Source: Planctomycetota bacterium (GTDB lineage: Bacteria; Planctomycetota; UBA1135). Taken from it: 64,000 nt of DNA. Positions 1-64,000 of the stretch are shown here, in pieces (position 1 is the stretch's first letter; each line of letters opens with the position of its first letter). The notes beneath the pieces are model-generated. The model did not search any database, had not been told where the DNA came from, and saw only the letters and a list, made by a program, of their open reading frames with translations. The stretch is taken from assembly GCA_021776795.1 (NCBI GenBank), contig JAJFFC010000012.1, positions 1 through 64,000 of the forward strand, given 5' to 3'. Position numbers and translations under genes: made by a program.

Positions 1-1
1 T

Positions 2-214
2 CTTCTGCCGAGTCCGGTTCTTTGGGCAACCCAGGGTCAGGCAGGGCTGCGAGGAGTTCTTGATGCAACAGGGAAAGCTGATATTCAATTCCGCATACCC
101 TTAGCGCCGAACTTGGTAGGTGAAAACCTTTACGCGGTGGCGTTGGTCGAAGACGCGAGTGGCCAGGACGGTATCCTGACTCGAAGTACAATTGCGATGA
201 TTAATTTAGAGTGA
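2..214 (+). CDS. C-terminal fragment of a secreted protein (start outside window)
   Basis: An open frame runs from the left edge to a TGA at 212-214 and encodes about 70 residues. The tail contains DATGKADIQF, IPLAPNLVGENLY and a GILT motif. It closely resembles the last about 70 residues of the two cupredoxins near 19.8 and 20.6 kb and the tail of the FG-GAP protein ending at 15351. I therefore read it as the end of another exported protein carrying the same C-terminal beta-rich domain. Nothing can be said about its N-terminal function. Confidence 0.7.
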   Translation, partial: LLPSPVLWATQGQAGLRGVLDATGKADIQFRIPLAPNLVGENLYAVALVEDASGQDGILTRSTIAMINLE

Positions 215-757
215 TTGTGATGAAGCATCTTCCACGCACTTTTCGGAGAAAGGGTGGCGGTAAGCAAGGAAGATTTTCCATTTTGAGGTCAACGAGTATG
301 GTCTGCCCTCAGAAATGAACCCGAGTACGCGTGTGGACCTCCTTAGTCCCGATTTGCGAACGAACGATTTAGTCGCTCAAGCCTCTCTCGCTCTGAGCAA
401 GCGCCTCTCGACGCACTTAGCGCTACGAGCTAGCACCAATGCGGGTGGTAAACCCTGCTCCCTTCGCCTGGTGGCAACCAGGTTTGACGGGCGGTGCTAT
501 GTCGCTTGAGGTGACGCCAGGCTGTGTTTCAAGCTCTGACGGCTGAAATCCCAATCCGGGATTCCACGGAAGACACTAGCAGGCCTGGTGAGGTGGGCAA
601 GCGGTGCAGGTGCGCATTGGATCAAACTGCAGATCGAGCTGCGCGATAGCTCGTGTTTGCTCCATTCAGCATGAGCCATGCCCAAGACATCAAGGGCTGG
701 CACCACTAAACTATTCACCTCAGCCGGGCCGCACCAAGGCCTTGCACGCAATCGGAT
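215..757. other. 543-bp intergenic stretch before tRNA-Arg
   Basis: No convincing gene is visible. A 64-codon frame at 315-509 lacks a clear ribosome binding site or family features, and the minus-strand frame at 497-835 is read through the tRNA. Nothing else is recognisable apart from the approach to the tRNA. Confidence 0.5.
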
Positions 758-834
758 GCGCCCGTAGCTCAGCAGGATAGAGCGGTCGGTTCCTAACCGG
801 CAAGTCGCAGGTTCGAATCCTGCCGGGCGCGCCA
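758..834 (+). tRNA. tRNA-Arg(CCT)
   Basis: A full cloverleaf can be drawn. The acceptor arms are GCGCCCG (758-764) and CGGGCGC (824-830). The D stem is GCTC/GAGC. The anticodon stem GTCGG/CCGGC encloses the loop TTCCTAA with anticodon CCT at 792-794. The T stem GCAGG/CCTGC encloses TTCGAAT. The discriminator base is G and CCA is encoded at 832-834. It decodes AGG. Its 3' end is duplicated at 4339-4361, so it appears to be the attachment site of the neighbouring island. Confidence 0.95.
811..833 (+). repeat. Left direct repeat of tRNA-borne island (attL-like)
   Basis: These 23 bases cover the T loop, T stem, acceptor strand and the first two bases of CCA. They match 4339-4361 at 22 of 23 positions (C versus T in the T stem). 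A tRNA 3' end repeated at a distance is the classical footprint of site-specific integration. Confidence 0.8.
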
Positions 835-903
835 CCTTCCTTTTGCAGCGAGCGTGTTCATGGGCATTCGCAGGAGGTGCGGTGGTTTCGGTAAGATGCC
901 AAC

Positions 904-1359
904 ATGCCGCAATCCATTTCCTATGCAGCTTCTTTTAAGTCGGAAGTTTCACGACTAGCAAGAAAGGAAGCGAAAGCTCTCGTTGGTCCAATCGCAATGG
1001 ACCTAATCAAAGCCAAGAAGGTCATCTCGGCTCAGAGAAAAGAACTCGCCGATCTCCAGCGAAGCCTGAAGGCTCTGACCAAGGTGGTTAAGAAGCAAGC
1101 CGCTTCTTCGGGGCAAGCTGGTGCCGAGGCAGTTGAGAGCAAATTGGGGGAGAAATGGCGCAAGGACACTGTGCGCAGCACGCGCCGGAAGTTGCAGATC
1201 ACCCAAACCGAAATGGCGACGTTGCTGGGGGTCTCCATCGGTTCGGTGACTGGGTGGGAAACTGGCCGAACAGAGCCGAGGGAGCGCTTGAAGCAAGCTG
1301 TATTCAAGCTCAGAAATCTGACTCCGGCGAAGGCTGTGGCTCAACTGGAGGCGAGCTAG
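904..1359 (+). CDS. Coiled-coil/HTH (XRE-type) DNA-binding protein
   Basis: The protein has 151 residues. Residues about 15-85 are charged and predicted helical, rich in K, E, A and L, and suggest a coiled coil. Residues about 95-140 look like an HTH_3/XRE domain: QITQTEMATLLGVS followed by GSVTGWETGRTEPR, the usual recognition helix and the WE.G...P turn. It is probably a transcriptional regulator. It is the first gene inside the tRNA-bounded island and reads toward the ATPase genes about 150 bp downstream, so it may control them. The target is unknown. The ATG at 904 is preceded by a weak purine stretch. Confidence 0.75.
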   Translation: MPQSISYAASFKSEVSRLARKEAKALVGPIAMDLIKAKKVISAQRKELADLQRSLKALTKVVKKQAASSGQAGAEAVESKLGEKWRKDTVRSTRRKLQITQTEMATLLGVSIGSVTGWETGRTEPRERLKQAVFKLRNLTPAKAVAQLEAS

Positions 1360-1512
1360 TGAACGTTTCGACTGGCGGCAGAACGCTTGGCGCGGTCTGC
1401 TTTATCTTCGGATTGAGATTGTCATGTAATCGAGTTCTCACTCTCGCTAGGCGGATCTGCGGGCGCTCATTAGTGATCACGAACTCGAGATGAACTAGGG
1501 GGTGGTCAAACG

Positions 1513-1710
1513 ATGACGGAGCCAACAGAAAATGATGGTGTAGTGTGCAACCAAACGAAGCTTCGCGAGAAGCTCAAGGCGGACACGCTCGCGAAGCGCT
1601 TGGCGGACGCCTATGACGCGACTCACACTACCGAGGTAAATCAAGATGCGCTAAGGAAGGTTGTTGAGGCCGAACTCAACAAGGTGAGAAAGGGTATTGA
1701 AGAAAACTAG
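1513..1710 (+). CDS. Small helical protein upstream of split ATPase
   Basis: The protein has 65 residues, is acidic at the N-terminus and alternates charged and hydrophobic residues consistent with two or three helices (KLREKLKADTLAKRLADAY, then ALRKVVEAELNKVRKGI). I recognise no family. A purine-rich stretch (AGGGGGTGG) lies upstream of the ATG. Its last 14 bases overlap the TTG start of the ATPase gene, so the two are probably translationally coupled. It could be a partner, inhibitor or antitoxin of the ATPase; that role is inference from position only. Confidence 0.6.
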   Translation: MTEPTENDGVVCNQTKLREKLKADTLAKRLADAYDATHTTEVNQDALRKVVEAELNKVRKGIEEN

Positions 1711-3424
1711 AATCAAGTCGGTTGACGTCCGTGGCTTTCGAGCCTTCGGATTGTCTCCGCAGTCGCTCGCGTTCTCATCGGACATAGCCGTTGTTTGGGG
1801 GCCCAACAGTCAAGGGAAAACGAGTCTGGCCGAGGCGTTCGAGTTCCTTTTTACTGGGAGCATCGTCCGCCGAGATCTCCTCGCAAGCGCGAAGGACGAG
1901 TTTGCCGGGACACTCAGGAACGTGCACCTGCAAGACGAAGACGAGGTGTTCGTCGAAATCGAACTTGAGCACGACGGCAAGCCCCACACCGTTCGAAGAA
2001 CGCTTCTGAGTGACTACGCGAAGAAAGGGGACTGCGAGACAAAGCTCGAGGTCGATGGCCAATCGGCAGAGGAGAACGCGTTCCAAGGAATCGGGGTCAA
2101 ACTCTCTCAACCGCCACTCGCTGCACCCGTGCTCATGCAGCACACGCTGCCCTACGTGTTCTCTGCGGGACCCAAAGATCGATCCGCGTACTTCAAGGCA
2201 CTCCTAGATGTTGAGGACTTGGATCGCTTCCTTGAACTGGTTGAGTCGCACGGAGTCGAGCTCGAGGAACCCTCGGAGCTTGTGCTGCGTGACCTCAGGT
2301 CGTGTTCAGCGCGGGAGGCGATGTGTGAACCACTTGCACCCTTGCTTCGTGAGAAGGATCGATCCTTGGACGTTGAGCAAGCTCTCTCTGCTGCCGCTGC
2401 GGGGCTTCTCAAGGAAGCTGGGGTTGAATTGCCGGACGGCGCGCAGGCCCTGTTTAGTGCGGTTGAGAAGGCCCTCCATTCCCGCCAGACCGATACATTC
2501 CCGCTTGCTGACCTTGGCATGCGAGACCTAGATTCGTGGGCCTTTAACAGCGCTGGGCTCGGCGCGGCGACGGACGATCTCGAGGAGCAACGGACGAAGG
2601 TTGATGCGGAGATCGAGCGCCTCATTCCATTATTTGAGGCTGCCCTGAGAGTGGAGGCTATTGGAAAGGCAACTGAGCCGCAGCATTGTCCCCTTTGCGA
2701 AGACGGAACGTTGAGCATCGAACGCATCTCTGCGATTCGCGCCAAGCTTCAAGGGACGAAGGAATTTCAACGGGCCGAGGCATCCGCTCATTCAGCTCTC
2801 ACGGGCCTTTCCGACACACTCAAAGGTGCGCGCGACGGGGTCGAGCGCGCGCTTCCGCTGTTCATGCGTTCCTCCAGTATGCAGAGGAAAGAGCGAGGTT
2901 TCCATGTCGACCGCGCTCGTCGACTCGCCGGGGTTGACGGGCATGAGTCGGTCTCCCAATGGCTTGCGGCCACGCGCACACTTCTCCGGGTTTGGCGTGC
3001 GTTGCGTTTGCAGGTTGCCGAGGTGACAGGGTCAATCTCAGAGTTGAGTTCGAAGCTCTCATCTCTCGACAACGCGGTGTACGAGACGCTTTGGGAGGCG
3101 GTGGGCCGGATTGTTGAACTCCGCGCTGAGCTCGACGAAGCCACCGCTTCTTACAGGGGAGCAGAGGATGCGCTTCTCGCCGTTCTTCCTTCGGCTGTAG
3201 CTAAGGAGAGCAAGACGGAGGGGTGGCAGGAATTGATCGACCTATGGGCGAAGCACGACGACCTCAGCTCAGCACTCAATGAGTGGGAAGCGCGCTGTCG
3301 CGTGCAACGCGAACTCGAACGTGCCGTGAAAGCTCTCAAGAAGGGTATGGGGGAAGTGCTGGATGAGAAGATCTCTGCGATAAGCGGCGACGTCGCGGTG
3401 GTGGAATTTGCTTCGCCCCGGTGA
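1697..3424 (+). CDS. Rad50/RloC-like AAA ATPase, N-terminal part (split gene)
   Basis: This frame of 575 residues starts at TTG 1697. Residues 35-42 form a Walker A loop (GPNSQGKT) after a beta strand, as in RecF/SMC/Rad50 N-termini. A long helical, charged middle follows, with CPLC near residue 330, resembling the zinc-hook CxxC of Rad50, SbcC and RloC. The frame stops at 3424 before any ABC signature or Walker B. Both of these occur in the overlapping frame starting at 3408, so this is half of one ATPase. Removing one C from the CCCC run at 3416-3419 would join the frames. Family members act as DNA-end or damage sensors; RloC adds an anticodon nuclease. The island context suggests phage defence. 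The gene may be broken, phase-variable or mis-sequenced. Confidence 0.75.
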   Translation: MKKTRIKSVDVRGFRAFGLSPQSLAFSSDIAVVWGPNSQGKTSLAEAFEFLFTGSIVRRDLLASAKDEFAGTLRNVHLQDEDEVFVEIELEHDGKPHTVRRTLLSDYAKKGDCETKLEVDGQSAEENAFQGIGVKLSQPPLAAPVLMQHTLPYVFSAGPKDRSAYFKALLDVEDLDRFLELVESHGVELEEPSELVLRDLRSCSAREAMCEPLAPLLREKDRSLDVEQALSAAAAGLLKEAGVELPDGAQALFSAVEKALHSRQTDTFPLADLGMRDLDSWAFNSAGLGAATDDLEEQRTKVDAEIERLIPLFEAALRVEAIGKATEPQHCPLCEDGTLSIERISAIRAKLQGTKEFQRAEASAHSALTGLSDTLKGARDGVERALPLFMRSSSMQRKERGFHVDRARRLAGVDGHESVSQWLAATRTLLRVWRALRLQVAEVTGSISELSSKLSSLDNAVYETLWEAVGRIVELRAELDEATASYRGAEDALLAVLPSAVAKESKTEGWQELIDLWAKHDDLSSALNEWEARCRVQRELERAVKALKKGMGEVLDEKISAISGDVAVVEFASPR

Positions 3425-4214
3425 GCCCACGTTCTTTTCGGGGGTAAAGCGACGGACGAAGGCTGCACGGACCATCGACTTCAAGGCTTCGATCTCAGCG
3501 CACGTTGACCGAAGTAATGCAGAGACTCGTGACGCCGTAGCTGTGCTCAGCTACTCCCAACTCCAGTGTCTCGGGCTTTCACTTTTTCTGGCGCGCGCCG
3601 TCCGTGAAGAAACGGGCTTCATCGTTCTCGATGACCCAGTTCTCGCTGGGGACGATGACCACCGCCCAACGTTCGTGAACCAAGTGGTTCCTGAGCTAGA
3701 GAAGCGTGGAGTGCAGGTGATCGTGATGACGCAAGACCAGCTCATGAGGAGCAACATGCTGGACATCCATGCGCATCTGAAAATCGACTGCTTCCATCTG
3801 TCGCACGAGCCGGGATCAGGGACCGCCGTGGACAAGACAAGCGACGACCTTGAGGCAATGCTCGCGCGTGCGAGACCGTATGTCGGTAATCCCAATATTG
3901 AAATGAGAAAGAGTGCCGCGCGACTCCTCCGTGATGCAGCGGAGCGATTGTGCAAAGAGATCCTTGTTCACGGTCGACGCTCCAAAGGGGAAGCGGATGC
4001 GACGATCTCGGACTACGTCAATGCGAAGGGGACGCTTGGAAAATTGGTTCCGTTGGTGCAGCCGCTACTGACGAAGCCCGATGAGCCTGGGAAGCTCGTG
4101 TACATCCGCAAGACACTGAACCCGGGCGGGCACGATTCACCGGTCTACCCGAGCGGGCAAGAGACGAAGGCGGTGTTCGACCACTTGAACACACTGAAGA
4201 AGGCTTACAGGTAA
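3408..4214 (+). CDS. Rad50/RloC-like ATPase, C-terminal part with HEPN-like tail
   Basis: A frame of 268 codons opens at TTG 3408, 17 bases before the stop of the upstream half and shifted by one base. It supplies what that half lacks: an ABC signature-like LSYSQLQ (residues 47-53), Walker B FIVLDDP (71-77), and a switch region QVIVMTQDQ. Residues about 135-265 are helical with RLLRDAAERL and end in IRKTLNPGGHD. The latter resembles the IR..GN..aH motif of HEPN/DUF4145-like RNase folds, and RloC and PrrC carry nuclease domains in this position. The HEPN reading is tentative. Either a separately translated subunit or a frameshifted single gene is possible. Confidence 0.7.
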   Translation: MLRPGEPTFFSGVKRRTKAARTIDFKASISAHVDRSNAETRDAVAVLSYSQLQCLGLSLFLARAVREETGFIVLDDPVLAGDDDHRPTFVNQVVPELEKRGVQVIVMTQDQLMRSNMLDIHAHLKIDCFHLSHEPGSGTAVDKTSDDLEAMLARARPYVGNPNIEMRKSAARLLRDAAERLCKEILVHGRRSKGEADATISDYVNAKGTLGKLVPLVQPLLTKPDEPGKLVYIRKTLNPGGHDSPVYPSGQETKAVFDHLNTLKKAYR

Positions 4215-4306
4215 CGCGCAGCCTCCGAGGCGCGATTGGCGTTGGTGATGATGTTGCCCCAACACCCGGGTACGCTGGGATGGCGATATCTCGGCCTTAC
4301 CGGATT

Positions 4307-4361
4307 GAGGGACCGGATTGCTAACCGACAGGCCGCCTGTTCGAATCTTGCCGGGCGCGCC
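4307..4361 (+). pseudogene. Degenerate tRNA-Arg 3' half (attR-like remnant)
   Basis: The last 23 bases (4339-4361) match tRNA-Arg 811-833 with one difference. Upstream, 4307-4338 still resembles the anticodon arm (CCGG, a CTAACCG run) but with an extra base and a broken T stem (CGCCTG). No 5' acceptor or D arm is present. It is not expected to give a functional tRNA and marks the right end of island A. Confidence 0.75.
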
Positions 4362-4532
4362 GTCGAACCCACGACCCGAGGGAGCCTTCCATCAGGGTAT
4401 CAGGCCTGCGTTTCGCTCGTAGATCCAGACCAACGGTCCGCCGACTGCAATAAGTGCCCGAACCCCAATAGGCCATCGATTTGGACATGTATTCGATCCG
4501 ATTCAGGCCAGTGTCTTGGGGAACAGACAAGT

Positions 4533-4556
4533 GTATCGCGTAGCGCTACACGATAC
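4533..4556. promoter_or_regulatory. Inverted-repeat operator, probably bound by the downstream HTH protein
   Basis: GTATCGCGTAGC is directly followed by GCTACACGATAC; the 12-base arms are complementary at 11 of 12 positions with no spacer. It ends 26 bases before the ATG at 4583 and just upstream of a -10-like TATACT (4559-4564), where bound protein would block RNA polymerase. HigA-family antitoxins bind such repeats in their own promoters, and the next gene begins with a HigA-like HTH. Autoregulation is therefore likely. Confidence 0.65.
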
Positions 4557-4582
4557 GGTATACTGGCGGGTTCAGGTTAGCC

Positions 4583-7500
4583 ATGAAGAAAAAGACCGGC
4601 CCAGACCCCCTTCATCCCGGCCCGTACATCCGGGCCAATGTTCTACCAGACGGCGTGAACGTGACTGAGGCAGCGGCACAGTTGGATGTTGGCAGGCCGG
4701 CGCTCTCAAACCTATTGAACGGCAAAGCCGCCCTGTCGCCGGACATGGCCGCCCGTATTGAGCGCGCCTTCGGCGCACGAGCGCGGGATCTCCTGGACAT
4801 GCAGGCGGCCTTCGATGCTCGCGTCGCCAAGGACAAAGGGGCGACAACCGCAGTGAAGCCGTATGTTCCGCCGTTCTTGCAATTCAAATCCGGGGACATC
4901 GGCGTTTGGGCGAACTCAATAAGCTCGCGGAGTCGCTTTGCAGTGCTCTTGAGGACCTTGATTAATTCGACGGGGCAACAGCTGGAGAGGGTCGAATTTC
5001 CTGGGAACGACAACGCCGAGCGACCTGGATGGGATGGACTTGTCGAGGCTAGAGAAGCAACGCCGTGGATTCCGCCGGGCAAGTCCGGCTGGGAGTTCGG
5101 CGTCAAAAAAGACCCGAAGCGGAAGGCCGACGGCGACTACACGAAAAGCGTAGCTCAAACTCCGGAAGAGGAACGCGCTGAGATCACCTTTGTATTCGTC
5201 ACGCCGCGAAACTGGCCGGGTAAAACCGAGTGGGAAAAACAGCGCCGAACTGACGGCCACTGGAAAGAGGTGCGGGTCTTCGACGCCAGCGATCTTGAAG
5301 CGTGGTTGGAGCAGTCAATCCCCGCGCAAGCGTGGTTGGCAAATGAGCGTGGCATCCCCTCGGATGGGGTATTGTCGCTGGATGCCTGTTGGCGGGAATG
5401 GGCGGCGGATTGTGAACCGGCGCCAGTAACCACTTTGTTCGATCCTGCTGTCGCGAGCGCGAGACTGACAGTGAAGTCTCGGTTCTCCAAGGACAGCTCG
5501 GAGCCGATCGTGATTTCTGCAGATTCAACAATGGAGGCGATGGCGTTTCTCCATTGTCTCTTTTCGCCGGATAATCCCGACATTTCGGTTTTTAGGGATC
5601 GAATCGCCGTCTTCACGGTACCTGGCGCACTTTCGCGCTTGGCTTCAGCGTCTTCCAATTTCATAGCCGTCGCTGCCTGCCGGGAGGTCGAAAGAGAGTT
5701 GGCCCAGCACAAGAGTGCGTTGCGTTCCGTCATTATCTATCCGCGCAACGCTACCAATGCGGATCCCGACATCGTACTGGAGCCGCTGAATCACGAGTCC
5801 TTTGACAAGGCGCTGCAGGAGATGGGGTGCAGCCGCGACGATATTCAGCGCTATGCTCATGAATCGGGGCACTCGCCTACGGTGTTGCGACGCAGGCTCT
5901 CGAAACTTGACGCTATCCGAACGCCTCCATGGGCGGCGGATAAGGCCGTTGCCAAGAGTCTCATTCCTTTCCTATTCGCGGGATCATGGAAGGCAAACAA
6001 CCAGGCTGATCAGACCATATTAGAGCTACTGGCTGACAACCAGTCGTTCAGCAAGCTCGAAAGCGATCTTGCCTCCCTTGCCCAACTTGATGATTCGCCC
6101 GTCTGGTCCGTGGGTGCGTTTCGTGGTCTCGTTTCGAAGATCGACGTTCTCTTCGCTGTCAACAAGGACATCATTGGCGACGAAATCAAGCGCTTCTTGA
6201 ATGTGGCCAAATTGGTTCTCTCCGAAGATGACCCCTCTTTGGAATTGCCCGAAGACGAGCGCTGGGCGGCCGGTATTCACGGCAAGGTCCGTGAGATTTC
6301 TGCAGCGCTGCGGGACGGTATTTCGGAGACGCTCGTTCTGGTCTCGACTCACGGCACTTCCTTGTTCCGCGAACGGCTCGGCATAGATCCTGAAGTCGAG
6401 GTCGGCCGCGTGATCCAGTCATTGCTCACGCCACTAACCAGCCGCGCTCTTGAAGCGCACTCGGGTGATTTGCCAATGTACGCCGAGGCTGCGCCTGACG
6501 TTTTTCTGACAATGCTGGAAGAAGATCTGAACTCAGGCGATCCCCAATCTCTTGGGCTAATGCGTCCCGCAGGCACCGGGATATTCGGGCGCTGTCCGCG
6601 AACCGGGCTCCTCTGGGCACTCGAAAATCTCGCGTGGTCGCCTGATTACCTGGCTCGGACCGTTCTCGTTCTGGGACGTCTCGCGCAACCCGTCATCAAT
6701 GACAACTGGGCCAATAAGCCAAGCAAGAGCCTGAGTGCGATTTTTCGTTGCTGGATGCCCCAGACAGCCGCGTCACTTGAGAAGCGGGTTGCCACCCTTG
6801 AACTACTGGCAGAAAAACTGCCGAAGGTTGCCTGGCGAATCTGCATGGAGCAGTTTGATGGTAGCCAGAGAATTGGAGACTACAGCCATAAGCCCCGCTG
6901 GCGAACAGACGGGCACGGTTTCGGCGAGCCTCTCCCGACCCGCAATCTAGTCTACGTATTCGCGCGTCATGCTTTGGATATGGCGCTTGCGTGGGAGTCG
7001 CACGACCGTGAGATGCTCGGTGATCTTGTTGCATGCGCGAACGATCTTGAAGCGGAGGATAGGGACGCGATTTGGAGCCTAATCGAAGTGTGGAGCAAGA
7101 GCGCGTCCGATGAGGACAAAGGCTGGATACGCGAGAAAATCCGTGTCAGCGCGTTCACGCGGCGTGCCATCAAACGCGGCGAGAAGCGGGGCAGGGATGA
7201 CGAAACACTCAAACGTGCTCGCCAAGTCTATAATTCTCTCCTGCCCTCAGATGTCAATTTCAAACACGAGTGGTTGTTTCGGAATCATTGGGTGGAGGAA
7301 TCGGCGGACGAGCTGGAAGATGAGGATCTTGACCATCGAGAGCGAGAGAAACGCATCACCGCACTTCGTACGGACGCTCTGAAGGAGATATTTGAGGCCC
7401 AGGGATTGGATGGAATTCTACGTGTCGCAGAAATGGGGGAGGCTTCGGGCGTGATTGGCTGGCTGCTTCCCAAAATTCTGGAGAAGCCGACCAAGATAGC

Positions 7501-8671
7501 GGAAGTCTTGCGCACTCTTGCAGAATGCAATCCGCCGCTATCGGAGTCGCCTTCGCGACGTTCGATAATCAGTGGCGCGCTTCAGGATGAACATGCTGTG
7601 AGCGTGCTCCCTGTGCTCATTGAAGGCATGACGGAGTCAGAGGTGGTTTCTGTCATCTCTTTAGCACCGTTTTCTCGGCCCACCTGGGACTTGCTGGGGA
7701 CGCTGGAAGGGGGCGTGCAGACTCGATACTGGGGCGAGATTTCACCGCAGTGGTTTCACAGCTCCGCTGAGGACTTGCAGTTCGCTGTGGGCAAACTACT
7801 GGAAGTGAACCGTCCCAAGGCCGCGTTTCAACTCATCCGTTGCGATATAGAGGGAATCCAACCCAGGGTTCTTTTCCGGGCTCTCATGGAGATAGCATCG
7901 AACAGTCAGGAAGAGGCCGGAACCTATCAGTTCGAATCCTACAACATCGGACAAGCGTTCGAAGTTCTCAACAAAAGCGGTGAGATTGACGTTGATGACA
8001 TGGCGGCGCTTGAGTTTCGCTACATCGAGGTGTTTGACCGTGACGAGGGCCGAATTCCCAATCTCGACCTCCAACTAGAAAAGCACCCTGAGCTGTTCGT
8101 TCAGGCAGTCGTACTTGCCTACAAGCGCGATGATGGGGGCGAGGACCCTGAGCATTTCCGCCAACCAGATCAGGAGCAGCGCAAGCACCGGGCGATGTCG
8201 GCATACAGGCTTCTGGAGCGACTTTCACGCATTCCTGGACGAAATCGAGAGGGGGAGTTGGACGCCCAGGAAATCCAGGCGTGGGTTCGGCGTGTGCGCG
8301 GCGAATGTGCGGAACTCGCTCGGAGTAACGTCTGTGACCTATCACTTGGTAAGTTGTTTTCGACTGCGTCGGTGGGAGAGGACGATGTGTGGCCGTGCAA
8401 GCCCGTAAGGGATGCGCTAGAGACGCTTGCAACGGACGAACTCGCAAGTGGTATTAGAAACTCCCTCTACAACTCGCGCGGCTTTCATTTTCGCGGCGAA
8501 GACGGCGATGGCGAACGTCAGCTAGCGGAGAAATACCGAAAATGGGCCCAGGCCCTCGAATTTACCCATCCGCGGGTCGCGAAGATAATGCAGCAGATGG
8601 TAGAAACCTACGAGCGCGAAGCGAAATCGCACGACACGGAAGCAGGCGTTAGAAAGCGTCTTCGCAAGTGA
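4583..8671 (+). CDS. Giant HigA-type HTH / nuclease-like / STAND-like protein
   Basis: The protein has 1362 residues. Residues about 12-65 are a HigA-like HTH (HPGPYIRAN, then LDVGRPALSNLLNGKAALSPDM, then AFG). Residues about 105-250 form a compact domain with RPGWDG, WIPPGKSGWEFG and a KADGDYTK stretch, reminiscent of nuclease-like domains in defence NTPases, but no clean D..ExK triad is visible. Residues about 290-440 have a STAND-type order: VISADSTMEAMAF sits where a P-loop would be expected, followed by LEPL and SGHSPTVLRRRL. There is no GxxxxGKT, so ATP binding is doubtful. The remainder is helical and repeat-like, probably a target sensor. It is coupled to the downstream metallopeptidase. 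Defence by target recognition is an inference. Confidence 0.7.
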   Translation: MKKKTGPDPLHPGPYIRANVLPDGVNVTEAAAQLDVGRPALSNLLNGKAALSPDMAARIERAFGARARDLLDMQAAFDARVAKDKGATTAVKPYVPPFLQFKSGDIGVWANSISSRSRFAVLLRTLINSTGQQLERVEFPGNDNAERPGWDGLVEAREATPWIPPGKSGWEFGVKKDPKRKADGDYTKSVAQTPEEERAEITFVFVTPRNWPGKTEWEKQRRTDGHWKEVRVFDASDLEAWLEQSIPAQAWLANERGIPSDGVLSLDACWREWAADCEPAPVTTLFDPAVASARLTVKSRFSKDSSEPIVISADSTMEAMAFLHCLFSPDNPDISVFRDRIAVFTVPGALSRLASASSNFIAVAACREVERELAQHKSALRSVIIYPRNATNADPDIVLEPLNHESFDKALQEMGCSRDDIQRYAHESGHSPTVLRRRLSKLDAIRTPPWAADKAVAKSLIPFLFAGSWKANNQADQTILELLADNQSFSKLESDLASLAQLDDSPVWSVGAFRGLVSKIDVLFAVNKDIIGDEIKRFLNVAKLVLSEDDPSLELPEDERWAAGIHGKVREISAALRDGISETLVLVSTHGTSLFRERLGIDPEVEVGRVIQSLLTPLTSRALEAHSGDLPMYAEAAPDVFLTMLEEDLNSGDPQSLGLMRPAGTGIFGRCPRTGLLWALENLAWSPDYLARTVLVLGRLAQPVINDNWANKPSKSLSAIFRCWMPQTAASLEKRVATLELLAEKLPKVAWRICMEQFDGSQRIGDYSHKPRWRTDGHGFGEPLPTRNLVYVFARHALDMALAWESHDREMLGDLVACANDLEAEDRDAIWSLIEVWSKSASDEDKGWIREKIRVSAFTRRAIKRGEKRGRDDETLKRARQVYNSLLPSDVNFKHEWLFRNHWVEESADELEDEDLDHREREKRITALRTDALKEIFEAQGLDGILRVAEMGEASGVIGWLLPKILEKPTKIAEVLRTLAECNPPLSESPSRRSIISGALQDEHAVSVLPVLIEGMTESEVVSVISLAPFSRPTWDLLGTLEGGVQTRYWGEISPQWFHSSAEDLQFAVGKLLEVNRPKAAFQLIRCDIEGIQPRVLFRALMEIASNSQEEAGTYQFESYNIGQAFEVLNKSGEIDVDDMAALEFRYIEVFDRDEGRIPNLDLQLEKHPELFVQAVVLAYKRDDGGEDPEHFRQPDQEQRKHRAMSAYRLLERLSRIPGRNREGELDAQEIQAWVRRVRGECAELARSNVCDLSLGKLFSTASVGEDDVWPCKPVRDALETLATDELASGIRNSLYNSRGFHFRGEDGDGERQLAEKYRKWAQALEFTHPRVAKIMQQMVETYEREAKSHDTEAGVRKRLRK

Positions 8672-9606
8672 TGTCCGGCGGAAACCTTGAACAATCGCAT
8701 GACCCCAAGGACTTGCTGATTGGTCTCATCGCAGACGCCGTTCCCGAACGTGCCAACGAATTTGCTGACCTCTGGAGTCGGTACGATCCGGAGCTGCAAA
8801 TAGTCAATAGCGTTCGTGGTATCACCTTAGATGCGACGAAAGACCGTATCAGGTTCGACGTCAAGACCATGGAGGTCTTCTGGCTTATCGGGTTCTCTGG
8901 ATGGCGCGCTATCGAGTGCTATTCGCCGCATGTCGTCCTTTCTTGCCTCAGAGGTAAGCCTATAGAGACGTTAATCGCTTCTGACACTGAGCTTCCTAGT
9001 TTTGAGCGCGACTACAAGGAACGAATCGCTGCCTGCCAGACTCTCATTGATGTCGCAAATGCGGCGCAGACTGTTTGGCCACCGGATCTTCCTAGGCCTG
9101 GTGCTGATAGACAGGCGTTCGCCGACGACCAATACAAGACTGCCTACGATCTCACTTGGTCAGCGATTGCATTCACAATCTTGCATGAATTTCATCATGT
9201 CATGCTCGACAAGGACGATCAGCGGCCAAGTGATAGGCGCGAGGAAGAGCTATTCTGCGACGTTTGGGCAAGGCAGTTCATGACAGAACGTCTCGAAATC
9301 TACGCAAGCAAGAATGGCCACGATTATCTCAGTGTCCTTCTCAGGAGGTTAATGGGCCTCGCTCTGGCTTCGCTAATTTTGCATGAGGTGACTCCCTTCT
9401 GGGTGCTTGGCGGTAACAGCGATTATTTCTCCATTGGCGAACGCCTGACCGCCATCCTGGACAACGCCGCACTCCCCGAAGACAGCCATTTTTGGGTGTT
9501 TGTTGCATCGCTATTGATCGGCGTCTATCGCCAGAGGAATGACAAGGTCAACTTTGCCCCGACGGACGCCAAGGAGTTGGCGAGGCATTTGATAGCCGGA
9601 CTTTAG
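8671..9606 (+). CDS. Lit-like (peptidase U49 type) zinc metallopeptidase
   Basis: The protein has 311 residues from ATG 8671, which overlaps the upstream TGA by one base (TGATG); an adjacent GTG at 8668 is also possible. HEFHH at residues 172-176 is an HExxH zinc motif. About 15 residues on, REEELFCDVWARQF gives the acidic third ligand and a helix typical of ImmA/IrrE and Lit-type peptidases. The overall plan, with a motif in mid-protein followed by a hydrophobic C-terminal half, recalls Lit, which cleaves EF-Tu during phage T4 exclusion. Paired with the HTH-STAND-like protein it looks like the effector of a defence module. The substrate is unknown, and ImmA-like regulator cleavage is an alternative. 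Confidence 0.65.
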   Translation: MSGGNLEQSHDPKDLLIGLIADAVPERANEFADLWSRYDPELQIVNSVRGITLDATKDRIRFDVKTMEVFWLIGFSGWRAIECYSPHVVLSCLRGKPIETLIASDTELPSFERDYKERIAACQTLIDVANAAQTVWPPDLPRPGADRQAFADDQYKTAYDLTWSAIAFTILHEFHHVMLDKDDQRPSDRREEELFCDVWARQFMTERLEIYASKNGHDYLSVLLRRLMGLALASLILHEVTPFWVLGGNSDYFSIGERLTAILDNAALPEDSHFWVFVASLLIGVYRQRNDKVNFAPTDAKELARHLIAGL

Positions 9607-9855
9607 AGAACAGCGTGATCTTGCTCCGGTCAGAAGGGCACCAGGGTGAAAGGGGGCCGCCACTCTCAGATCGAGCGACTAGTCCAACATCGCAGCCAGT
9701 CCGAGGATTGCGAGTTTCAATTTGTCCGAGAGGTTCGGCCATGCGGTGACTAGAGCGGTCAACTGCGGATCAAGACTCCTGCATGCTGACCTGCATGCAC
9801 TGCACGAGAGAACGCCTAAGCAGCCTTCTTCGCAGCCACTTACATCACCCGCACA
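9607..9855. other. Non-coding stretch after island B genes
   Basis: No gene, clear terminator or promoter is seen. The sequence leads into a truncated tRNA. The tRNA 5' half that would be expected around 9829-9855 is absent; that stretch does not contain the GTCCCCG needed to pair with the 3' acceptor strand. Confidence 0.5.
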
Positions 9856-9905
<50 letters not shown>

Positions 9906-10010
9906 TCCCCCGCGCGGCCTTTCGCGCAGGCGCGAGGCCCCTCGGTGGATGCCGCCCCCGCGAGTCTTCTTTGGCGAAGGTTGGCTCGCTGACGCAAGCC
10001 GCGCTTCGCG

Positions 10011-10031
10011 TCGAATCCTCTCGGGGACGCC
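10011..10031 (+). repeat. Second copy of tRNA 3' end (21-bp direct repeat)
   Basis: These 21 bases are identical to 9884-9904, from the T loop through the acceptor strand. The copies are 127 bp apart and enclose a GC-rich segment with no gene. This again fits repeated integration or slippage at a tRNA 3' end and closes the accessory region; secreted-protein genes resume at 10146. Confidence 0.7.
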
Positions 10032-10145
10032 TCTCTTGCTGCGCCTTCACCCTCATTCATCAGGCCAATTTGGCAATTTTCGCTAATATTTTGCGGTATT
10101 CTGCATCGTGTAGGTTCTTACCGACATTTCCCCCCGTCCAACATC

Positions 10146-11141
10146 ATGATTGCTTTGAAATCCATCCTCCCTGTTGTTCTTGCCGCAACAGTCACTCTGC
10201 CACTTGCCGCTCAAGAAGTCGGTTATTACGACATGTCTTTGCAGCAGGGCAACGCCACGCAGGTTCCTTCCATCACGGCTGCCGGCGGCAACCCTGTGGA
10301 CATTCTCGACCTCAGTTCAGCCGAACTAAGTGGCATCGACGTTTTGGTGGTGCAGAATCCCTCCAATGGCTCTTTTGGGCCGGAGTACTTAGCCAACCTT
10401 GCCAACATCGATGCCGCAGTGAATAGCGGCATGGTTTTGTTGATTCATGATCGTTATGTCACGAGTGCCAATACCATTCTTCCTGGTGGAGGTAGCTTTT
10501 CGGCGGTGAGGCTCTTGTCGAACGACATTGATTTCACAACCTTTTCGACCACCGTTTCTAACGGTCCGGCAGGGGTTTTGGATAATGCTTCACTAGATGG
10601 TGGGGGAAGCTCGAGCCATGGTTACCTCGACGCTGCCACTCTTCCTGCTGGGGCTGAAAATGTCCTTCATCAGGCAGGTTCGCCAAACCAAATTGTGACC
10701 ACGGCCTATTCCCATGGTTCTGGCACGGTGATTTACTCTTCCATTCCCCTAGACCACTTTCTTGCGGGATTCGGCACGGTTTTAGAGTTTCCAAACGTCT
10801 ACGCCCCGAATGTGGTGGCCTACGCCATGGAGTTCACGCAAAATGTTGAGCTTGCGGTTACGGGTACATGCCCAGGCCCCGCGACCTTCTCGGTCACCGG
10901 TGCCTCTGCACTGACTCCGGTCGCCTTTATCTATGGAGCGCCGGGATTGTTCACCGTACCTGGTGGCGCTTGTGCTGGATTGGATGTGGCGATTGCCTCG
11001 CCCCAGGTGGCCTTCGTTGTTTTTGCGGATCTGGTTGGTGGAATCAATCTACCGTTGACCCTGCCACCAGCGGCATGTGGTGCGACCATTCAAGCAGTGG
11101 ACATGACCGCCTGCGCGGTAAGTAATGCTGTAGTGCTGTAG
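10146..11141 (+). CDS. Secreted protein with GATase/ThuA-like fold and shared C-terminal domain
   Basis: The protein has 331 residues with a signal peptide (hydrophobic core to LPLAAQ, residues 1-22). Residues 30-230 alternate short strands and helices (DILDLSSAELSGIDVLVVQNP, SGMVLLIHDRY, GSGTVIYSSIPLDHF). This pattern is reminiscent of the class I glutamine amidotransferase/ThuA-like fold, but no catalytic Cys-His pair is evident. The last about 95 residues carry the C-terminal domain seen in other exported proteins here (FSVTGASALTPVAFIYG, LPPAACGATIQAVD, SNAVVL). It is probably periplasmic or cell-surface. A strong terminator follows at 11165. The function is not known. Confidence 0.75.
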   Translation: MIALKSILPVVLAATVTLPLAAQEVGYYDMSLQQGNATQVPSITAAGGNPVDILDLSSAELSGIDVLVVQNPSNGSFGPEYLANLANIDAAVNSGMVLLIHDRYVTSANTILPGGGSFSAVRLLSNDIDFTTFSTTVSNGPAGVLDNASLDGGGSSSHGYLDAATLPAGAENVLHQAGSPNQIVTTAYSHGSGTVIYSSIPLDHFLAGFGTVLEFPNVYAPNVVAYAMEFTQNVELAVTGTCPGPATFSVTGASALTPVAFIYGAPGLFTVPGGACAGLDVAIASPQVAFVVFADLVGGINLPLTLPPAACGATIQAVDMTACAVSNAVVL

Positions 11142-11164
11142 CGCATTCGGGATTGAAATCCCCA

Positions 11165-11210
11165 AGGTCCCTGATGGATAGCGAAGGAGCATCCATCAGG
11201 GACCTTTTTT
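11165..11210 (+). terminator. Rho-independent terminator
   Basis: A perfect 15-bp stem AGGTCCCTGATGGAT / ATCCATCAGGGACCT encloses an 11-base loop and is followed by a run of six T. It lies 24 bases after the stop at 11141 and isolates the secreted-protein gene from ppk2. Confidence 0.9.
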
Positions 11211-11260
11211 GTGGGCGCAAAAGGGGCTAGTCCAGGCGTCGGATAATATTCCCACAAATC

Positions 11261-11278
11261 CATACCTTTTGGTATAGT
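11261..11278 (+). promoter_or_regulatory. Possible promoter/operator of ppk2
   Basis: A short inverted repeat ATACC-TTTT-GGTAT (11261-11274) overlaps a -10-like TATAGT (11273-11278), about 50 bases before the ppk2 ATG. No convincing -35 box is seen. It could be a regulated promoter. Confidence 0.3.
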
Positions 11279-11326
11279 ATTCATTGGTTCCGCCTCTGAC
11301 ATCCCCGGGGGCCGGAACGAGTACAC

Positions 11327-12190
11327 ATGGCCAATCCCCGATCCAAGCGCCGGTCCTACGACCTGAACACCACGACCAAGCCACCGAAGTGGAATAGCGC
11401 GGGCGCGTATCCCTATCGCAAGAAGATGGGGGTGGTGGAGTACGAGGAGCACAAGCACGAGTTGCAGATTGAACTGCTCAAGGTGCAGAAATGGGTGCGC
11501 GATAGCGGACAGCGAGTCGTCGTGCTATTCGAAGGCCGCGATGCCGCCGGTAAGGGGGGCACCATCAAGCGTTTTATGGAGCACCTCAATCCGCGTGGTT
11601 CCCGGGTGGTGGCACTTGAGAAGCCGACCGAGCGGGAGCGCGGCTCCTGGTATTTCCAGCGCTACATTGAACACCTTCCCTCCAAGGGAGAGCTCGTGCT
11701 GTTTGACCGTTCTTGGTACAACCGCGCCGGTGTCGAGAAGGTTCTTGGCTTCTGCACCGAGCAAGAGCATTTAGAGTTTCTGCGCGAGGCCCCGCAATTG
11801 GAACGCATGCTCGTCAACAGTGGGATTACCTTGATCAAGTATTGGTTTTCGGTGAGCCAGGTGGAACAGTTCCGGCGCTTCAAAGCTCGTCAGAAAGATC
11901 CGCTGAAGCAGTGGAAGCTAAGCCCGGTGGATATTGCTTCGCTAGAGCGCTGGGATGACTACACCGAGGCCAAAGAGGCGATGTTCTTCCACACCGACAC
12001 GCGCGACGCGCCGTGGACCATCATTCGCTCTGATGATAAGAAGCGTGGACGCATTAACTGTATGCGCCACTTCCTTTCATCCATGGATTACAACGGCGCG
12101 CGGAATCCCGAATTAGAGCTCCCAGATCCCAAGATTGTGGGCTCCGTTCATGACTTCACCAACCCCAAGACGCAACACCAGATTGACTAA
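11327..12190 (+). CDS. ppk2: Polyphosphate kinase 2 (PPK2)
   Basis: The protein has 287 residues, the size of single-domain class I PPK2 enzymes. Such enzymes move phosphate between polyphosphate and nucleoside diphosphates in the cytoplasm. The Walker A loop is FEGRDAAGKGGTIKRF (about 68-83), Walker B is LVLFDRSWYNRAGVE (about 124-138), and the lid region is QFRRFKARQKDPLKQWKLSP, followed by the conserved WDDYTEAKE. The ATG at 11327 gives a basic N-terminus of usual length. Its TAA overlaps the ATG of the next gene by one base. It may regenerate ATP or GTP from polyphosphate, or store phosphate; direction cannot be read from sequence. Confidence 0.95.
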   Translation: MANPRSKRRSYDLNTTTKPPKWNSAGAYPYRKKMGVVEYEEHKHELQIELLKVQKWVRDSGQRVVVLFEGRDAAGKGGTIKRFMEHLNPRGSRVVALEKPTERERGSWYFQRYIEHLPSKGELVLFDRSWYNRAGVEKVLGFCTEQEHLEFLREAPQLERMLVNSGITLIKYWFSVSQVEQFRRFKARQKDPLKQWKLSPVDIASLERWDDYTEAKEAMFFHTDTRDAPWTIIRSDDKKRGRINCMRHFLSSMDYNGARNPELELPDPKIVGSVHDFTNPKTQHQID

Positions 12191-12465
12191 TGAAAACCAA
12201 AAAACGATTTGAGAAGCTCGAGGAGTTGGTTCAGGCCTCTCGCGACAATCTAAAGCGTGCGGTATCGGAAGCGCGCAAAGCCACCGAACGCGCCGAATCC
12301 GCTTGCGACGCCGCCGATGAAGCTCGCTCCGACTTCAAGCGCGTCGAACGCATGCTGCGTAAGGAGCTGTCTCGCCGCGTCGCCAACAAGCAGGCCAAGA
12401 AGAAGAAGGCCGAGAAGAAGGCCCGCCGCAAGGCCGAAAAGAAGCGTAAGAAGGGCAAGAAGTAA
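12190..12465 (+). CDS. Lysine-rich coiled-coil protein coupled to PPK2
   Basis: The protein has 91 residues. Residues 1-60 form a charged amphipathic helix (KLEELVQASRDNLKRAVSEA, then ATERAESACDAADEA), likely a coiled coil. Residues 65-91 are almost only K, A, E and R (KKKKAEKKARRKAEKKRKKG), like a histone-H1 or phasin-type tail. The gene starts within the stop of ppk2 (TAATG), so the two are made together. A polycationic tail could bind polyphosphate or DNA; a polyphosphate-granule or nucleoid role is inference. No enzymatic domain is present. Confidence 0.8.
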   Translation: MKTKKRFEKLEELVQASRDNLKRAVSEARKATERAESACDAADEARSDFKRVERMLRKELSRRVANKQAKKKKAEKKARRKAEKKRKKGKK

Positions 12466-12813
12466 GCGGCAGAGTGAGCGCTTTGGCACGTCAATGTGCA
12501 GAAATGCACTCAAAAGCGAGTGAAAAATTTTGCATTATTTGCATGACCGCGGTCGTTTTTGCGCGTATTCCTAGACCTCTCCTGAGAGGGAGAGATTCTT
12601 CATAGCTCAATCGTCCCATCTCAAGTCTGCCCTAGGCATTCCTGATTTGGGGTGAGGAAAGCAAGGCAGTCTGGGTACGAGAGTTAAGGGGCTTGTGCCT
12701 CGGCTGCCTGAGAGAAGGACCTTTTTGCACTCAGCTGCGAGAGATTCGAGTTATTTTGAAGGGAGAGGTGTTTCTGCGGCAACACCTTGGTACGCCCGCA
12801 AGGCGCGATACCC
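12466..12813. other. 348-bp intergenic region before FG-GAP gene
   Basis: No gene is supported. A weak hairpin (GTGC-AGAAAT-GCAC nested in CGCTTT...AAAGCG, about 12478-12518) follows the lysine-rich gene, and a 10-bp palindrome GACCGCGGTC precedes GTTTTT near 12546. Either may end transcription. No clear promoter was identified. Confidence 0.4.
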
Positions 12814-15351
12814 ATGAAAGCTCATCTCCTCACATTCAGCCCTGCAGCCGTCCTTACCTTGGCGGCCCTGGCTCCCGCACAGCAGTTCACCGAACCGCAC
12901 CGCATGCTGCCGCGTTTTCTTGACGGCAATAACTTCTCGTTTAGCGGCGCGGTGTTCGCGGACTTCGACTCCGATGGCGATCAAGATGCTTTCCTTACCG
13001 CGTCTTCTGGTTACCCGCCGACCAACCGCATCCTGTTTAACGAGGGTGATGGTACCTTTCGCGATTTTACCTCGCTAGTGACAGGTCCGCTTGGAGGTTA
13101 CTCGACTTGCGCCGCCGTTGCGGATTTGGACCACGATGGAGACCTCGACATTTATGTGGGCAACACTTCTGGTGAAGACGAGATTTGGTGGAATGTTTCG
13201 CCTGGTCGTTTCGACATTGAACCCATGGGTTCCTTCACCGATGGGCGTACCAGCGACGTCGCCATTGGCGATCTCAACGGCGACACCTTTGTGGACATAT
13301 TCCTCACCATCGGTGGCGACTCCTATGGCTGGGGTTCTCCCGACCTGGTAGTCCTGAATGATGGCTTGGGAAATTTCACGACACAAGGCACCGTCCCCGG
13401 GTTCAACCAAACCAGTAATGCGGTTGCCCTAGGCGATGTCGATGGCGATGGAGATTTAGATGCTCTTGTGGGAAATGGTTCGGGCGCGGCCCACTTAGTA
13501 CCCCACCTTTTCATCAATCAGGGCGGAGCCATGTTCACTGATGAAACACTGCAAATACCCGGCATTTTCGGTGAATTTCAAGACGTCAGTCTGGTCGACG
13601 TCGATGCCGATGGCGACTTAGATGCCATTTTGGCCAACGAAGGATTTCATGATGACCAGCTTTATCTGAACCAGGGGAATGGCACCTTTGTCAGTACCAC
13701 TGGACAGCTTCCGGGTACCGAGTCTTCCGTCGTCACCATCTTAGATAGCGATGGCGATGGCGACCCGGACGTGCTTTTGGACGGCACCCTCGCGGAGAAT
13801 GACGGCAACGGCTTCTTCACAATCAGCGCGCAAACCATGCCCCACCTGTTGGTGATCGAGGACACTGCAGCAGCGGACATTGATGGAGATGGCGACCAAG
13901 ATCTTCTGGTTGCCAACGATTGGGAAACGACCCAAATGCTATTGAATGACGGCAACGGTTCCTTCCTCGATGTTTCTGGTGAGTGGCCCAAGGCCTCGCG
14001 TTTCTCCGAAGCCGTCGATGCCGGTGACGTAGATGGAGATGGCGATATCGATCTCTTCTTTGGCCGGGAATGGGGCGCAAACGAATTGTTGCTGAATGAC
14101 GGCACCGGAGAATTCGAATTCTCGCCCAACGCATTGCCTCATGGCCATGAGCGTACGCGTTCGGTCGATTTCGCTGACTTCGACGGAGACGGTGACCTGG
14201 ATTTGTTCTTTACCAATGGCTCTTTCTCCGGTGGATATCCCGCCGAGCCAGACCGGCTCTACCTCAACAATGGCAATGGCGTGTTCCTCGATGCCACTGC
14301 GCAACTCCCCAATGTGGTCGAGCACAGCCGCGAGGCCGATCTCGGCGACATCGACGGTGATGGCGACATCGATATTTTGGTCGCGGTTTACGATGGGCCG
14401 GAAAGGCTCTACCTCAACGATGGCTCGGCTAACTTCAGCGATCATTCGGCGAACTTCCCTAGCCCCACGGCGACCAGTCTCGACGCCCATTTAGTCGATA
14501 TCGATCAAGATGGCGACCTTGATGCCTATATAGCCCATAGTCAACACGATCGGCTTTATGTGAACCAAGGCGGGGCGGTGTTTGTTGAGGAAAGTTTCCG
14601 CATGCCGACTCTCTTTGCCACCACCTTCTCGGTGGCGAGCGCTGATGTCAATCAAGATGGATTCCAGGACATTGTGACTGGGCGCTACAACGTGAATGAC
14701 AAGGCCTATTTTGTCTTGATGAATGATGGCAGCGGCAACTTCTTGGATCGGACGAGCCGAATCCCGCCGTCCGATGCGTTGGATGGGCTTGCTCTTGAGT
14801 TCGCAGACACCGACGGTGACGGAGACCAGGATTTGTACATTGCCGCTTCCGGCGTCGATGTCCTGATGAAGAACGATGGCAGCGGTTTCTTCACCGACGC
14901 CAGCGCCGACCTGAAGTCTCACTGGGATATCAGTGAAGACGTGGTTGCCGCGGATCTTGATGGCGATGAAGACCTGGACTTTGCGGTCGCCCAAGGTCGT
15001 GTGAACCAAATCTACACCAACACGCTACGTCAGCTGTCTTGGTTGTCCCTGCCGCGCGCCGATCGCACTTTGCGCTTGCTGGTGCAAGGGGAGGCGAATA
15101 GCTCATACACGCTAGTGGGCTCGGCCATCCCTAGCTATCAGGTGCTTCCTGCCTACGGCACGCTCCGCCTTTCCTATGCGGACCGCTTCATTCAGGTTTC
15201 GGGCACTCTAGATGGCAGTGGCAAAGCGATTTGGGAATCTCCCATCGTGCTGCCCTCGAGCATGGCAGGCGCCACCTTGTACTGGCAGGCCTTGATCGGG
15301 TCGACCCCGCGCCTGAGTAATCTCGAGGCGACCGAGATTAGTCTTTGGTAG
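12814..15351 (+). CDS. Secreted FG-GAP/VCBS repeat protein
   Basis: The protein has 845 residues from ATG 12814; the longer TTG frame at 12787 would spoil the signal peptide. A signal peptide (MKAHLLTFSPAAVLTLAALA, APAQQ) is followed by more than ten repeats with the calcium-binding pattern DxDGDGDxD and LYLNxGxGxF (for example DFDSDGDQDAF, DLDHDGDLDIY, DVDGDGDLDAL), expected to fold as beta-propellers. The last about 100 residues match the shared C-terminal domain (GTLDGSGKAIWESPIVLP, SSMAGATLYWQALI, LSNLEATEISL). It is an extracellular, probably adhesive or ligand-binding protein. It converges with the next gene, overlapping by 14 bases. Confidence 0.9.
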   Translation: MKAHLLTFSPAAVLTLAALAPAQQFTEPHRMLPRFLDGNNFSFSGAVFADFDSDGDQDAFLTASSGYPPTNRILFNEGDGTFRDFTSLVTGPLGGYSTCAAVADLDHDGDLDIYVGNTSGEDEIWWNVSPGRFDIEPMGSFTDGRTSDVAIGDLNGDTFVDIFLTIGGDSYGWGSPDLVVLNDGLGNFTTQGTVPGFNQTSNAVALGDVDGDGDLDALVGNGSGAAHLVPHLFINQGGAMFTDETLQIPGIFGEFQDVSLVDVDADGDLDAILANEGFHDDQLYLNQGNGTFVSTTGQLPGTESSVVTILDSDGDGDPDVLLDGTLAENDGNGFFTISAQTMPHLLVIEDTAAADIDGDGDQDLLVANDWETTQMLLNDGNGSFLDVSGEWPKASRFSEAVDAGDVDGDGDIDLFFGREWGANELLLNDGTGEFEFSPNALPHGHERTRSVDFADFDGDGDLDLFFTNGSFSGGYPAEPDRLYLNNGNGVFLDATAQLPNVVEHSREADLGDIDGDGDIDILVAVYDGPERLYLNDGSANFSDHSANFPSPTATSLDAHLVDIDQDGDLDAYIAHSQHDRLYVNQGGAVFVEESFRMPTLFATTFSVASADVNQDGFQDIVTGRYNVNDKAYFVLMNDGSGNFLDRTSRIPPSDALDGLALEFADTDGDGDQDLYIAASGVDVLMKNDGSGFFTDASADLKSHWDISEDVVAADLDGDEDLDFAVAQGRVNQIYTNTLRQLSWLSLPRADRTLRLLVQGEANSSYTLVGSAIPSYQVLPAYGTLRLSYADRFIQVSGTLDGSGKAIWESPIVLPSSMAGATLYWQALIGSTPRLSNLEATEISLW

Positions 15352-17149
15352 GTAAACGCAAGCCGCGGTGTGCCACGTGGTAGCCGCGGCGTTGCACTTC
15401 TTCGAAGGCCGGGGATCGGGAATCCCACAGCGGGTTGGTGTGGTTGAGGTGTAGAAAATACACCTGCAAGCCCTGCTCCACAAAGGGCTGCCAGCGTGAC
15501 ATGCTGTCGCCAACTCGCGGATGAGGGATCTGACTCATGTCACGGCCAGGCAGTTCGTGGTCATCAAAGAAGGTGGCATCGAGAAGAGCGAAGTCATGTG
15601 CGCCAGCCTCTTGCGCGAACTGTCGCCAATCTTCCCAACGATCAATGTCCGGAATATAAAGCGAACGGCTTGGACCGTGCGCAATCGAGAAGCCATGAGT
15701 GTCAGAAAACTCATCACGGTGGGGGACCGGTAGCGCACGCATGGAAATACCAGCTACCGGGGTGAAGGTTTCCTTCGGAGTAAACACATGCAACTCAATA
15801 TTGCCCAGGTCCACCAGTTGGCTCCACGGTCCTTGCGTGCGCAGAAAATCTGCCATGCGCGCACTACACCAAACCGCCATGCCATCGGCACCCAACACTT
15901 CGCGCCCAAGTTGAGCCAAGCCCAGGTAATGCCCTATATGGGCATGGGTGAGCACAATCGCCTTGGGCATAGTGCCGATGTCTTGAATCTGCTCCGCAAT
16001 ATCCGGCGTGGCATCGATCAGGACCCAATCGCTTTCCCCGATGACCGCAAGGGAGGCAACGCGATGGGAAATCTGTGCAGAAAGTCCACGGCAACATTCC
16101 TTGCTACAGCCTAGTTGCGGGCGGCCTCCGTCTTGCGCTACTCCTAAGACTTGAATGCTCCCTGGAGCGGGGCCAACTGGGGAAGAAAGAGTCTTGGCGA
16201 ACATGCTTAACAGCTCTTCCCGCGTCAGGGAATACTCATGGCCCTGATTAAGCTGCGCCAGGCGATTCATCGTGCCTTGCAGCGTGACGCTGGCTTCGCC
16301 CTGGTTGGGAACCACCATGTAGCGCAGGCGGGGGGCATCGCTGCTCATAGCGTGGAGGAAAGCCAATGCCACGGCATCGGGCTCCTTCATGTTGCTACGA
16401 TCGAGTGGTTGATTCAGAATGCGGTCGAGGCCTTGCTGGTAGAGTGAACCTTCGGTGGTGTATCCATTGGACTTCATGCGCTCCGCCAAGTTGACAAAGA
16501 TGTTCGACTTGAAGTTACCAGGTTCGACCACACTGACTTGCACGCCAAAGGGTTGCAGTTCTTGGGCGAGGGCATCGGTATAGGCTTCGACCGCATGCTT
16601 GCTCATGGTGTAAGGTCCGCCGAAAGGCCAACTCAAAAAGCCGGAGATCGAACTGGTGGTACTCACCCGGCCTTGGCTTTCCATCAACAAGGGCGCAAAG
16701 GCCTGGGTGACGCGGATGGGTCCATACACATTGACGTCAAACTGAAAATCCAAATCCTTTTCGCTGACTTCAAGCATGGGCGCAACCACCGCAACGCCTG
16801 CGTTATTGATCAATCCATACAAGCCGCGCCCACCTTCTTGCACCGTTTGCACCGCCTGTGCAATGTCCTCTTCGATGGTGACATCTAAGCGCACACCTTG
16901 CACATTGTCCAAGGCATCCAGCGCAGCCAAGTCCTTCTCCTTACGCGCACCGGCGTAGACATAGAAACCATGTTCCGCGAAGATTTCCGTAGTGCGGCGG
17001 CCGATGCCTGTGCTCGCTCCGGTAATCAGAACCGCACGTCCATGCCCAAGATTGATCGATGCGGACTCATCCTGCGCCGAGGGGCTCGGCTCCTGCGCGC
17101 AATCCGGAAGGACAAGAAGGGAAAGTGCGAGGGAGATAGCAAGGCACAT
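15338..17149 (-). CDS. Exported SDR oxidoreductase fused to PqqB-like metallo-beta-lactamase fold
   Basis: The protein has 603 residues. A short hydrophobic N-terminus (MCLAISLALSLLVLPDCAQ) suggests export or a lipoprotein, although LPDC is a poor lipobox. Residues about 38-290 are a classical short-chain dehydrogenase: TGASTGIG cofactor loop, NNAG, a catalytic serine region (TTSSISG) and YTMSK. Residues about 330-603 resemble PqqB, a metallo-beta-lactamase fold: VLGVAQDGGRPQLGC, CSKECC, THAHIGHYLGL. The usual HxHxDH Asp is Gly here, and late histidines include HLNHTNPL. Such a fusion is unusual; I infer a two-step periplasmic chemistry but cannot name it. No pqq operon surrounds it. Confidence 0.85.
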   Translation of the reverse strand: MCLAISLALSLLVLPDCAQEPSPSAQDESASINLGHGRAVLITGASTGIGRRTTEIFAEHGFYVYAGARKEKDLAALDALDNVQGVRLDVTIEEDIAQAVQTVQEGGRGLYGLINNAGVAVVAPMLEVSEKDLDFQFDVNVYGPIRVTQAFAPLLMESQGRVSTTSSISGFLSWPFGGPYTMSKHAVEAYTDALAQELQPFGVQVSVVEPGNFKSNIFVNLAERMKSNGYTTEGSLYQQGLDRILNQPLDRSNMKEPDAVALAFLHAMSSDAPRLRYMVVPNQGEASVTLQGTMNRLAQLNQGHEYSLTREELLSMFAKTLSSPVGPAPGSIQVLGVAQDGGRPQLGCSKECCRGLSAQISHRVASLAVIGESDWVLIDATPDIAEQIQDIGTMPKAIVLTHAHIGHYLGLAQLGREVLGADGMAVWCSARMADFLRTQGPWSQLVDLGNIELHVFTPKETFTPVAGISMRALPVPHRDEFSDTHGFSIAHGPSRSLYIPDIDRWEDWRQFAQEAGAHDFALLDATFFDDHELPGRDMSQIPHPRVGDSMSRWQPFVEQGLQVYFLHLNHTNPLWDSRSPAFEEVQRRGYHVAHRGLRLPTKD

Positions 17150-17174
17150 GTGCCTAGCCTAGCGTGTACGCAAG

Positions 17175-19034
17175 CTAGCGCGCGGGCAGCAAATCCTGAG
17201 GCAAGCCAGGTAAGTCAGGGTCAATGGCGTAAGCGCGCATCAAAGATGCCACAGCTTTCTCCTCCCGCCCCTGTTGTCGCTGCAGGCGGCCGAGCTTTTG
17301 CCACAGAATGGCTTGGGTGCCATCGCGGTCCAAGCTGGCCAACAGAGCGGCCTCAGCAGCCACATAATCGTCGGCCTGCGCGGCAAGAAGAAAGCGCAAG
17401 CGCCATGGCCCAGGCGCGGCAGGGAAATCCTGTTCTAGTTGATCCGCCAAAGCGGCGGCTTCGGTCAAAGCGGCTTCCTCGCCACGCGCGATCAACACCA
17501 TAGCCAACTGCTCCATCACTTCACTCTGCTCCCCAGGTTGCGCCAAGGCCTCGCGCAAGGAAGCCTCTGCTGCGGGGTACTGTTCGAGTTGCGCCTCCAA
17601 AATGCCGCGCACCTTGGCCTCTTGTGGTAGCGGCCGATGTTCCGGCAAGCTTTGCAGCGCCTTCAAGTGCTGCGCATTGGGTAATAGGGCGGCTCGCACC
17701 AAGGCCAGCACGGCTTGTTGCTCGGCCAACTCGAGTTCCTGCTCCTGCGCATAGGCAAAGGGGACCCAATCACCACTTGGGCTTTCCAGAAAACGCATTG
17801 GGGACACAGCAGCCGGTGCTTCTTGCACGACACGAATCCAATGGTCTTGGATGCTGACATTCCGTAAATCCAAAGGACGTCGTGCCGGCATATGGCAATC
17901 AATGCAATCCGCGGTTTTGCCTTTGGCCAAGGAAGGTTGCCAAGCAGTCGCCCCATGGTCTTCGACATCGGCATGACAAGTCAAACACCGTTGCACCATG
18001 GCCGAGCGCCCCTCCAAGCGTGGTGGAAGGTGTGCGTCGTGACATGTAGTGCAGGACATCTCGGGAGATCCGGTGAAGCAATCACTTAAAGCCAATCGCC
18101 GCACTTGGCTGACGAAACGCAAATCATCTTTGGCTTCTCGACCCACTAATACTGCGCGCCCCTGCAACAGGTTGTTGCCCGGTATTGGCAATGCCAGGCC
18201 ACCGCCTAAATCCACGCGCGCATCTCCCTCCAAATGACAACGTGCACACAAATCGACTTGCCGCAAAGGGGGCAGGTCGGCAGGGTGCAAAATCTTGGTG
18301 TCGGCAACAAATGCCCCAGTCTGCATCAACTGCACATGCTCGCGACCATCCCCGTGGCAGGTGGCACAGCCGATGGGCTTTGGCAGGAAATCGCCGAGCG
18401 CATCTTGCGGATAAGCCGGCGGTGGACGGTCGGGGGAATGGCACACCAAGCAGTCTTTGCTGATGCCATGGCCAAAGCCAGGTGCCTGCGGGCCCAACTC
18501 CTGCGGCGATGGCGCCCAGCCATGATTGCGGAAGAACTCCAACGGGGCGAAGCGCCAGGCGGGTCCTTCGCGCAGGACCAAACTCAAATCGGCAACGCCC
18601 GCGCCGATGCGAAAGGAACTCGACAGCTTGCGCTGATGGGGAGGCAGGCCTTGCGCTGGAGCTGGGCGCTGTTGGGTCATTTCCAGCTGATTGGGCAAGC
18701 TGCCCGCCTGAACCTGGTAAGCAAAACCAGTTTGCGGGTTCTGCAGCCACGGCGAGGGCAATGACAAGTCATGAGACTTGTCGTCGAGCGGCCCCAAGGC
18801 ATTGGCCATGCCATGCAGCCTCCATTTCGCGGCTTCCCGCGCGTGGCAACTGGCGCAAACCCGGTCCTCAGGCCGAGGCAGTTCGCTCAGCCCCAAGTAA
18901 GCCGAAGCGGCCAAGGACGGCTTGGCCTGAGGGCTTTCCGGTTCGGTTGGCGGCTCCGCTTGGCCACAGCTCACCGCGAGCATGCCAGGGAGCAGGCAAA
19001 CCCAGCCAAGGCTGCGAAGGGGGGAAACCGCCAT
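17175..19034 (-). CDS. Multihaem cytochrome c lipoprotein with C-terminal TPRs
   Basis: The protein has 619 residues from ATG 19034, giving the lipoprotein signal MAVSPLRSLGWVCLLPGMLA-VSC; a longer frame starts at 19091. Seven CxxCH haem motifs are visible (CASCH, CLVCH, CATCH, CARCH, CTTCH, CLTCH, CIDCH), spaced as in cytochrome c554/DmsE-like and NrfB-like proteins. The C-terminal about 200 residues are TPR-like helices (ALAQPGEQSEVMEQLAMVLI, LWQKLGRLQRQQGREEKAVA). It is a periplasmic or outer-membrane-facing electron carrier, perhaps to a terminal reductase or extracellular acceptor. It is divergent from the cupredoxin gene, with about 120 bp between starts. Confidence 0.9.
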   Translation of the reverse strand: MAVSPLRSLGWVCLLPGMLAVSCGQAEPPTEPESPQAKPSLAASAYLGLSELPRPEDRVCASCHAREAAKWRLHGMANALGPLDDKSHDLSLPSPWLQNPQTGFAYQVQAGSLPNQLEMTQQRPAPAQGLPPHQRKLSSSFRIGAGVADLSLVLREGPAWRFAPLEFFRNHGWAPSPQELGPQAPGFGHGISKDCLVCHSPDRPPPAYPQDALGDFLPKPIGCATCHGDGREHVQLMQTGAFVADTKILHPADLPPLRQVDLCARCHLEGDARVDLGGGLALPIPGNNLLQGRAVLVGREAKDDLRFVSQVRRLALSDCFTGSPEMSCTTCHDAHLPPRLEGRSAMVQRCLTCHADVEDHGATAWQPSLAKGKTADCIDCHMPARRPLDLRNVSIQDHWIRVVQEAPAAVSPMRFLESPSGDWVPFAYAQEQELELAEQQAVLALVRAALLPNAQHLKALQSLPEHRPLPQEAKVRGILEAQLEQYPAAEASLREALAQPGEQSEVMEQLAMVLIARGEEAALTEAAALADQLEQDFPAAPGPWRLRFLLAAQADDYVAAEAALLASLDRDGTQAILWQKLGRLQRQQGREEKAVASLMRAYAIDPDLPGLPQDLLPAR

Positions 19035-19152
19035 GAGCGCAGTGTAGAGCGCCCACTGGGTGGGTGCTTCTCCCAAAAAAAGGCAATCCAATAACCCAGA
19101 ACAGCCTGAATTGGCATAGGATTAGGTGGCCCTCTCCGAAAACCGCAACATC

Positions 19153-19830
19153 ATGTCCCTCACACGCCTCTCCCTTGCCAGCCTGTGCGCATTGGCACTC
19201 ACTTCTGCGCCCGCGTTGGCGCAAAACACCCATGTGGTCACCGTATCACCAAGCAATGCCTTGGTTTTCGAAATGCCCGATCTCAACATCAATGTTGGCG
19301 ACACCGTCCTTTGGGTATGGGACGGCTCTGTCCGGCACGATGTCGTTTCCGTAGATGGTGCTTTTCAATCCGCCTTTGTGGTGGCACCGAATACCTTTAG
19401 CGTGACTTTTGACAACGTCTTTTTAGCTGCAAACCCAGTAGCCAACGACTTTTATGCCTACTTCTGTAGCCCACACCAGGGCGCGGGGATGGTCGGCAGT
19501 ATTCAAGTTTTGCCTGAGCGGATTCTCAGCGCCCCTTTGGTCGCTGGTCAATCTGGCACGATTTCCGTGACCGGGGCGAACCCGGGCAACACCGTCATCA
19601 TTGCCTACTCTTTGGCAGGCCCTGGCCCACTCGCCATGGTCTACGGTAGCTTGGCCCTGAGCCCGCCGATCAATCAACTGCCGCCACAAACCGCAGATGG
19701 TTCTGGGGCTGTGAACATTCCCGTCAGCATCCCCCCTGGATTAGCTGGTACCACGGTCTTCTTACACGCCGCAGAAACCTTGGGTGGAGGTAGCGGCATT
19801 TTGACGAACCCAGTTTCGGTAACTCTCTAG
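19153..19830 (+). CDS. Secreted plastocyanin-like cupredoxin (copy 1)
   Basis: The protein has 225 residues from ATG 19153; a GTG at 19126 would extend it without benefit. The signal peptide ends in APALAQ. Residues about 20-125 match the plastocyanin/amicyanin plan: LNINVGDTVLWVWD, first ligand His in SVRHDV, then FCSPHQGAGMVGSIQV giving Cys, His and Met ligands of a type 1 copper site. The rest is the shared C-terminal domain ending in GILTNPVSVTL. It is expected to be an extracytoplasmic electron carrier, plausibly a partner of the adjacent multihaem cytochrome. It is a tandem paralogue of the gene at 19954. Confidence 0.9.
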   Translation: MSLTRLSLASLCALALTSAPALAQNTHVVTVSPSNALVFEMPDLNINVGDTVLWVWDGSVRHDVVSVDGAFQSAFVVAPNTFSVTFDNVFLAANPVANDFYAYFCSPHQGAGMVGSIQVLPERILSAPLVAGQSGTISVTGANPGNTVIIAYSLAGPGPLAMVYGSLALSPPINQLPPQTADGSGAVNIPVSIPPGLAGTTVFLHAAETLGGGSGILTNPVSVTL

Positions 19831-19877
19831 ATAGAAGACCCTAAGCATTCCCCCCGAATGGTCGTCTTGGCGACCTA

Positions 19878-19905
19878 GCCCTGGCTCCGGAGAGCCAGGG
19901 CTTTT
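19878..19905 (+). terminator. Rho-independent terminator between cupredoxin genes
   Basis: A 9-bp perfect stem GCCCTGGCT / AGCCAGGGC has a 6-base loop and four T. It follows the stop at 19830 and separates the two paralogues into different transcripts. Confidence 0.8.
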
Positions 19906-19953
19906 CCTATATGATGGAGGAGCTCCCCCCTCTTTCGAGAACACCTTACGAAC

Positions 19954-20631
19954 ATGAACAACCTTCGCCTTTTTACAGCCAGCCTCGCGGCGGCACTTGC
20001 TTTTTCTGTCCCTAGTCTTGCCCAGAACACCCACGTGGTCCAAGTTGCCCCAAGCGGCTTTTCTTTTGAGCCACAAGATCTCAACGTCAATGTCGGCGAC
20101 ACCGTCCAATGGGTTTGGAATGGTGCAACAGCACACAACGTGAATTCCGATGATGGTGTTTTCTTCTCTGGCTTGCCAACGGTGGCGCCAAACACCTTTA
20201 GTGTCACCTTCGACAACACCTTCCTCGCCGCGAACCCAGTCGCCGGAGACTTCTACGGCTACCACTGTCAGCCTCACCAAGCCTTTGGCATGGTCGGCTC
20301 GATTCAGGTGTTGCCTGCGCGTACGTTGAGCTCGACCTTGGTGGCTGGTGCCACGGGCACCATCACGACTTCAGGGTCCATCCCTGGGAACTCGGTCATC
20401 ATTGCTTATTCCTTCACCGGTGCCGGCACGATTCCCATCATTTACGGCAGCCTGGCCTTGAGCCCACCGATTAACCAGTTGCCGCCCCGCACCGCAGATG
20501 GTTCTGGAGGGGTCACGATTTCGGTCAACGTGCCGATTGGCATGGCCGGATCCACAGTCCACCTGCATGCCGCGGAAATCCTTGGCCCAGGAGATGGCAT
20601 CCTGACCAATCCGCTTAGCGTGACGTTGTAA
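19954..20631 (+). CDS. Secreted plastocyanin-like cupredoxin (copy 2)
   Basis: The protein has 225 residues with a signal peptide ending in PSLAQ. The copper-site residues are His in ATAHNV, then YHCQPHQAFGMVGSIQV (Cys, His, Met). It is the same length as copy 1 and strongly similar across both domains (LNVNVGDTVQWVWN, GSLALSPPINQLPP, GILTNPLSVTL), so it arose by tandem duplication. Extra His and Gln residues before the Cys ligand region (YHCQPHQ against YFCSPHQ) could tune potential. It is an exported electron carrier. It converges with the DUF1080 gene across a shared hairpin. Confidence 0.9.
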   Translation: MNNLRLFTASLAAALAFSVPSLAQNTHVVQVAPSGFSFEPQDLNVNVGDTVQWVWNGATAHNVNSDDGVFFSGLPTVAPNTFSVTFDNTFLAANPVAGDFYGYHCQPHQAFGMVGSIQVLPARTLSSTLVAGATGTITTSGSIPGNSVIIAYSFTGAGTIPIIYGSLALSPPINQLPPRTADGSGGVTISVNVPIGMAGSTVHLHAAEILGPGDGILTNPLSVTL

Positions 20632-20644
20632 GGACTCGCGCCCC

Positions 20645-20679
20645 GGAGGCGACCAAATCTATAGGTCTTGGTCGTCTCC
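20645..20679. terminator. Hairpin between convergent genes
   Basis: GGAGGCGACCAA and TTGGTCGTCTCC form a 12-bp stem (one G-T pair) with an 11-base loop. It begins 14 bases after the cupredoxin stop and spans the stop codon of the convergent DUF1080 gene at 20659. It lacks a T run, so it may block antisense read-through or act as a weak bidirectional terminator. Confidence 0.45.
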
Positions 20680-21486
20680 GAGCGGGCGCACCCAAATATT
20701 CCGGTAGCGCACGGGATTGCCGTGATCCTGTAGCTGAATCGGCCCACGCTCAGGATATGGCTGGTCATAACTAGCCACGCGTCGGTGCAAAGTCGGCCCA
20801 AGAAGCTCCCGGTGCACCTGCACCGCGATGCCGTTATGAATCACGGTCATGACTGCCGGCCGTAACAGCTTGCCTTCAGCGTCGAAGCGTGGACCGCGGA
20901 ACAATATGTCGTAGCTTTGCCATTCCCCAGAAGGGCGACTGGCATTCACTAGAGGCGGCCATTGTCCATAGACCGCGCCCGCGGAGCCATCGACATAGCT
21001 GACGTTGTCGTGGGTATCCAATATCTGGACTTCATAGAGTCCATGTAGGAATACGCCGCTATTGCCCATGCCTTGGGAAGCGCCTTGCGGGTCAGCTGGT
21101 GTGGCCCACTCGACATGGAGTTGGCAATCGCCGAAGGATTCGCGGGTACGGATATCGCCAGTGCCGTTGACCATGGCGATGCCATTTTCGACCACCCATG
21201 CGGCATCCTTTCCGCCCGAAGATTGCCAAGCACCGAGGTCACGACCGTCAAATAACACGATGGCGTCTTGAGGCGGGTCGCCCACCTTGGCAGCGGGAGC
21301 CACCCGAGGCCGTTGCGGCCGTTCCTGGTCATGCACCTTCCACTTCTGGCCTGGAAGCTGAGGGGTATCGCTGTAGCCAGGCTTAGGTTTGACCGGGTCC
21401 TGCGCGGTGATGGGGGTGGACATAAGCAGGCCCAGGGCAATCAGCCCGCAGCCGGCAGCAAGAGGGAGGATGTAGGGGCGGAACAT
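20659..21486 (-). CDS. DUF1080 (3-keto-disaccharide hydrolase-like) secreted protein
   Basis: The protein has 275 residues with a signal peptide (residues 1-28, hydrophobic to TPITAQ). The DUF1080 hallmarks are DAIVLFDGRDLGAWQ, WVVENGIAMVNGTGDIRTRESFGDCQLHVEW, then GNSGVFLHGLYEVQILDT and GPIQLQDHGNPVRYRNIWVRP. The domain has a concanavalin-like beta-sandwich; characterised relatives act on 3-keto glycosides. It is probably a periplasmic glycan-processing enzyme. This family is heavily expanded in planctomycetes, which supports the taxonomic guess. It stands alone here. Confidence 0.9.
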   Translation of the reverse strand: MFRPYILPLAAGCGLIALGLLMSTPITAQDPVKPKPGYSDTPQLPGQKWKVHDQERPQRPRVAPAAKVGDPPQDAIVLFDGRDLGAWQSSGGKDAAWVVENGIAMVNGTGDIRTRESFGDCQLHVEWATPADPQGASQGMGNSGVFLHGLYEVQILDTHDNVSYVDGSAGAVYGQWPPLVNASRPSGEWQSYDILFRGPRFDAEGKLLRPAVMTVIHNGIAVQVHRELLGPTLHRRVASYDQPYPERGPIQLQDHGNPVRYRNIWVRPLGDDQDL

Positions 21487-21521
21487 GCGACCAGCCTAGC
21501 GAAGGGCGGTAGAATCCGTCT

Positions 21522-21989
21522 ATGCAGATTGACATCGGGATTCCTGAAGAGCAGCGCAAAGAGATTGCGGCTGATTTGAGCCTCCTTTTGGCGGACAGCT
21601 ACACGCTGTATCTAAAGACGCATTACTACCACTGGAATGTCGTCGGCCCGATGTTCCAAACGCTGCACTTGATGTTCGAGCAACACTACAACGAACTGGC
21701 AATTGCCGTCGATGTCATTGCGGAGCGGATTCGCGCCCTTGGTGAACTGGCTCCCGGAACCTACCGAGAGTTTGCCGGCATGTCTTCGATTGAGGAAGAC
21801 GAAGAGGTGCCTACCGCCGAAGAAATGATTCGCAACTTGGTGTTGGCCCATGAGCAAGTGGTGCGCACCGCACGCCACGCCATGTCGGCGGCTGAAGATG
21901 CTGGCGATGCCACCTCGGAAGACTTGCTGACCCAGCGCATGGAGTTCAGCGAAAAGACAGCGTGGATGTTGCGTAGCTTGCTGGCTTAG
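21522..21989 (+). CDS. dps: Dps-family ferritin-like protein
   Basis: The protein has 155 residues, a typical Dps subunit. Ferroxidase residues at the dimer interface are present: LYLKTHYYHWNVVGPMF (His), then MFEQHYNELAIAVDVIAERIRALG (Asp/Glu positions). It would form a 12-subunit shell that stores iron, consumes peroxide and protects DNA. There is no long lysine tail at the N-terminus, so DNA binding may be weak. It is divergent from the DUF1080 gene, with only 35 bp between the two starts. Confidence 0.9.
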   Translation: MQIDIGIPEEQRKEIAADLSLLLADSYTLYLKTHYYHWNVVGPMFQTLHLMFEQHYNELAIAVDVIAERIRALGELAPGTYREFAGMSSIEEDEEVPTAEEMIRNLVLAHEQVVRTARHAMSAAEDAGDATSEDLLTQRMEFSEKTAWMLRSLLA

Positions 21990-22993
21990 GCTTTCAGCAC
22001 GCTACTCAAGAGAAGGCCAACAAAGGTGACCACCATGGTCGGAACTAGAACTAGTCCAAGCCACGCGCTGGTGAGCAGGCCGCCGAGGTAGCCTCGACCG
22101 GTGCTGACCTTGAGCGATTGCAAAAAGTATCCCCAAAGCAAAAGCGCAAACGCAATCGTAAGCAGAACTCCCAGAGTGGATGGCAATGGGATTAGGCCAA
22201 CTGCTTTGGCGAAGATCATTGCGGCAAAGAAAAACGCCACAAGGTGCAGGGTGTAGATGAAGTGATCAAAATAAATTAGATTGCGCCGCCAGAACACCAT
22301 TCGCAAAGCCAAGGCGATGATCGGGAGAGCCAAAAATAGGGCCACCGGCAAGTCGGCGAAGATTTGGCGCGTCAGAGCGCGGTTGGCTTGGTCTGCTGGC
22401 ATTTGGTCCAGATGAGCCGCGCCAACCAGGAGCCGTTCCTTCAGCATGTTGCCAAGCCAAGTGGATTGCAGTGGCAGGCCTTGATGGACGACCTCCGTAA
22501 ACGTGCTTGGATTCGCATAGGCCTCCGCCTTGATCTGTTCAGCCAGCTCTTCCGCAGAGATCCCAGCTAAATCTTCCGCGGGCATGTCCGTCATTTCCGA
22601 GAGAAGTTCCTGTGCTGATTCTTCGCGATGGGCCGCGGCATCGTCAGACACACGCACCACGGAATTGGGATTTGTGGTCCAATTCAGGAGAAGAAAGAAC
22701 ACCACTGAGAAAAAGAAGTAGATCTTCAGCGGCGAGAGGTAGCGAGTGCGTCGGCCTTCTCGATAGTCGAGGGTCAGTGCCCCGGGGCGGCGCAGGAGGC
22801 GCCAGATTGTTGGCCAAAGCTTGGCTTCTGCGCCGAGCCAACTATTGAAGAAGTCGGCAATCAGGATGCGGAAATGTCCGCGCGGACTGCGCGTTTTTTG
22901 CCCGCACTTAGGACAAAAGTGGTGCGATGCCGTGGCATGACAATCCATGCACCGCTGAGGACCTTTGGACGACTGGGGGGAGGTCGTCGTCAA
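21986..22993 (-). CDS. DUF3667 membrane protein with N-terminal zinc ribbon
   Basis: The protein has 335 residues. An N-terminal zinc-ribbon pair CMDC...CPKC (residues about 16-34) is followed by the DUF3667 core: RPGALTLDYREGRRTRYLSPLKIYFFFSVVFFLLL. Four or five more hydrophobic segments fill residues 215-335. The role is unknown. It converges with dps, overlapping its end by 4 bases. Confidence 0.85.
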   Translation of the reverse strand: MTTTSPQSSKGPQRCMDCHATASHHFCPKCGQKTRSPRGHFRILIADFFNSWLGAEAKLWPTIWRLLRRPGALTLDYREGRRTRYLSPLKIYFFFSVVFFLLLNWTTNPNSVVRVSDDAAAHREESAQELLSEMTDMPAEDLAGISAEELAEQIKAEAYANPSTFTEVVHQGLPLQSTWLGNMLKERLLVGAAHLDQMPADQANRALTRQIFADLPVALFLALPIIALALRMVFWRRNLIYFDHFIYTLHLVAFFFAAMIFAKAVGLIPLPSTLGVLLTIAFALLLWGYFLQSLKVSTGRGYLGGLLTSAWLGLVLVPTMVVTFVGLLLSSVLKA

Positions 22994-22996
22994 GCT

Positions 22997-23593
22997 TTAC
23001 ATATATGGATTGACGCCTGAGGCGTGATCGGTGGCGTCGTGAATCGCGTTGATTTCCGGCACGCCATTACGCAAGGCCACTTCCACGCCTTGCTTCATGG
23101 TCATGGCTGCAGAGCCACAGCCTTGGCAGCCACCACCCATGGTGATGAACAAATCTTGGTCCGCACTCGCTTGAATCTCGACCCAACCACCATGCGAAGC
23201 TAGGTTGGGATTGAGCTCGCTGTCGATGATCATCTGCGCTTTGTGGCGCATCAGGTCATGGCCTTGCAGGGCATCGAGTGCGCCCTCCTTGACCGGTTCT
23301 CCACCTTCTTGGAGAAAGTTGCGAATCGCGGCGCCGGCGGAGCGTGCAATCACTCTCCAATCCTCAGGCACCGAGGCCATGGTGATCATGACTTCGGCAT
23401 CGGAAAAACGTACACCTTTGAGGTTATCTACCTCGGTCAGGAGGCGCGCTGCCAAGGGTGCCCATTCAGCGGCCCATGTGGCGTCACTCACGTAGAGCGT
23501 GCCGACATAAACGGGGCGCTCGACCCGAAACAGGCAATTGGTGGGGATGACCTGGGGTTCGGCGGTGATGCGGATTTGTGGTTGCTCAGTCAT
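22997..23593 (-). CDS. NifU-like (NfuA-type) Fe-S scaffold protein
   Basis: The protein has 198 residues from ATG 23593 (MTEQPQIRIT); the open frame extends upstream to 23797 but the added sequence is unlike protein. Residues 1-90 resemble the Nfu N-terminal domain (FRVERPVYVGTLYVSD, LLTEVDNLKGVRFSD). Residues about 125-190 are the NifU C-terminal domain with the cluster-binding CQGC in MGGGCQGCGSAAMTMKQGVE. It probably holds and transfers a 4Fe-4S cluster. It is followed after 3 bases by the DUF3667 gene and lies just downstream of the carbamoyltransferase, so the three may share a transcript. Confidence 0.85.
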   Translation of the reverse strand: MTEQPQIRITAEPQVIPTNCLFRVERPVYVGTLYVSDATWAAEWAPLAARLLTEVDNLKGVRFSDAEVMITMASVPEDWRVIARSAGAAIRNFLQEGGEPVKEGALDALQGHDLMRHKAQMIIDSELNPNLASHGGWVEIQASADQDLFITMGGGCQGCGSAAMTMKQGVEVALRNGVPEINAIHDATDHASGVNPYM

Positions 23594-23609
23594 GACATGT
23601 TCCTGTAGG

Positions 23610-25721
23610 TCAGGAAGCATGGAATTGTAGCGCAAGCAGGCATTGTTGATGAAGGCTAAGAATGGCTTCCAGGCTGGTTTCGCGGGGGACGTCCCAATCG
23701 GCGGCAAAGGCTTCCAAGAGCTCGCCGAGGACCGCTCCCGCGCCGATGGCCTCCAGAATCCCGAGTTGCAGTTGGTCGATCTCGAAAGTGGTGCCATAAG
23801 CCATCAGACGCAAGCTCATGGTTTCGCCCTGAGCATCGCTGACGCTTTCGGCAGTCCATCCGGGCGCGGCAGTGACCTGTCCATCGAGGGGGAGAACCTC
23901 GGGCAGTTCGCGCCGGCGGAACAGACGATCTTCGAGAACCAGTAGATCGAGGTCGGCGCGCAGGAAACTCCAGGCGGCATCGCTCGGGGCTTCGACGATC
24001 GGCTCACTCAAGATGTTGAAGCTGGTGTTGAGCAGCATCGGTACGCCGCTGCGCTCGCGGAAGGCTTGGATCACCTCTTCGAAAAAGGGCTCCGCGCCTG
24101 GGGCCAGAGTTTGCAAGCGAGCGGTGCCATCGGCGTGCACCACAGCAGGGATTTTGGCTTGCTGCGCTGGCCGCACTCCTACCGTCATCGACATATAGGG
24201 CGATGGCGCAGAATGCTCGAACCAGAATGGGACTTCGGCAGCCAAGACCGTGGGGGCAAAGGGGCGGAAGCCCTCGCGCTTTTTAATCGCTTGGTTGATG
24301 CGCGCGACCATCTCGCCGTCACGTGGGTCGGCCAAAATGCTGCGATGGCCGAGAGCCCTGGGACCAAACTCACTGCGCCCACGAAACAGGCCGACAACTT
24401 GACCGTCAGCGAGTGCATCGGCTAACACTGGCACCAGCTGTTCGTCTTTCATTTCAGCTTCTTCCAGCCATGGTGCATACTGCTGGTAGGCCGCTTCGAT
24501 GTCCTCTGCGCTCCAAGCGCGACCGCCATACGGCGAAAGCGGAGCCTTGGGCAAAGGCTTCGCGCTTGGCGCTGCAGAAGTAGTTGCCTTTGCTTGTTGC
24601 GCATGCCCATATGCAGCACAACCGACCGCCAATCCCTGGTCGCCTGGGTAAGGCGGAATCCACACCTGCTCAAAGCCGGCTTCGCGATGGATGCGCCCAT
24701 TCAGGGTGCTATTCAGAGCCACGCCACCGGCAAAGGCCAAGTTCTTGGCACCACTTTGTTGCTGCAGGCGCTGCAAAAACTCCAACACGATGTCTTCAAG
24801 GTCGGCCTGAACATCGGCGGCAAAGCGAGCGAAACCAGGTCGGGCTTCTTTGTTCTGCCATTCATGCGGGTACGGTTCTGTTCGCAGGCGCGACCAATCC
24901 ACCTGCAGGTCTTCCAAGGGGCCTTGCATGACCGCACGACGTGCTTGTTCCGGCGCCCACTCTGGTGCCCAAGGGGCAAGGCCCATGACCTTTCCGCAGT
25001 GATTCCAATCACCGAAAATATGCGTGGCCGCTCGCGAATACACCGCGCCCAAGGACTCCATATTTTCGAATCCATAGTTGTGAAGCAAGGTGGGGGAGTC
25101 TTCCGCAATCCATCGTTTCCAAACTCGCGACAGTTCCTGCCCGGCGAAAGAAAACACCGACTCGCCTTCGCGCCAACCGAAGGCCTTGCGTGTCGCTTGC
25201 CCTTGTTCGACGCCAGCTGGGAAAGCTTCAAAGTCATCGGCATGGGGCAAGCCAAACTCACTGACATATCCATCGCCTGGTAGTTGCATTTCGTGCAGGG
25301 TCGAGCCCATGCCATCCATGATCACGATCAAGCCGTCGTCAAAAGGGCAGTAGGGCAACACCGACCAGGCATGCGCCAAATGATGGGAGAGTTCTAAGCG
25401 CGGAACACCCGGCAGCAAGTTAAACGGGGACAGATAACTCTCGCGGTATTGGTACAGTGCGGTGGCCCAATCCACCGTTTCGTGAAAGCGATCAATCCGA
25501 AACAAGTGGTTGTTTGCCACCACCAGGCCGATGTCCCCCAATTCTGCGCCTACCGATTGCAGGGCATGTTCGACCAGCTCGGCGCAATCACCGCCATCGT
25601 GTTTCTTGCGCGTGATGCGCTCTTTCTCGCCCAGGAACAGGGGCTTGCCGTCGGCGTTGAGCAGACATGCTGCCGCCGAATGCGTGTATTGATTGAGTCC
25701 TAGGGTGAGCGCGCCGCGCAT
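23610..25721 (-). CDS. NodU/CmcH-family carbamoyltransferase
   Basis: The protein has 703 residues. The N-terminal ASKHA-type domain begins with LGLNQYTHSAAACLL and has the metal-binding SHHLAHAWS (about residue 113) and VIMDGMGST. The C-terminal domain has GRSEFGPRALGHRSILADPR and PMLLNTSFNI, standard for this family. It transfers a carbamoyl group from carbamoyl phosphate to a hydroxyl, usually on a sugar or antibiotic scaffold. The acceptor is unknown, since no biosynthetic cluster is adjacent. A C-terminal extension of about 90 residues beyond the core (from ESVSDAQGETMSL) has an unidentified role. Confidence 0.9.
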   Translation of the reverse strand: MRGALTLGLNQYTHSAAACLLNADGKPLFLGEKERITRKKHDGGDCAELVEHALQSVGAELGDIGLVVANNHLFRIDRFHETVDWATALYQYRESYLSPFNLLPGVPRLELSHHLAHAWSVLPYCPFDDGLIVIMDGMGSTLHEMQLPGDGYVSEFGLPHADDFEAFPAGVEQGQATRKAFGWREGESVFSFAGQELSRVWKRWIAEDSPTLLHNYGFENMESLGAVYSRAATHIFGDWNHCGKVMGLAPWAPEWAPEQARRAVMQGPLEDLQVDWSRLRTEPYPHEWQNKEARPGFARFAADVQADLEDIVLEFLQRLQQQSGAKNLAFAGGVALNSTLNGRIHREAGFEQVWIPPYPGDQGLAVGCAAYGHAQQAKATTSAAPSAKPLPKAPLSPYGGRAWSAEDIEAAYQQYAPWLEEAEMKDEQLVPVLADALADGQVVGLFRGRSEFGPRALGHRSILADPRDGEMVARINQAIKKREGFRPFAPTVLAAEVPFWFEHSAPSPYMSMTVGVRPAQQAKIPAVVHADGTARLQTLAPGAEPFFEEVIQAFRERSGVPMLLNTSFNILSEPIVEAPSDAAWSFLRADLDLLVLEDRLFRRRELPEVLPLDGQVTAAPGWTAESVSDAQGETMSLRLMAYGTTFEIDQLQLGILEAIGAGAVLGELLEAFAADWDVPRETSLEAILSLHQQCLLALQFHAS

Positions 25722-25760
25722 GGGCCAGCATTATCCCTGCGCGGAGGCCTCGTGGCTTAG

Positions 25761-26867
25761 CTAGCGATCAGAGCCAAGCTCGAGCCGAATCTTCTGCTCT
25801 TGGTTCTCGCGCAAAATGGTCAAAACCACCGATTCACCCGGTTCATAGCCGGCCAAGACACGGGCGAGGTCATCTCCGCTACGCAGTCGATCTTGGTCAA
25901 TCGCCAACAGCAGGTCGCCGAGGTGGAGGCGACCATCTTCGGTTTGGCGGGCGGCCTCTAAGCCGGCCTCTGCGGCAGGTCCATCGGCATGGACCTCGCC
26001 CAAAACCAAACCAGGGATACCGCGGGCGCGCGACCAACGACTCGACAACACCGAAACGCCTAGCGAAGCATGCGGGATTTCGCCGCCACGAATCAAGGTC
26101 GTGACAATGCGGTTCATGGTGTCGACCGGTACGGCAAAGCCGATACCAGCGCTAGCGCCACTCAAACTTTTGATGGCGGTGTTCATGCCAATCAAGCGTC
26201 CCGCGCTATCAAGCAAGGGACCGCCCGAGTTGCCAGGGTTGATGGCGGCATCGGTTTGGATCAGTTCGCGCAAACGGTTTCCGGCAATGCCAATGATTTC
26301 GCGATCCAGACCGCTGATGATTCCCGTGGTCAGCGTGTGGTCCAAGCCAAAGGGATTGCCAATGGCATACACATTTTGCCCAACTCGAAGATCTTCCGAC
26401 TTCCCCACCGGGAGGACGGCGACCTCTCCATCGGCCTGAATGCGCAATACGGCAATGTCTTTATTCGGTTCCGCGCCGACGAGTTCCGCTTCATGCTCAC
26501 TGCCATCGGAGAGCGTGACAAAGGCACGACGCGCACCCTTGATGACGTGATAGTTGGTCACGATGTACCCGCGCGGATCCCAGAAAAATCCACTGCCGGT
26601 CCCAGTAAACTCCTCGCGCACGGCGAAGGAGAAGCGGTCACGCAGGACCTCGGTGGTGCGAATATGAACCACGGCAGGGGAGGCCTGTTCGAACAACTCA
26701 ATCGTGGCGAGCTCACTTTGGCCGAGACCCTGGCGCTCCATGACCGGGCGCAGGTCTTGCGTGCTATCGTAAAGCTCAGCCGTCACGGGGCGGCCTTGCC
26801 AGGCTAGGACCGCCAACATGCCTGGAAACACCCAGGCTGCGGCAGGGAATCGCTTCGGGGTCTTCAT
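25761..26867 (-). CDS. HtrA/DegP-family periplasmic serine protease
   Basis: The protein has 368 residues with an N-terminal hydrophobic segment (AAWVFPGMLAVLAW). The trypsin-like domain has the catalytic triad in TNYHVIKGA (His), NKDIAVLRI (Asp) and NPGNSGGPLLD (Ser). One C-terminal PDZ domain covers about residues 275-368 (LGVSVLSSRW, DLLLAIDQDRLRSGDDLARVL). With a single PDZ it is closer to DegS/HtrA than DegP. It is expected to degrade or sense misfolded envelope proteins. It is divergent from the YiiX-like gene, with starts 35 bp apart. Confidence 0.92.
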   Translation of the reverse strand: MKTPKRFPAAAWVFPGMLAVLAWQGRPVTAELYDSTQDLRPVMERQGLGQSELATIELFEQASPAVVHIRTTEVLRDRFSFAVREEFTGTGSGFFWDPRGYIVTNYHVIKGARRAFVTLSDGSEHEAELVGAEPNKDIAVLRIQADGEVAVLPVGKSEDLRVGQNVYAIGNPFGLDHTLTTGIISGLDREIIGIAGNRLRELIQTDAAINPGNSGGPLLDSAGRLIGMNTAIKSLSGASAGIGFAVPVDTMNRIVTTLIRGGEIPHASLGVSVLSSRWSRARGIPGLVLGEVHADGPAAEAGLEAARQTEDGRLHLGDLLLAIDQDRLRSGDDLARVLAGYEPGESVVLTILRENQEQKIRLELGSDR

Positions 26868-26902
26868 CTCGCTTTCTTTACGTTCAACGACCGAGGTCGT
26901 TG

Positions 26903-27739
26903 ATGAAAATCACAGGAATCATGTCCATTTCTAGGGCTCTCGGCAGGCGCATGGCAGGGGTTTTATCCCGCCCGCGTCGGCGCTATCGTCGGCTTGAAGC
27001 CCCCGATTTGGAGCTCTTGCGTCGGAGTTTGCAACCGGGCGATGTCCTTTTGGTCGAGGGCAACACCAGAATTTCGACCGCGATCCAGTACATCACCCAG
27101 TCGACCTGGTCTCATGCCGCCTTCTTCGCCGGCCCCGTTTGGCAAGAGCCGGGAGAGACTGAGCCGCGCGTCCTAATCGAGGCCGATCTAGAGAACGGGG
27201 TGATTGCGGTGCCGCTGTCGAAATACGCCGAGCACAATGTGCGGATTTGCCGTCCGGTGGGATTGGATGATGCCAGCACCGAGCGCGTGGTGTCCTTCAT
27301 GGTGCAAAGCATCGGCTTGGAGTACGACCTCAAGAACATCTTTGACCTGGCGCGGTACTTTTTGCCGTTGCCACCATTGCCGCGGCGTTGGCGGCGGCGC
27401 TTGATTGAACTCGGCAGCGGTGAGCCAACCAAGGCCATTTGTTCCACCTTGTTAGCACAAGCCTTTCAGCTGATTGGCTATCCCATCCTTCCCCGTTATG
27501 AACAGGGAAGCGAAGGCCTAGATGAAGAGACGGTGTTGCGCAGCAGGCACCATTCTTATGTGACGCCGTGTGACTTCGATCTTTCCCCATACTTCCGCAT
27601 CGTCAAGCCGACCTTGGAAGCAGGTTACGATTATCGCCAACTGAAGTGGGCGCAAGACAAGCCACTGGTTACGGAAGAAAACGCAACGAAGCGGCCGCAC
27701 TCACTAGGCGCTGACCAGGAAGGCGCGCCAGGAAGCTAA
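26903..27739 (+). CDS. YiiX/YebB-like permuted papain-fold hydrolase
   Basis: The protein has 278 residues from ATG 26903; a TTG one codon earlier is less likely. The motif order is that of permuted NlpC/P60 enzymes: LQPGDVLLVEGNTRISTAIQ, then the His in STWSHAAFFAG, an acidic segment, and the Cys late in KAICSTLLAQAFQ. Family members are predicted cysteine peptidases, amidases or acyltransferases acting on the cell wall or lipids. The first 30 residues are basic and weakly hydrophobic, with no clear signal peptide. It runs into the opposite gene, overlapping it by 71 bases. Confidence 0.8.
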   Translation: MKITGIMSISRALGRRMAGVLSRPRRRYRRLEAPDLELLRRSLQPGDVLLVEGNTRISTAIQYITQSTWSHAAFFAGPVWQEPGETEPRVLIEADLENGVIAVPLSKYAEHNVRICRPVGLDDASTERVVSFMVQSIGLEYDLKNIFDLARYFLPLPPLPRRWRRRLIELGSGEPTKAICSTLLAQAFQLIGYPILPRYEQGSEGLDEETVLRSRHHSYVTPCDFDLSPYFRIVKPTLEAGYDYRQLKWAQDKPLVTEENATKRPHSLGADQEGAPGS

Positions 27740-29945
27740 CTGCCAGCTGCCGGTCCAGGAGTTGGGCAGGCAGGGGATAGCCTGCAGGGACGGTCCATTG
27801 CACACTTGCCTGGCCGAGACTGTCGAGGGTGCCGGTAATGTCGGCCAGGGCGCGTAATGGCAGGACATCGCCTGCTGGGAGTAGGCTGGTGCCATCGGCA
27901 AAGCCGGCAAACAAGGTGTAGTTGGCTTGTGCGAAAGTCGAGCCTGCATCGAGGTCGAGTTGAATGGTTGCGCCAGCAGCAAGGGACACTTCCGCCGGCG
28001 TGAGGGTGAGGCTGGCCGAGGAAACCGACGCAGCTCGGCTGAGGTTAATCTCGCCAGGGCCTTGGCGTTCGGCAAGCCAAACGGCGGAGGCGCCTGGAGA
28101 GTCTTCCACCACGGCAATCGGTCGGTGCCCGGGCGAAGAGGTGCCGACTCCTGCCACGCGCTGCGGAGGAGCAAAACTGCCGTCGGCCATTCTCAAAGAT
28201 TGCCACAAGCCAGTTTGCTCCGGGCTGCCATTACGATGAAACACAAGAACGGTGTCCTCGGCAGTCCAGCTGGGGGAACTTTCCGCAGCTGTGGATTGCA
28301 GGGTTGCGATGGCTTCGGGTGGGAACCAACGCGCATCGAGTTGGCGACGGGTGGCGTGCCAAAGTTCACTTTGCCCAGAGCGAGAACTGGCGAATACGAT
28401 TTCCAAACCGTTTTGACTCAGAGCCGGGCTACGTTCGCCCAAACCAGAATCCAAATCCACTAGGAGTTGCGGTTCGTCAAAATCATCGAGGGTGGTGGCA
28501 CGGGTGCTTTCATAAAGGTGTGTCATGCCATCCTGCGGGTCAATCGCCGCAGCCAAGAGGCTTAAGCCATCTTCCCTTACCCAGAGGTCGAGGGTTTGCG
28601 CCAAGGCAAAGTTGGCGATGCCGACGTCTGCAGTCACGCTGAACGCCTGCGCCAAGCTCGGGCGATGCAGTTGCAACAATTCCCAACCTTGGCCGCGGTC
28701 CGCGACTGCCCAGGCTTCGAGACCATCGGCGACGCCGAAGGTGGTACGCAGCGTGCCGAGGTTACTCAGGCCGTCCACGCTCTGTCTGGCCGCCAAAGGA
28801 GCCATGCTGGGAGCCTGATGAAGCAGCATCGGCGGGGGCCACAAGGTGACCGGGCGAATGCCATCGTCGACAATCAGGCGCAGGACATCTAGGCCGGCTT
28901 CCGCGCCGGGAATAAGCTCGACGGTGTAGGTGCCGTCTTGGTGATCAATCACCTGCTGCAGGGTGGCCAAGCCGGCGGAGCGAGGGTCATGCTCCATGGT
29001 GATGGTGGCGCCGCCGGAAGTCAGTAGATTGCCATCGATGTCCTGCAGGTCGAGCACATAACTCACGATCTGCGCACTTCCCGCCGCAACCGTATCGGCC
29101 GAGGCATGGATGTTCGACAGGTAGGCATCTGGCCGGCCCAACAGGGCCAAGCGCTCTTGGTCGAACTTGGTGCGGATTTCGAAAACTGGATCAGGGTCCG
29201 CAGCAACTAATCCGGCTTTGTTGATGGCCATGAACAAATCACCTTTGGCACAACCAAAGTTGTCACAGAAGGGTTCATCGCCTTGGCGCGCGAGGAGCAA
29301 GAAACCGACATGGGCACTCTTAGTGAAACTTGGTGGAGGTGCACCGCAGGAGGTCGGGTTGGCCGGGCTGCACGAGCAGCGGCCGTCGCCACCCATGGCT
29401 TGCGCGGCTTCCATAGCCGCCATTACGCGCTGTCCCAGGTCACCTTGCGTGTTGCGCAATGCGCTTTCGGCTTCGGTAATGACCGGGCTTCCGGTTAAGA
29501 CATTGCCTTGAATGGCATAGACCAAGTCGCCGACTTGGCCGGTGACGCCGCCGTAATAAATGCCATCGTTGCTGCCACTAAAGGTGACGGCGCGGCCGGC
29601 TAAATCGACGAAGCCGAACTGTCGAGATTGGAACAGCAAATCGAAGCTTTCAATCTCATCCAGAATCTCCTGCGGCGGAACTCCTTGTGCCAAACGCTCG
29701 GTGATGAGAGTCCGGGTGCTGACCGGACTGACAAAGGATTGCGCCGCCCCGCCGCCCGCCTCGCCACTCAGGATGGCGAGATTGGTGCGCAGATTAAAGT
29801 TCTCGATGCAGGTTGCCGAGGCGACGCAAATCTCCCCGGTCTTGACGTTGACGACCACAATCGACCACGTGGCGAGAGCTTGGCCCATGAGCAGCAGCAT
29901 GGCCAAAGCCACCGCACCCAGGCGTCGGAGTGAGGGGAGGAACAT
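27669..29945 (-). CDS. Secreted DUF1028 protein with beta-propeller-like middle and shared C-terminal domain
   Basis: The protein has 758 residues with a signal peptide ending in GQALA. Residues 25-245 are DUF1028, an Ntn-hydrolase-like domain (TWSIVVVNVKTGEICVASAT, then GGGAAQSFVSP, GVPPQEILDEI, QFGFVDLAGRAVTFSG). An Ig-like segment follows, then residues about 400-640 with PD40/TolB-like repeats (ERSPALSQNGLEIVFASSRSGQSELW). The tail resembles the common C-terminal domain. DUF1028 proteins have been suggested to act in peptidoglycan or peptide processing, but the activity is unproven. It is probably surface-exposed. Confidence 0.8.
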   Translation of the reverse strand: MFLPSLRRLGAVALAMLLLMGQALATWSIVVVNVKTGEICVASATCIENFNLRTNLAILSGEAGGGAAQSFVSPVSTRTLITERLAQGVPPQEILDEIESFDLLFQSRQFGFVDLAGRAVTFSGSNDGIYYGGVTGQVGDLVYAIQGNVLTGSPVITEAESALRNTQGDLGQRVMAAMEAAQAMGGDGRCSCSPANPTSCGAPPPSFTKSAHVGFLLLARQGDEPFCDNFGCAKGDLFMAINKAGLVAADPDPVFEIRTKFDQERLALLGRPDAYLSNIHASADTVAAGSAQIVSYVLDLQDIDGNLLTSGGATITMEHDPRSAGLATLQQVIDHQDGTYTVELIPGAEAGLDVLRLIVDDGIRPVTLWPPPMLLHQAPSMAPLAARQSVDGLSNLGTLRTTFGVADGLEAWAVADRGQGWELLQLHRPSLAQAFSVTADVGIANFALAQTLDLWVREDGLSLLAAAIDPQDGMTHLYESTRATTLDDFDEPQLLVDLDSGLGERSPALSQNGLEIVFASSRSGQSELWHATRRQLDARWFPPEAIATLQSTAAESSPSWTAEDTVLVFHRNGSPEQTGLWQSLRMADGSFAPPQRVAGVGTSSPGHRPIAVVEDSPGASAVWLAERQGPGEINLSRAASVSSASLTLTPAEVSLAAGATIQLDLDAGSTFAQANYTLFAGFADGTSLLPAGDVLPLRALADITGTLDSLGQASVQWTVPAGYPLPAQLLDRQLAVSFLARLPGQRLVSAAASLRFLP

Positions 29946-29985
29946 CCCTCAAGCCTAAGCCATAGAAGCCCACTCGGCTAGCGGA

Positions 29986-31935
29986 TTAGCTGTCGTCGTC
30001 GGCTTTCCAGCTATTGTTGGAAGTATCGACGTCCGGGAAGTGGCGATCCGCGTCGATTTCGACCTGCACCACCGAGCCATGGTCGCGCGAAAGCTCGTGA
30101 ATAATGCGATTGGTTTGGTACCAGACTTCGACCGGAAGCTTGTGGTCTTCCACTGTGCCGTCTTCGTAGGTCACGCGTAGCTCCACCGGCATGACCATTT
30201 CGCCGAGGTTGTCCAAGCGCACACGTGGTCCACGATTGCGCCGTGGGCTGGAAACGCCGGAAATAGCCTGGTCGAGCAGCGTGGCTTCGAGGAACCAGCC
30301 GCGCCAGAACCAAGCGAGGTCGGTGCCGGAGGCGTCTTCCATGGTGCGGAAGAAGTCGGCTGGGCGCGGTGACTTAAACGCCCAGCGTTCGATGTACTCA
30401 CGGAAGGCAGCATCGAAGCGCTCGGGACCAAGAATGCTCTCACGCAGGAGAGTTAAACCAACCCCAGTTTTCTGGTACTGCAACAGGCCCAGTTGCATGC
30501 CGTTGAGCATGTCCGCTGGCGTAACGATGGGAACATCGCTGACCATTTGCAGGAACATGGCGAAGGCACCTGGGTCGTTTTCATTGGGGCCTTCTCCAAA
30601 CCAATCTGGGGTGGAGTAGCCATTCATGAAGGTGTTGAAGCCTTCGTCCATCCAAGCATGCCGACGTTCATCGGTGTTGACCAACATCGGGAACCAGTTG
30701 TGCCCAATCTCGTGGGTGGTGACGCCATAAAGACCACGCTCCGAGCGCGCACGGCAGAACAAGATCATGGGGTATTCCATGCCACCCTCCGCACCCTGCA
30801 CATTAATGGCGACAGGATAGGGGTAAGGGAACCACATCTTGTTGTAGCCCTCAATCGCCGTGCGCAGCATGGCAGTGGAGTCTTTCCAGATGCGCTGTCC
30901 CTCTTTGGCGTAAACCGATTGCACCAAAATGCCGTCGGTTCCGGCAGCATCGTGAATGAAGGCCTTGGACGCAGCCCAAGCCACCGTGCGCACCTTTTCG
31001 GCGTGGAAGTGCCAAGTCAGTGGGCCCTCTCCGGCAGGGCGACTCGCAGGATCGGCCACTTCTTCCGCGGAGCGAATCATGACCGTTTCTTTGCTGGTCT
31101 TGGCCTGCTCCAAGCGCTCTACCTGCTCAGGCGTGAACACCTCCTCTGGATTGGTCAGGACACCGGTACACACCACAATCATTTCGCGTGGTACGGTGAT
31201 GGCCACGTGGTAAGTGCCAAAGTTGGTGTAAAACTCACCGGTGCCTAGGTAGGGGAGGGTATTCCAACCATGGACATCGTCGTAGACGGTGACGGCAGGA
31301 AACCACTGTGCCACTTCATAAACCTTGCCTTGGTCAAACTCGCGAATACCGAAACGGCGGAAGACATTCTTCGGGATCACAAAGTCCCAAGCAATGTCAA
31401 ACACGAAGGTTTCGCCAGGGGCAATCGGTTGCGGCGGATTGACGCGGCCAAGAGTGTCGTACTCAAAGAACTCTAAGGCTTGGCCATTGCTTTCCACGCC
31501 ATGAATGGTGTAGCCGTCGCCCTCGGACTCCTTCATGCCAATCGCCGAAGCCTCACCAACCGCAGTCGCCAAGCTGTTTTCGCGGAAGGCGTTTTGCTCC
31601 AGGCTCATCCATAGGTAGTTGAGCGTATCTGGCGAATTGTTGGTGTAGGTGATTTGCGCTTTGCCCTGCACCAAGCGGGTTTCTGGCTCGAGAGAAACCT
31701 CGATGTCGTAGTCCACCTGCTGCTGCCAATAGTCTGGTCCCGGTGCGCCCGCGCCATTACGCATGTTATTGGGGGCTGGCAGATCCAGCGGGCTAAAGAT
31801 GGTGCCGCTGGGGCGCGCCTCGGGCAGCCGTGCGCCAGGGGCCTCGGCATCTTGAGCGAAGGCGACTGGCGCCAGAATCAGGAAAGTCGTGCCTAGAAGG
31901 ACACGACCCATTGCGACGAGAGACAAGTAGCGCAT
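29986..31935 (-). CDS. M1-family metallopeptidase (secreted), copy 1
   Basis: The protein has 649 residues from ATG 31935, which begins a signal peptide (MRYLSLVAMGRVLLGTTFLI to VAFAQ); the longer frame from 31995 would hide it. M1 hallmarks are the GGMEYP substrate-binding loop, HEIGHNWFP (about 408) and MDEGFNTF 18 residues later, giving HExxH-x18-E. It is likely a periplasmic aminopeptidase for peptide scavenging. A second M1 enzyme is encoded at 53533. It is followed downstream by nfuA-like and other unrelated genes, so it is probably monocistronic. Confidence 0.92.
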   Translation of the reverse strand: MRYLSLVAMGRVLLGTTFLILAPVAFAQDAEAPGARLPEARPSGTIFSPLDLPAPNNMRNGAGAPGPDYWQQQVDYDIEVSLEPETRLVQGKAQITYTNNSPDTLNYLWMSLEQNAFRENSLATAVGEASAIGMKESEGDGYTIHGVESNGQALEFFEYDTLGRVNPPQPIAPGETFVFDIAWDFVIPKNVFRRFGIREFDQGKVYEVAQWFPAVTVYDDVHGWNTLPYLGTGEFYTNFGTYHVAITVPREMIVVCTGVLTNPEEVFTPEQVERLEQAKTSKETVMIRSAEEVADPASRPAGEGPLTWHFHAEKVRTVAWAASKAFIHDAAGTDGILVQSVYAKEGQRIWKDSTAMLRTAIEGYNKMWFPYPYPVAINVQGAEGGMEYPMILFCRARSERGLYGVTTHEIGHNWFPMLVNTDERRHAWMDEGFNTFMNGYSTPDWFGEGPNENDPGAFAMFLQMVSDVPIVTPADMLNGMQLGLLQYQKTGVGLTLLRESILGPERFDAAFREYIERWAFKSPRPADFFRTMEDASGTDLAWFWRGWFLEATLLDQAISGVSSPRRNRGPRVRLDNLGEMVMPVELRVTYEDGTVEDHKLPVEVWYQTNRIIHELSRDHGSVVQVEIDADRHFPDVDTSNNSWKADDDS

Positions 31936-31995
31936 CGCCGCATTGTACGGAGGAAGGAATGGCAGAGTTAGAGACTTTCCTCCGAAGCCAGGCAC

Positions 31996-33027
31996 TTAGC
32001 CGACTTCCACGACTTCCTTCTCCACCACCGCCTCTTCCTTAGTTTCCTTCGGCAACACCAAGTCGTCGGCCGGGGCGAGCATGCGGGTGACGGTGTAGCC
32101 CTGGGCGCGCAAAAGTTCCGGAACGCCTTCTTCGCCCATAAAGTGCAGGGTGCCAAAGGCAAAGACGTATTTCTTTTCCGGATTCTCCGCCATCATCTTG
32201 GCGGTGCGGTCGGCCATGCGCGCATTGCGTACCGGAATCAAGGCACGGTAAAACTTCATGTCGCCTTCATTGGTCGGATCAAAGTCCTCTTCTAACAGAG
32301 CCATGACTCGGGCTTCCGAGCCAGTTAGATAGGCCTCGGTCAAGCGCGCCAAGGAAGAGGGATCCCCTTCTTCGCGTTCGAGTTCACGCTTCATCGTGCG
32401 CTTCAGAGCGTCGATGGTTTCTCCTTCCGTGCGGCTATGCGCCAAGGCGTCGATTTGTTCTTGCAACAACTCGACACCACCCACTTCTTTCCCCTTCTTC
32501 TGCGACACTAGATACAAGCGTTCATCCAGGGCCTTTTTCCCCGAAGTCAACTCCGGCAGCAATTCCAGTTGGCCCAAAGTAATCTCCGCCAGGAATGGGC
32601 GCATGCGCTGGAACATGCCGACGGGATAGTTGTACTTGGCCACACAGGCAGTGAGATCCGCCCAAGCTTCCTCGCCAATGAGCTCTTCCAAATTTTGCTC
32701 CGGGGGTAAAATGCCCACCTTCATGACCGCTTCCTGCATATCGCTCATGTCATCCATCGGCAGCTCGGTGTAGAAGGCATCGGCCGCATTCAGGACTTCG
32801 ACCACGGTGAGGTGCAGGGAGTTCACCCGCGGATCAGGGGTGTGCATGGTGCCGAACAGGTAAGAAGTGGCTTGGTCGGCCTTTTCCATTTTCCATAGGA
32901 AAGAATGCTCTGGCGGGGCGGGCTTCTTTTGCTCCTGAGCATGGACGGAGGGAACTAGGGCCAGTCCTGGAATCAGACCCAGGAAAACGCGGCGGAAGAG
33001 GCTCGGCAGGATGGACGGAGGCTTCAT
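31996..33027 (-). CDS. TraB/GumN-family protein (Tiki-like metalloprotease fold)
   Basis: The protein has 343 residues with a signal peptide (FLGLIPGLALVPSVHAQ). The two family motifs are GTMHTPDPR (about 60) and FAFGTLHFMGEEGV (about 295); the paired GxxH histidines coordinate metal in Tiki-type proteases. The N-terminal HSFLWKMEKADQATSYLFG is typical. Exported bacterial members are functionally poorly defined. It lies immediately upstream (60 bp) of the M1 peptidase gene on the same strand, so the two may be co-transcribed for envelope peptide turnover. Confidence 0.88.
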   Translation of the reverse strand: MKPPSILPSLFRRVFLGLIPGLALVPSVHAQEQKKPAPPEHSFLWKMEKADQATSYLFGTMHTPDPRVNSLHLTVVEVLNAADAFYTELPMDDMSDMQEAVMKVGILPPEQNLEELIGEEAWADLTACVAKYNYPVGMFQRMRPFLAEITLGQLELLPELTSGKKALDERLYLVSQKKGKEVGGVELLQEQIDALAHSRTEGETIDALKRTMKRELEREEGDPSSLARLTEAYLTGSEARVMALLEEDFDPTNEGDMKFYRALIPVRNARMADRTAKMMAENPEKKYVFAFGTLHFMGEEGVPELLRAQGYTVTRMLAPADDLVLPKETKEEAVVEKEVVEVG

Positions 33028-33111
33028 GCTGACGACTACGGTAAGCGTCGCCTTTTGTTGGTGCAGACTGGGTTCTCATTGCGTCTTCTGCCCGCCATGA
33101 GACACTTGGGC

Positions 33112-33594
33112 ATGCGTCCTCGGCTCTCACGCCTCCTGGTGCTGGCCCTTCTCGTCCCTGCAGCTTGTAGCCAACCGGCCGAGCCTGTGGAGGCGCCTGC
33201 CAGCGGTTCCTTGGACAACGGCTGGGCCAAAATCGAGGGCGCCTACGTGCGGCCCTCGCTGCCCCCTCATGACCTCAGCGCAGGCTTCTTTGTGCTCGAG
33301 AACATAGGCGAAGAAGACCTCGTGGTCGTCGGCGTCGAAAGCGCCATGGCTGGCAGTGCGGAATTGCACACCATGGTGGAGGTCCAGGGCGTCATGCGCA
33401 TGCGCCCCGCTGAGTCCTTCTTGGCACCCATTGGCGGCAGGGTCGAGCTCGCACCGGGCGGCAATCACCTGATGTTCTTCGACCTCACTGAGGCCTGGGT
33501 GGAAGGCATGTCCATCCCGCTGGTCCTGCGTCTAGCCGATGGCCGCAGCCTGGAGCTGAAAGTGCCCGTTCGCCTGCCGGAGTCCTCCTCGTGA
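33112..33594 (+). CDS. PCuAC-type periplasmic copper chaperone lipoprotein
   Basis: The protein has 160 residues from ATG 33112, which gives a lipoprotein-like signal RLLVLALLVPAAC; ATG 33097 is an equally open alternative. The copper site H(M)x10M...HxM is visible as ELHTMVEVQGVMRMRP and, later, LAPGGNHLMFF. PCuAC proteins deliver Cu(I) to the CuA centre of cytochrome oxidase, often with Sco1. The next gene is Sco1, sharing GTGA at 33591-33594, so the pair forms a copper-delivery operon. Confidence 0.9.
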   Translation: MRPRLSRLLVLALLVPAACSQPAEPVEAPASGSLDNGWAKIEGAYVRPSLPPHDLSAGFFVLENIGEEDLVVVGVESAMAGSAELHTMVEVQGVMRMRPAESFLAPIGGRVELAPGGNHLMFFDLTEAWVEGMSIPLVLRLADGRSLELKVPVRLPESSS

Positions 33595-34169
33595 AGCGAG
33601 GCTTTCCAGCCCTCTTCGGCCTGGCCAGTCTTGTCCTGTCCATGGCCCTGCCCTCCTGTGGCAACCCAGAAGAGGGTCTCCTGCGCTACGAGGAGCTCGG
33701 CATGGATTTCCTCCTCACCGACGATGAGGGCCAGGAGTACCGCTACTCCGAGCACCAGGGCCAGGTGCGGCTCCTGTTCTTTGGATTCACTCACTGTCCA
33801 GATATCTGCCCGACCACGCTCAATGACCTGACTAAAGCGGTGGAAATCCTCGGCAAGAAGGGCCAAGAGGTCGAAACCCTGTTCGTGAGCATCGACCCGG
33901 AGCGAGACACGCCCGAGCGTCTGAATCAGTACCTAGGAGCCTTTCCCATCCCTGTGACCGGGCTCACAGGCAGCAAAGAGCAGATTGCCGAGGTCGCCCA
34001 GGCCTATGGGGCCTTTTATGAGCGCTTAGATTTGGATTCTGCCCTTGGTTACACCATGGACCACTCCACCTATCTCTACCTAATCGATCGCGAGGGGGTG
34101 GTGCGCTACCTCTTCCGCTACGAGGACCCGCCGGAGCGGATTGCGGCGGTCGTCGACAAACTGCTGTAA
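33591..34169 (+). CDS. SCO1/SenC-family copper chaperone
   Basis: The protein has 192 residues, a lipoprotein (LVLSMALPSC). It has a thioredoxin-like fold with the copper-binding CPDIC in FFGFTHCPDICPTTL and the third ligand His in TMDHSTYLYLID; SIDPERDTPERL is also standard. The GTG start overlaps the stop of the PCuAC gene by 4 bases. Together they would metallate the CuA site of cytochrome c oxidase, or sense thiol/copper redox state. No oxidase subunits are in the window. Confidence 0.93.
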   Translation: MKRGFPALFGLASLVLSMALPSCGNPEEGLLRYEELGMDFLLTDDEGQEYRYSEHQGQVRLLFFGFTHCPDICPTTLNDLTKAVEILGKKGQEVETLFVSIDPERDTPERLNQYLGAFPIPVTGLTGSKEQIAEVAQAYGAFYERLDLDSALGYTMDHSTYLYLIDREGVVRYLFRYEDPPERIAAVVDKLL

Positions 34170-34228
34170 TCCCACTCCTAGCCCTGCGTTGACGCCCTCA
34201 GGGGGTGCGCTTAGGCTTTCCCCGTCCC

Positions 34229-34783
34229 ATGTCTCCGAGGCAACCCTTGAAACGACTCCCCATTGTGCTTTCCCTGGCTCTCTGCGCCAGCTGTGCCACC
34301 CAAGCTTCCAAGCCCCACGCGGGCCCTGAATTTGAAAGTGGCACGATCCGCCTTGGCGGTGGTCTTGTGTTGGCCTCGAACAGCCCAGGCCTGCTCGATG
34401 GCAAAAGCTCTGGCGGTCAACTGAGCGGCGGCTATTTCTTCGCCGACAACATGGAAGCCGGAATCCGGGGTGCCCTGGATTCGGTCGACAGTGATCCAGA
34501 GAACATCGACCTCGCCATGTTCTCGGTATACGGCCGAGCCTATGGTCAGGTGTACGGCCCGATTCGCCCTTGGTTTGAACTAGGTGTGGGTACGGGTACT
34601 TCCGAAACCACGGCCTTCCAAGGGGACACCAGCGAGATCCACTTTGGCATCGGCTTCGTGCACTTCTTCAGCGAAGACTGGTCGGTCGATGTCTCCTTCG
34701 ATCAGACCTTCTACAACCAGCAAGACGGCGGCGCTGACAACGCATCGTTGCGCGCTGGCGTAGGCGTTAGCTACTGGATGTAA
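34229..34783 (+). CDS. Small outer-membrane beta-barrel-like lipoprotein
   Basis: The protein has 184 residues from ATG 34229. The lipoprotein signal is LPIVLSLALCASC. The remainder alternates short amphipathic strands and turns ending in an aromatic residue (GVGVSYWM), as in OmpW/OmpA-type 8-strand barrels: IRLGGGLVLASN, GYFFADNMEAGIRGAL, PWFELGVGTGTSE. The function is unknown. It converges with the glycosyltransferase gene, overlapping by 17 bases. Confidence 0.75.
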   Translation: MSPRQPLKRLPIVLSLALCASCATQASKPHAGPEFESGTIRLGGGLVLASNSPGLLDGKSSGGQLSGGYFFADNMEAGIRGALDSVDSDPENIDLAMFSVYGRAYGQVYGPIRPWFELGVGTGTSETTAFQGDTSEIHFGIGFVHFFSEDWSVDVSFDQTFYNQQDGGADNASLRAGVGVSYWM

Positions 34784-35540
34784 TTTCTTCGGCCTCAGGC
34801 ACGGCGTTGCGTTTCATTAACCAACGCACGCCCATGAGGTCCCAGATGCCCACCCAGGCCCGGTCCCAAACTCCGTATTTGGAGTTGCCTTCGCCGCGTT
34901 CGCGGTGACGCACCGGCACCGATACCGATGTACCGCCGGCCCGTCGTACTAAGGCAGGTAGGTAGCGGTGGACATGGTGAAACCACGGCAAGGCCAAAAA
35001 GGTTTCGCGCGAAAACAACTTGATGCCGCAACCGGTGTCCGGAGTTTCGTCGCGCAACAGACGCGCGCGCAAACGATTGGCAAAGCGCGAAGCCCAACGC
35101 TTGGAGTTGGTGTCTTGGCGATCGACACGGTGGCCGATGGCGAGCCATGGGGTGGCCGGGTCCAGGTCGTGTGGTCGTGCTTGCCAAAGTGCCGGAATAT
35201 CTCCCGGGTGGTTCTGGCCATCGCCATCGAGGGTGGCAATCCAAGTAAAGCGTGCCGCGCGCACGCCGGTGCGCACCCCTGCACTTTGTCCACAAGCTTT
35301 GGCATGGCGAATCACACGCAGTTGCGGGTCGCGGGCCTGGCGCGCGGCGAGTTCGGCCGGCGAGGCATCGGTGGAGCCGTCATCTACGTAAATGGCTTCC
35401 CAATTCTGGCCGAGCAAGGGGTCGAGAGCCTCGTGAATTTCATCGAGCAGAGGATCGATGTTGCCGGATTCATTCAGAATCGGCACGACCACGCTGATGC
35501 CATCTTGGAGCGGGGTCAGAGGACTGTGAAAGGCGTTCAT
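34767..35540 (-). CDS. Family 2 glycosyltransferase (dolichol-phosphate-mannose-synthase-like)
   Basis: The protein has 257 residues of GT-A fold: ISVVVPILNESGNI, WEAIYVDDGSTDASP with the DD nucleotide-sugar site, ATLDGDGQNHPGDIPAL (DxD-like) and the DPM-type acceptor region DTGCGIKLFSRETFL and RRAGGTSVSVPVRHRERGEGNSKYG. There is no C-terminal membrane anchor, as in soluble DPM1-type enzymes. It likely transfers a sugar to polyprenyl phosphate. The ATG overlaps the stop of the deoxyhypusine-synthase-like gene by 4 bases, so they are co-translated. Confidence 0.9.
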   Translation of the reverse strand: MNAFHSPLTPLQDGISVVVPILNESGNIDPLLDEIHEALDPLLGQNWEAIYVDDGSTDASPAELAARQARDPQLRVIRHAKACGQSAGVRTGVRAARFTWIATLDGDGQNHPGDIPALWQARPHDLDPATPWLAIGHRVDRQDTNSKRWASRFANRLRARLLRDETPDTGCGIKLFSRETFLALPWFHHVHRYLPALVRRAGGTSVSVPVRHRERGEGNSKYGVWDRAWVGIWDLMGVRWLMKRNAVPEAEEITSSS

Positions 35541-36802
35541 GCTGAGCTAGCTTGCCCGGTTTCTTGGAGCAGACGGTCGGCTTCGGCGCGAATCCGGTCC
35601 CGCAGGGTAGCGAGGAGTTCTTCGCGGCGGGAGTAGAGACGATAGCCATCGGTAGGGCGCAGGTAGCCAGCGGCTTCTGGGTGGCGCTCAAGAAGTGTGC
35701 TTTCGCCAAGTTCCTCGCGCAGGCGTTCCAAGCGGGCTCGTTTGTCCAGCAGGGCCTTGGCTAAGAAGGGCATGACGATGGAATAATCGCACTGGAAGCT
35801 TTCCGTGGTCTTTTGGTAGTTCTCCTTGTCGACTTTGCCCCAAGTCACGGCTTCGGCAGGGGGGCAACTCGAAAGCGAACCGTCAGTCACCGGTGCGGTG
35901 GTGATCTGAATGTCATAGAGGTATCCACGAATGCCCTCAATGCCGAAGATTTGGCTCAGCGCAGGTTCGGGTTGCAGATTGAAATTTTTAGGCACGCCAC
36001 CGCCGAGAATGAGCGTGCCGAGATCACCTGCATCTTCGCTGAACAAGCCCCAGTAGTGGTAGGCGCAGCTTTCCAAAACCTCTTCGTGGAGGTCGAGGTC
36101 GAAGGCGTGTTGCTTGCCGCCGGCATCTTGCAAAGCACGCAGCAAAACCGAATTCAAAAACACCGAGCCGTCGGCGGGGGCGCCGACAAAGATGGGGATA
36201 TCTTTGCGATGGCAGAGAGCCAGTAAGCCTTCGCGCGCTCCCTTTTGATGTTCCGCTGCGGCGTAATGTTGACCAAGTAAGTAGCGAAACTCAGGCCCGG
36301 TCATGCGCCGCTGAAAGGCAGGCAGCTGCAGTAGGGCAGCAAGGAATCGGTCGGTGTCGAGAAGCACCTCTTCGGGGAAGCCGATGTCGGTGATGCGAAT
36401 GATTTCCTCGTCGCGCAGTTGGCCATCGTCACCGAAGATGGGGACTTCGGTAAAGCTATCTTCGCCGACGCTTTCTAAGGCGCGGTGGGCATCGTGATAG
36501 CAAATGGCATCGGTCACCGAGAGCCAGCCGAACCATCCTGTTTCGAGCAGGGGGTTCAGCCAGGCATAGTGTTGGCCGGAAGCGGTGACCGGACCTGAGA
36601 CCGATAGGGTCATGGGAATCCCCTTGCCGATAGCTTCATCGAGCAGGGTCCAGATGCGACGTAAGAACGCGCCACCAAAGGAGGGGAAGCTGCCCTCGAG
36701 CAAATGGTCGAGATGACGGACCTCGTTCACCGGGCGGTGAGTGAGGCTGGCGCCGGCGCTCTGGCAGGGTTGCTTGCCGATGGGATCCTTTCGAGTGGCC
36801 AT
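35537..36802 (-). CDS. Deoxyhypusine-synthase-like protein
   Basis: The protein has 421 residues from ATG 36802; the frame is open to 36886 but the extra residues overlap a hairpin. Family features are LRDEEIIRITDIGFPEE, HQKGAREGLLALCHRKDIPIFVGAPADGS, LGTLILGGGVPKNF and AEAVTWGKVDKEN, whose Lys (about 323) corresponds to the residue forming the enzyme-imine intermediate. The reaction moves an aminobutyl group from spermidine. Bacteria lack eIF5A, so bacterial members may make homospermidine or modify another acceptor. It forms an operon with the following glycosyltransferase (ATGA overlap). Confidence 0.88.
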   Translation of the reverse strand: MATRKDPIGKQPCQSAGASLTHRPVNEVRHLDHLLEGSFPSFGGAFLRRIWTLLDEAIGKGIPMTLSVSGPVTASGQHYAWLNPLLETGWFGWLSVTDAICYHDAHRALESVGEDSFTEVPIFGDDGQLRDEEIIRITDIGFPEEVLLDTDRFLAALLQLPAFQRRMTGPEFRYLLGQHYAAAEHQKGAREGLLALCHRKDIPIFVGAPADGSVFLNSVLLRALQDAGGKQHAFDLDLHEEVLESCAYHYWGLFSEDAGDLGTLILGGGVPKNFNLQPEPALSQIFGIEGIRGYLYDIQITTAPVTDGSLSSCPPAEAVTWGKVDKENYQKTTESFQCDYSIVMPFLAKALLDKRARLERLREELGESTLLERHPEAAGYLRPTDGYRLYSRREELLATLRDRIRAEADRLLQETGQASSA

Positions 36803-36816
36803 GGGTGGATTGTAAG

Positions 36817-36852
36817 ACAAGGCCGCCTTCCCTTGCGGGAGGACGGCCTTGT
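36817..36852 (-). promoter_or_regulatory. Stem-loop in the 5' leader of the deoxyhypusine-synthase-like gene
   Basis: ACAAGGCCGCCTTCCC and GGGAGGACGGCCTTGT pair at 15 of 16 positions (one G-T) around a TTGC loop. On the minus strand the stem ends 14 bases before the ATG at 36802, and no Shine-Dalgarno is visible between. It could attenuate transcription, control translation, or be a second terminator for the upstream pilus operon. Confidence 0.45.
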
Positions 36853-36895
36853 TCAGGGGAGTGAAGCAATCCACCAATGGCCTCAACAGGAATGG

Positions 36896-36921
36896 AAAAC
36901 CGCAGGCCCGAAGGCCTGCGG
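36896..36921 (-). terminator. Rho-independent terminator of the secretion/pilus operon
   Basis: On the minus strand CCGCAGGCC-TTCG-GGCCTGCGG forms a 9-bp stem with a stable UUCG tetraloop, followed by TTTT. It lies 30 bases after the stop codon of the last operon gene (36952). Confidence 0.85.
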
Positions 36922-36951
36922 CGGGGACGGTAGGGGGATAAGGGGAGGCGT

Positions 36952-38418
36952 TTAGAGTTTCGCCTCCGGGGAGTAGTCTTCTTCCAGCACTACAATGTCC
37001 ACCAACGGTAAATCGCCGAAGAACGAAAGGCCGAAGGGGGGATCGACGGCCACCGTGCGATCGTAGGTAAAACTGGAATCCAGAATGCCAACCGCGCTGT
37101 TCAGAATGATGAGGACGCCATGATGGATTAGGCGTTGCACCGATTCGAGTGAATGCAGCACGCTAAACCCAGTCACGGTTTGGCGCTGGGCGCCGGAGGT
37201 GGATAAGCGGCAACCAGGGGCCAAAATGCCGATGTTACTCTTGCCGCCGGTACCACCACCGATGACACAGGATCCACCTAAGGTCAGCGTGTTACGTGGT
37301 GGTCCGGCGGAGTCGTAATCGGCTTCCGTGAATACCACCATACCGCCGCCGAAATGAACGTTTTCCAGGTAAAGATGTTCACCCGGATCTAAATGGAAAA
37401 CCACGGTCTTTTCGATGGTGACGTCGCGGACATCAGTCACGTCTTCGACCAAGAGGAGATCTGGATCTGGATTGAGGTAGCTATTAAGCTTCCATCCGGG
37501 AGCGTGAACAGGGTCCTCTTCCAACTCCTGACTCTCCGCCCAATCGTAGTTGGTATTTGCGTAATGGTGAAGGTCGCCAGGCGCGTCTAAGCGCGACAGG
37601 CTCAACACCGGTGCGGTATCGCCAGTAACCGGAAGCCAAACTCCCTGGACTTGGCCGTCTTCCCCGCTGATATGAGTTTCACCACCACCTTTAGCTGCCC
37701 ACAGGTCGAGGGCTTCTGCGTAGTAGGCGGCTTTGAGCTCGTCCTCAGTGAGCGTGGTCGAGGTCTTACTCAACTCACTGTCCACCGTGGCCATAATCTT
37801 CCCCTTGATTCGTTCGATTTCGGTTGAGGTGAAATTCAGGACGATGCGATCACGCAGGTCTGCGTCGAACACGACGCGCTCATCCTCCTGGACGCTTTCC
37901 ATCAAATCCTCGCGGAATTCCCAAAGATGACCGGCAGCATCAATCAAAAGATAATCGCCGTGAATGGCCAAGTTCGAACCCGATGCGCCACCCAGAATAG
38001 AAACAGATTTGTCCAAAAGTGGGTCACCAGGAGTGACCAAGATTTGCGCCTGCAACTGGGTCAAGGAAGAATTCTTGAACCCTTGAATGGTCAAAGTGAC
38101 TTCGGTCGGCAGAACCCGCGACTTAGGACCCTCGGCGCGAGTGACGACAAAGGTCGCCTCTTCGCCAAAGCTCTCTCCCTCTTTCGCGGTGCCATCCCAT
38201 TCGGGATCTTGCAGGAGGTGATGCTGTGCGAACTCTAAGCCCGATTGGGCAGCTAAATCACTAAGTAGATGAGCGTTATGGTCACGAGTGACCTGAATAC
38301 TACTCTTCATCGTGGCCGCGAAGCTCAACGCGAGCATGGCCAAGACCGAGGTCGTCAGCAACGTCAGCAACAGGATGCTTCCACGCTGCGACCGCAGGAG
38401 GGTATCCCTAGCCATCAT
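36952..38418 (-). CDS. PilX/GspK-like minor pilus assembly protein
   Basis: The protein has 488 residues. The N-terminal RGSILLLTLLTTSVLAMLALSFA is a hydrophobic prepilin-like helix after a G-S cleavage-like site, followed by HLLSDLAAQSGLEFAQHHL, as in PilX N-terminal domains. The large remainder is beta-rich with no named domain. It would sit at the tip of the pseudopilus or pilus. It is the last gene of the operon and overlaps the preceding prepilin gene by 11 bases. ATG at 38418 or 38415. Confidence 0.8.
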   Translation of the reverse strand: MMARDTLLRSQRGSILLLTLLTTSVLAMLALSFAATMKSSIQVTRDHNAHLLSDLAAQSGLEFAQHHLLQDPEWDGTAKEGESFGEEATFVVTRAEGPKSRVLPTEVTLTIQGFKNSSLTQLQAQILVTPGDPLLDKSVSILGGASGSNLAIHGDYLLIDAAGHLWEFREDLMESVQEDERVVFDADLRDRIVLNFTSTEIERIKGKIMATVDSELSKTSTTLTEDELKAAYYAEALDLWAAKGGGETHISGEDGQVQGVWLPVTGDTAPVLSLSRLDAPGDLHHYANTNYDWAESQELEEDPVHAPGWKLNSYLNPDPDLLLVEDVTDVRDVTIEKTVVFHLDPGEHLYLENVHFGGGMVVFTEADYDSAGPPRNTLTLGGSCVIGGGTGGKSNIGILAPGCRLSTSGAQRQTVTGFSVLHSLESVQRLIHHGVLIILNSAVGILDSSFTYDRTVAVDPPFGLSFFGDLPLVDIVVLEEDYSPEAKL

Positions 38419-38947
38419 TCCTCCGGACCCAGGTAGATCCGGCTACCGTGAAGGTACGTTCATCATTCATTTCGATTTGCCCGGCTTCTGGGCCAGCCTG
38501 TAGGCCCATAATCCATTCAATCGTGACCCGAGTAACGACGCCGCCTGCCTCTTCTTTGGTGAGGTTGAAAACGCGAAGGTCACTCAGGACGGTCACGGTG
38601 TCGGTGTCCGAAGCAGCGGTGAATATCTTGGAATCCGGATCCCAAGTGTAGGTAATCAGACCTGGGGCCATGGTACCGGTGGTCGTGACTCCCACGTTCC
38701 AACCACTTTGGGCGTCACCACTGATGGAGATATCCGAGCAGTAGCGGATGTCCTTCAGCAAGCGATCCATGGCGCGCCGCGCTTGGATGTTGGTGTGTAC
38801 TTGCGAGTCACCTTCGCGCACAACATTGAGCGTTTCGCTGGTGGTGTAAAGGGCGCCAAAGAGCAACACCATGGCAATGGAAGTCGCAATCATGACTTCC
38901 ATCAGGGTGAAGCCTTGGCGACGCGTTAGGGCAGGGGCAAGTTTCAT
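38408..38947 (-). CDS. Type II/IV minor prepilin (GspJ/PilW-like)
   Basis: The protein has 179 residues. The prepilin peptidase site RQG-FTLMEVMIATSIAM has Gly at -1, Phe +1 and Glu +5, followed by a hydrophobic helix. The C-terminal part is beta-rich with a RRAMDRLLKDIRYCS segment typical of GspJ/PilW. It probably forms part of the pseudopilus tip with the neighbouring minor prepilins. Confidence 0.85.
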   Translation of the reverse strand: MKLAPALTRRQGFTLMEVMIATSIAMVLLFGALYTTSETLNVVREGDSQVHTNIQARRAMDRLLKDIRYCSDISISGDAQSGWNVGVTTTGTMAPGLITYTWDPDSKIFTAASDTDTVTVLSDLRVFNLTKEEAGGVVTRVTIEWIMGLQAGPEAGQIEMNDERTFTVAGSTWVRRNDG

Positions 38948-38958
38948 GGTTCAGAGTC

Positions 38959-39444
38959 TTATTCGATTTCGTCCGTCATTTCCACCGCAGTGATGCGCGC
39001 GCTAAGAGCATCCACGGTAATCATCCATTGCGTGGATCCAGTTACGATATACATTGCTGCACTCTCAGTGGCTCGGCCGTTGGGCAAAAAGGTCAAGTCA
39101 CCTGGAAAGCCATCAACGTTTTTGAATTCAACACCAGCATCTGGGTGCTTCCAGCCATCGGCATCGGCACCAGTGTCATCCAGCGGGACGCCTCCTTCGG
39201 TAAGAGCACGCCAGCGGTTGTTGGTGGCATCTACCTGCATCGTGACTGGTTCCCAAGCACGGCGTGCATAGGAGCGCGCACGAACTGCATCGGAAATCAA
39301 GGAGCGGGCTGTGGCGCCTGCCACGTCATCGCTTTGCATCACCGGAATAGCCAATGCAAACAGGACCATGGCGATGGCGGCGACGACAATCAACTCCACT
39401 AAGGAGATCCCGCTTTGCGGGTTTAGTGCTCGGCGACGAGCCAT
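38959..39444 (-). CDS. Type II/IV minor prepilin (GspH-like)
   Basis: The protein has 161 residues. Prepilin motif PQSG-ISLVELIVVAAIAMVLF has Glu at +5; Ile at +1 is a tolerated variant. The GspH-like body has LISDAVRARSYARRAWEPVTMQVD. It starts inside the end of the upstream GspI-like gene (22-base overlap) and is followed after 11 bases by the GspJ-like gene. Confidence 0.85.
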   Translation of the reverse strand: MARRRALNPQSGISLVELIVVAAIAMVLFALAIPVMQSDDVAGATARSLISDAVRARSYARRAWEPVTMQVDATNNRWRALTEGGVPLDDTGADADGWKHPDAGVEFKNVDGFPGDLTFLPNGRATESAAMYIVTGSTQWMITVDALSARITAVEMTDEIE

Positions 39445-39854
39445 GCGGCCTCCATGATGCGGGTTTCGTCAAAGAACGCGGTAACGTTGACCACCCTAGT
39501 GCTTGATTCAGATGCCTGGACCAGGATGGCTGGATTGTCGTCGTCGACAGGTTGAACATCGATGAGCAGGGTGAAATCTTCGGCACCTGGCATGGTTCCT
39601 CCGGAGCCCAGAGTGGCCGGATAGGTCACGCCGTCGCGACCATCCAGGGTGGCAATGGTGTCCTGGAACGTGAACTCGCGAAACTCGCGGATAGCCGCAG
39701 CTGCGGTGGCCGCAGACTCGGTGCCGCCCATGGTTTTCATACCGACGCGCAGCGAAGCGATTGCTGCGGTGCCGACCATCACAATCAGCACAACGGCGAT
39801 CGAGACTTCGATGAGCGTGAAACCGCCCTTCCTATTGACTTGGTTTTTCTTCAT
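39423..39854 (-). CDS. Type II/IV minor prepilin (GspI/PilV-like)
   Basis: The protein has 143 residues from ATG 39854, one base downstream of the gspF stop codon; a TTG at 39866 would overlap it. The prepilin motif RKGG-FTLIEVSIAVVLIVMVG is perfect (Gly -1, Phe +1, Glu +5). It is short with a beta-rich C-terminus, as in GspI/PilV. It belongs to the tip-complex set of minor prepilins. Confidence 0.85.
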   Translation of the reverse strand: MKKNQVNRKGGFTLIEVSIAVVLIVMVGTAAIASLRVGMKTMGGTESAATAAAAIREFREFTFQDTIATLDGRDGVTYPATLGSGGTMPGAEDFTLLIDVQPVDDDNPAILVQASESSTRVVNVTAFFDETRIMEAAWLVAEH

Positions 39855-39855
39855 G

Positions 39856-41025
39856 TTATCCGACAAACTTGGCCATGGTGAGGATGGGGGTCATCAGCGA
39901 GACCACAATGAATCCAACGACGCCACCTGCGATGACCACCGTGGCGGGACCGAGGAGGCTCGTGAAAGCATTGAGTGCGGCTTGGGTCTCGCGATCGAGA
40001 AATTCCGCGGCTTTACGCAAACTGGTATCGAGGGAACCAGAAGATTCCCCCGCCACAATCATTTGCACCAAAGCAGGTGGTAGTTTCTCGCCTTGGAGTG
40101 CGGTGTACATCGGTTGGCCGTCGCGAACGAAGGCTCCGGTGCGCTCCCAGTGAGCTTGCAGCCGCGGCAGTTGAGAAACTTGCCGCGCGTGTTCCAATCC
40201 AGTCAGAATTGGCACACCAGATTCCAAGGTCAAGGCCAAGGTGCCCACAGAACGGGATAGATAGGCCTTGAAAATTAGGTCGCCGATAATCGGCACGTGA
40301 CTGATGATATCGAACATGGCGCCACGCGAGCGTTTCGATTTCATCAGGAACACGACGGCAATTACCACGGCGACCATCGCGCCAATCACGATTTCCGGTT
40401 GTGCGCGCAGGGTTTGACTTGCCGAAAGAACGAGTTTGGTCGTCCACGGCAGTTGATCTGGCTTCTTCATCATCAAGCTTTCAAACTTGGGGACCAAGAA
40501 GTACAAAATGCCCGTGGTCATGACCGTGGTCATGAACATCAGGAAGCCTGGATAGGTCAACGCGGCTTTAATCTTGCCGCCGAGCTTGATTTGGTTATCC
40601 AGGAGCTCAATCGAGCGGTCGAGGGCTTCGTCCAGCGCACCAGCCTGCTCACCAGCGGCAACCAAGTGGACCACATAACTCTCGAAACAATTGGGCATGC
40701 AGCGGAAGGCATGGGAAAGATCATGTCCGCCCTCGACAATCGTCGTAATCCGCACCAACACGCGCTCCGAAGCGGGGGTGTTGGCATGCTCGATGAGCGT
40801 ACGCAGGGCAGCAAGCAAAGGTACGCCAGCCGTGAGCATGGCCTTAAGCTGAATCATCACATGAAGTGATTCCTTGGGCTTCAGCTTAATCTTTTCGTCA
40901 ATCAGGGCATCGCCCACGTTCTCACGCTGAGCTTGCTCGAGGTTGCCGCCGACAACGCCGCCAAGAGCGGTGCTATTGGATTCCGCCTTCTTGCGTTTTT
41001 TCTTTAATGCAGTGATGGGACTCAT
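39856..41025 (-). CDS. gspF: GspF/PilC inner-membrane platform protein
   Basis: The protein has 389 residues. Two GspF domains are visible: MIQLKAMLTAGVPLLAALRTLIEHA (first) and SVGTLALTLESGVPILTGLEHA (second), each ending with hydrophobic segments (GFLMFMTTVMTTGILYFLVP, TVVIAGGVVGFIVVSLMTPIL). It anchors the ATPase and guides pilin insertion. The start overlaps the end of the ATPase gene by 4 bases. Confidence 0.92.
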   Translation of the reverse strand: MSPITALKKKRKKAESNSTALGGVVGGNLEQAQRENVGDALIDEKIKLKPKESLHVMIQLKAMLTAGVPLLAALRTLIEHANTPASERVLVRITTIVEGGHDLSHAFRCMPNCFESYVVHLVAAGEQAGALDEALDRSIELLDNQIKLGGKIKAALTYPGFLMFMTTVMTTGILYFLVPKFESLMMKKPDQLPWTTKLVLSASQTLRAQPEIVIGAMVAVVIAVVFLMKSKRSRGAMFDIISHVPIIGDLIFKAYLSRSVGTLALTLESGVPILTGLEHARQVSQLPRLQAHWERTGAFVRDGQPMYTALQGEKLPPALVQMIVAGESSGSLDTSLRKAAEFLDRETQAALNAFTSLLGPATVVIAGGVVGFIVVSLMTPILTMAKFVG

Positions 41026-42971
41026 GAGCTTCCTCCAGCGCGGATCGCTTCTTCAAGGGTGGTAACGCCGCGGTTCACGCGGTCGATGCCGTCTTCCAGC
41101 AAACTACCCATCCCTTCTTCCAGGGCAAGGCGGCGGAGGTCGGCGGTTGCAGGATTACTGGCAATCAGGTCCTGCAAGTTTTGGGTGACGGTCATCACTT
41201 CAAAGATGCCGCGGCGTCCGTCATAACCCGTTTGGCGGCAGCTAGGGCAACCAGCAGCAGAAAAACTTTGACCATCTTGCAGGCCAAAGGAGCGGTATTT
41301 GTCATGCGTAGCCTGCGGCAGCTCCACTGGCTTCTTGCATTGCTCGCAAAGTTTGCGCACGAGGCGCTGGGCGACAACGGCGCGCAGTGTGGCCGAGACC
41401 AAGAAAGGCTCCACTCCCATTTGAATCAGACGCGATGCCGCACCTGGGGCATCGTTGGTGTGGAGAGTCGCCAACACGAGGTGACCCGTGAGGCTTGCCT
41501 CTACGGCAATCTCAGCGGTTTCCATGTCTCGAATCTCACCAATCATGATTACATCAGGGTCCTGTCGCAGCAGGGCACGCAGGCACAGATCAAAGCTCAG
41601 TCCGGCTTTTTGGTTGATCTGGGTCTGGTTAACCCCCTTGACGGCACGTTCCACTGGGTTCTCAACCGTGGATACGTTGGTTTCTGGATTTACGATCTCA
41701 TCCAGGACGCTGTAAAGCGTGGTGGTTTTTCCCGAACCGGTTGGGCCAGTCACCAATACCATGCCGTGAGGCATGTGAATGGCCTCATCCAGTTGGCTCA
41801 TGTCGCGGTCTTGGAGGCCAAGCAAATCAAGCGCAAGGGCTTTGGTGGTGCGGTCGAGAATACGCATAACCACCTTCTCGCCGTTTACGGTCGGCAAGGT
41901 GTTGACGCGCAAGTCCACATCGCGGGTGCGGTCTTGATAGTGAATGCGACCGTCTTGCGGCAAGCGTTTTTCCGAGATATCACAGCCAGCCGCAACTTTG
42001 ATACGAGCGCAAAGGCTATGGCCTATGTCTTTTGCCAGGCGAGTCACTTCATGCAAGCGGCCGTCGACGCGATAGCGCAGGAGCACGTGATCCGGGAAAG
42101 GCTCAATGTGAATATCGGAAGCGCCTTCAATGATGGCATTGATGACGATTTCATTGAAGCGTTCCTCTGCACCAACAGATTCTTCATGAAGTCCACTTTC
42201 GGCGCCACCACCACTAGCGGCAACGGCGCGTTGAATTTGGTCTAGGCCGGCATTGATTGCCACGGGAGTGGCTACCGTCGTGATGACGGAAAGACCGGTG
42301 TACTTGCGCACGACGTCGGCGGCGTAAACATCGGCCGGGTCTTTGAGCGAAACCGCAATGGTGTCACCCAAGCGCAAGTAGGGCAGGATGCCGTGTACGC
42401 GCAGTTCCGCAAAAGGAACTTCACATTCGAGGCTGACATCCAAGACGCCTTCGGATAAAGGGTCTACATAAGGCAGACCATGCTGCATAGCCAAGGCGCG
42501 TGCGAGCTGATCTTCTGTGATCAACCCTTCTTCGACCAACACTTGTCCGAGATAGGTATCCGGGCGTTCTTCCGCCTGCTGCACCGCCTTCTGTAGACAT
42601 TCCTCAGTGATATAGCCCAATTCCATCAGAACCTCGCCGAGGCGCATGCCTAGCTCAGCTTCGAGGATGACGTCTTCGACATCCGCCGGAAACATCAGCA
42701 AGTCATAGAGATTGAAGGCGCGGCGCGCCGCCATCAGTGGGGCGGTGGGCGCCGTAATCGTGATTGCCTCGCCAATGCTGCGGGCGCGCCGCAGTCCATC
42801 CAACAGTAGAGCCAGACCAGAACTATCCAATGTGGTGACATCGCTGCCGTCAATTTCACGAACGCCTTGTTCGTTGGCGGCGAGCCACAACTCTCCTAAG
42901 TCATCACTGCGCGTCCGGTTGAGGACAGCAGGAAGGCGAAGGAGGTCGACGGGTTGCTTAGATGGGTGCAA
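41022..42971 (-). CDS. gspE: STAS-domain-fused GspE/PilB secretion ATPase
   Basis: The protein has 649 residues. Residues about 20-105 resemble a STAS domain (IDGSDVTTLDSSGLALLLDGLRRAR, then GEAITITAPTAP), with the DSSG serine that is phosphorylated in anti-anti-sigma factors. Residues about 108-180 look like a MshEN-type domain (RLGEVLMELGYITEECLQKA), which binds c-di-GMP in some relatives. Residues about 270-630 are the ATPase: Walker A GPTGSGKTT (about 410), the GEIRDMETAE box, LATLHTNDA, and a four-cysteine zinc site CEQC/CPSC. It powers pseudopilus assembly. The STAS fusion is unusual and suggests control by phosphorylation. Confidence 0.92.
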   Translation of the reverse strand: MHPSKQPVDLLRLPAVLNRTRSDDLGELWLAANEQGVREIDGSDVTTLDSSGLALLLDGLRRARSIGEAITITAPTAPLMAARRAFNLYDLLMFPADVEDVILEAELGMRLGEVLMELGYITEECLQKAVQQAEERPDTYLGQVLVEEGLITEDQLARALAMQHGLPYVDPLSEGVLDVSLECEVPFAELRVHGILPYLRLGDTIAVSLKDPADVYAADVVRKYTGLSVITTVATPVAINAGLDQIQRAVAASGGGAESGLHEESVGAEERFNEIVINAIIEGASDIHIEPFPDHVLLRYRVDGRLHEVTRLAKDIGHSLCARIKVAAGCDISEKRLPQDGRIHYQDRTRDVDLRVNTLPTVNGEKVVMRILDRTTKALALDLLGLQDRDMSQLDEAIHMPHGMVLVTGPTGSGKTTTLYSVLDEIVNPETNVSTVENPVERAVKGVNQTQINQKAGLSFDLCLRALLRQDPDVIMIGEIRDMETAEIAVEASLTGHLVLATLHTNDAPGAASRLIQMGVEPFLVSATLRAVVAQRLVRKLCEQCKKPVELPQATHDKYRSFGLQDGQSFSAAGCPSCRQTGYDGRRGIFEVMTVTQNLQDLIASNPATADLRRLALEEGMGSLLEDGIDRVNRGVTTLEEAIRAGGSS

Positions 42972-42993
42972 GCGTTCGTCTTGTTAGAGGGGT

Positions 42994-44100
42994 TTAGGCG
43001 TCTTCGGTTTCGTCGCCTTGTTCCTTGGCTGCGGCAATCTGTTCGTCGACGTAGCTGCGGAGAAGCGCGGCGGAGCGAAGCTCAGGGCGCTCTTCCAGGG
43101 CCAGTTCCAGCGCAGTGTGCGCCAGGCCCCATTTCTCCTGTTGGATGTCGAGCTTGGCTTGGAGCAAGTGCCCACGCCAACCACGGACTCCGATCGGTAC
43201 CTTTGCCATTTCATGGTTAGCCAGGTCGTAGCGATTCTCTTCCCACAAGCTGCGGGCGTAGCCGAGGCGCAGGTCGGAGTCGAGCGGACGGGCGTCGACT
43301 AGGTAGCGATATAGGTTGATGGCCGCGGCGTAGTCTCCTCGGCGCTCTGCCTCCTGGACGGCAACCATCATGGCGTCGCCACCTTGGCGTTGACCCAAAG
43401 CGTGCGAAACTGATTCGGGAGTAGGCGTGTTCGGGTCGATTTCCAGAGCACGCTTGTAGCCTTCGACAGCACCTTCGAGATCACCTTCAGCGAGCATAAG
43501 ATCGGCAGAGGTCGCCCAACTTGAAGCATGGTTTGGATCTTCGAGAAGGAGTTGGCGAACGAAATCTTTGGCTTCCTTGGTTTTTCCCAGAGCGGAATAG
43601 TGAGTCAGAATTGCGCGCGCAAAGCGGGGGTCATGCTCAATCGCATTCCAAGTCGCTTCCAAGGTGGCAGTGGCCTTTTCGGGTTGGTTGTTCTCCGCTA
43701 ACGCAGCGGCATACACCATGCTGATCTCAGGATCTTCCGGCTTTGCAGTGGCAGCACGCTCAGCGTACACCAATGCGGTCGAAGCATCGCCTTCGGCAAG
43801 GTAGAGGCGGGCCAAGGCGGCATGGCTGGCGGTGTCATTGACATCCATTTCGCAGGCTTCTGTCAGATACTGACGCGCTTCCTTGACTAAGTTTTTGTCC
43901 AAAGCTCGGAACGCAAAAGTGCGAAGGATCGAGCCACGGGCGGCGCGCCATTCTTCTGGGTCGACTGGCTCAGGAGCTTCTTGCTTGACCGATCCAGATT
44001 GGCGAACTTCGTTGACGGGATAGCCAGAGTTCTGTTCCGGGGCGCTTGAGCAACTCGCGGCAATCAAGAGCGCGAGGGAGAGTGGGGTTTGGATTCTCAT
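42994..44100 (-). CDS. TPR lipoprotein of the secretion operon
   Basis: The protein has 368 residues with lipoprotein signal LSLALLIAASC. Several tetratricopeptide repeats follow (ASHAALARLYLAEGDASTALVYAERA, ILTHYSALGKTKEAKDFVRQLL, ADLMLAEGDLEGAVEGYKRALEIDPNT). In T2SS and type IV pilus systems such lipoproteins (PilF/PilW-like pilotins) help the secretin assemble in the outer membrane. It starts 4 bases inside the secretin gene end, supporting that role. Confidence 0.85.
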   Translation of the reverse strand: MRIQTPLSLALLIAASCSSAPEQNSGYPVNEVRQSGSVKQEAPEPVDPEEWRAARGSILRTFAFRALDKNLVKEARQYLTEACEMDVNDTASHAALARLYLAEGDASTALVYAERAATAKPEDPEISMVYAAALAENNQPEKATATLEATWNAIEHDPRFARAILTHYSALGKTKEAKDFVRQLLLEDPNHASSWATSADLMLAEGDLEGAVEGYKRALEIDPNTPTPESVSHALGQRQGGDAMMVAVQEAERRGDYAAAINLYRYLVDARPLDSDLRLGYARSLWEENRYDLANHEMAKVPIGVRGWRGHLLQAKLDIQQEKWGLAHTALELALEERPELRSAALLRSYVDEQIAAAKEQGDETEDA

Positions 44101-45836
44101 TGTTGTGCCTCTTCGTTACGGAGTTCTTCAAGCAGCTCGACGGCGTCGTTGAGTTCCGAAGTTTCTTGGAAGCTGGCGTCGATTTCACGACGGCAGTGAT
44201 CTGCAAGGGCGGCAAGATCAGGGTCAGCAGGCATCGCCGACAAGCCCCATTCGGCTTTGGCGAGTGCAGTTTGGGGGTCGCCACTGGCAAGGGCAGTTGC
44301 GGCTTCGGCATACATGCGACGGGCGTAGCCAGGTCGCAGGTATCCATTGTGGGAGGCGGCCAAGTTTGCCATGGAGGCACCTAGGCGACCCTTTTGCTCC
44401 GCACTGCGACGCGCAATGCTGGCATCGTCGACGACATGGGGAGTGAGCATGACGATGATCTCATTCTTCGTCTCCACTTCATTTTGCGACTTAAACAAGT
44501 TGCCAATGAATGGGATGTCGCCAAGGAAAGGAACTTGCTCTTCCTGGGTGACCATGCTGGATTCCATCAGACCACCAATGACCACGGTGTTGCCTTCTTT
44601 GACCAGAATGTTGGTCTTGACCTCGGTCGTGGTCTCTTCAGGTAATCCCAGAGCATTGATGAAGCCATCAGATTTCTTGGGATAGACTTCCAGACGAACA
44701 TAGCCGTCGTCGGTCACAAAGGGACGGAACACCAAGGAGGTACCAACCTCGAGGAATTCCACAGATTGCAATGTGCCGGTCTGGGTAACGGTCGTGGTGA
44801 TGTAGGGCAGCTTGCGGCCAACCAGAAGTTGCGCAGCGTGGCGGTTGACCGTCAAGATTTGCGGGTTGGAGAGCACGGTGGCGTTAGTCACGTTCTCTAA
44901 GGCCGAAACAAACACCCCAACCTGGTTGCGCAAAATACCGAAGTGCAGCCCATTTGAGGCGCCATCGGTAAAGCCGCGCTGCGAGATTCCTCCGAGCCAT
45001 CCGCCAATGCCGCCGGAGGTGTCAAGAGAGTCTGGCGAAATGCCATCGGTGATGTTGCTCGAGCCGCCTAAGGCTTGGAAGTCAATACCGCCATAAGCGG
45101 AGAAGTCCACACCAAGTTGGAAGTCGTTGGACAGACTCACCGACATGATTGTGGCTTCGACCAAGACCTGCGTTGGCGGTCGGTCAATCTCACCTAGTAA
45201 CTCAATTACTTTGGCCACGGTCTGCTCGCTTGCGTAGAGCACCATCATCTCGCGCGAAGCCTCTTCGTTGCCGCCGAGGTCCTGCATGTTGTCGATGCCT
45301 TTCTGCGAACCGAAGCCAGTGACCAGTTTTTCAGGGCCGTTGAGCAGGGGTTGCAGCATCGCGGAGGCCTGACCAGCCTGGATGTGATTCAAATAAATTA
45401 CAGTGGGCAAGAATTTGGAAGCCGCAGCGTTGGGTGATGCCGCCGGACGGGGCTTAACCAAGATGAACTTGCCATCGGTTTCGAATGAGAAACCGTTTGC
45501 GCTGAGAAGTTGCTGCAGAGCATCTTTCACTGGTGCATTGAAGAAGTTCATGGTGACGACGCCGACGACATCGGGGCCGTACACTAGGTTCAGCTCGTAG
45601 TTTGTGCTGAAAAGCTCGAGAATCTCGCCAAGGTCCTCGTCTTGGAAATTGACGGTAATCGCTGCTTCAGGATCGAGATGTCGGAAAGCTTCCGACGTAT
45701 CTTGGGCCGCTGGCTCTTGAACCGGTTCTTGCGGAACCGTTGGGTCTGTTGGTGTGGATTCCTCCTGCGCAAGAAGCGGGGAGGTCAGCGTCACCAGTAA
45801 AGCGGTGGACGCAAGAAGGCTGTTTTGGATGATCAT
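44097..45836 (-). CDS. gspD: Secretin (GspD/PilQ)
   Basis: The protein has 579 residues with signal peptide SLLASTALLVTLTSPLLA. An N-terminal STN/N0-like segment (ITVNFQDEDLGEILELFSTNYELNLVY) is followed by N1-type repeats (TVIYLNHIQAGQASAML, REMMVLYASEQTVAKVIELLGEIDRPP). The secretin core includes PQILTVNRHAAQLLVGRKLPYI, VVIGGLMESS and VPFLGDIPFIGNLFKS. It forms the outer-membrane channel. A C-terminal extension of about 90 helical residues follows the core. Confidence 0.93.
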   Translation of the reverse strand: MIIQNSLLASTALLVTLTSPLLAQEESTPTDPTVPQEPVQEPAAQDTSEAFRHLDPEAAITVNFQDEDLGEILELFSTNYELNLVYGPDVVGVVTMNFFNAPVKDALQQLLSANGFSFETDGKFILVKPRPAASPNAAASKFLPTVIYLNHIQAGQASAMLQPLLNGPEKLVTGFGSQKGIDNMQDLGGNEEASREMMVLYASEQTVAKVIELLGEIDRPPTQVLVEATIMSVSLSNDFQLGVDFSAYGGIDFQALGGSSNITDGISPDSLDTSGGIGGWLGGISQRGFTDGASNGLHFGILRNQVGVFVSALENVTNATVLSNPQILTVNRHAAQLLVGRKLPYITTTVTQTGTLQSVEFLEVGTSLVFRPFVTDDGYVRLEVYPKKSDGFINALGLPEETTTEVKTNILVKEGNTVVIGGLMESSMVTQEEQVPFLGDIPFIGNLFKSQNEVETKNEIIVMLTPHVVDDASIARRSAEQKGRLGASMANLAASHNGYLRPGYARRMYAEAATALASGDPQTALAKAEWGLSAMPADPDLAALADHCRREIDASFQETSELNDAVELLEELRNEEAQQ

Positions 45837-45838
45837 GT

Positions 45839-46534
45839 TCAGGCTCCGTCGTTACCCCGAGATTTAAATCCTGGGGTGGCAATCCTGAGGGTGTATTTGG
45901 TCTCGCCGTCACGCAGCTCGACCGACCTTGGCAGGATGGCACTGATTTCATATCGGATGGTCTGGCCTGCAACCTGAATCTCCAGGGTGTCTCCTTCCAT
46001 CCAGCGCTTGCCGTCAATCACGGCGTAGCGGTTTTTCCCCATGATGGCCGTGGTGGTCAGCTCCAAATTCAGGTCATCAAAGGCGATGTCCGGCTGCTCA
46101 GGCTCTTCTGGGGTGGTTTCCACTAGGGGAGACGGGTTTATCGGCGGGAAGCTCGGCTCTTCGATGACAGGCTCGACGATTTTTCCTTTTTCCGCAGTCA
46201 CATCCTCAAAAGGCACGATTTCCTCAATCGGTCCGGTGTGAATCTGGCGGTCCAGGGCTTTGGGCCATACCTGCATGCGCGCCATGGCCTGTTCAAAAGA
46301 ACCAATGCTGCTGGTGTGTGCGGAGGCTACAGGACCTCGCGGGGCAGTCGGTGCGCCAGCGCTAGCGCCGGCAGCGACGCCAGCTGGCGGAGCAGTTGGC
46401 GTTGGCGTTGGACTTTCACTACCACCGAATAAAGTGCGTGACCAGGTAATCCCGGTGATGCCTACCATCACGGCAAGAATGGTCAGTTGCTTCTTCTTAC
46501 GGCGGGCCGCAAGACTGGAACCTTGGGTACTCAT
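45839..46534 (-). CDS. PilP/GspC-like inner-membrane connector protein
   Basis: The protein has 231 residues. A basic N-terminus (ARRKKKQ) and one membrane helix (LTILAVMVGITGITW) are followed by a Pro/Ala-rich linker and a C-terminal small beta domain (TTTAIMGKNRYAVIDGKRWMEGDTLEIQVAGQTIRYEISAI) resembling the HR/PilP domain that contacts the secretin. It sits between the PilO-like and secretin genes, exactly where pilP would be. Family assignment rests on architecture and position. Confidence 0.7.
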   Translation of the reverse strand: MSTQGSSLAARRKKKQLTILAVMVGITGITWSRTLFGGSESPTPTPTAPPAGVAAGASAGAPTAPRGPVASAHTSSIGSFEQAMARMQVWPKALDRQIHTGPIEEIVPFEDVTAEKGKIVEPVIEEPSFPPINPSPLVETTPEEPEQPDIAFDDLNLELTTTAIMGKNRYAVIDGKRWMEGDTLEIQVAGQTIRYEISAILPRSVELRDGETKYTLRIATPGFKSRGNDGA

Positions 46535-47103
46535 GAACTTGCTCCTTGCTTTTCGAGGTCAGACGCACCTTCCGGCATTGGTGGAATCAGCAGCACGCCG
46601 AGAACGCGCACCGCTCCGGTGGTGGAGGTGTTGTAGCTTCCGGTGGGCATGACTAGCGATAGCTTTTCCCAACGCACGAAGTGTTGACCTTGTTCGAGTT
46701 GGTCAATCAACATCACCAGAGCGGAGTAGCTGCCTTCGCCATTGACTTGGAAGCGAATCGCGACATCGCCGTCCAGAATCGGCATTGGCTTGATGCGCAG
46801 ATCGCAATCCAGCTCCATCGCGATGTTGTGAATCCTTTTCTGCACCAAGTGCGGATTGAGGTCACTCGCCAAGTTGCCGAGGGCTTCGTTCGCCGTCGGC
46901 TGGAAGTTGCGCCATTCAGCCGCCAAGTTATCGCGCTGTTCCGGCAGTAGAGAGTTACGCTGTTGCACCGTCCGCGCATTGGCTTGACGTTTCACGTATT
47001 CCGCGCGTTTGGACACCGTTGGTCCAGCTTGGATGGCCCAAAGGACGCTCGGAATGACTAGGAAGCCTGCGAAAAAGGCGATTTTGTAGCGGGAGAGCTT
47101 CAT
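46531..47103 (-). CDS. pilO: PilO-like protein
   Basis: The protein has 190 residues. One N-terminal membrane helix (IAFFAGFLVIPSVLWAI), a coiled-coil region (ANARTVQQRNSLLPEQRDNLAAEW) and a C-terminal ferredoxin-like fold (GEGSYSALVMLIDQLEQGQHFVRWEKLSLVM) match PilO. It pairs with PilN to bridge PilM and the secretin. It overlaps both neighbours by 4 bases. Confidence 0.78.
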   Translation of the reverse strand: MKLSRYKIAFFAGFLVIPSVLWAIQAGPTVSKRAEYVKRQANARTVQQRNSLLPEQRDNLAAEWRNFQPTANEALGNLASDLNPHLVQKRIHNIAMELDCDLRIKPMPILDGDVAIRFQVNGEGSYSALVMLIDQLEQGQHFVRWEKLSLVMPTGSYNTSTTGAVRVLGVLLIPPMPEGASDLEKQGASS

Positions 47104-47726
47104 GGCTTGTTGACCTCGCTGTGCATCTTGGGCTTGTCAAAGCCAGGGAGTAGCAGTGGAGTGCGGAGGCGAATTGTGGCGCGCACGGTGTCGCGCATGT
47201 CTTGCACTAGTTCCGTGTTGTCGTCGATGTAGGCTTCGCGGAAGCCGGTGTATTCCTGCAAACGACGCGGCAACTCAATCAGGTTGCGGTCTCCGCGCAC
47301 GAGAGCGGTGATGTCTAAATGCACCTCGGCAGATTCGATCTTGTTCAGACCTTTGCGACGGGTGTCGTGCTTCCATTCGATCTTTTCGATCTGCACGAAT
47401 TCGCCGACGGCACCAGCAATCTCCGCGAGGTCGCCACCGAGTGCAGGCATGCGCAGGTGGTCGGCGAGCGGGTCCAGACGATTCACGTAGTCGTTCATCT
47501 CTTGGTACAGCTTGCTCAGCTCTTGACCCGCCAAGGTCTCTTCAGCGTTGGGCGCTTCTGCTTGTTCCGCCAGGTTGAGCTGATGTCCAGCTTCTAGCTT
47601 CATGGTCAAGGTGGCAACGCCACAAACGACGAGGAAAGCGCCCAGAATCGCCAGGCGACGCGGGGTGCGTCGGCGTTCTAGGTGGGTCTCAAATTGAGAA
47701 GGAGGAAGAAAGTCGACAGTTTTCAT
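47100..47726 (-). CDS. pilN: PilN-like protein
   Basis: The protein has 208 residues from ATG 47726 (MKTVDFLPPSQFETHLERRR), which overlaps the PilM stop by 4 bases. NFLP-type N-terminus (VDFLPPSQFE) is the usual PilM-binding peptide of PilN. One membrane helix (LAILGAFLVVCGVATLTM) is followed by a coiled coil and a small alpha/beta domain. It is a partner of PilM and PilO in the inner-membrane platform. Confidence 0.8.
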   Translation of the reverse strand: MKTVDFLPPSQFETHLERRRTPRRLAILGAFLVVCGVATLTMKLEAGHQLNLAEQAEAPNAEETLAGQELSKLYQEMNDYVNRLDPLADHLRMPALGGDLAEIAGAVGEFVQIEKIEWKHDTRRKGLNKIESAEVHLDITALVRGDRNLIELPRRLQEYTGFREAYIDDNTELVQDMRDTVRATIRLRTPLLLPGFDKPKMHSEVNKP

Positions 47727-48832
47727 GACACGCTCCGCATGGCAAGACCAAGAGGAATGCACCATTGGTGCTGATCGGCGAGGACTTCTTCCGGCGCCGA
47801 GATTCCCAGCTCAGTGAAGGGCTGGGCAAGGGAGGCCGGCAAGGCCAGGGCGTTCTCCAAGGCAGTTCCGACTTCCGGAAGCGCAGCGCCGAATCCGGCA
47901 AGCTTGAGATCCTGAAGGCGAGCGCCGCGGTGACGGTTCGCGAAGTGGCGTAGACAGGCGCGGACTTCTTGGGCTAGGGCTTCCGCCTCTAGGCGCAAGG
48001 CATGGAGTACTTCCGTGCCATGGCCAATGGCCTTCTGTTGCACCGAAGCCACTGCGGCAGCATCGACGACGATGCCGCCGTCCATTTCTTCTTCCTCATC
48101 GCCCTGCAAGCCGGTCAGCATGCGGCTGACGGCATCCGGGTCGGCGTCATCGAAACGGCTGAGTGCTTTTTCCAAAGTGGCCATGAGGCGCTCACCAGTG
48201 AGCTGCATGGTCTTCAGGAATCGCACCTCGCCCGCATGCATAATGCCAAACAGGCTGTGGCGCATACCGAGATGGAGGAAACCCCAGGGGTCTTCTTGCT
48301 CGGTACTCAAAGATTGCATCGTCCGCGCCAGCGGGAAGGCCGCGGCCTCAAAGCTGACCGGGCGCAAGTGCATGGTCTCTAAGGCGGTGTTGCAGCGGCG
48401 CAACTCCGATTGCCCCACGGCAATCAGCAGGAGTTCTTCGCGAGCATTGGCAAGCGCAACGTCGTCCTCGAGGTTTTCATTCAAGCTGAGGTAGCGATAC
48501 GCCACGCCTTCCGCATCGCTGATGGAACGCGAGGCGGTTTCCTTCAGCGTTTGTTGCATCCGCGTCCGATTTTGCGGATCCACAGGGACCAAAGAAACAC
48601 TCAGCTCCTCTCCCGAGGTGCTGAGTAAACAATCCTTGCCACGCGTTTGGCGCGACTGAACAAAGGGTGCGAGCTTTTCGGCAGCACTTGTGTGGCGAGT
48701 GCGGCCACTGCCAGGTACAACCTCGGCAGCGCTAACAGACCAACCTGTCGGTCCCTGCTTGAGCTGCAGGAGTCTTGTGTCCAGCGATCCAAAGTGGATG
48801 GCGAGGGGAGAATGGCGAGTGATGAGCTTCAC
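47723..48832 (-). CDS. pilM: PilM-like actin-fold protein
   Basis: The protein has about 369 residues from a GTG at 48832; a TTG at 48877 is an open alternative and there is no clear ATG. It begins LAIHFGSLDTRLLQLKQG, a PilM/ASKHA-type first strand, with later LLLIAVGQSELRRC, WGFLHLGMRHSLFGIMHAG and LQDLKLAGFGAALPEVGTAL. PilM is the cytoplasmic actin-like ring that binds the PilN tail. The gene opens the PilMNOP-secretin block and lies 240 bp downstream of the pseudopilin gene. Confidence 0.75.
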   Translation of the reverse strand: MKLITRHSPLAIHFGSLDTRLLQLKQGPTGWSVSAAEVVPGSGRTRHTSAAEKLAPFVQSRQTRGKDCLLSTSGEELSVSLVPVDPQNRTRMQQTLKETASRSISDAEGVAYRYLSLNENLEDDVALANAREELLLIAVGQSELRRCNTALETMHLRPVSFEAAAFPLARTMQSLSTEQEDPWGFLHLGMRHSLFGIMHAGEVRFLKTMQLTGERLMATLEKALSRFDDADPDAVSRMLTGLQGDEEEEMDGGIVVDAAAVASVQQKAIGHGTEVLHALRLEAEALAQEVRACLRHFANRHRGARLQDLKLAGFGAALPEVGTALENALALPASLAQPFTELGISAPEEVLADQHQWCIPLGLAMRSVS

Positions 48833-49073
48833 GACTAAATCCGGTGGGCACACCGGCTCACACTCATCGGCCCGCAACTAGGGGCGGCTTAAGTCCTAAG
48901 TCCCGTAAAGGATGTCGGATTTGGCCATGGGCAGGAGGGCTGCCCTCAAATCTCCCCCAAATCATGCCTAAAAGTCGATTCAGAGCTTCCTTAGCAGAAA
49001 ACAACGCACAAAAGCAGGAACAATGCCGCTGCAAATAGAGCTTCGGGAGGGCGCTTATGGAATGGGTTCTGGC

Positions 49074-49589
49074 TCATAGGTCGTAGGCAGCGCCGCCGTC
49101 GTAGGTGGATTCGGTGGAGTTGGCGCGCATCACACCGGTGTCGGCAAAGTAGATCCAACCGGTGCTGTCATCCGGTCCAATAATGGAACCGCCAGGAGCC
49201 ACCATCATCACGCTGGAGAGCTCGTTGTAGGGATTGATCGGCAGCGCATCATTCAGGTAAGGACCAAAGGCATAGCCGGAGGTGCCGATGGCGGCAGTAT
49301 TGCCGTCGAGGTCCGAAGCCATGCGCAGTTGGTTCTCGAAGGTGGCTGCGCTCCAGGATCCCGAGCCGACGTCATAACCTGGGTAACTTTCGTCATGTTG
49401 GAAAGCGTAGAAATCAATGGCGGTACGCATGCGTCCAAGCATTTGCCGGGCGGTGCTGTCGCGCGCTTCTTCGAGGGTTCCGGAGAATGCGGGGATGGCC
49501 ATGCCTGCAAGCACCATCAAGATGGATGCTGCAATCATGATTTCAATCAGGGTAAATCCCTGTCTAGTAGGTCGGTCGAGGATTTTCAT
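49074..49589 (-). CDS. gspG: Major pseudopilin/prepilin (GspG-like)
   Basis: The protein has 171 residues. Prepilin site RQG-FTLIEIMIAASILMVLAGMAIP, then the GspG-type helix STARQMLGRMRTAIDFYAFQHDESYPGYD. A beta-rich tail ends in GWIYFADTGVMRANST, typical of GspG/type IV pilin-like proteins. It is the likely major subunit. It is transcribed first and is separated from pilM by about 240 bp holding a small hairpin (GGGCAG...CTGCCC, 48929-48945), fitting higher expression of the fibre subunit. Confidence 0.9.
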   Translation of the reverse strand: MKILDRPTRQGFTLIEIMIAASILMVLAGMAIPAFSGTLEEARDSTARQMLGRMRTAIDFYAFQHDESYPGYDVGSGSWSAATFENQLRMASDLDGNTAAIGTSGYAFGPYLNDALPINPYNELSSVMMVAPGGSIIGPDDSTGWIYFADTGVMRANSTESTYDGGAAYDL

Positions 49590-49672
49590 GGCATTGACGA
49601 TGGGTTTTCAGGTCATTGACGGCTGAAATCCCATCCCCTTAAGGGGCAATGTCAGAAAACCTCGAGAAACTC

Positions 49673-50890
49673 CTAGGGAAGGAAATTCTTCGTCGCGGCA
49701 ATCTTCTTCGGCAGGTATTCCTCAATCACGAAGTTCAATCCCCACTTCGCAAAGGCCTGCTGCTCTGCGCGAACGCCCATTTTGAGCATTTGGTTGATGG
49801 CCTTCTTCCATTTGGGATAGGCCTGGAAGAAGGGGTCGTTCTTCAACGCGTCTTTGGCGCGTTTGACGTCCACCGGCTGCAAAGGATGGGTGGCGTCTTC
49901 GAGTCCAAAATCGATGATGTCCTGCGGGGTCACGCCCAGGAACTGGGCTGTAGGCACGCAGAAGTCGCGATTGACATGTGCGGCTTGGCCAGAGCCTACC
50001 TTGAGTGTGCGGTAGATATTGCAGATGCCGTAGGGGTCGCAGTCGACGAAGGCATACACAGGCAGCTTGAGGCCATCGGCAATGCGGCGGACGAAACGCC
50101 GAGTTGCGCGCGTGGGTACGCCTCCCATTTCCACCAAAATGCAGTTGGCCGTACGCCAGTAACGGTGGTGGTTGAGGCGTTGGAACATACCGCCGGTTTC
50201 AATCGCCAAGACAAAATCGGCTGTGGTTTCGAAGGACAAGTGGTCTACCGAACTCGGCACGGTGTAGGCGCCGGATCCCATGGCGGCGCAGTCAGAGCGA
50301 ATATCCTCGCCGGTCTCCGGGTCCTTGTCGACGACGATGAGGTTGCCGACCACTGAGCCACCATGCTCCTCCGGCACGAAGCGCAAGGTTTCGCGCGTGA
50401 CCTCTTTCATCGAGAACATGCCCTCGATGTCATCGAGCACGGTATCTGATTCGCGCTGCTCGTTGAACTTGGCATCGCCCCAGTTCTTGGAGACGTAGTA
50501 GGCCTCTCGCTTGGTGGCAAAGTCTTCGTCGGCGACCATCTCCTTGGCCAAGGCCATCAAGCGCAAGGTTTGCGCAAAGGTCTTAACCGAGTTGACGTCG
50601 AGAGTGCGGGTTTTCATATTGCCCTTCAGCTCGAAGTAGCCCGCTTTGCGGTCATAAGTGACGTTGGCCAGGTTGCGCTGGGGCATGGTCATGTCTGGCA
50701 AACGGCCAGCGGCGGCTACTTTGCGCACATCCTCGGCAACTTCCTGAATCGAGTCCAGGGCAACACCGCGGAGATCTTTGCGCCCAGAACGTTCGGCGGG
50801 ACCTGCTTTGCGCAAATTGGCCTTCTTCTTAGTGACCTTCTTCGTTGCCTTCTTCGTTGCTTTCTTCTTTGTGGTTTTCTTCGCTGCCAT
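49673..50890 (-). CDS. top6A: DNA topoisomerase VI subunit A with lysine-rich tail
   Basis: The protein has 405 residues from ATG 50890. Residues 1-28 are a K/T/A tail (AKKTTKKKATKKATKKVTKK) like histone H1. The body is Spo11/Top6A: the catalytic tyrosine lies in TKREAYYVSKNWG (Tyr131/132), and the TOPRIM site is VEMGGVPTRATRRFV (Glu about 257) with YAFVDCDPYG (DxD about 285). Together with subunit B it makes an ATP-dependent A2B2 type IIB topoisomerase that relaxes and decatenates DNA through double-strand cleavage. It follows top6B by 12 bases on the same strand. Known mainly in archaea and plants; a minority of bacteria have it. Confidence 0.93.
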   Translation of the reverse strand: MAAKKTTKKKATKKATKKVTKKKANLRKAGPAERSGRKDLRGVALDSIQEVAEDVRKVAAAGRLPDMTMPQRNLANVTYDRKAGYFELKGNMKTRTLDVNSVKTFAQTLRLMALAKEMVADEDFATKREAYYVSKNWGDAKFNEQRESDTVLDDIEGMFSMKEVTRETLRFVPEEHGGSVVGNLIVVDKDPETGEDIRSDCAAMGSGAYTVPSSVDHLSFETTADFVLAIETGGMFQRLNHHRYWRTANCILVEMGGVPTRATRRFVRRIADGLKLPVYAFVDCDPYGICNIYRTLKVGSGQAAHVNRDFCVPTAQFLGVTPQDIIDFGLEDATHPLQPVDVKRAKDALKNDPFFQAYPKWKKAINQMLKMGVRAEQQAFAKWGLNFVIEEYLPKKIAATKNFLP

Positions 50891-50902
50891 CACTTTAAGG
50901 GT

Positions 50903-52555
50903 CTAGATTTTGCGGGTGGATTCCATCGAATCACGCAGAGTCTCGACCAAGTCTTCGCGTTCTTCATTGTCGATGCCAAGGATCTCTTGCAGACCAATCC
51001 CGACATGGGGTAAGTACTTTTCAATGTAGCTTCGTTTTTGGAACTCTGAAGCTACCTTGCGCCCTTTGCGGATGTGCACGCCAAGTTTGCGCCCAGCTTC
51101 TTGCAGGGCAAGTTTGACCTCCTTCAAAATCTCTGGATAGGGAGCAATGGCTTCCTTGGCTTCTGATGTAAAGGGCACCCAAACGCTGGCCATGTGAATG
51201 AAGATGACAGCCGATCCCACAGGTAAAGCACCTTTGGATTGGGACAAACCGTAGTTCTTCCAGGCCGTTTGTGTGACCGCCTTGGTGAAGCCGCAGCCAG
51301 CCTGTTGAAACAACAGAGGCACGCGGTTGGCGAAGCGCAAGACCCGCACCGCTTCATCGGCATTGCCGAGGAGGTCTTCGGTGTCGGTGGTTCCGCGCTT
51401 CCTCTTGGTTTTGGTGATGCGCCCAGTCTTATCGACTTCAAGCCGGTCATCGCCCGGCTTGCCCCAGGCAATCCCGACTTCAATCTGGAATGGGTTGCCG
51501 CGGTAGACCGCAGGCGGACGGGTGGCGACGGCATAGAAGTCGGCATCGCATTCCTTCATCAAGCCTTCCTTGATGCGATCTTCGCCAATAGGGGAGAGGC
51601 AAGTCGTCGGCGGGGCCGAGATCTTGGTCTTCTGAATTGCACGAAACAACTTGTTGGCTTCTTCGCGGGCGATACGCGTGGGGTAGGAGCGTTCTCCCAG
51701 CCCGGCCTCCTTAATGATTCCCTTTGCGACTTTCGGGCCAACGCGACAAAACTCTTCCTGCAAGAAGCCACTAAGCCAACGCGAGTTGGTGTTGCGCAGC
51801 ATCTTCATGAGTTCACCGAGTTCGACGCCATAGGGGTGAGGCTTGATTTCGTCGGCGCGTTCGGGAACGATTTTAATCGCACGCTCATATACGCGCGCTT
51901 CCTCCATGCCCGGCGCTAGGTATCTCAGTTCCGCGTGGGGATTGGAAACGGCCGTTTGCTTGATGTAGTCATCGACCGAACGCAAGCCACGTTGGTAGGT
52001 CGCCTCAATATCAATCTCAAACCGTGTGCCTTCTTTTTGATGCCATTCCTTGTGCTCTTCATCTTTCGTGATCAGAGCCTTGTTCTTGGTCAAGTCCATC
52101 TGCATTTCGAAAGCATGCATTTTGCCGCGCTTGGTCTTGGACCAAATCCGCGGTCCCTTGCCGCAAGTCATTTGGCCATAGAGGCCAGCAGCGGAAATGC
52201 CGATGCCCTGTTGTCCGCGCGACTGCCGCCGGCTGTGAAACTTCGAACCGTAAAGCAGCTTGCCAAAGATGTTGGGAATCTGCGCCTTGACGATGCCCGG
52301 CCCATTGTCCTCAATCACGACTCGGTAGCGATCTTCTTCGAGCTGGTGAATCTCGACCAAAATCGAGGGCAAGATGCCAGCTTCCTCACAGGCATCGAGC
52401 GAATTGTCGACCGCCTCTTTAATGGTGGTGAGTAGCGCCTTGCGCTGGTTGTCGAAGCCAAGCAAGTGGCGGTTCTTCGCGAAGAACTCGGAAACCGAGA
52501 TCTCGCGCTGAGTTTTCGCCATCTGTTCGGCGTTGAGGTGTGCTTTTTTGGCCAC
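50903..52555 (-). CDS. top6B: DNA topoisomerase VI subunit B
   Basis: The protein has 550 residues, the usual length. The GHKL (Bergerat) ATP site is complete: [13 protein letters not shown] (Asn51), IEDNGPGI (83-88) and [22 protein letters not shown] (about 103-124). The transducer domain follows, with a conserved KT/KR-rich strand ([14 protein letters not shown]) and the [13 protein letters not shown] segment. It is expressed from one transcript with top6A. Divergent from the sigma factor gene, about 310 bp away. Confidence 0.94.
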
Positions 52556-52866
52556 GGGCGTCGCGAATCCTGGGAATGGGATAAGGAAGTCTGTCCTCTC
52601 CGCAGCTGGATTTCCACCTCAGAACCCGCTGGAGGCGCTTTCGGGCTTTAGAAAGTGGCTTGCGCAGCCGTGAATGAGGGGAGGCGACGTAGTGATGGGA
52701 TTGAAATCGCCGAGCGGAGAAGCTGAATGTGGAGCCAAGGGCATCATTCTTGAACCCCTAAACCATTGATTTAAAGCGAATTAGCTAATTCAGAATTCGA
52801 AGTTAAGCAAAAGGGCAATCCTAGCCGACATATTTGCGTCATCGTAGAGCTCCTGCTCGGATTCAC
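52556..52866. other. Divergent promoter region between top6B and sigma factor
   Basis: No gene is supported in these 311 bases. The right half is AT-rich compared with its surroundings and contains a palindrome at 52778-52791. The left third (52556-52660) is GC-rich with no recognised element. Confidence 0.5.
52778..52791. promoter_or_regulatory. Perfect 14-bp palindrome upstream of sigma factor gene
   Basis: GAATTAGCTAATTC is exactly self-complementary and lies about 75 bases before the ATG at 52867, in an AT-rich patch next to TTGATTTAAAG. It could be an operator for the sigma factor gene or a divergent regulatory site. No regulator is identified. Confidence 0.4.
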
Positions 52867-53502
52867 ATGAAAACGCCCCACACCCCCTCCTCAGACTCCA
52901 AGCCTAAGCCCAAAAAGGCATCTACGATTGCCCCTACCGATGAGCAGCTCGACCAGTGGCGGCATTTGGTGTGGTACGTGGTCAACCGCATTCGTCCACG
53001 CCTACCAGCCAGCGTTTCTGAGGATGAGCTCTTCTCGGCGGGCATGTTTGGCTTGATGCGGGCCGCGAGGAGCTACGACGCGACAAGAGGAGCTGGGTTT
53101 AAGACTTATGCTTACCACCGCATCCGTGGCGCGATTTTGGATGATCTGCGCCGCATGGACTTTCTGCCGCGATCTCTGCGTGAGAAGGCCCGAGAGAACG
53201 GGGAAGATGCTCCCTCGATGGTGGGAATCCCCACCGATGAAGATGGGCATGAGAGTTTGGCTGCACGTCGCCAAGAGGCTGCTTGTGAAACTGCGGATTT
53301 GAGCGAGGTGCTGCAAGTCGAGATTGACCAGCTACCGGACAAAATGCGCATCGTCATGGGCCTTTACTACAAAGAGGACATGAAAATGCGCGAGATTGGC
53401 GAGCGCCTCAATCTGACGGAATCCCGCGTCAGCCAAATCCACAGCAACGCGGTGGCGCGCCTGCGCTTGGCTCTGCGCACAGCGGCCGGCGACGGCCTGT
53501 AG
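52867..53502 (+). CDS. FliA/WhiG-type sigma-70 family factor
   Basis: The protein has 211 residues from ATG 52867. Region 2: LVWYVVNRIRPRLPASVSEDELFSAGMFGLMRAARSYDATRGAGFKTYAYHRIRGAILDDLR, the FliA signature with the RxxGAILDxLR -10 element contact. Region 3 (SLREKARENG) and region 4 (LPDKMRIVMGLYYKEDMKMREIGERLNLTESRVSQIHSNAVARLR) follow. The order matches sigma-28 rather than ECF. No flagellar genes are near, so it may control envelope, pilus or stress genes. An S/T/K-rich N-terminal extension of about 30 residues is unusual. Confidence 0.92.
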   Translation: MKTPHTPSSDSKPKPKKASTIAPTDEQLDQWRHLVWYVVNRIRPRLPASVSEDELFSAGMFGLMRAARSYDATRGAGFKTYAYHRIRGAILDDLRRMDFLPRSLREKARENGEDAPSMVGIPTDEDGHESLAARRQEAACETADLSEVLQVEIDQLPDKMRIVMGLYYKEDMKMREIGERLNLTESRVSQIHSNAVARLRLALRTAAGDGL

Positions 53503-53532
53503 ACCGCCCGTCGCGCACGCTACGATGCGTGC

Positions 53533-55752
53533 ATGCGGCACATGGCGGTACTCCCTGTAGTTCTGCTCCTCCTGGGGTGCTTAACACCCAAAGGCTCGGC
53601 TCAAGAAGCCGTGGCCGCTGCGGACTTGCAGTATGAAATCGACGTCCGCTTGGAAGAAGACGGGCGCACCATCCAGGCCGACCTCGTGGTCCGCTGGACC
53701 AACACCGGCAAAGCTCCCACCTCCGAGCTGCATTGGCATGTGTACAACAATGCTTGGTCCGGACCGCAATCCCTTTGGTTGCAAGAGGCACGTCGGCATG
53801 GCGACCAAAGCCAACCCAAGGTGGTCGGGGATACACAAGTGGAACAGGTGCGCTTGCTCACTCAAGGGGAAGACCAACCCTTGGATTGGAATTACCAATC
53901 GCAACCTGGCGCGCCCCTAGACCGCACGGTGGCGATCACACCTTTGCCTAGGTCCGTGGCGCCGGGAGAGACCGTGCAAGTGGCGTTGCGTTTCACCGCA
54001 GCTTTGCCTCAGGCATTCCGTCGTTCCGGTTGGGGGCCGCATGGCTATCTGCACGCAGTGCAGTGGTACCCCAAGCTCGGCGTGTTTGAACAGCTCGACG
54101 GTAACTGGCAGTGGAACTGTGAGCCCTATCGTTACCTGACTGAGTTCTACGCCGACTTTGCCACCTACGAAGTGCGCTTGACTGTTCCAGAACGCTATCG
54201 CGATCACTTGGTCGCAACTGGTAGCTTTCTCGGCGAAGGTCCGCAAGACAATGCCGATGGCACGGTCACCTATGAAACCTTTGCGGAGCAAGTGCACGAC
54301 TATGCCTGGACGGTAGACAGCAATGCCTTATTGATGGAGCGCGAGTTCCACGCCGAGAACTATCGGGATGAACAGCAAGAAGCGCTGATGGCACGTGCCT
54401 TGGGCAAGACCGAGGAAGAAGTTCGGCCCTCATCTACGCGCATGATTTTGTTGATTCAGCCCGAGCATGAAGGCCTGGCCGACCGCTATTTCGATGCCGT
54501 CGGTAAAGCGCTGTATTACTACGGCCTTTGGTACGGCAGCTATCCCTACCCAACCATCAGTTGCGTAGATCCGGCGAACGATGCGCGCCAAACCGGGGGC
54601 ATGGAGTACCCACGGTTGATTACCGGTGGCGCACGTCTGGGGCGCTTGGCGACGACCATGTCGCCCGAGGGAGTCACCGTGCACGAGCTTGGCCACCAAT
54701 TTTGGTACGGACTGGTCGGCAACGATGAATTCCGCCACGCCTGGCTCGATGAAGGCTTCAATACGTACAGCACTGCACGAGTCCTCGAAGCAGGCTGGCC
54801 GCCAGAGCTCGAAACCTGGTCGGTGTTTGGGCGCGAAGTCGCCGGGCGCTTGCCCATGACTTTGCCAAGCTACGGCGAAGGCGAGCTGCGCAGCGTGCTC
54901 GACTTAACCCGTTGGGAAAGCCCTGACTTGCGTTGGGTTCCCGCCCTGAGTTATGAATTGCGTCATCGCCACGACTTAGAGCGCTTGTTTGCTGAGTTGC
55001 CTCCGATTACCGCATTCCCAAGAGTGGAAAAGATGCGCGTGACCGACAACCGGCGCGTGATGGACCATGATTGGACCGAGCCTCTGCAAAAGCCCACCAT
55101 GGATCTGCTCAATAGCAGCATGCGTCGGGTCAATGCCTACCGTCGGCCGGCGCTGACTTTAGAAACGATGGGTCGCCTGATGGGGGAAGAGCGTTGGGCT
55201 CGAGTGCTCTATCGCTATCACCAAACTTGGCGTTTCCGGCACCCGCAGCCACAGGACTTCTTGGACATCTTGCTTGCCGAGGCACAAGGAGCCGAAGTCA
55301 TTGGTACCGAAGAGCGCGTGGCCATCGATTGGCAAAGTTTTTGGAAGCACGCCTATCTCGACAATGATCGCCTTGGATTCAGCGTGCATCACCTGCGTAA
55401 TGTGCCTGCGCCAGCTGCGGAAGATGGCAGTGCCCGATTCACGGTCTACGCCGGCATTCGCCGCGTCAGTGACTTTGCGGTGCCGGTGCCGATTCGCATC
55501 ACCTGGGATGACGGCTCCAGTACCACCCATGTCTGGGATGCCAAAACCTGGACCTGGGATCAGCGTTTTGCCGACGCGCCCATGCGCGCGGTGCGCCTCG
55601 ACATTGACCCCGAGCGCCTATTGATGCTCGAAGATGATTGGCTCGACAATAGTTTGCAGCTCGACGGCGACGACCGGATTTCCTGGGATATGGGAATTCA
55701 GGTCATGCTCTGGGCGCAGCAGGTGTTGCAATATTACGGAGGTGCAGGATGA
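53533..55752 (+). CDS. M1-family metallopeptidase (secreted), copy 2
   Basis: The protein has 739 residues with a lipoprotein/signal peptide (MRHMAVLPVVLLLLGCLTPKGSAQ). M1 motifs are GGMEYPRL, HELGHQFWYG (about 383) and WLDEGFNTYS 18 residues later. The N-terminal beta domain and extra C-terminal about 130 residues are similar in plan to the M1 enzyme at 29986. It is probably an exported aminopeptidase. The stop overlaps the ATG of a membrane protein (ATGA at 55749-55752), so the pair is coupled. Confidence 0.92.
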   Translation: MRHMAVLPVVLLLLGCLTPKGSAQEAVAAADLQYEIDVRLEEDGRTIQADLVVRWTNTGKAPTSELHWHVYNNAWSGPQSLWLQEARRHGDQSQPKVVGDTQVEQVRLLTQGEDQPLDWNYQSQPGAPLDRTVAITPLPRSVAPGETVQVALRFTAALPQAFRRSGWGPHGYLHAVQWYPKLGVFEQLDGNWQWNCEPYRYLTEFYADFATYEVRLTVPERYRDHLVATGSFLGEGPQDNADGTVTYETFAEQVHDYAWTVDSNALLMEREFHAENYRDEQQEALMARALGKTEEEVRPSSTRMILLIQPEHEGLADRYFDAVGKALYYYGLWYGSYPYPTISCVDPANDARQTGGMEYPRLITGGARLGRLATTMSPEGVTVHELGHQFWYGLVGNDEFRHAWLDEGFNTYSTARVLEAGWPPELETWSVFGREVAGRLPMTLPSYGEGELRSVLDLTRWESPDLRWVPALSYELRHRHDLERLFAELPPITAFPRVEKMRVTDNRRVMDHDWTEPLQKPTMDLLNSSMRRVNAYRRPALTLETMGRLMGEERWARVLYRYHQTWRFRHPQPQDFLDILLAEAQGAEVIGTEERVAIDWQSFWKHAYLDNDRLGFSVHHLRNVPAPAAEDGSARFTVYAGIRRVSDFAVPVPIRITWDDGSSTTHVWDAKTWTWDQRFADAPMRAVRLDIDPERLLMLEDDWLDNSLQLDGDDRISWDMGIQVMLWAQQVLQYYGGAG

Positions 55753-56732
55753 GCGAACAGAATCCTCACAACACCTTGGTCGTCGATGCCTTCCCGGTCG
55801 ATGACCAGAAGCCGCTCATGCCTTTTGGTGGCGAAGACACACCAGGGCGTCTGCCTGGCGCGCCTAGCTTTCTAGGCGGAGCCTTATTGCTCACCTTGTC
55901 GCGGCCGCGGGTGTTGCTGTTCTTGCTGCTTCCGCTGTTGCTGCTGCCCTTGGTGGTGGCCTTGCCGGTATTCCTTGGTGCGGAACCATTGGCGCCGCTG
56001 CAGGCCAATCCCGGCGGCACCGAAATCGACCTCCCGGAAATTGCACCGTCGTGGGTCTTCCGCGAATGGACTCGCGCCATGCCCGAGACCTTGCCGGCGG
56101 CCGCTGCCAGTTTGCCGCCCTTGCTCCTGTTCATGAGCTTGTTCAATCTCGTGATTACTGGTGGTTGGATGGGATTGGCCGTTTCTCGCCGCCGAGAGCA
56201 TTCCTTGCGCTCCTTCCTCGGGCATGGTGGCCGTGCCTTCTTCCCGTTCTTGCGGACGTGGTTTTTGGGCTTGCCGCTCTTTGCCTTCGTGACCTGGATT
56301 TGTTGGGGCACACCGGCAGAGTGGTTCTTTGGCCTATTCCTTCCCGAAGGAGATCCCGCCCTCGGTGCTTCAGAAAGCACCGGGCGTTGGCTCGAAATCT
56401 TGCGCCAACTGATCTACCTCAACGCACTGTTTAAGCTTGAGTTGTGGCTGGACTTGGCGCGCGCAAGTCTCACCATTGGCGAGCGTCGCTCCGCGCTGTT
56501 GGCCATGGTGCGTAGTTTTTGGCTATTCGTTCGTAATCCATGGGGGCTTTACGGCCTCGGCCTGTGCGGCTTTGGCCTGGAATTGTTGTGGATTGCTGGC
56601 GCGGAAGCCATCCGCCAAGTGCTCGACGCACCACTATGGCCGATGCTCCTGATCTTGCCCTTCGGTCGAATTGTCATGCGTGGCATGCGTTACGCCGCTC
56701 TGGCGCGTTTCGCGGCTTCGCGCGCGGTTTAA
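55749..56732 (+). CDS. Polytopic membrane protein coupled to M1 peptidase
   Basis: The protein has 327 residues. The first about 45 are hydrophilic; then hydrophobic segments near residues 50-75 ([20 protein letters not shown]), 120-145 ([15 protein letters not shown]), 165-185 ([20 protein letters not shown]) and 270-290 ([19 protein letters not shown]). I recognise no family. Coupled translation with the peptidase suggests it may export or take up peptides, or anchor the peptidase; that is inference only. Confidence 0.75.
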
Positions 56733-57514
56733 CTTTCGAACATACGGCTGATGCCGCCGAGGAGCGAGCCTTCGCCTTTGCTTTCTCCTGGTCGACCTGG
56801 CGCGGCGGCCATCACGCGGCCAGCAAGGCGTGAGAACGGCAAGCTTTGCAACCACACTTTGCCGTGGCCGCTGAGCGTGGCCAGGAATAATCCTTCGCCA
56901 CCAAACACCATCGACTTCAATGACCCTGCGCGTTGGATGTCATAGTCTAAGCCCGAAGTAAAGGCGGCAATGCATCCGGTATCAATGCGCAAGGTTTCGC
57001 CGTTGAGTTCGCGCTCGACCACCGTGCCACCCGCATGAACAAAGGCCAAGCCATCACCGCGCAGGCGCTGCAAGATGAACCCCTCGCCGCCGAAGAAACC
57101 AACGCCTAATCGGCGCTGAAAAGCAATGCCAATTTCGGTGCCATAGGCAGCGGCGAGAAAGGCATCTTTTTGGCAGATGAGCTCTTCGCCAACGGTGGCC
57201 AAGTCGATGGCCATAATCTTGCCCGGATAGGGGGCGGCAAATGTCACGCGACTCTTCACAGGGCAGTCATTGGTGAAATGCGTCATGAAGATAGATTCCC
57301 GTGTCAGCACTCGCTTGCCGACGTCGAGTAGCTTGTCGAACAAGCCCGACTGCGGCTTGGAGCCGTCGCCCATACGTGCTTCAAAGGTGATGCCATCTTC
57401 CATCCAGTTCATGGAACCGGCTTCGGCAATCACCACTTCGCCGGGATCGAGCTCCACTTCAACCATTTGCAGGTCGTCGCCGTGGATTTGGTAGTCAACT
57501 TCGTGGCACTTCAT
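56729..57514 (-). CDS. AIM24/TIGR00266-family protein
   Basis: The protein has 261 residues from ATG 57514 ([22 protein letters not shown]). The family pattern of glycine-rich beta strands is present: [28 protein letters not shown], then [28 protein letters not shown] and [27 protein letters not shown]. It is a double-stranded beta-helix protein of unknown biochemical function, related to mitochondrial Aim24. It converges with the membrane protein gene by a 4-base overlap and is divergent from the phosphofructokinase gene. Confidence 0.9.
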
Positions 57515-57573
57515 ACCTTGAATACCCCTAATCCTCACGGATGTTGGGAGAATGGCTGCTAAAATCCCGCCCC

Positions 57574-58806
57574 ATGAGTGAAATCCTCCAAGGTGCGGCC
57601 GTCATCGGCCAGTCTGGCGGCCCAACCGTCGTCATCAATCAGTCGTTGGTCGGTTTTGTGCAGGCTGCGGTGCCGGCCGAGGCCATCACCGCCGTTTATG
57701 GTGCCCGGCACGGGGTCAAAGGCATGATGGCGGGGGACTTGATCGACCTCGGTAAGGAGTCGGATAGCACCCTTGAAGCCGTTGCCAAGGTGCCTGCTGC
57801 AGCACTTGGTTCGGTGCGCATGAAGCCCACCGCCGAAGACGTCGCCAAGATGATCGACACTTTTCGCGCCAAGGACATCCGCTACTTCTTCTACATCGGC
57901 GGCAATGACACTGCCGAAACTGCGCATATCGTGGCCGAGCAATCTGCCGCACAGGGATATGACATGCGCTGCTTTCATATTCCAAAGACCATCGACAACG
58001 ATTTGCGCGTCACCGATCACTGCCCCGGTTATGGCAGTGCCGCACGGTTTGTCGCGCACGCCTTCCAGGGTGATGACCGCGACAACCGCTCGCTGCCTGG
58101 CGTGAAGATCAACGTCGTCATGGGCCGTCATGCCGGTTGGCTGACTGCCGCCAGCACTTTGGGCCGCCGCCACGACGAAGACGGACCGCACTTGGTCTAC
58201 CTTCCCGAGCGCGTGTTTGATCCCGAGCAGTTCATCCAAGATGTGCAAGAGGTCTATGGTCGTCTTGGTCGCTGCATCGTCGCCGTTTCGGAAGGTATTC
58301 ACGATGCGGACGGAAAACCATTCCTCCAGGTTTACGCAGAGCGTTCCGGGTCGGCGATGGCCGGCATGCAAGACAGCCACGGCAACGTGCAACTCAGTGG
58401 CACCGGTGCCCTCGGCGATGCCCTCGCCAACTTGGTCAAGGAGCGCATCGAAGGCATTCGCGTACGCGCCGACACCTTCGGTTACCTACAGCGCAGTTTC
58501 CCCGCCGATGCCAGCCCCATCGACCAGGCCGAGGCCCGCGAAGTCGGCCGCGCCGCCGTGGAAGCCGCCATCGGTGGTGAGCACCAGAGTGGCTCGATTG
58601 CCCTGAAGCGCGTGGAAGGCGGCGAATACCGCTGCGAAACCATGGTGACCCCGCTGTCGACCGTGGCCAAGCACACCAAGGATATGCCAGAAGAGTTCCT
58701 GAGCGGCCACCAAGGCGTCAGCCAGGCCTTCCTCGACTATGCCATGCCCTTGACCGGCGGCATCACCCCGATGACCGACCTCGAAGGCCACCCTGTGGGC
58801 TCCTGA
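57574..58806 (+). CDS. pfp: 6-phosphofructokinase, pyrophosphate-type
   Basis: The protein has 410 residues from ATG 57574; the upstream frame from 57541 overlaps a promoter-like region. It phosphorylates fructose 6-phosphate at C1 in glycolysis or works in reverse. The nucleotide/PPi site reads [11 protein letters not shown] (about 107-117), where ATP enzymes have GGDGS; the neighbouring PKTIDND (138-144) has the Lys found in PPi-dependent enzymes. [12 protein letters not shown] binds the sugar phosphate. Phosphoryl-donor choice is inferred from these residues. Confidence 0.9.
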
Positions 58807-58907
58807 GCGCGGTCTTCACAAATAGTCCACATTCGGCACACCTGGCCAACGTGGGACGGCCATATTCTGTTCCCGCCTACAACACGTAGGTTCCCCAACC
58901 AAGAGAC

Positions 58908-60062
58908 ATGATTACCACACTTCTCCTGCTCCAGGCACCGGCCCTCGCTCCGGTCGACCTGACCAGCCTCCTGCCTGGCGATCCAGGCGAGAAGACCATC
59001 AACATCGGTGGTCGCTTCATGGAGGATTACTCCTTCTTCTCCGGTGGCGACATGAATGCCGCCGCTCTCGGTACGACCTTCGATGACGGCGCTGAAGTCC
59101 GTCGCGCACGCATCCGTGTCTTCGGCGACCTGTCGCGGAACATTGCCTACAAGTTGGAATACGACTGGGCAGGCGGCTCCGCCAACCTTGCTGATGGCTT
59201 CCTCAAATTCAGCACGCTCGATGGCAGCGTGATGGTCGGCCACCAGTTCGAGCCATTCGGCTTGGAAGAGCAGACCTCGAGCCGTTTCATCACCTTCTTG
59301 GAGCGCTCGAGCATCTCCGGTGCCTTCGCCCCAAGCCGTAACATGGGTGTTTCCTACTGGCACGGCAACGACAGCCACACCTTTGGTGGTGGTCTGTTCC
59401 GTGACACCGACAAGCAAGGCAAAACCATGGACAGTGGCTGGGGCGCTACCGCGCGCTACGTCTTCCGTCCGGTCTTCGAGAACGATGGCGAGAATCTGCT
59501 GCACTTCGGTTTCAGCGCTTCCTTGCGGAATCCCGATGGCTCCGCTGATTTCAGCGCGCGTCCGGAAAACCACCTCGCACCAACTTTCGTCGACACCGGC
59601 GCTTTGGTTGCCGATGAAGTCCTGCTCCTCGGCTTTGAAGGTGCTTGGCAGCAAGGTCCTCTCCACGGCATGGTGGAATGGCAGCAAGCCGACGTCACCA
59701 ACGACATGGTTGGTGGTCTCGAGCCTACCCTCAGCGGCTTCACCCTCCAGTTCGGTTACTTCCTGACTGGCGAGCACCGTGGCTACAAGCCTGGACACGC
59801 TGTATGGAGCCGCGTCAAGCCAACCACCTACGCTCTCGACGGCAATGACAACGGGTGTGGCGCTTGGGAAGTTGCGGGTCGCTACTCGACTCTCGACTTG
59901 ACCGATGCCCCTGCTGTTAGCGACAAGCTCAACTCCGCAACTGTGGGCTTGAACTGGTACATGAACAACAACACCCGCGTGATGCTCGACGTGACCCAGG
60001 CAGAACTGGACACGCTCGACACCTTAACCATCATCGCGCTGCGTTTCGCCTTCGACTTCTAA
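58908..60062 (+). CDS. OprP/OprO-type phosphate-selective porin
   Basis: The protein has 384 residues. A short signal-like N-terminus (ITTLLLLQAPALAP) is followed by beta-strand-rich sequence with family features: RRARIRVFGDLSRNIAYKLEYD, DGFLKFSTLDGSVMVGHQFEPFGLEEQTSSRFITFLERS and terminal LDTLTIIALRFAFDF, ending in Phe like outer-membrane barrels. It would be a 16-stranded outer-membrane channel, possibly for phosphate or polyphosphate. GAGAC-type purines precede the ATG. Confidence 0.9.
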   Translation: MITTLLLLQAPALAPVDLTSLLPGDPGEKTINIGGRFMEDYSFFSGGDMNAAALGTTFDDGAEVRRARIRVFGDLSRNIAYKLEYDWAGGSANLADGFLKFSTLDGSVMVGHQFEPFGLEEQTSSRFITFLERSSISGAFAPSRNMGVSYWHGNDSHTFGGGLFRDTDKQGKTMDSGWGATARYVFRPVFENDGENLLHFGFSASLRNPDGSADFSARPENHLAPTFVDTGALVADEVLLLGFEGAWQQGPLHGMVEWQQADVTNDMVGGLEPTLSGFTLQFGYFLTGEHRGYKPGHAVWSRVKPTTYALDGNDNGCGAWEVAGRYSTLDLTDAPAVSDKLNSATVGLNWYMNNNTRVMLDVTQAELDTLDTLTIIALRFAFDF

Positions 60063-60110
60063 GTCTTGGCGCACTTGGGTCGCTGCGGCGGCCTAAGTAG
60101 ATTCCTCGTT

Positions 60111-60143
60111 AGCCGGTAATCCATGAGCCTTGGGTTGCCGGCT
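60111..60143. terminator. Stem-loop after porin gene
   Basis: AGCCGGTAA and TTGCCGGCT form a 9-bp stem (one G-T), extended by CC/GG after a bulge, around a short loop. It lies 48 bases after the porin stop and 32 bases before the end of the convergent ThrE-like gene, so it may serve both as terminator. There is no T run on either side, so the call is tentative. Confidence 0.4.
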
Positions 60144-60174
60144 CTTACTATGGAATCTGCGCTGCTCGCGATTT

Positions 60175-61422
60175 TTAGAGGACTTTGCGCGGCGAGATCA
60201 CCGCGTTGGACACCAGCAAACCGGCGACGAGTGCCGTCGCGGTTTGAAATACCGTGAACATAGTTTGGATGCCTTCGATGGCATCGCCCTCGGCAAGTTC
60301 CGAAAGCGAAAGGAAACCAGTGACGCCGGGTACCAAGATCAAGATGCCGGGCAGGCGCACCACCATGGAGGGGCGATCCAAGACACGTGCAAAAACATTG
60401 CCGAAGCAACCAGCAATTAGGCCACCAAGGAAAACCGAGAGTACGCGGCTTAGGTCACCAATGCCGGCTTCAAAGGCTGCATAGGGGAGGAGTACGGCCG
60501 CAATCACCCACGGCAGATCGCGCGGGGCGGCTTTGAACAGGATGCCTAAGCCCAAGCCCGCAATCACGAGTCCGACCGGAGCCATCCATGTTGGACCTGG
60601 CACAGCTTCAATCGAGCCCATGCCTAGACCTAAGTAGTGACCACCGATTTCCCGTGCGGCAAATACGCCAAGGATGAGCATCATTAAGGTGACCATGGCA
60701 CCCGCTAAGCGCCCAACGCCGGAGACTTGATGCTTCAAGGCAAGCTCGGTAGCACCAATGGTCAAACTAAAGCCAGGTACTAAGACCACAAGGCTCGCCA
60801 AGGTGGCGATGTCCGAGGATGCTCCAAGGACTTTCGCGAACAACAAGATGACTAAGGTGACGACAAAGGCGCCGGCAGGTTCAAACAGGCGCGCAAGTTG
60901 GCGCGAAAACGGTAGCAATAGGTAAAGCAAGCCCAAACTAAAGCCACCTGCCGCGGCAAGCTGGGATTCCGGAATGCCACCGCCAAAGAATGCGGCCGCC
61001 GAGGCCGAAGTGAGGGTGAAGGCTGCAAGTGTGAGCGCCTTGGGGTAGGGCGGCTTGCGCTGGACAATGGCCTCCACTTCATAGGGGCCATCGGCGAGAG
61101 GCACTTTGCCATCGACGACTTTATTGAATAGTTGGTCTAGGCGCGCCAGCTTGTCCAGGTCGAGGTCATGGTCATACACACGTTGTAGCCGTGCATGGCT
61201 CTGCTCTTGTGGCAGGTCGTAGCTATAGAAAATCGCCGAAGGCGTCGAGAAAAAGTGGCCTTTAAGGTTATAGATGCTCGACAAGAGCTGAAGGACGTCG
61301 TCAAGGCGGTTCGAGGGCGTGCCGTAGCGTTGCAAGGCCCCGCCAAGCTTCTCGACGAAGCGAATGGCTTGCTCCTGGCGTGGATCCAGGGCGCCAGCGG
61401 CGGTTTCGGTGGTAGGAGGCAT
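60175..61422 (-). CDS. ThrE-like threonine/serine exporter family protein
   Basis: The protein has 415 residues. The N-terminal cytoplasmic half has ALQRYGTPSNRLDDVLQLLSSIYNL and FSTPSAIFYSY, typical of DUF1212/ThrE. About ten membrane segments follow (ALTLAAFTLTSASAAAFFGGG, GFSLGLLYLLLPFSRQL, FVVTLVILLFAKVLG and others), with an ending that fits the second ThrE repeat. It exports small amino acids or related molecules in characterised relatives. It is divergent from the OPT gene; its start lies only 16 bases from the candidate GTG of that gene. Confidence 0.88.
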   Translation of the reverse strand: MPPTTETAAGALDPRQEQAIRFVEKLGGALQRYGTPSNRLDDVLQLLSSIYNLKGHFFSTPSAIFYSYDLPQEQSHARLQRVYDHDLDLDKLARLDQLFNKVVDGKVPLADGPYEVEAIVQRKPPYPKALTLAAFTLTSASAAAFFGGGIPESQLAAAGGFSLGLLYLLLPFSRQLARLFEPAGAFVVTLVILLFAKVLGASSDIATLASLVVLVPGFSLTIGATELALKHQVSGVGRLAGAMVTLMMLILGVFAAREIGGHYLGLGMGSIEAVPGPTWMAPVGLVIAGLGLGILFKAAPRDLPWVIAAVLLPYAAFEAGIGDLSRVLSVFLGGLIAGCFGNVFARVLDRPSMVVRLPGILILVPGVTGFLSLSELAEGDAIEGIQTMFTVFQTATALVAGLLVSNAVISPRKVL

Positions 61423-61437
61423 GAAAAGACGTCGGCA

Positions 61438-63345
61438 GTGGGTCGGCCTGCACGAGCCGTCGAGGAATTCTATGCTGGCGGAGTGACTCGGGAAGCTCCC
61501 TACCGTGAACTCACGGCCTCCGCCCTCATCGGCGGAGTCCTAGTCGGTGCCATCTTGAATATGGGCATCTGCTTTGCCGGCCTGCAAATCGGCTTCACCA
61601 TCGTTGGCAGTACCGTGGCGGCGGTCCTTGGCTTCGGCATTCTGCGAGGTGTGCTGCGCAAGGGCAGCATTCTGGAAGTCAATATCTTCCAGACCGTGGC
61701 CAGCTCGGTGAACACCGTGAACGCCGGCGTGATTTTCACCATTCCGGTGCTGTTCTTGCTTGGCTATGAGAAGGACCTGGACTTCACCTCCTTGGTGCTG
61801 GCTTCCGTGGCGGGCTCCATGCTCGGTGTGGTGCTGATCATTCCGCTGCGCAAACAGATCATTGAGTTTGAGCGGCTGCGCTTTCCGGAGGGGACGGCGG
61901 TGGCGACCATCTTGCGCGCACCGGGAGCGGGCATTCGCAAGTCGATGTTGCTCTTCGCCGGTATTGCCGTTTCGGTATTCGTGATCTTGATGGTGAAAGA
62001 GGGGCCGTGGAAAGAGAATGTCGACCTCGGTAAGGTCTTCGGCGTTCCCGCCACCTTCCGCATGGTGCTTGCCGTGAGCTTGCTGAGTTTGGGCGCTGGA
62101 TTCCTGGCCGGGCGTGGCGGTTTGGTGGTGCTCTACGGAACGCTCTTGAACTTTTGGGTGTTGATCCCGGCCGCTATCCTCATGGGATGGTTGCCGGCAG
62201 GATTGGGCGAAGACATCGATGTCAGCAGTTTGACTTCGCTGGAACATGGTGAACCCGCAGAGACATTCATTGGTAAGTTCTCGCACTTCACCTCGCGCCA
62301 CGTCGGCATCGGCATGATTTTGGGCGGTGCGGTCGCTGGCATTTTGCTGGCGGCACCAGCTCTGAAGGCTGCGCTCGGCAGTTTGCGTCAAGGTGGGGGC
62401 AGTGGCGACCAAGAAGAGGCCGATGAAGTGCCGTTCAGGGTCATCACCATTGGTGGCGGCCTTGGCTTGCTGCTTCTGTTGTTCGCGACCAAGTTAAGCG
62501 GCGGCAGCGATGTCAGCTGGTTGCAAGCGGTGATTGTCATGATTGCTGGCGCGGTGTGGCTTTGGGTCGCCGGTTTGGTGGTGGCGCAAACGACTGGGCG
62601 CACCGACTGGTCACCTTTGAGCGGACTCGCGCTCATCGCGATTGCGATCATGATGGGAATCCTTGGCGGCAATGCCGTGGTTCCCGCGGTCACTGTTGGC
62701 GCGGCGATTTGTGTGGCCACCTCGATGTGCGCCGACATGATGGCCGACCTCAAGACCGGTTATCTGGTCGGTAGTCGCCCGGCGAAGCAGCAATGGGCGC
62801 AAATCATGACCTGCTGGATTGGACCGGCCATCGCTGTCGCCACGGTGGTGTTGCTGTGGAAGGCCTACGCCTTTGGCCCGGACCAAGCTGATGTCCTGTA
62901 CCAGCGCGCCGTTGCCGAAGGCCCTGCCGCTGTCGAGGCTTATGAAGCCAGCGGCGGTTCGGCGGACACCCTGCCGGCTCAAGTGCCAGTCCTCGGTGCC
63001 CCCCAAGCGGGCGCTTTGGAATCGGCCATCAACATTGTGCAGTCGGGCGATGTTCCCTTGGGCAAATACATCGCCGGTGCCGTCATCGGTATCTTGGCCA
63101 GCATGTTGTTGTCGCCGGGCATCGGAGTGATGGTCGGGCTTTCGCTTTACCTACCTTTTGAATACATGGCCGTATTCGGCATCGGCGGCATCTTGTCCTT
63201 GTTACTTGCCAGATGGAGAGGTTCGCATTGGGCCGAAGACAATGGAGTCCCGGTGGCCGCCGGCTTGATTGTCGGTGATGCGCTGGTCAACATTGCTTAC
63301 GCGATTGCCGATGTCGTCAGCTCCATGGGAGGATCCGCAGCATGA
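61438..63345 (+). CDS. OPT-family oligopeptide transporter
   Basis: The protein has about 636 residues from a GTG at 61438; the open frame begins further upstream but overlaps the opposite gene, and another GTG at 61483 is possible. About 14 membrane segments are visible. N-terminal YRELTASALIGGVLVGAILNMGICFAGLQIGFTI and KGSILEVNIFQTVASSVNTVNAGVIFTIP are OPT hallmarks. It imports peptides or siderophore-like chelates. A 4-base overlap links it to the next gene. The start codon is uncertain. Confidence 0.88.
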   Translation: MGRPARAVEEFYAGGVTREAPYRELTASALIGGVLVGAILNMGICFAGLQIGFTIVGSTVAAVLGFGILRGVLRKGSILEVNIFQTVASSVNTVNAGVIFTIPVLFLLGYEKDLDFTSLVLASVAGSMLGVVLIIPLRKQIIEFERLRFPEGTAVATILRAPGAGIRKSMLLFAGIAVSVFVILMVKEGPWKENVDLGKVFGVPATFRMVLAVSLLSLGAGFLAGRGGLVVLYGTLLNFWVLIPAAILMGWLPAGLGEDIDVSSLTSLEHGEPAETFIGKFSHFTSRHVGIGMILGGAVAGILLAAPALKAALGSLRQGGGSGDQEEADEVPFRVITIGGGLGLLLLLFATKLSGGSDVSWLQAVIVMIAGAVWLWVAGLVVAQTTGRTDWSPLSGLALIAIAIMMGILGGNAVVPAVTVGAAICVATSMCADMMADLKTGYLVGSRPAKQQWAQIMTCWIGPAIAVATVVLLWKAYAFGPDQADVLYQRAVAEGPAAVEAYEASGGSADTLPAQVPVLGAPQAGALESAINIVQSGDVPLGKYIAGAVIGILASMLLSPGIGVMVGLSLYLPFEYMAVFGIGGILSLLLARWRGSHWAEDNGVPVAAGLIVGDALVNIAYAIADVVSSMGGSAA

Positions 63346-63863
63346 AACTCGTCGCCAACATTTTGTTCATCCTTGGCTTCTGCGTGGCCACGATTGGCGG
63401 CGCCGGATTTGCCGACAGCATCGAAAACGGTGCGCTTCCACTCTTCCTTGGCGGTTTGCTTGCCATGTTGATTGGCGGTCTCATCATCCGCCGCATGACC
63501 CATGCCGCGGCGCATGAAGAAGGAGGCGATGGCCTCAGTGAAGAGGGTCTTGTGAAAGCTATCCAAGAGGTGCGCAATCAAGTGCAACAACTCGAGGGGC
63601 AAGCGCGAGACCTCAATGCACATCGCCTCGCCGAGGCCATCGACAAGGTTTTGCGTGGTCCCTGCTTCGACCTTGGTGCGCGCAACGAGGCCTATATGCG
63701 GGTCCTCGGCAACGCCACCTATGTGCGCTACTGGGAGGGCTTCGCTGTCGGCGAACGCCTACTCGCTCGCGCTTGGAGCATGGCTGCCGATGGCGCCGTG
63801 GAGCAATCCCGCGCCGAGCTGCCGAAATCTTTGCGCCATTTTCAGCGCGCGGCGGAAGCCTAA
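63342..63863 (+). CDS. Small membrane protein downstream of OPT transporter
   Basis: The protein has 173 residues. Two N-terminal membrane helices (LVANILFILGFCVATIGGAGF, LFLGGLLAMLIGGLII) precede a soluble coiled-coil region (LVKAIQEVRNQVQQLEGQARDLNA) and a helical tail. No family is recognised. The ATG overlaps the OPT stop by 4 bases (ATGA), suggesting an accessory part of that transporter. Confidence 0.75.
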   Translation: MKLVANILFILGFCVATIGGAGFADSIENGALPLFLGGLLAMLIGGLIIRRMTHAAAHEEGGDGLSEEGLVKAIQEVRNQVQQLEGQARDLNAHRLAEAIDKVLRGPCFDLGARNEAYMRVLGNATYVRYWEGFAVGERLLARAWSMAADGAVEQSRAELPKSLRHFQRAAEA

Positions 63864-64000
63864 ACCACCATGAATTCTCCGCTGAGCGATGGTTCGGATC
63901 GTCGGCCTATCCAGACCCGATCCAAGGCTTGGGCGAAGCGCATGGCTTCTGGCTTAGCCCAACGCCGGATCACGCCGAACCAGATTTCGGTGGCAAGCGT
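63860..64000 (-). CDS. C-terminal fragment of an unknown protein (cut by window end)
   Basis: The minus strand is open from the right edge to a TAG at 63860-63862. It encodes 46 residues, including EIWFGVIRRWAKPEAMRFAQ and ALDRVWIGRRSEPS, with protein-like composition. It converges with the preceding gene, overlapping by 4 bases, a pattern common in this window. The N-terminus lies outside. No family can be named. Confidence 0.5.
   Translation of the reverse strand, partial: TLATEIWFGVIRRWAKPEAMRFAQALDRVWIGRRSEPSLSGEFMVV

Follow-up and report, generated by a model that had tools for sequence, protein, structure and literature searches.

The 3.5-kb islet between two copies of a tRNA-Arg 3' end in the window (the whole 64,000-nucleotide stretch of Planctomycetota DNA analysed here) is likely to be one compartment of a larger array of tandem, integrase-less, CIME-like elements, which occupies the anticodon loop of the native tRNA-Arg(CCT) gene, carries a replacement tRNA, and is moved by accretion or in trans. 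Insertion of the array in the anticodon loop, splitting the native tRNA, follows from two observations: the halves of the gene join, and relatives hold the gene intact between homologous flanks. The original prediction had taken the complete tRNA at 758 as the host target and the islet as a unit in its own right. The target is instead a second tRNA-Arg(CCT) gene, whose 5' half lies on a separate contig of this genome (C29:1842-1799) and whose 3' half lies at 9860-9905 of the window, and the islet is a single compartment (I1, 835-4301) of what surrounds it. The features concerned are as follows.

758-834, + strand: complete tRNA-Arg(CCT) (ARAGORN), acceptor GCGCCCG/CGGGCGC, putative element-borne replacement copy
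904-1359, + strand: XRE/MqsA-type HTH regulator, 151 aa (Pfam HTH_3, 1.7e-6; TIGR03830, 3.6e-8)
1513-1710, + strand: small protein, 65 aa, an open reading frame overlapping the ATPase start; the gene pair is also in relatives
1697-4214, + strand: SMC/Rad50-like ATPase with CPLC hook-like motif (Pfam AAA_23, 1.6e-10)
4302-4362, + strand: T1, decayed tRNA-Arg(CCT) reaching from the 3' end back to about the D arm; loop TTGCTAA, end CCG (sequence match)
4583-8671, + strand: 1362-aa protein, HigA-type HTH N-terminus and large domain of unknown function (phrog_18693, 1e-124)
8668-9606, + strand: Lit-like metallopeptidase, HEFHH motif, 312 aa (NCBIfam PRK09672, 8.4e-48; PADLOC Lit, 4.7e-12)
9679-9867, - strand: C-terminal tail of an integrase, orphan (...LDPQLTALVTAWPNLSDKLKLAILGLAAMLD, stop); its frame stays open across the att core and T2
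9777-9799, + strand: right arm TCCTGCATGCTGACCTGCATGCA, 23 bp, with direct repeat CCTGCATGC; exact or near copies at the right ends of G001 and G006
9860-9905, + strand: T2, 3' half of the native tRNA-Arg(CCT), attR, core TTTCCTAAACCGA; joins the C29 half, 44/45 to G001
9906-10031, + strand: native downstream flank, a module of about 126 bp ending in a second tRNA 3'-end copy (comparison with relatives)

The split native tRNA and its replacement

When joined, C29:1842-1799 and 9860-9905 form a complete 77-nt tRNA-Arg(CCT) by ARAGORN, with halves that pair perfectly, and independently of this genome (G000) the native halves of G001, a genome of another genus, also give a perfect tRNA-Arg(CCT). 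The C29 5' half and T2 flank the array as attL and attR, with TTTCCTAAACCGA as their common core. The native gene is full length in about 11 genomes of the family. On a single contig of G002, the intact native tRNA is accompanied by a homologue of a C29 flank gene and by homologues of window genes 19126-25721, and in G016 the order ppk1, ppx, hypothetical gene, intact tRNA is that of C29. The flank module of about 126 bp is also found downstream of intact native genes (G016, G023 and G002) and at the genome's own contig C23. Empty sites of the kind expected for an integration exist, relatives having the intact native gene between homologous flanks, and G001 shows different cargo, for metal resistance, between repeats of this kind. 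Nor do relatives carry the same genes in the same place without the repeat; their loci look empty or differently filled.

Beyond the break, on the array's side, is a complete second tRNA-Arg(CCT), at 758-834, and we infer that it replaces the disrupted native gene; tRNA function would thus probably be kept by the array's spare copy. Its acceptor is of the GCGCCCG type, unlike the GTCCCCG type of the native split gene, and it is 95% and 87% identical to two array-borne copies in G001. The target is not regenerated by element sequence: the native GTCCCCG-type gene is still split, and a complete GCGCCCG-type tRNA is carried. It could be argued that the repeats reflect tRNA gene duplications and homologous rearrangements rather than site-specific insertions, given that tRNA-Arg 3' halves have 25 bp in common and that the half on C23 is a CCT/CCG hybrid. 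In three genera, however, it is precisely the anticodon loop at which the tRNA is interrupted, and the right ends have a common arm at a fixed 61-bp spacing together with an integrase tail; we regard an origin by duplication and rearrangement as very improbable.

Repeats and cargo of the two compartments

The repeat observed in the original prediction is confirmed. The tRNA end at 811-833 is found again at 4339-4361 with one mismatch (22/23) and an attached anticodon-arm remnant, the 45-nt tRNA 3' half matches 4318-4362 at 37 of 45 positions, and BLAST aligns about 60 nt of tRNA-Arg at T1 with 80% identity. The best match of 300 shuffled 23-mers elsewhere in the window was 18/23, and that of the real 23-mer outside the att sites was 16/23; the repeat is not a general one in the genome. 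Together with an analogous unit in G001, this repeat would suit a stand-alone cargo element inserted in a host tRNA-Arg and bounded by 758-834 (attL) and 4339-4361 (attR). Against this, the native gene is a different one from the tRNA at 758; the arm was sought at T1 and is absent, unlike at other right ends; similarity at T1 extends into the D arm, so that what decayed there may have been a complete tRNA; and a larger array surrounds the islet. Such an independent element seems rather doubtful, and a simple host-tRNA insertion as the whole story was rejected once the native split tRNA was found. As a compartment of the array, I1 may have entered the element-borne tRNA (758-834 and T1) secondarily or, alternatively, be one of several tandem tRNA-headed units. 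T2 is better preserved than T1.

The cargo originally described for the islet stands with respect to the HTH regulator, the small protein and the Rad50-type ATPase, and no recombinase was found among the genes between the two repeat copies. The label RloC-like (RloC being a Rad50-like anticodon nuclease) found no support from RloC/PrrC-type AAA_13 or nuclease motifs, as AAA_13 is matched only at E=0.095 and AAA_23 and SMC_N are best; there is also a partial match of the ATPase to PADLOC LmuB (5.9e-17). The ATPase reads as two overlapping frames (1697-3424 and 3408-4214): compared with L215, an intact homologue of 72% identity, it lacks 2 bp at about 3393/3394, and the deletion may be an assembly error. 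It had escaped the original prediction, as had the third tRNA-Arg 3' half at 9860-9905 and its membership in a different tRNA-Arg(CCT) gene. L215 sits directly after a tRNA-Gly(CCC) in another genome, and the overlapping pair of small protein and ATPase occurs both there and in plasmid relatives. A structure model of the C-terminal part of the ATPase, made without an alignment, had a mean pLDDT of 42 and was unusable.

After T1 comes a second integrase-less defence compartment, I2 (4363-9859), which extends up to T2. Its 1362-aa protein has full-length relatives on plasmids with 48% identity. The Lit-like protein has the HEFHH motif, and its score of 163 bits does not reach the curated cut-off of 274 for PRK09672.

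Related arrays and known systems

The array of G001 has the same layout on one contig, with metal-resistance cargo and no integrase. Its order from the left is native 5' half, complete tRNA, CopA/CsoR cargo and a decayed 3' half (38/45), the unit analogous to the islet, and then ArsR/RND-efflux cargo, arm and core, a second complete tRNA, further cargo, and finally arm, core and native 3' half. The left end of G008 repeats the succession of native 5' half, conserved arm of about 87 bp and complete tRNA, and in G006 a type I methylase and an OLD-nuclease/UvrD pair close in the same arm and core. A decayed integrase near the G006 core was set aside, being part of a tRNA-Val insertion and reading away from that tRNA. 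When tRNA-Arg(CCT) loci of other families were examined, matching elements with an integrase could not be made out.

Tandem compartments between tRNA or tmRNA repeats are also a feature of CIMEs (cis-mobilizable elements) and the Dehalococcoides ssrA islands; some of these have no integration module, and movement by accretion with their neighbours is proposed for them (PMC3146451). The array differs from these in its whole replacement tRNA, its split native gene and its retained integrase tail, and its recombinase would be of the tyrosine type, in contrast to the Ccr-like serine type of the Dehalococcoides islands. As in Islander-type islands, insertion is in a tRNA gene and the end is marked by a displaced 3' fragment. 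In the Islander model (PMC4383910), island sequence restores the disrupted target and the displaced fragment marks the end, whereas here the native target is still in two pieces and the array brings a whole tRNA of foreign type. Of the integrase that such islands possess, the assembled parts hold only the orphan C-terminal tail at 9679-9867, with a gap between C29 and the window. Tycheposons likewise have tRNA-bordered cargo and are linked to tyrosine recombinases (PMC10872708); compared on tRNA borders, cargo and recombinase, the array is unlike them in having no recombinase in its assembled parts. Defence and metal-resistance cassettes can pile up in one tRNA gene without an integrase each.

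The integrase tail and the source of movement

The frame that contains the tail encodes 125 aa in the window and runs in frame across T2, antisense to the tRNA. A phylum-wide tail model matches it with E 3.6e-15, the window sequence itself being among the model's sequences, and third-position bias in the tails at integrase-less ends is weak. The arm lies 61 bp from the core TTCCTAA. In an order-wide search, copies of the arm with 0-1 mismatch were confined to G000, G001 and G006, matches with 2-3 mismatches occurring in other genomes; the viral contigs searched gave neither an arm match nor a tail relative. Six other Planctomycetota elements have a full integrase reading into a tRNA and a matching tail beyond the displaced tRNA 3' end; the integrase frame in these runs through the attachment site, and the tail is split from the gene. 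The orphan tail of the array probably comes from such a Planctomycetota-type integrase gene containing its own attachment site. Archaeal suicidal (SSV-type) integrases, described as exclusively archaeal in a review, also have attP inside the integrase gene, which integration splits (PMC8371274), but in the Planctomycetota the catalytic domain is left whole and just a short C-terminal tail is cut off. On plasmids, no close full-length match turned up for the integrase of G254, an example of the tailed Planctomycetota type.

No integration genes were found in the window or at the C29 end, and no catalytic integrase reads into the left att site beside the C29 core. The integrase of the array is either missing or hidden where the assembly breaks off between C29 and the window contig; repeats (terminal repeats of 137 bp and 93-205 bp at the contig ends) caused this break. 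The gap is real and MAG completeness is 89%, and the array could in principle consist of one or more ordinary autonomous elements with an integrase in this gap. However, the integrase of intact elements reads directly into the left att core, the C29 core has none, and the single-contig G001 array is also without one; we consider an integrase in the gap quite unlikely.

The genome check for a tyrosine recombinase proposed in the original prediction gave only one directly beside a tRNA-Arg gene, in an element on contig C25 (353-aa integrase, HTH and Rep_1) at the neighbouring tRNA-Arg(CCG) locus. This element might be the helper that acts in trans on the TTCCTAA core, as synteny puts C25 and C23 at the flanks of one locus and the core TTTCCTAAACCGAAGG at the C23 right junction is the same as in T2. 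Its left core, however, is TTCCGAA, its gene points away from the tRNA, in contrast to integrases with the orphan tail, and the arm repeat was sought there and not found; a helper role for it is unlikely. The right half of the tRNA-Arg(CCG) locus, on C23, has a CCT-type loop. Rearrangement between the CCT and CCG loci is possible, and a simple reciprocal exchange was rejected as it does not explain T2.

For the tandem integrase-less array, the ancestors would have been integrase-bearing elements with strand exchange at TTCCTAA. Derivatives would have lost the catalytic part while keeping arm, core and tRNA, would then have been filled with defence or metal-resistance cargo, and would have moved in trans or by accretion via integrases of related elements. 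Movement of the array is probably by enzymes of such related elements. The originally proposed movement in trans or loss of an integrase thus names the right class, in view of the integrase-free cargo and the tail remnant at the array end, but does not apply to a single islet. More tentatively, and with rather more doubt than confidence, these arrays could form a non-autonomous family with replacement tRNA and retained right arm, moved in trans by Planctomycetota integrases with attP in the gene and a C-terminus swapped at each integration, such that the detachable tail would be an integration/excision switch and a bacterial counterpart of the archaeal suicidal integrases. An integrase tail beyond the displaced tRNA end is a phylum-wide signature that marks true element right ends, and suggests a possible way of controlling integration direction.

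The interrupted tRNA-Arg(CCT) gene

The original prediction described a tRNA-Arg(CCT) 3' end that recurs at 4339-4361 with one mismatch. The gene, at 758-834, and the copy of its end, with 22 of 23 positions identical, both proved real, as did the lack of any recombinase among the genes between them. Shuffled 23-mers elsewhere reached at most 18/23, and the match between the gene and the region of its decayed copy is in fact longer, at ~60 nt and 80%. Further right comes a third 3' half of tRNA-Arg, whose loop reads TTCCTAA. The array is arranged as follows.

758-834: complete tRNA-Arg(CCT)
835-4301: first islet
4302-4362: decayed tRNA-Arg(CCT) (T1)
4363-9859: second compartment
4583-8671: 1362-aa protein, a fusion of a HigA antitoxin-type head with a large uncharacterised body
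9679-9867, minus strand: orphan integrase C-terminal remnant (the tail)
9777-9799: 23-bp site found at right ends (the arm)
9860-9905: native tRNA-Arg(CCT) 3' half (T2), its TTCCTAA loop being the attachment core

The 3' end of T2, CGGGGAC, pairs incompletely with the acceptor of the 758 tRNA (GCGCCCG). A 5' half that does fit, GTCCCCG...GGTTTCCTAAACCG, is found in the same genome at 1842-1799 of contig C29, and the two halves, joined by script, give a complete 77-nt tRNA-Arg(CCT). The native gene is intact in relatives: in G016 it stands in the order ppk1-ppx-hypothetical-tRNA, matching C29, and in G002 the intact tRNA shares a contig with homologues of both the C29 flanking gene and window genes 19126-25721. 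C29 and the window contig are thus the left and right flanks of a single interrupted locus, and the 758-834 tRNA is an additional, complete gene lying beyond the break, on the side of the array. It probably takes over the function of the lost native gene; no other intact tRNA-Arg(CCT) was seen in the assembly, which is 89% complete.

The source is a MAG, placed in Planctomycetota by its gene content and by the relatives searched, with a gap within the array and contig ends that fall in repeats. Window 1-205, which encodes the C-terminus of a secreted-type protein, recurs as a 97-100% repeat where contigs C12 and C18 end, and this probably accounts for the contig start. The left ends of C29 and C25 have a common 137-bp terminal repeat, 99% identical; it interrupts a Rep-like gene on one of these contigs, on the other a gene for a secreted protein, and is probably a mobile insertion. 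Directly 3' of native tRNA-Arg genes lies a ~126-bp module, which contains a hairpin and repeats the tRNA 3' end a second time, at 9906-10031 in the window, at C23 of the same genome, in G016 and G002, and twice in G023.

Cargo of the two compartments

In both compartments the cargo is putative defence by family resemblance. The first islet encodes an HTH protein, a small protein of 65 aa and an SMC/Rad50-like ATPase. The ATPase is broken, 2 bp being absent at ~3393/3394 relative to an intact homologue (72% identity) that reads through; in that other genome the homologue and the same small protein lie directly 3' of a tRNA-Gly(CCC), and the pair is also found on plasmids. T1 is decayed (37/45 match), its tRNA likeness extends into the D arm, and the 23-bp arm is absent there; the first islet may have inserted secondarily or may be one of the units in tandem.

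Between 4362 and 9860 are encoded the 1362-aa protein (TIGR02607, 1.5e-15; phrog_18693, 1e-124) and a Lit-like peptidase (PRK09672, 8.4e-48, below the curated cut-off, with HEFHH present), and no recombinase was found in this interval. Full-length relatives of the 1362-aa protein (38-48%) are carried by plasmids of Ensifer, Shewanella and Halioglobus.

The same layout in other genomes

In G001, of the same family and another genus, native halves on one contig (5' C48rc 9959-9998; 3' 32345-32389) also join into a complete tRNA-Arg(CCT). Its array runs from the native 5' half through a complete tRNA, CopA/CsoR cargo, a decayed 3' half, ArsR/RND-efflux cargo, arm and core, a second complete tRNA, further cargo, and arm and core again to the native 3' half, and no integrase was found in it. 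G008, of a third genus, has this left end too: a native 5' half, a stretch of ~87 bp that resembles G001 and contains CCTGCATG, and a complete tRNA, followed by different cargo, catalase-peroxidase first. G006 carries a type I methylase and a Gabija-like OLD-nuclease/UvrD pair that terminate in a window-type arm and core, without the tRNA tail. The arm, TCCTGCATGCTGACCTGCATGCA, precedes the core by exactly 61 bp in the window and at two G001 right ends, and likewise, by inspection, in G006. When 154 genomes of the order were searched for copies with no more than one mismatch, the window genome, G001 and G006 were the only ones to have them. The G006 defence island (on C22; L124 10400-18890) has a frame-disturbed type I methylase and an HsdS-like protein beside the OLD nuclease and UvrD.

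Integrase tails and candidate helpers

On the minus strand of the right ends a common ORF runs in frame through the core and ends ...WPxLS......I..LA, also crossing the tRNA fragment in the window and at one G001 end. In the closed genome G254 a tail of the same kind lies beyond a 47-bp tRNA-Lys repeat, and at the other end of the element a 465-aa integrase, which shares the peptide EMKAVGLEPTTYGLK, reads into that tRNA. Further integrase/tail pairs occur at tRNA-Ser (63-bp repeat), tRNA-SeC (32), tRNA-Lys(CTT) (22), tRNA-Ile (22) and tRNA-Leu (34/45).

Integrase/tail loci
G254: L203/L204
G420: L270-L271
G487: L268-L269
G458: L264-L265
G463: L261
G385: L259-L260

Pfam was searched with five of the six integrases, and each of them matched PF00589, the tRNA-Ile one slightly under the cut-off. 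A model built from 13 tails matches 86 of 392 genomes of the phylum (E<=0.01), and of 29 inspected tails, 12 have antisense T-loop sequence in front of them, versus 11% of control positions. The pairs, the tail matches and the T-loop excess show that attP sits within these Planctomycetota integrase genes, integration cutting off a conserved C-terminal tail (WPxL motif). In its assembled parts the window array retains the tail without the catalytic part, none of which adjoins the C29 core. By codon-position counts the third-position excess is only weak, as relaxed constraint would give.

Tandem islands that lack an integration module and are moved by their neighbours (CIMEs) have been described at ssrA of Dehalococcoides (PMC3146451), and suicidal integrases, with attP within the integrase gene, are "exclusively archaeal" according to a 2021 review (PMC8371274). 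Our literature search, in which subscription papers were partly covered, found no description of bacterial elements with attP in the integrase gene. The present array differs in its complete replacement tRNA, its unrepaired native gene and its retained tail.

Five tyrosine recombinases are encoded in the window genome. Besides XerC/D-like proteins and an integron integrase (TIGR02249, 8e-132), there is one on a small contig and another, of 353 aa, on C25. This last integrase directly follows tRNA-Arg(CCG) and is accompanied by an HTH-like gene and one for a Rep_1-type protein; the locus is interrupted too, C23 forming the right side according to synteny with G016 and G002.

Second interrupted tRNA gene, tRNA-Arg(CCG), same genome
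C25:1-3128: left side
C23:164341-164385: right half, CCT-type loop and CCG-type acceptor end

Since the TTTCCTAAACCGAAGG core occurs in the C23 tail, as in T2, the C25 integrase would be, judged from sequence, the leading candidate for an enzyme acting in trans. The integron integrase lies at C7:217070-217672, and another is found on contig C194 of G008 (TIGR02249, E 2.5e-125).
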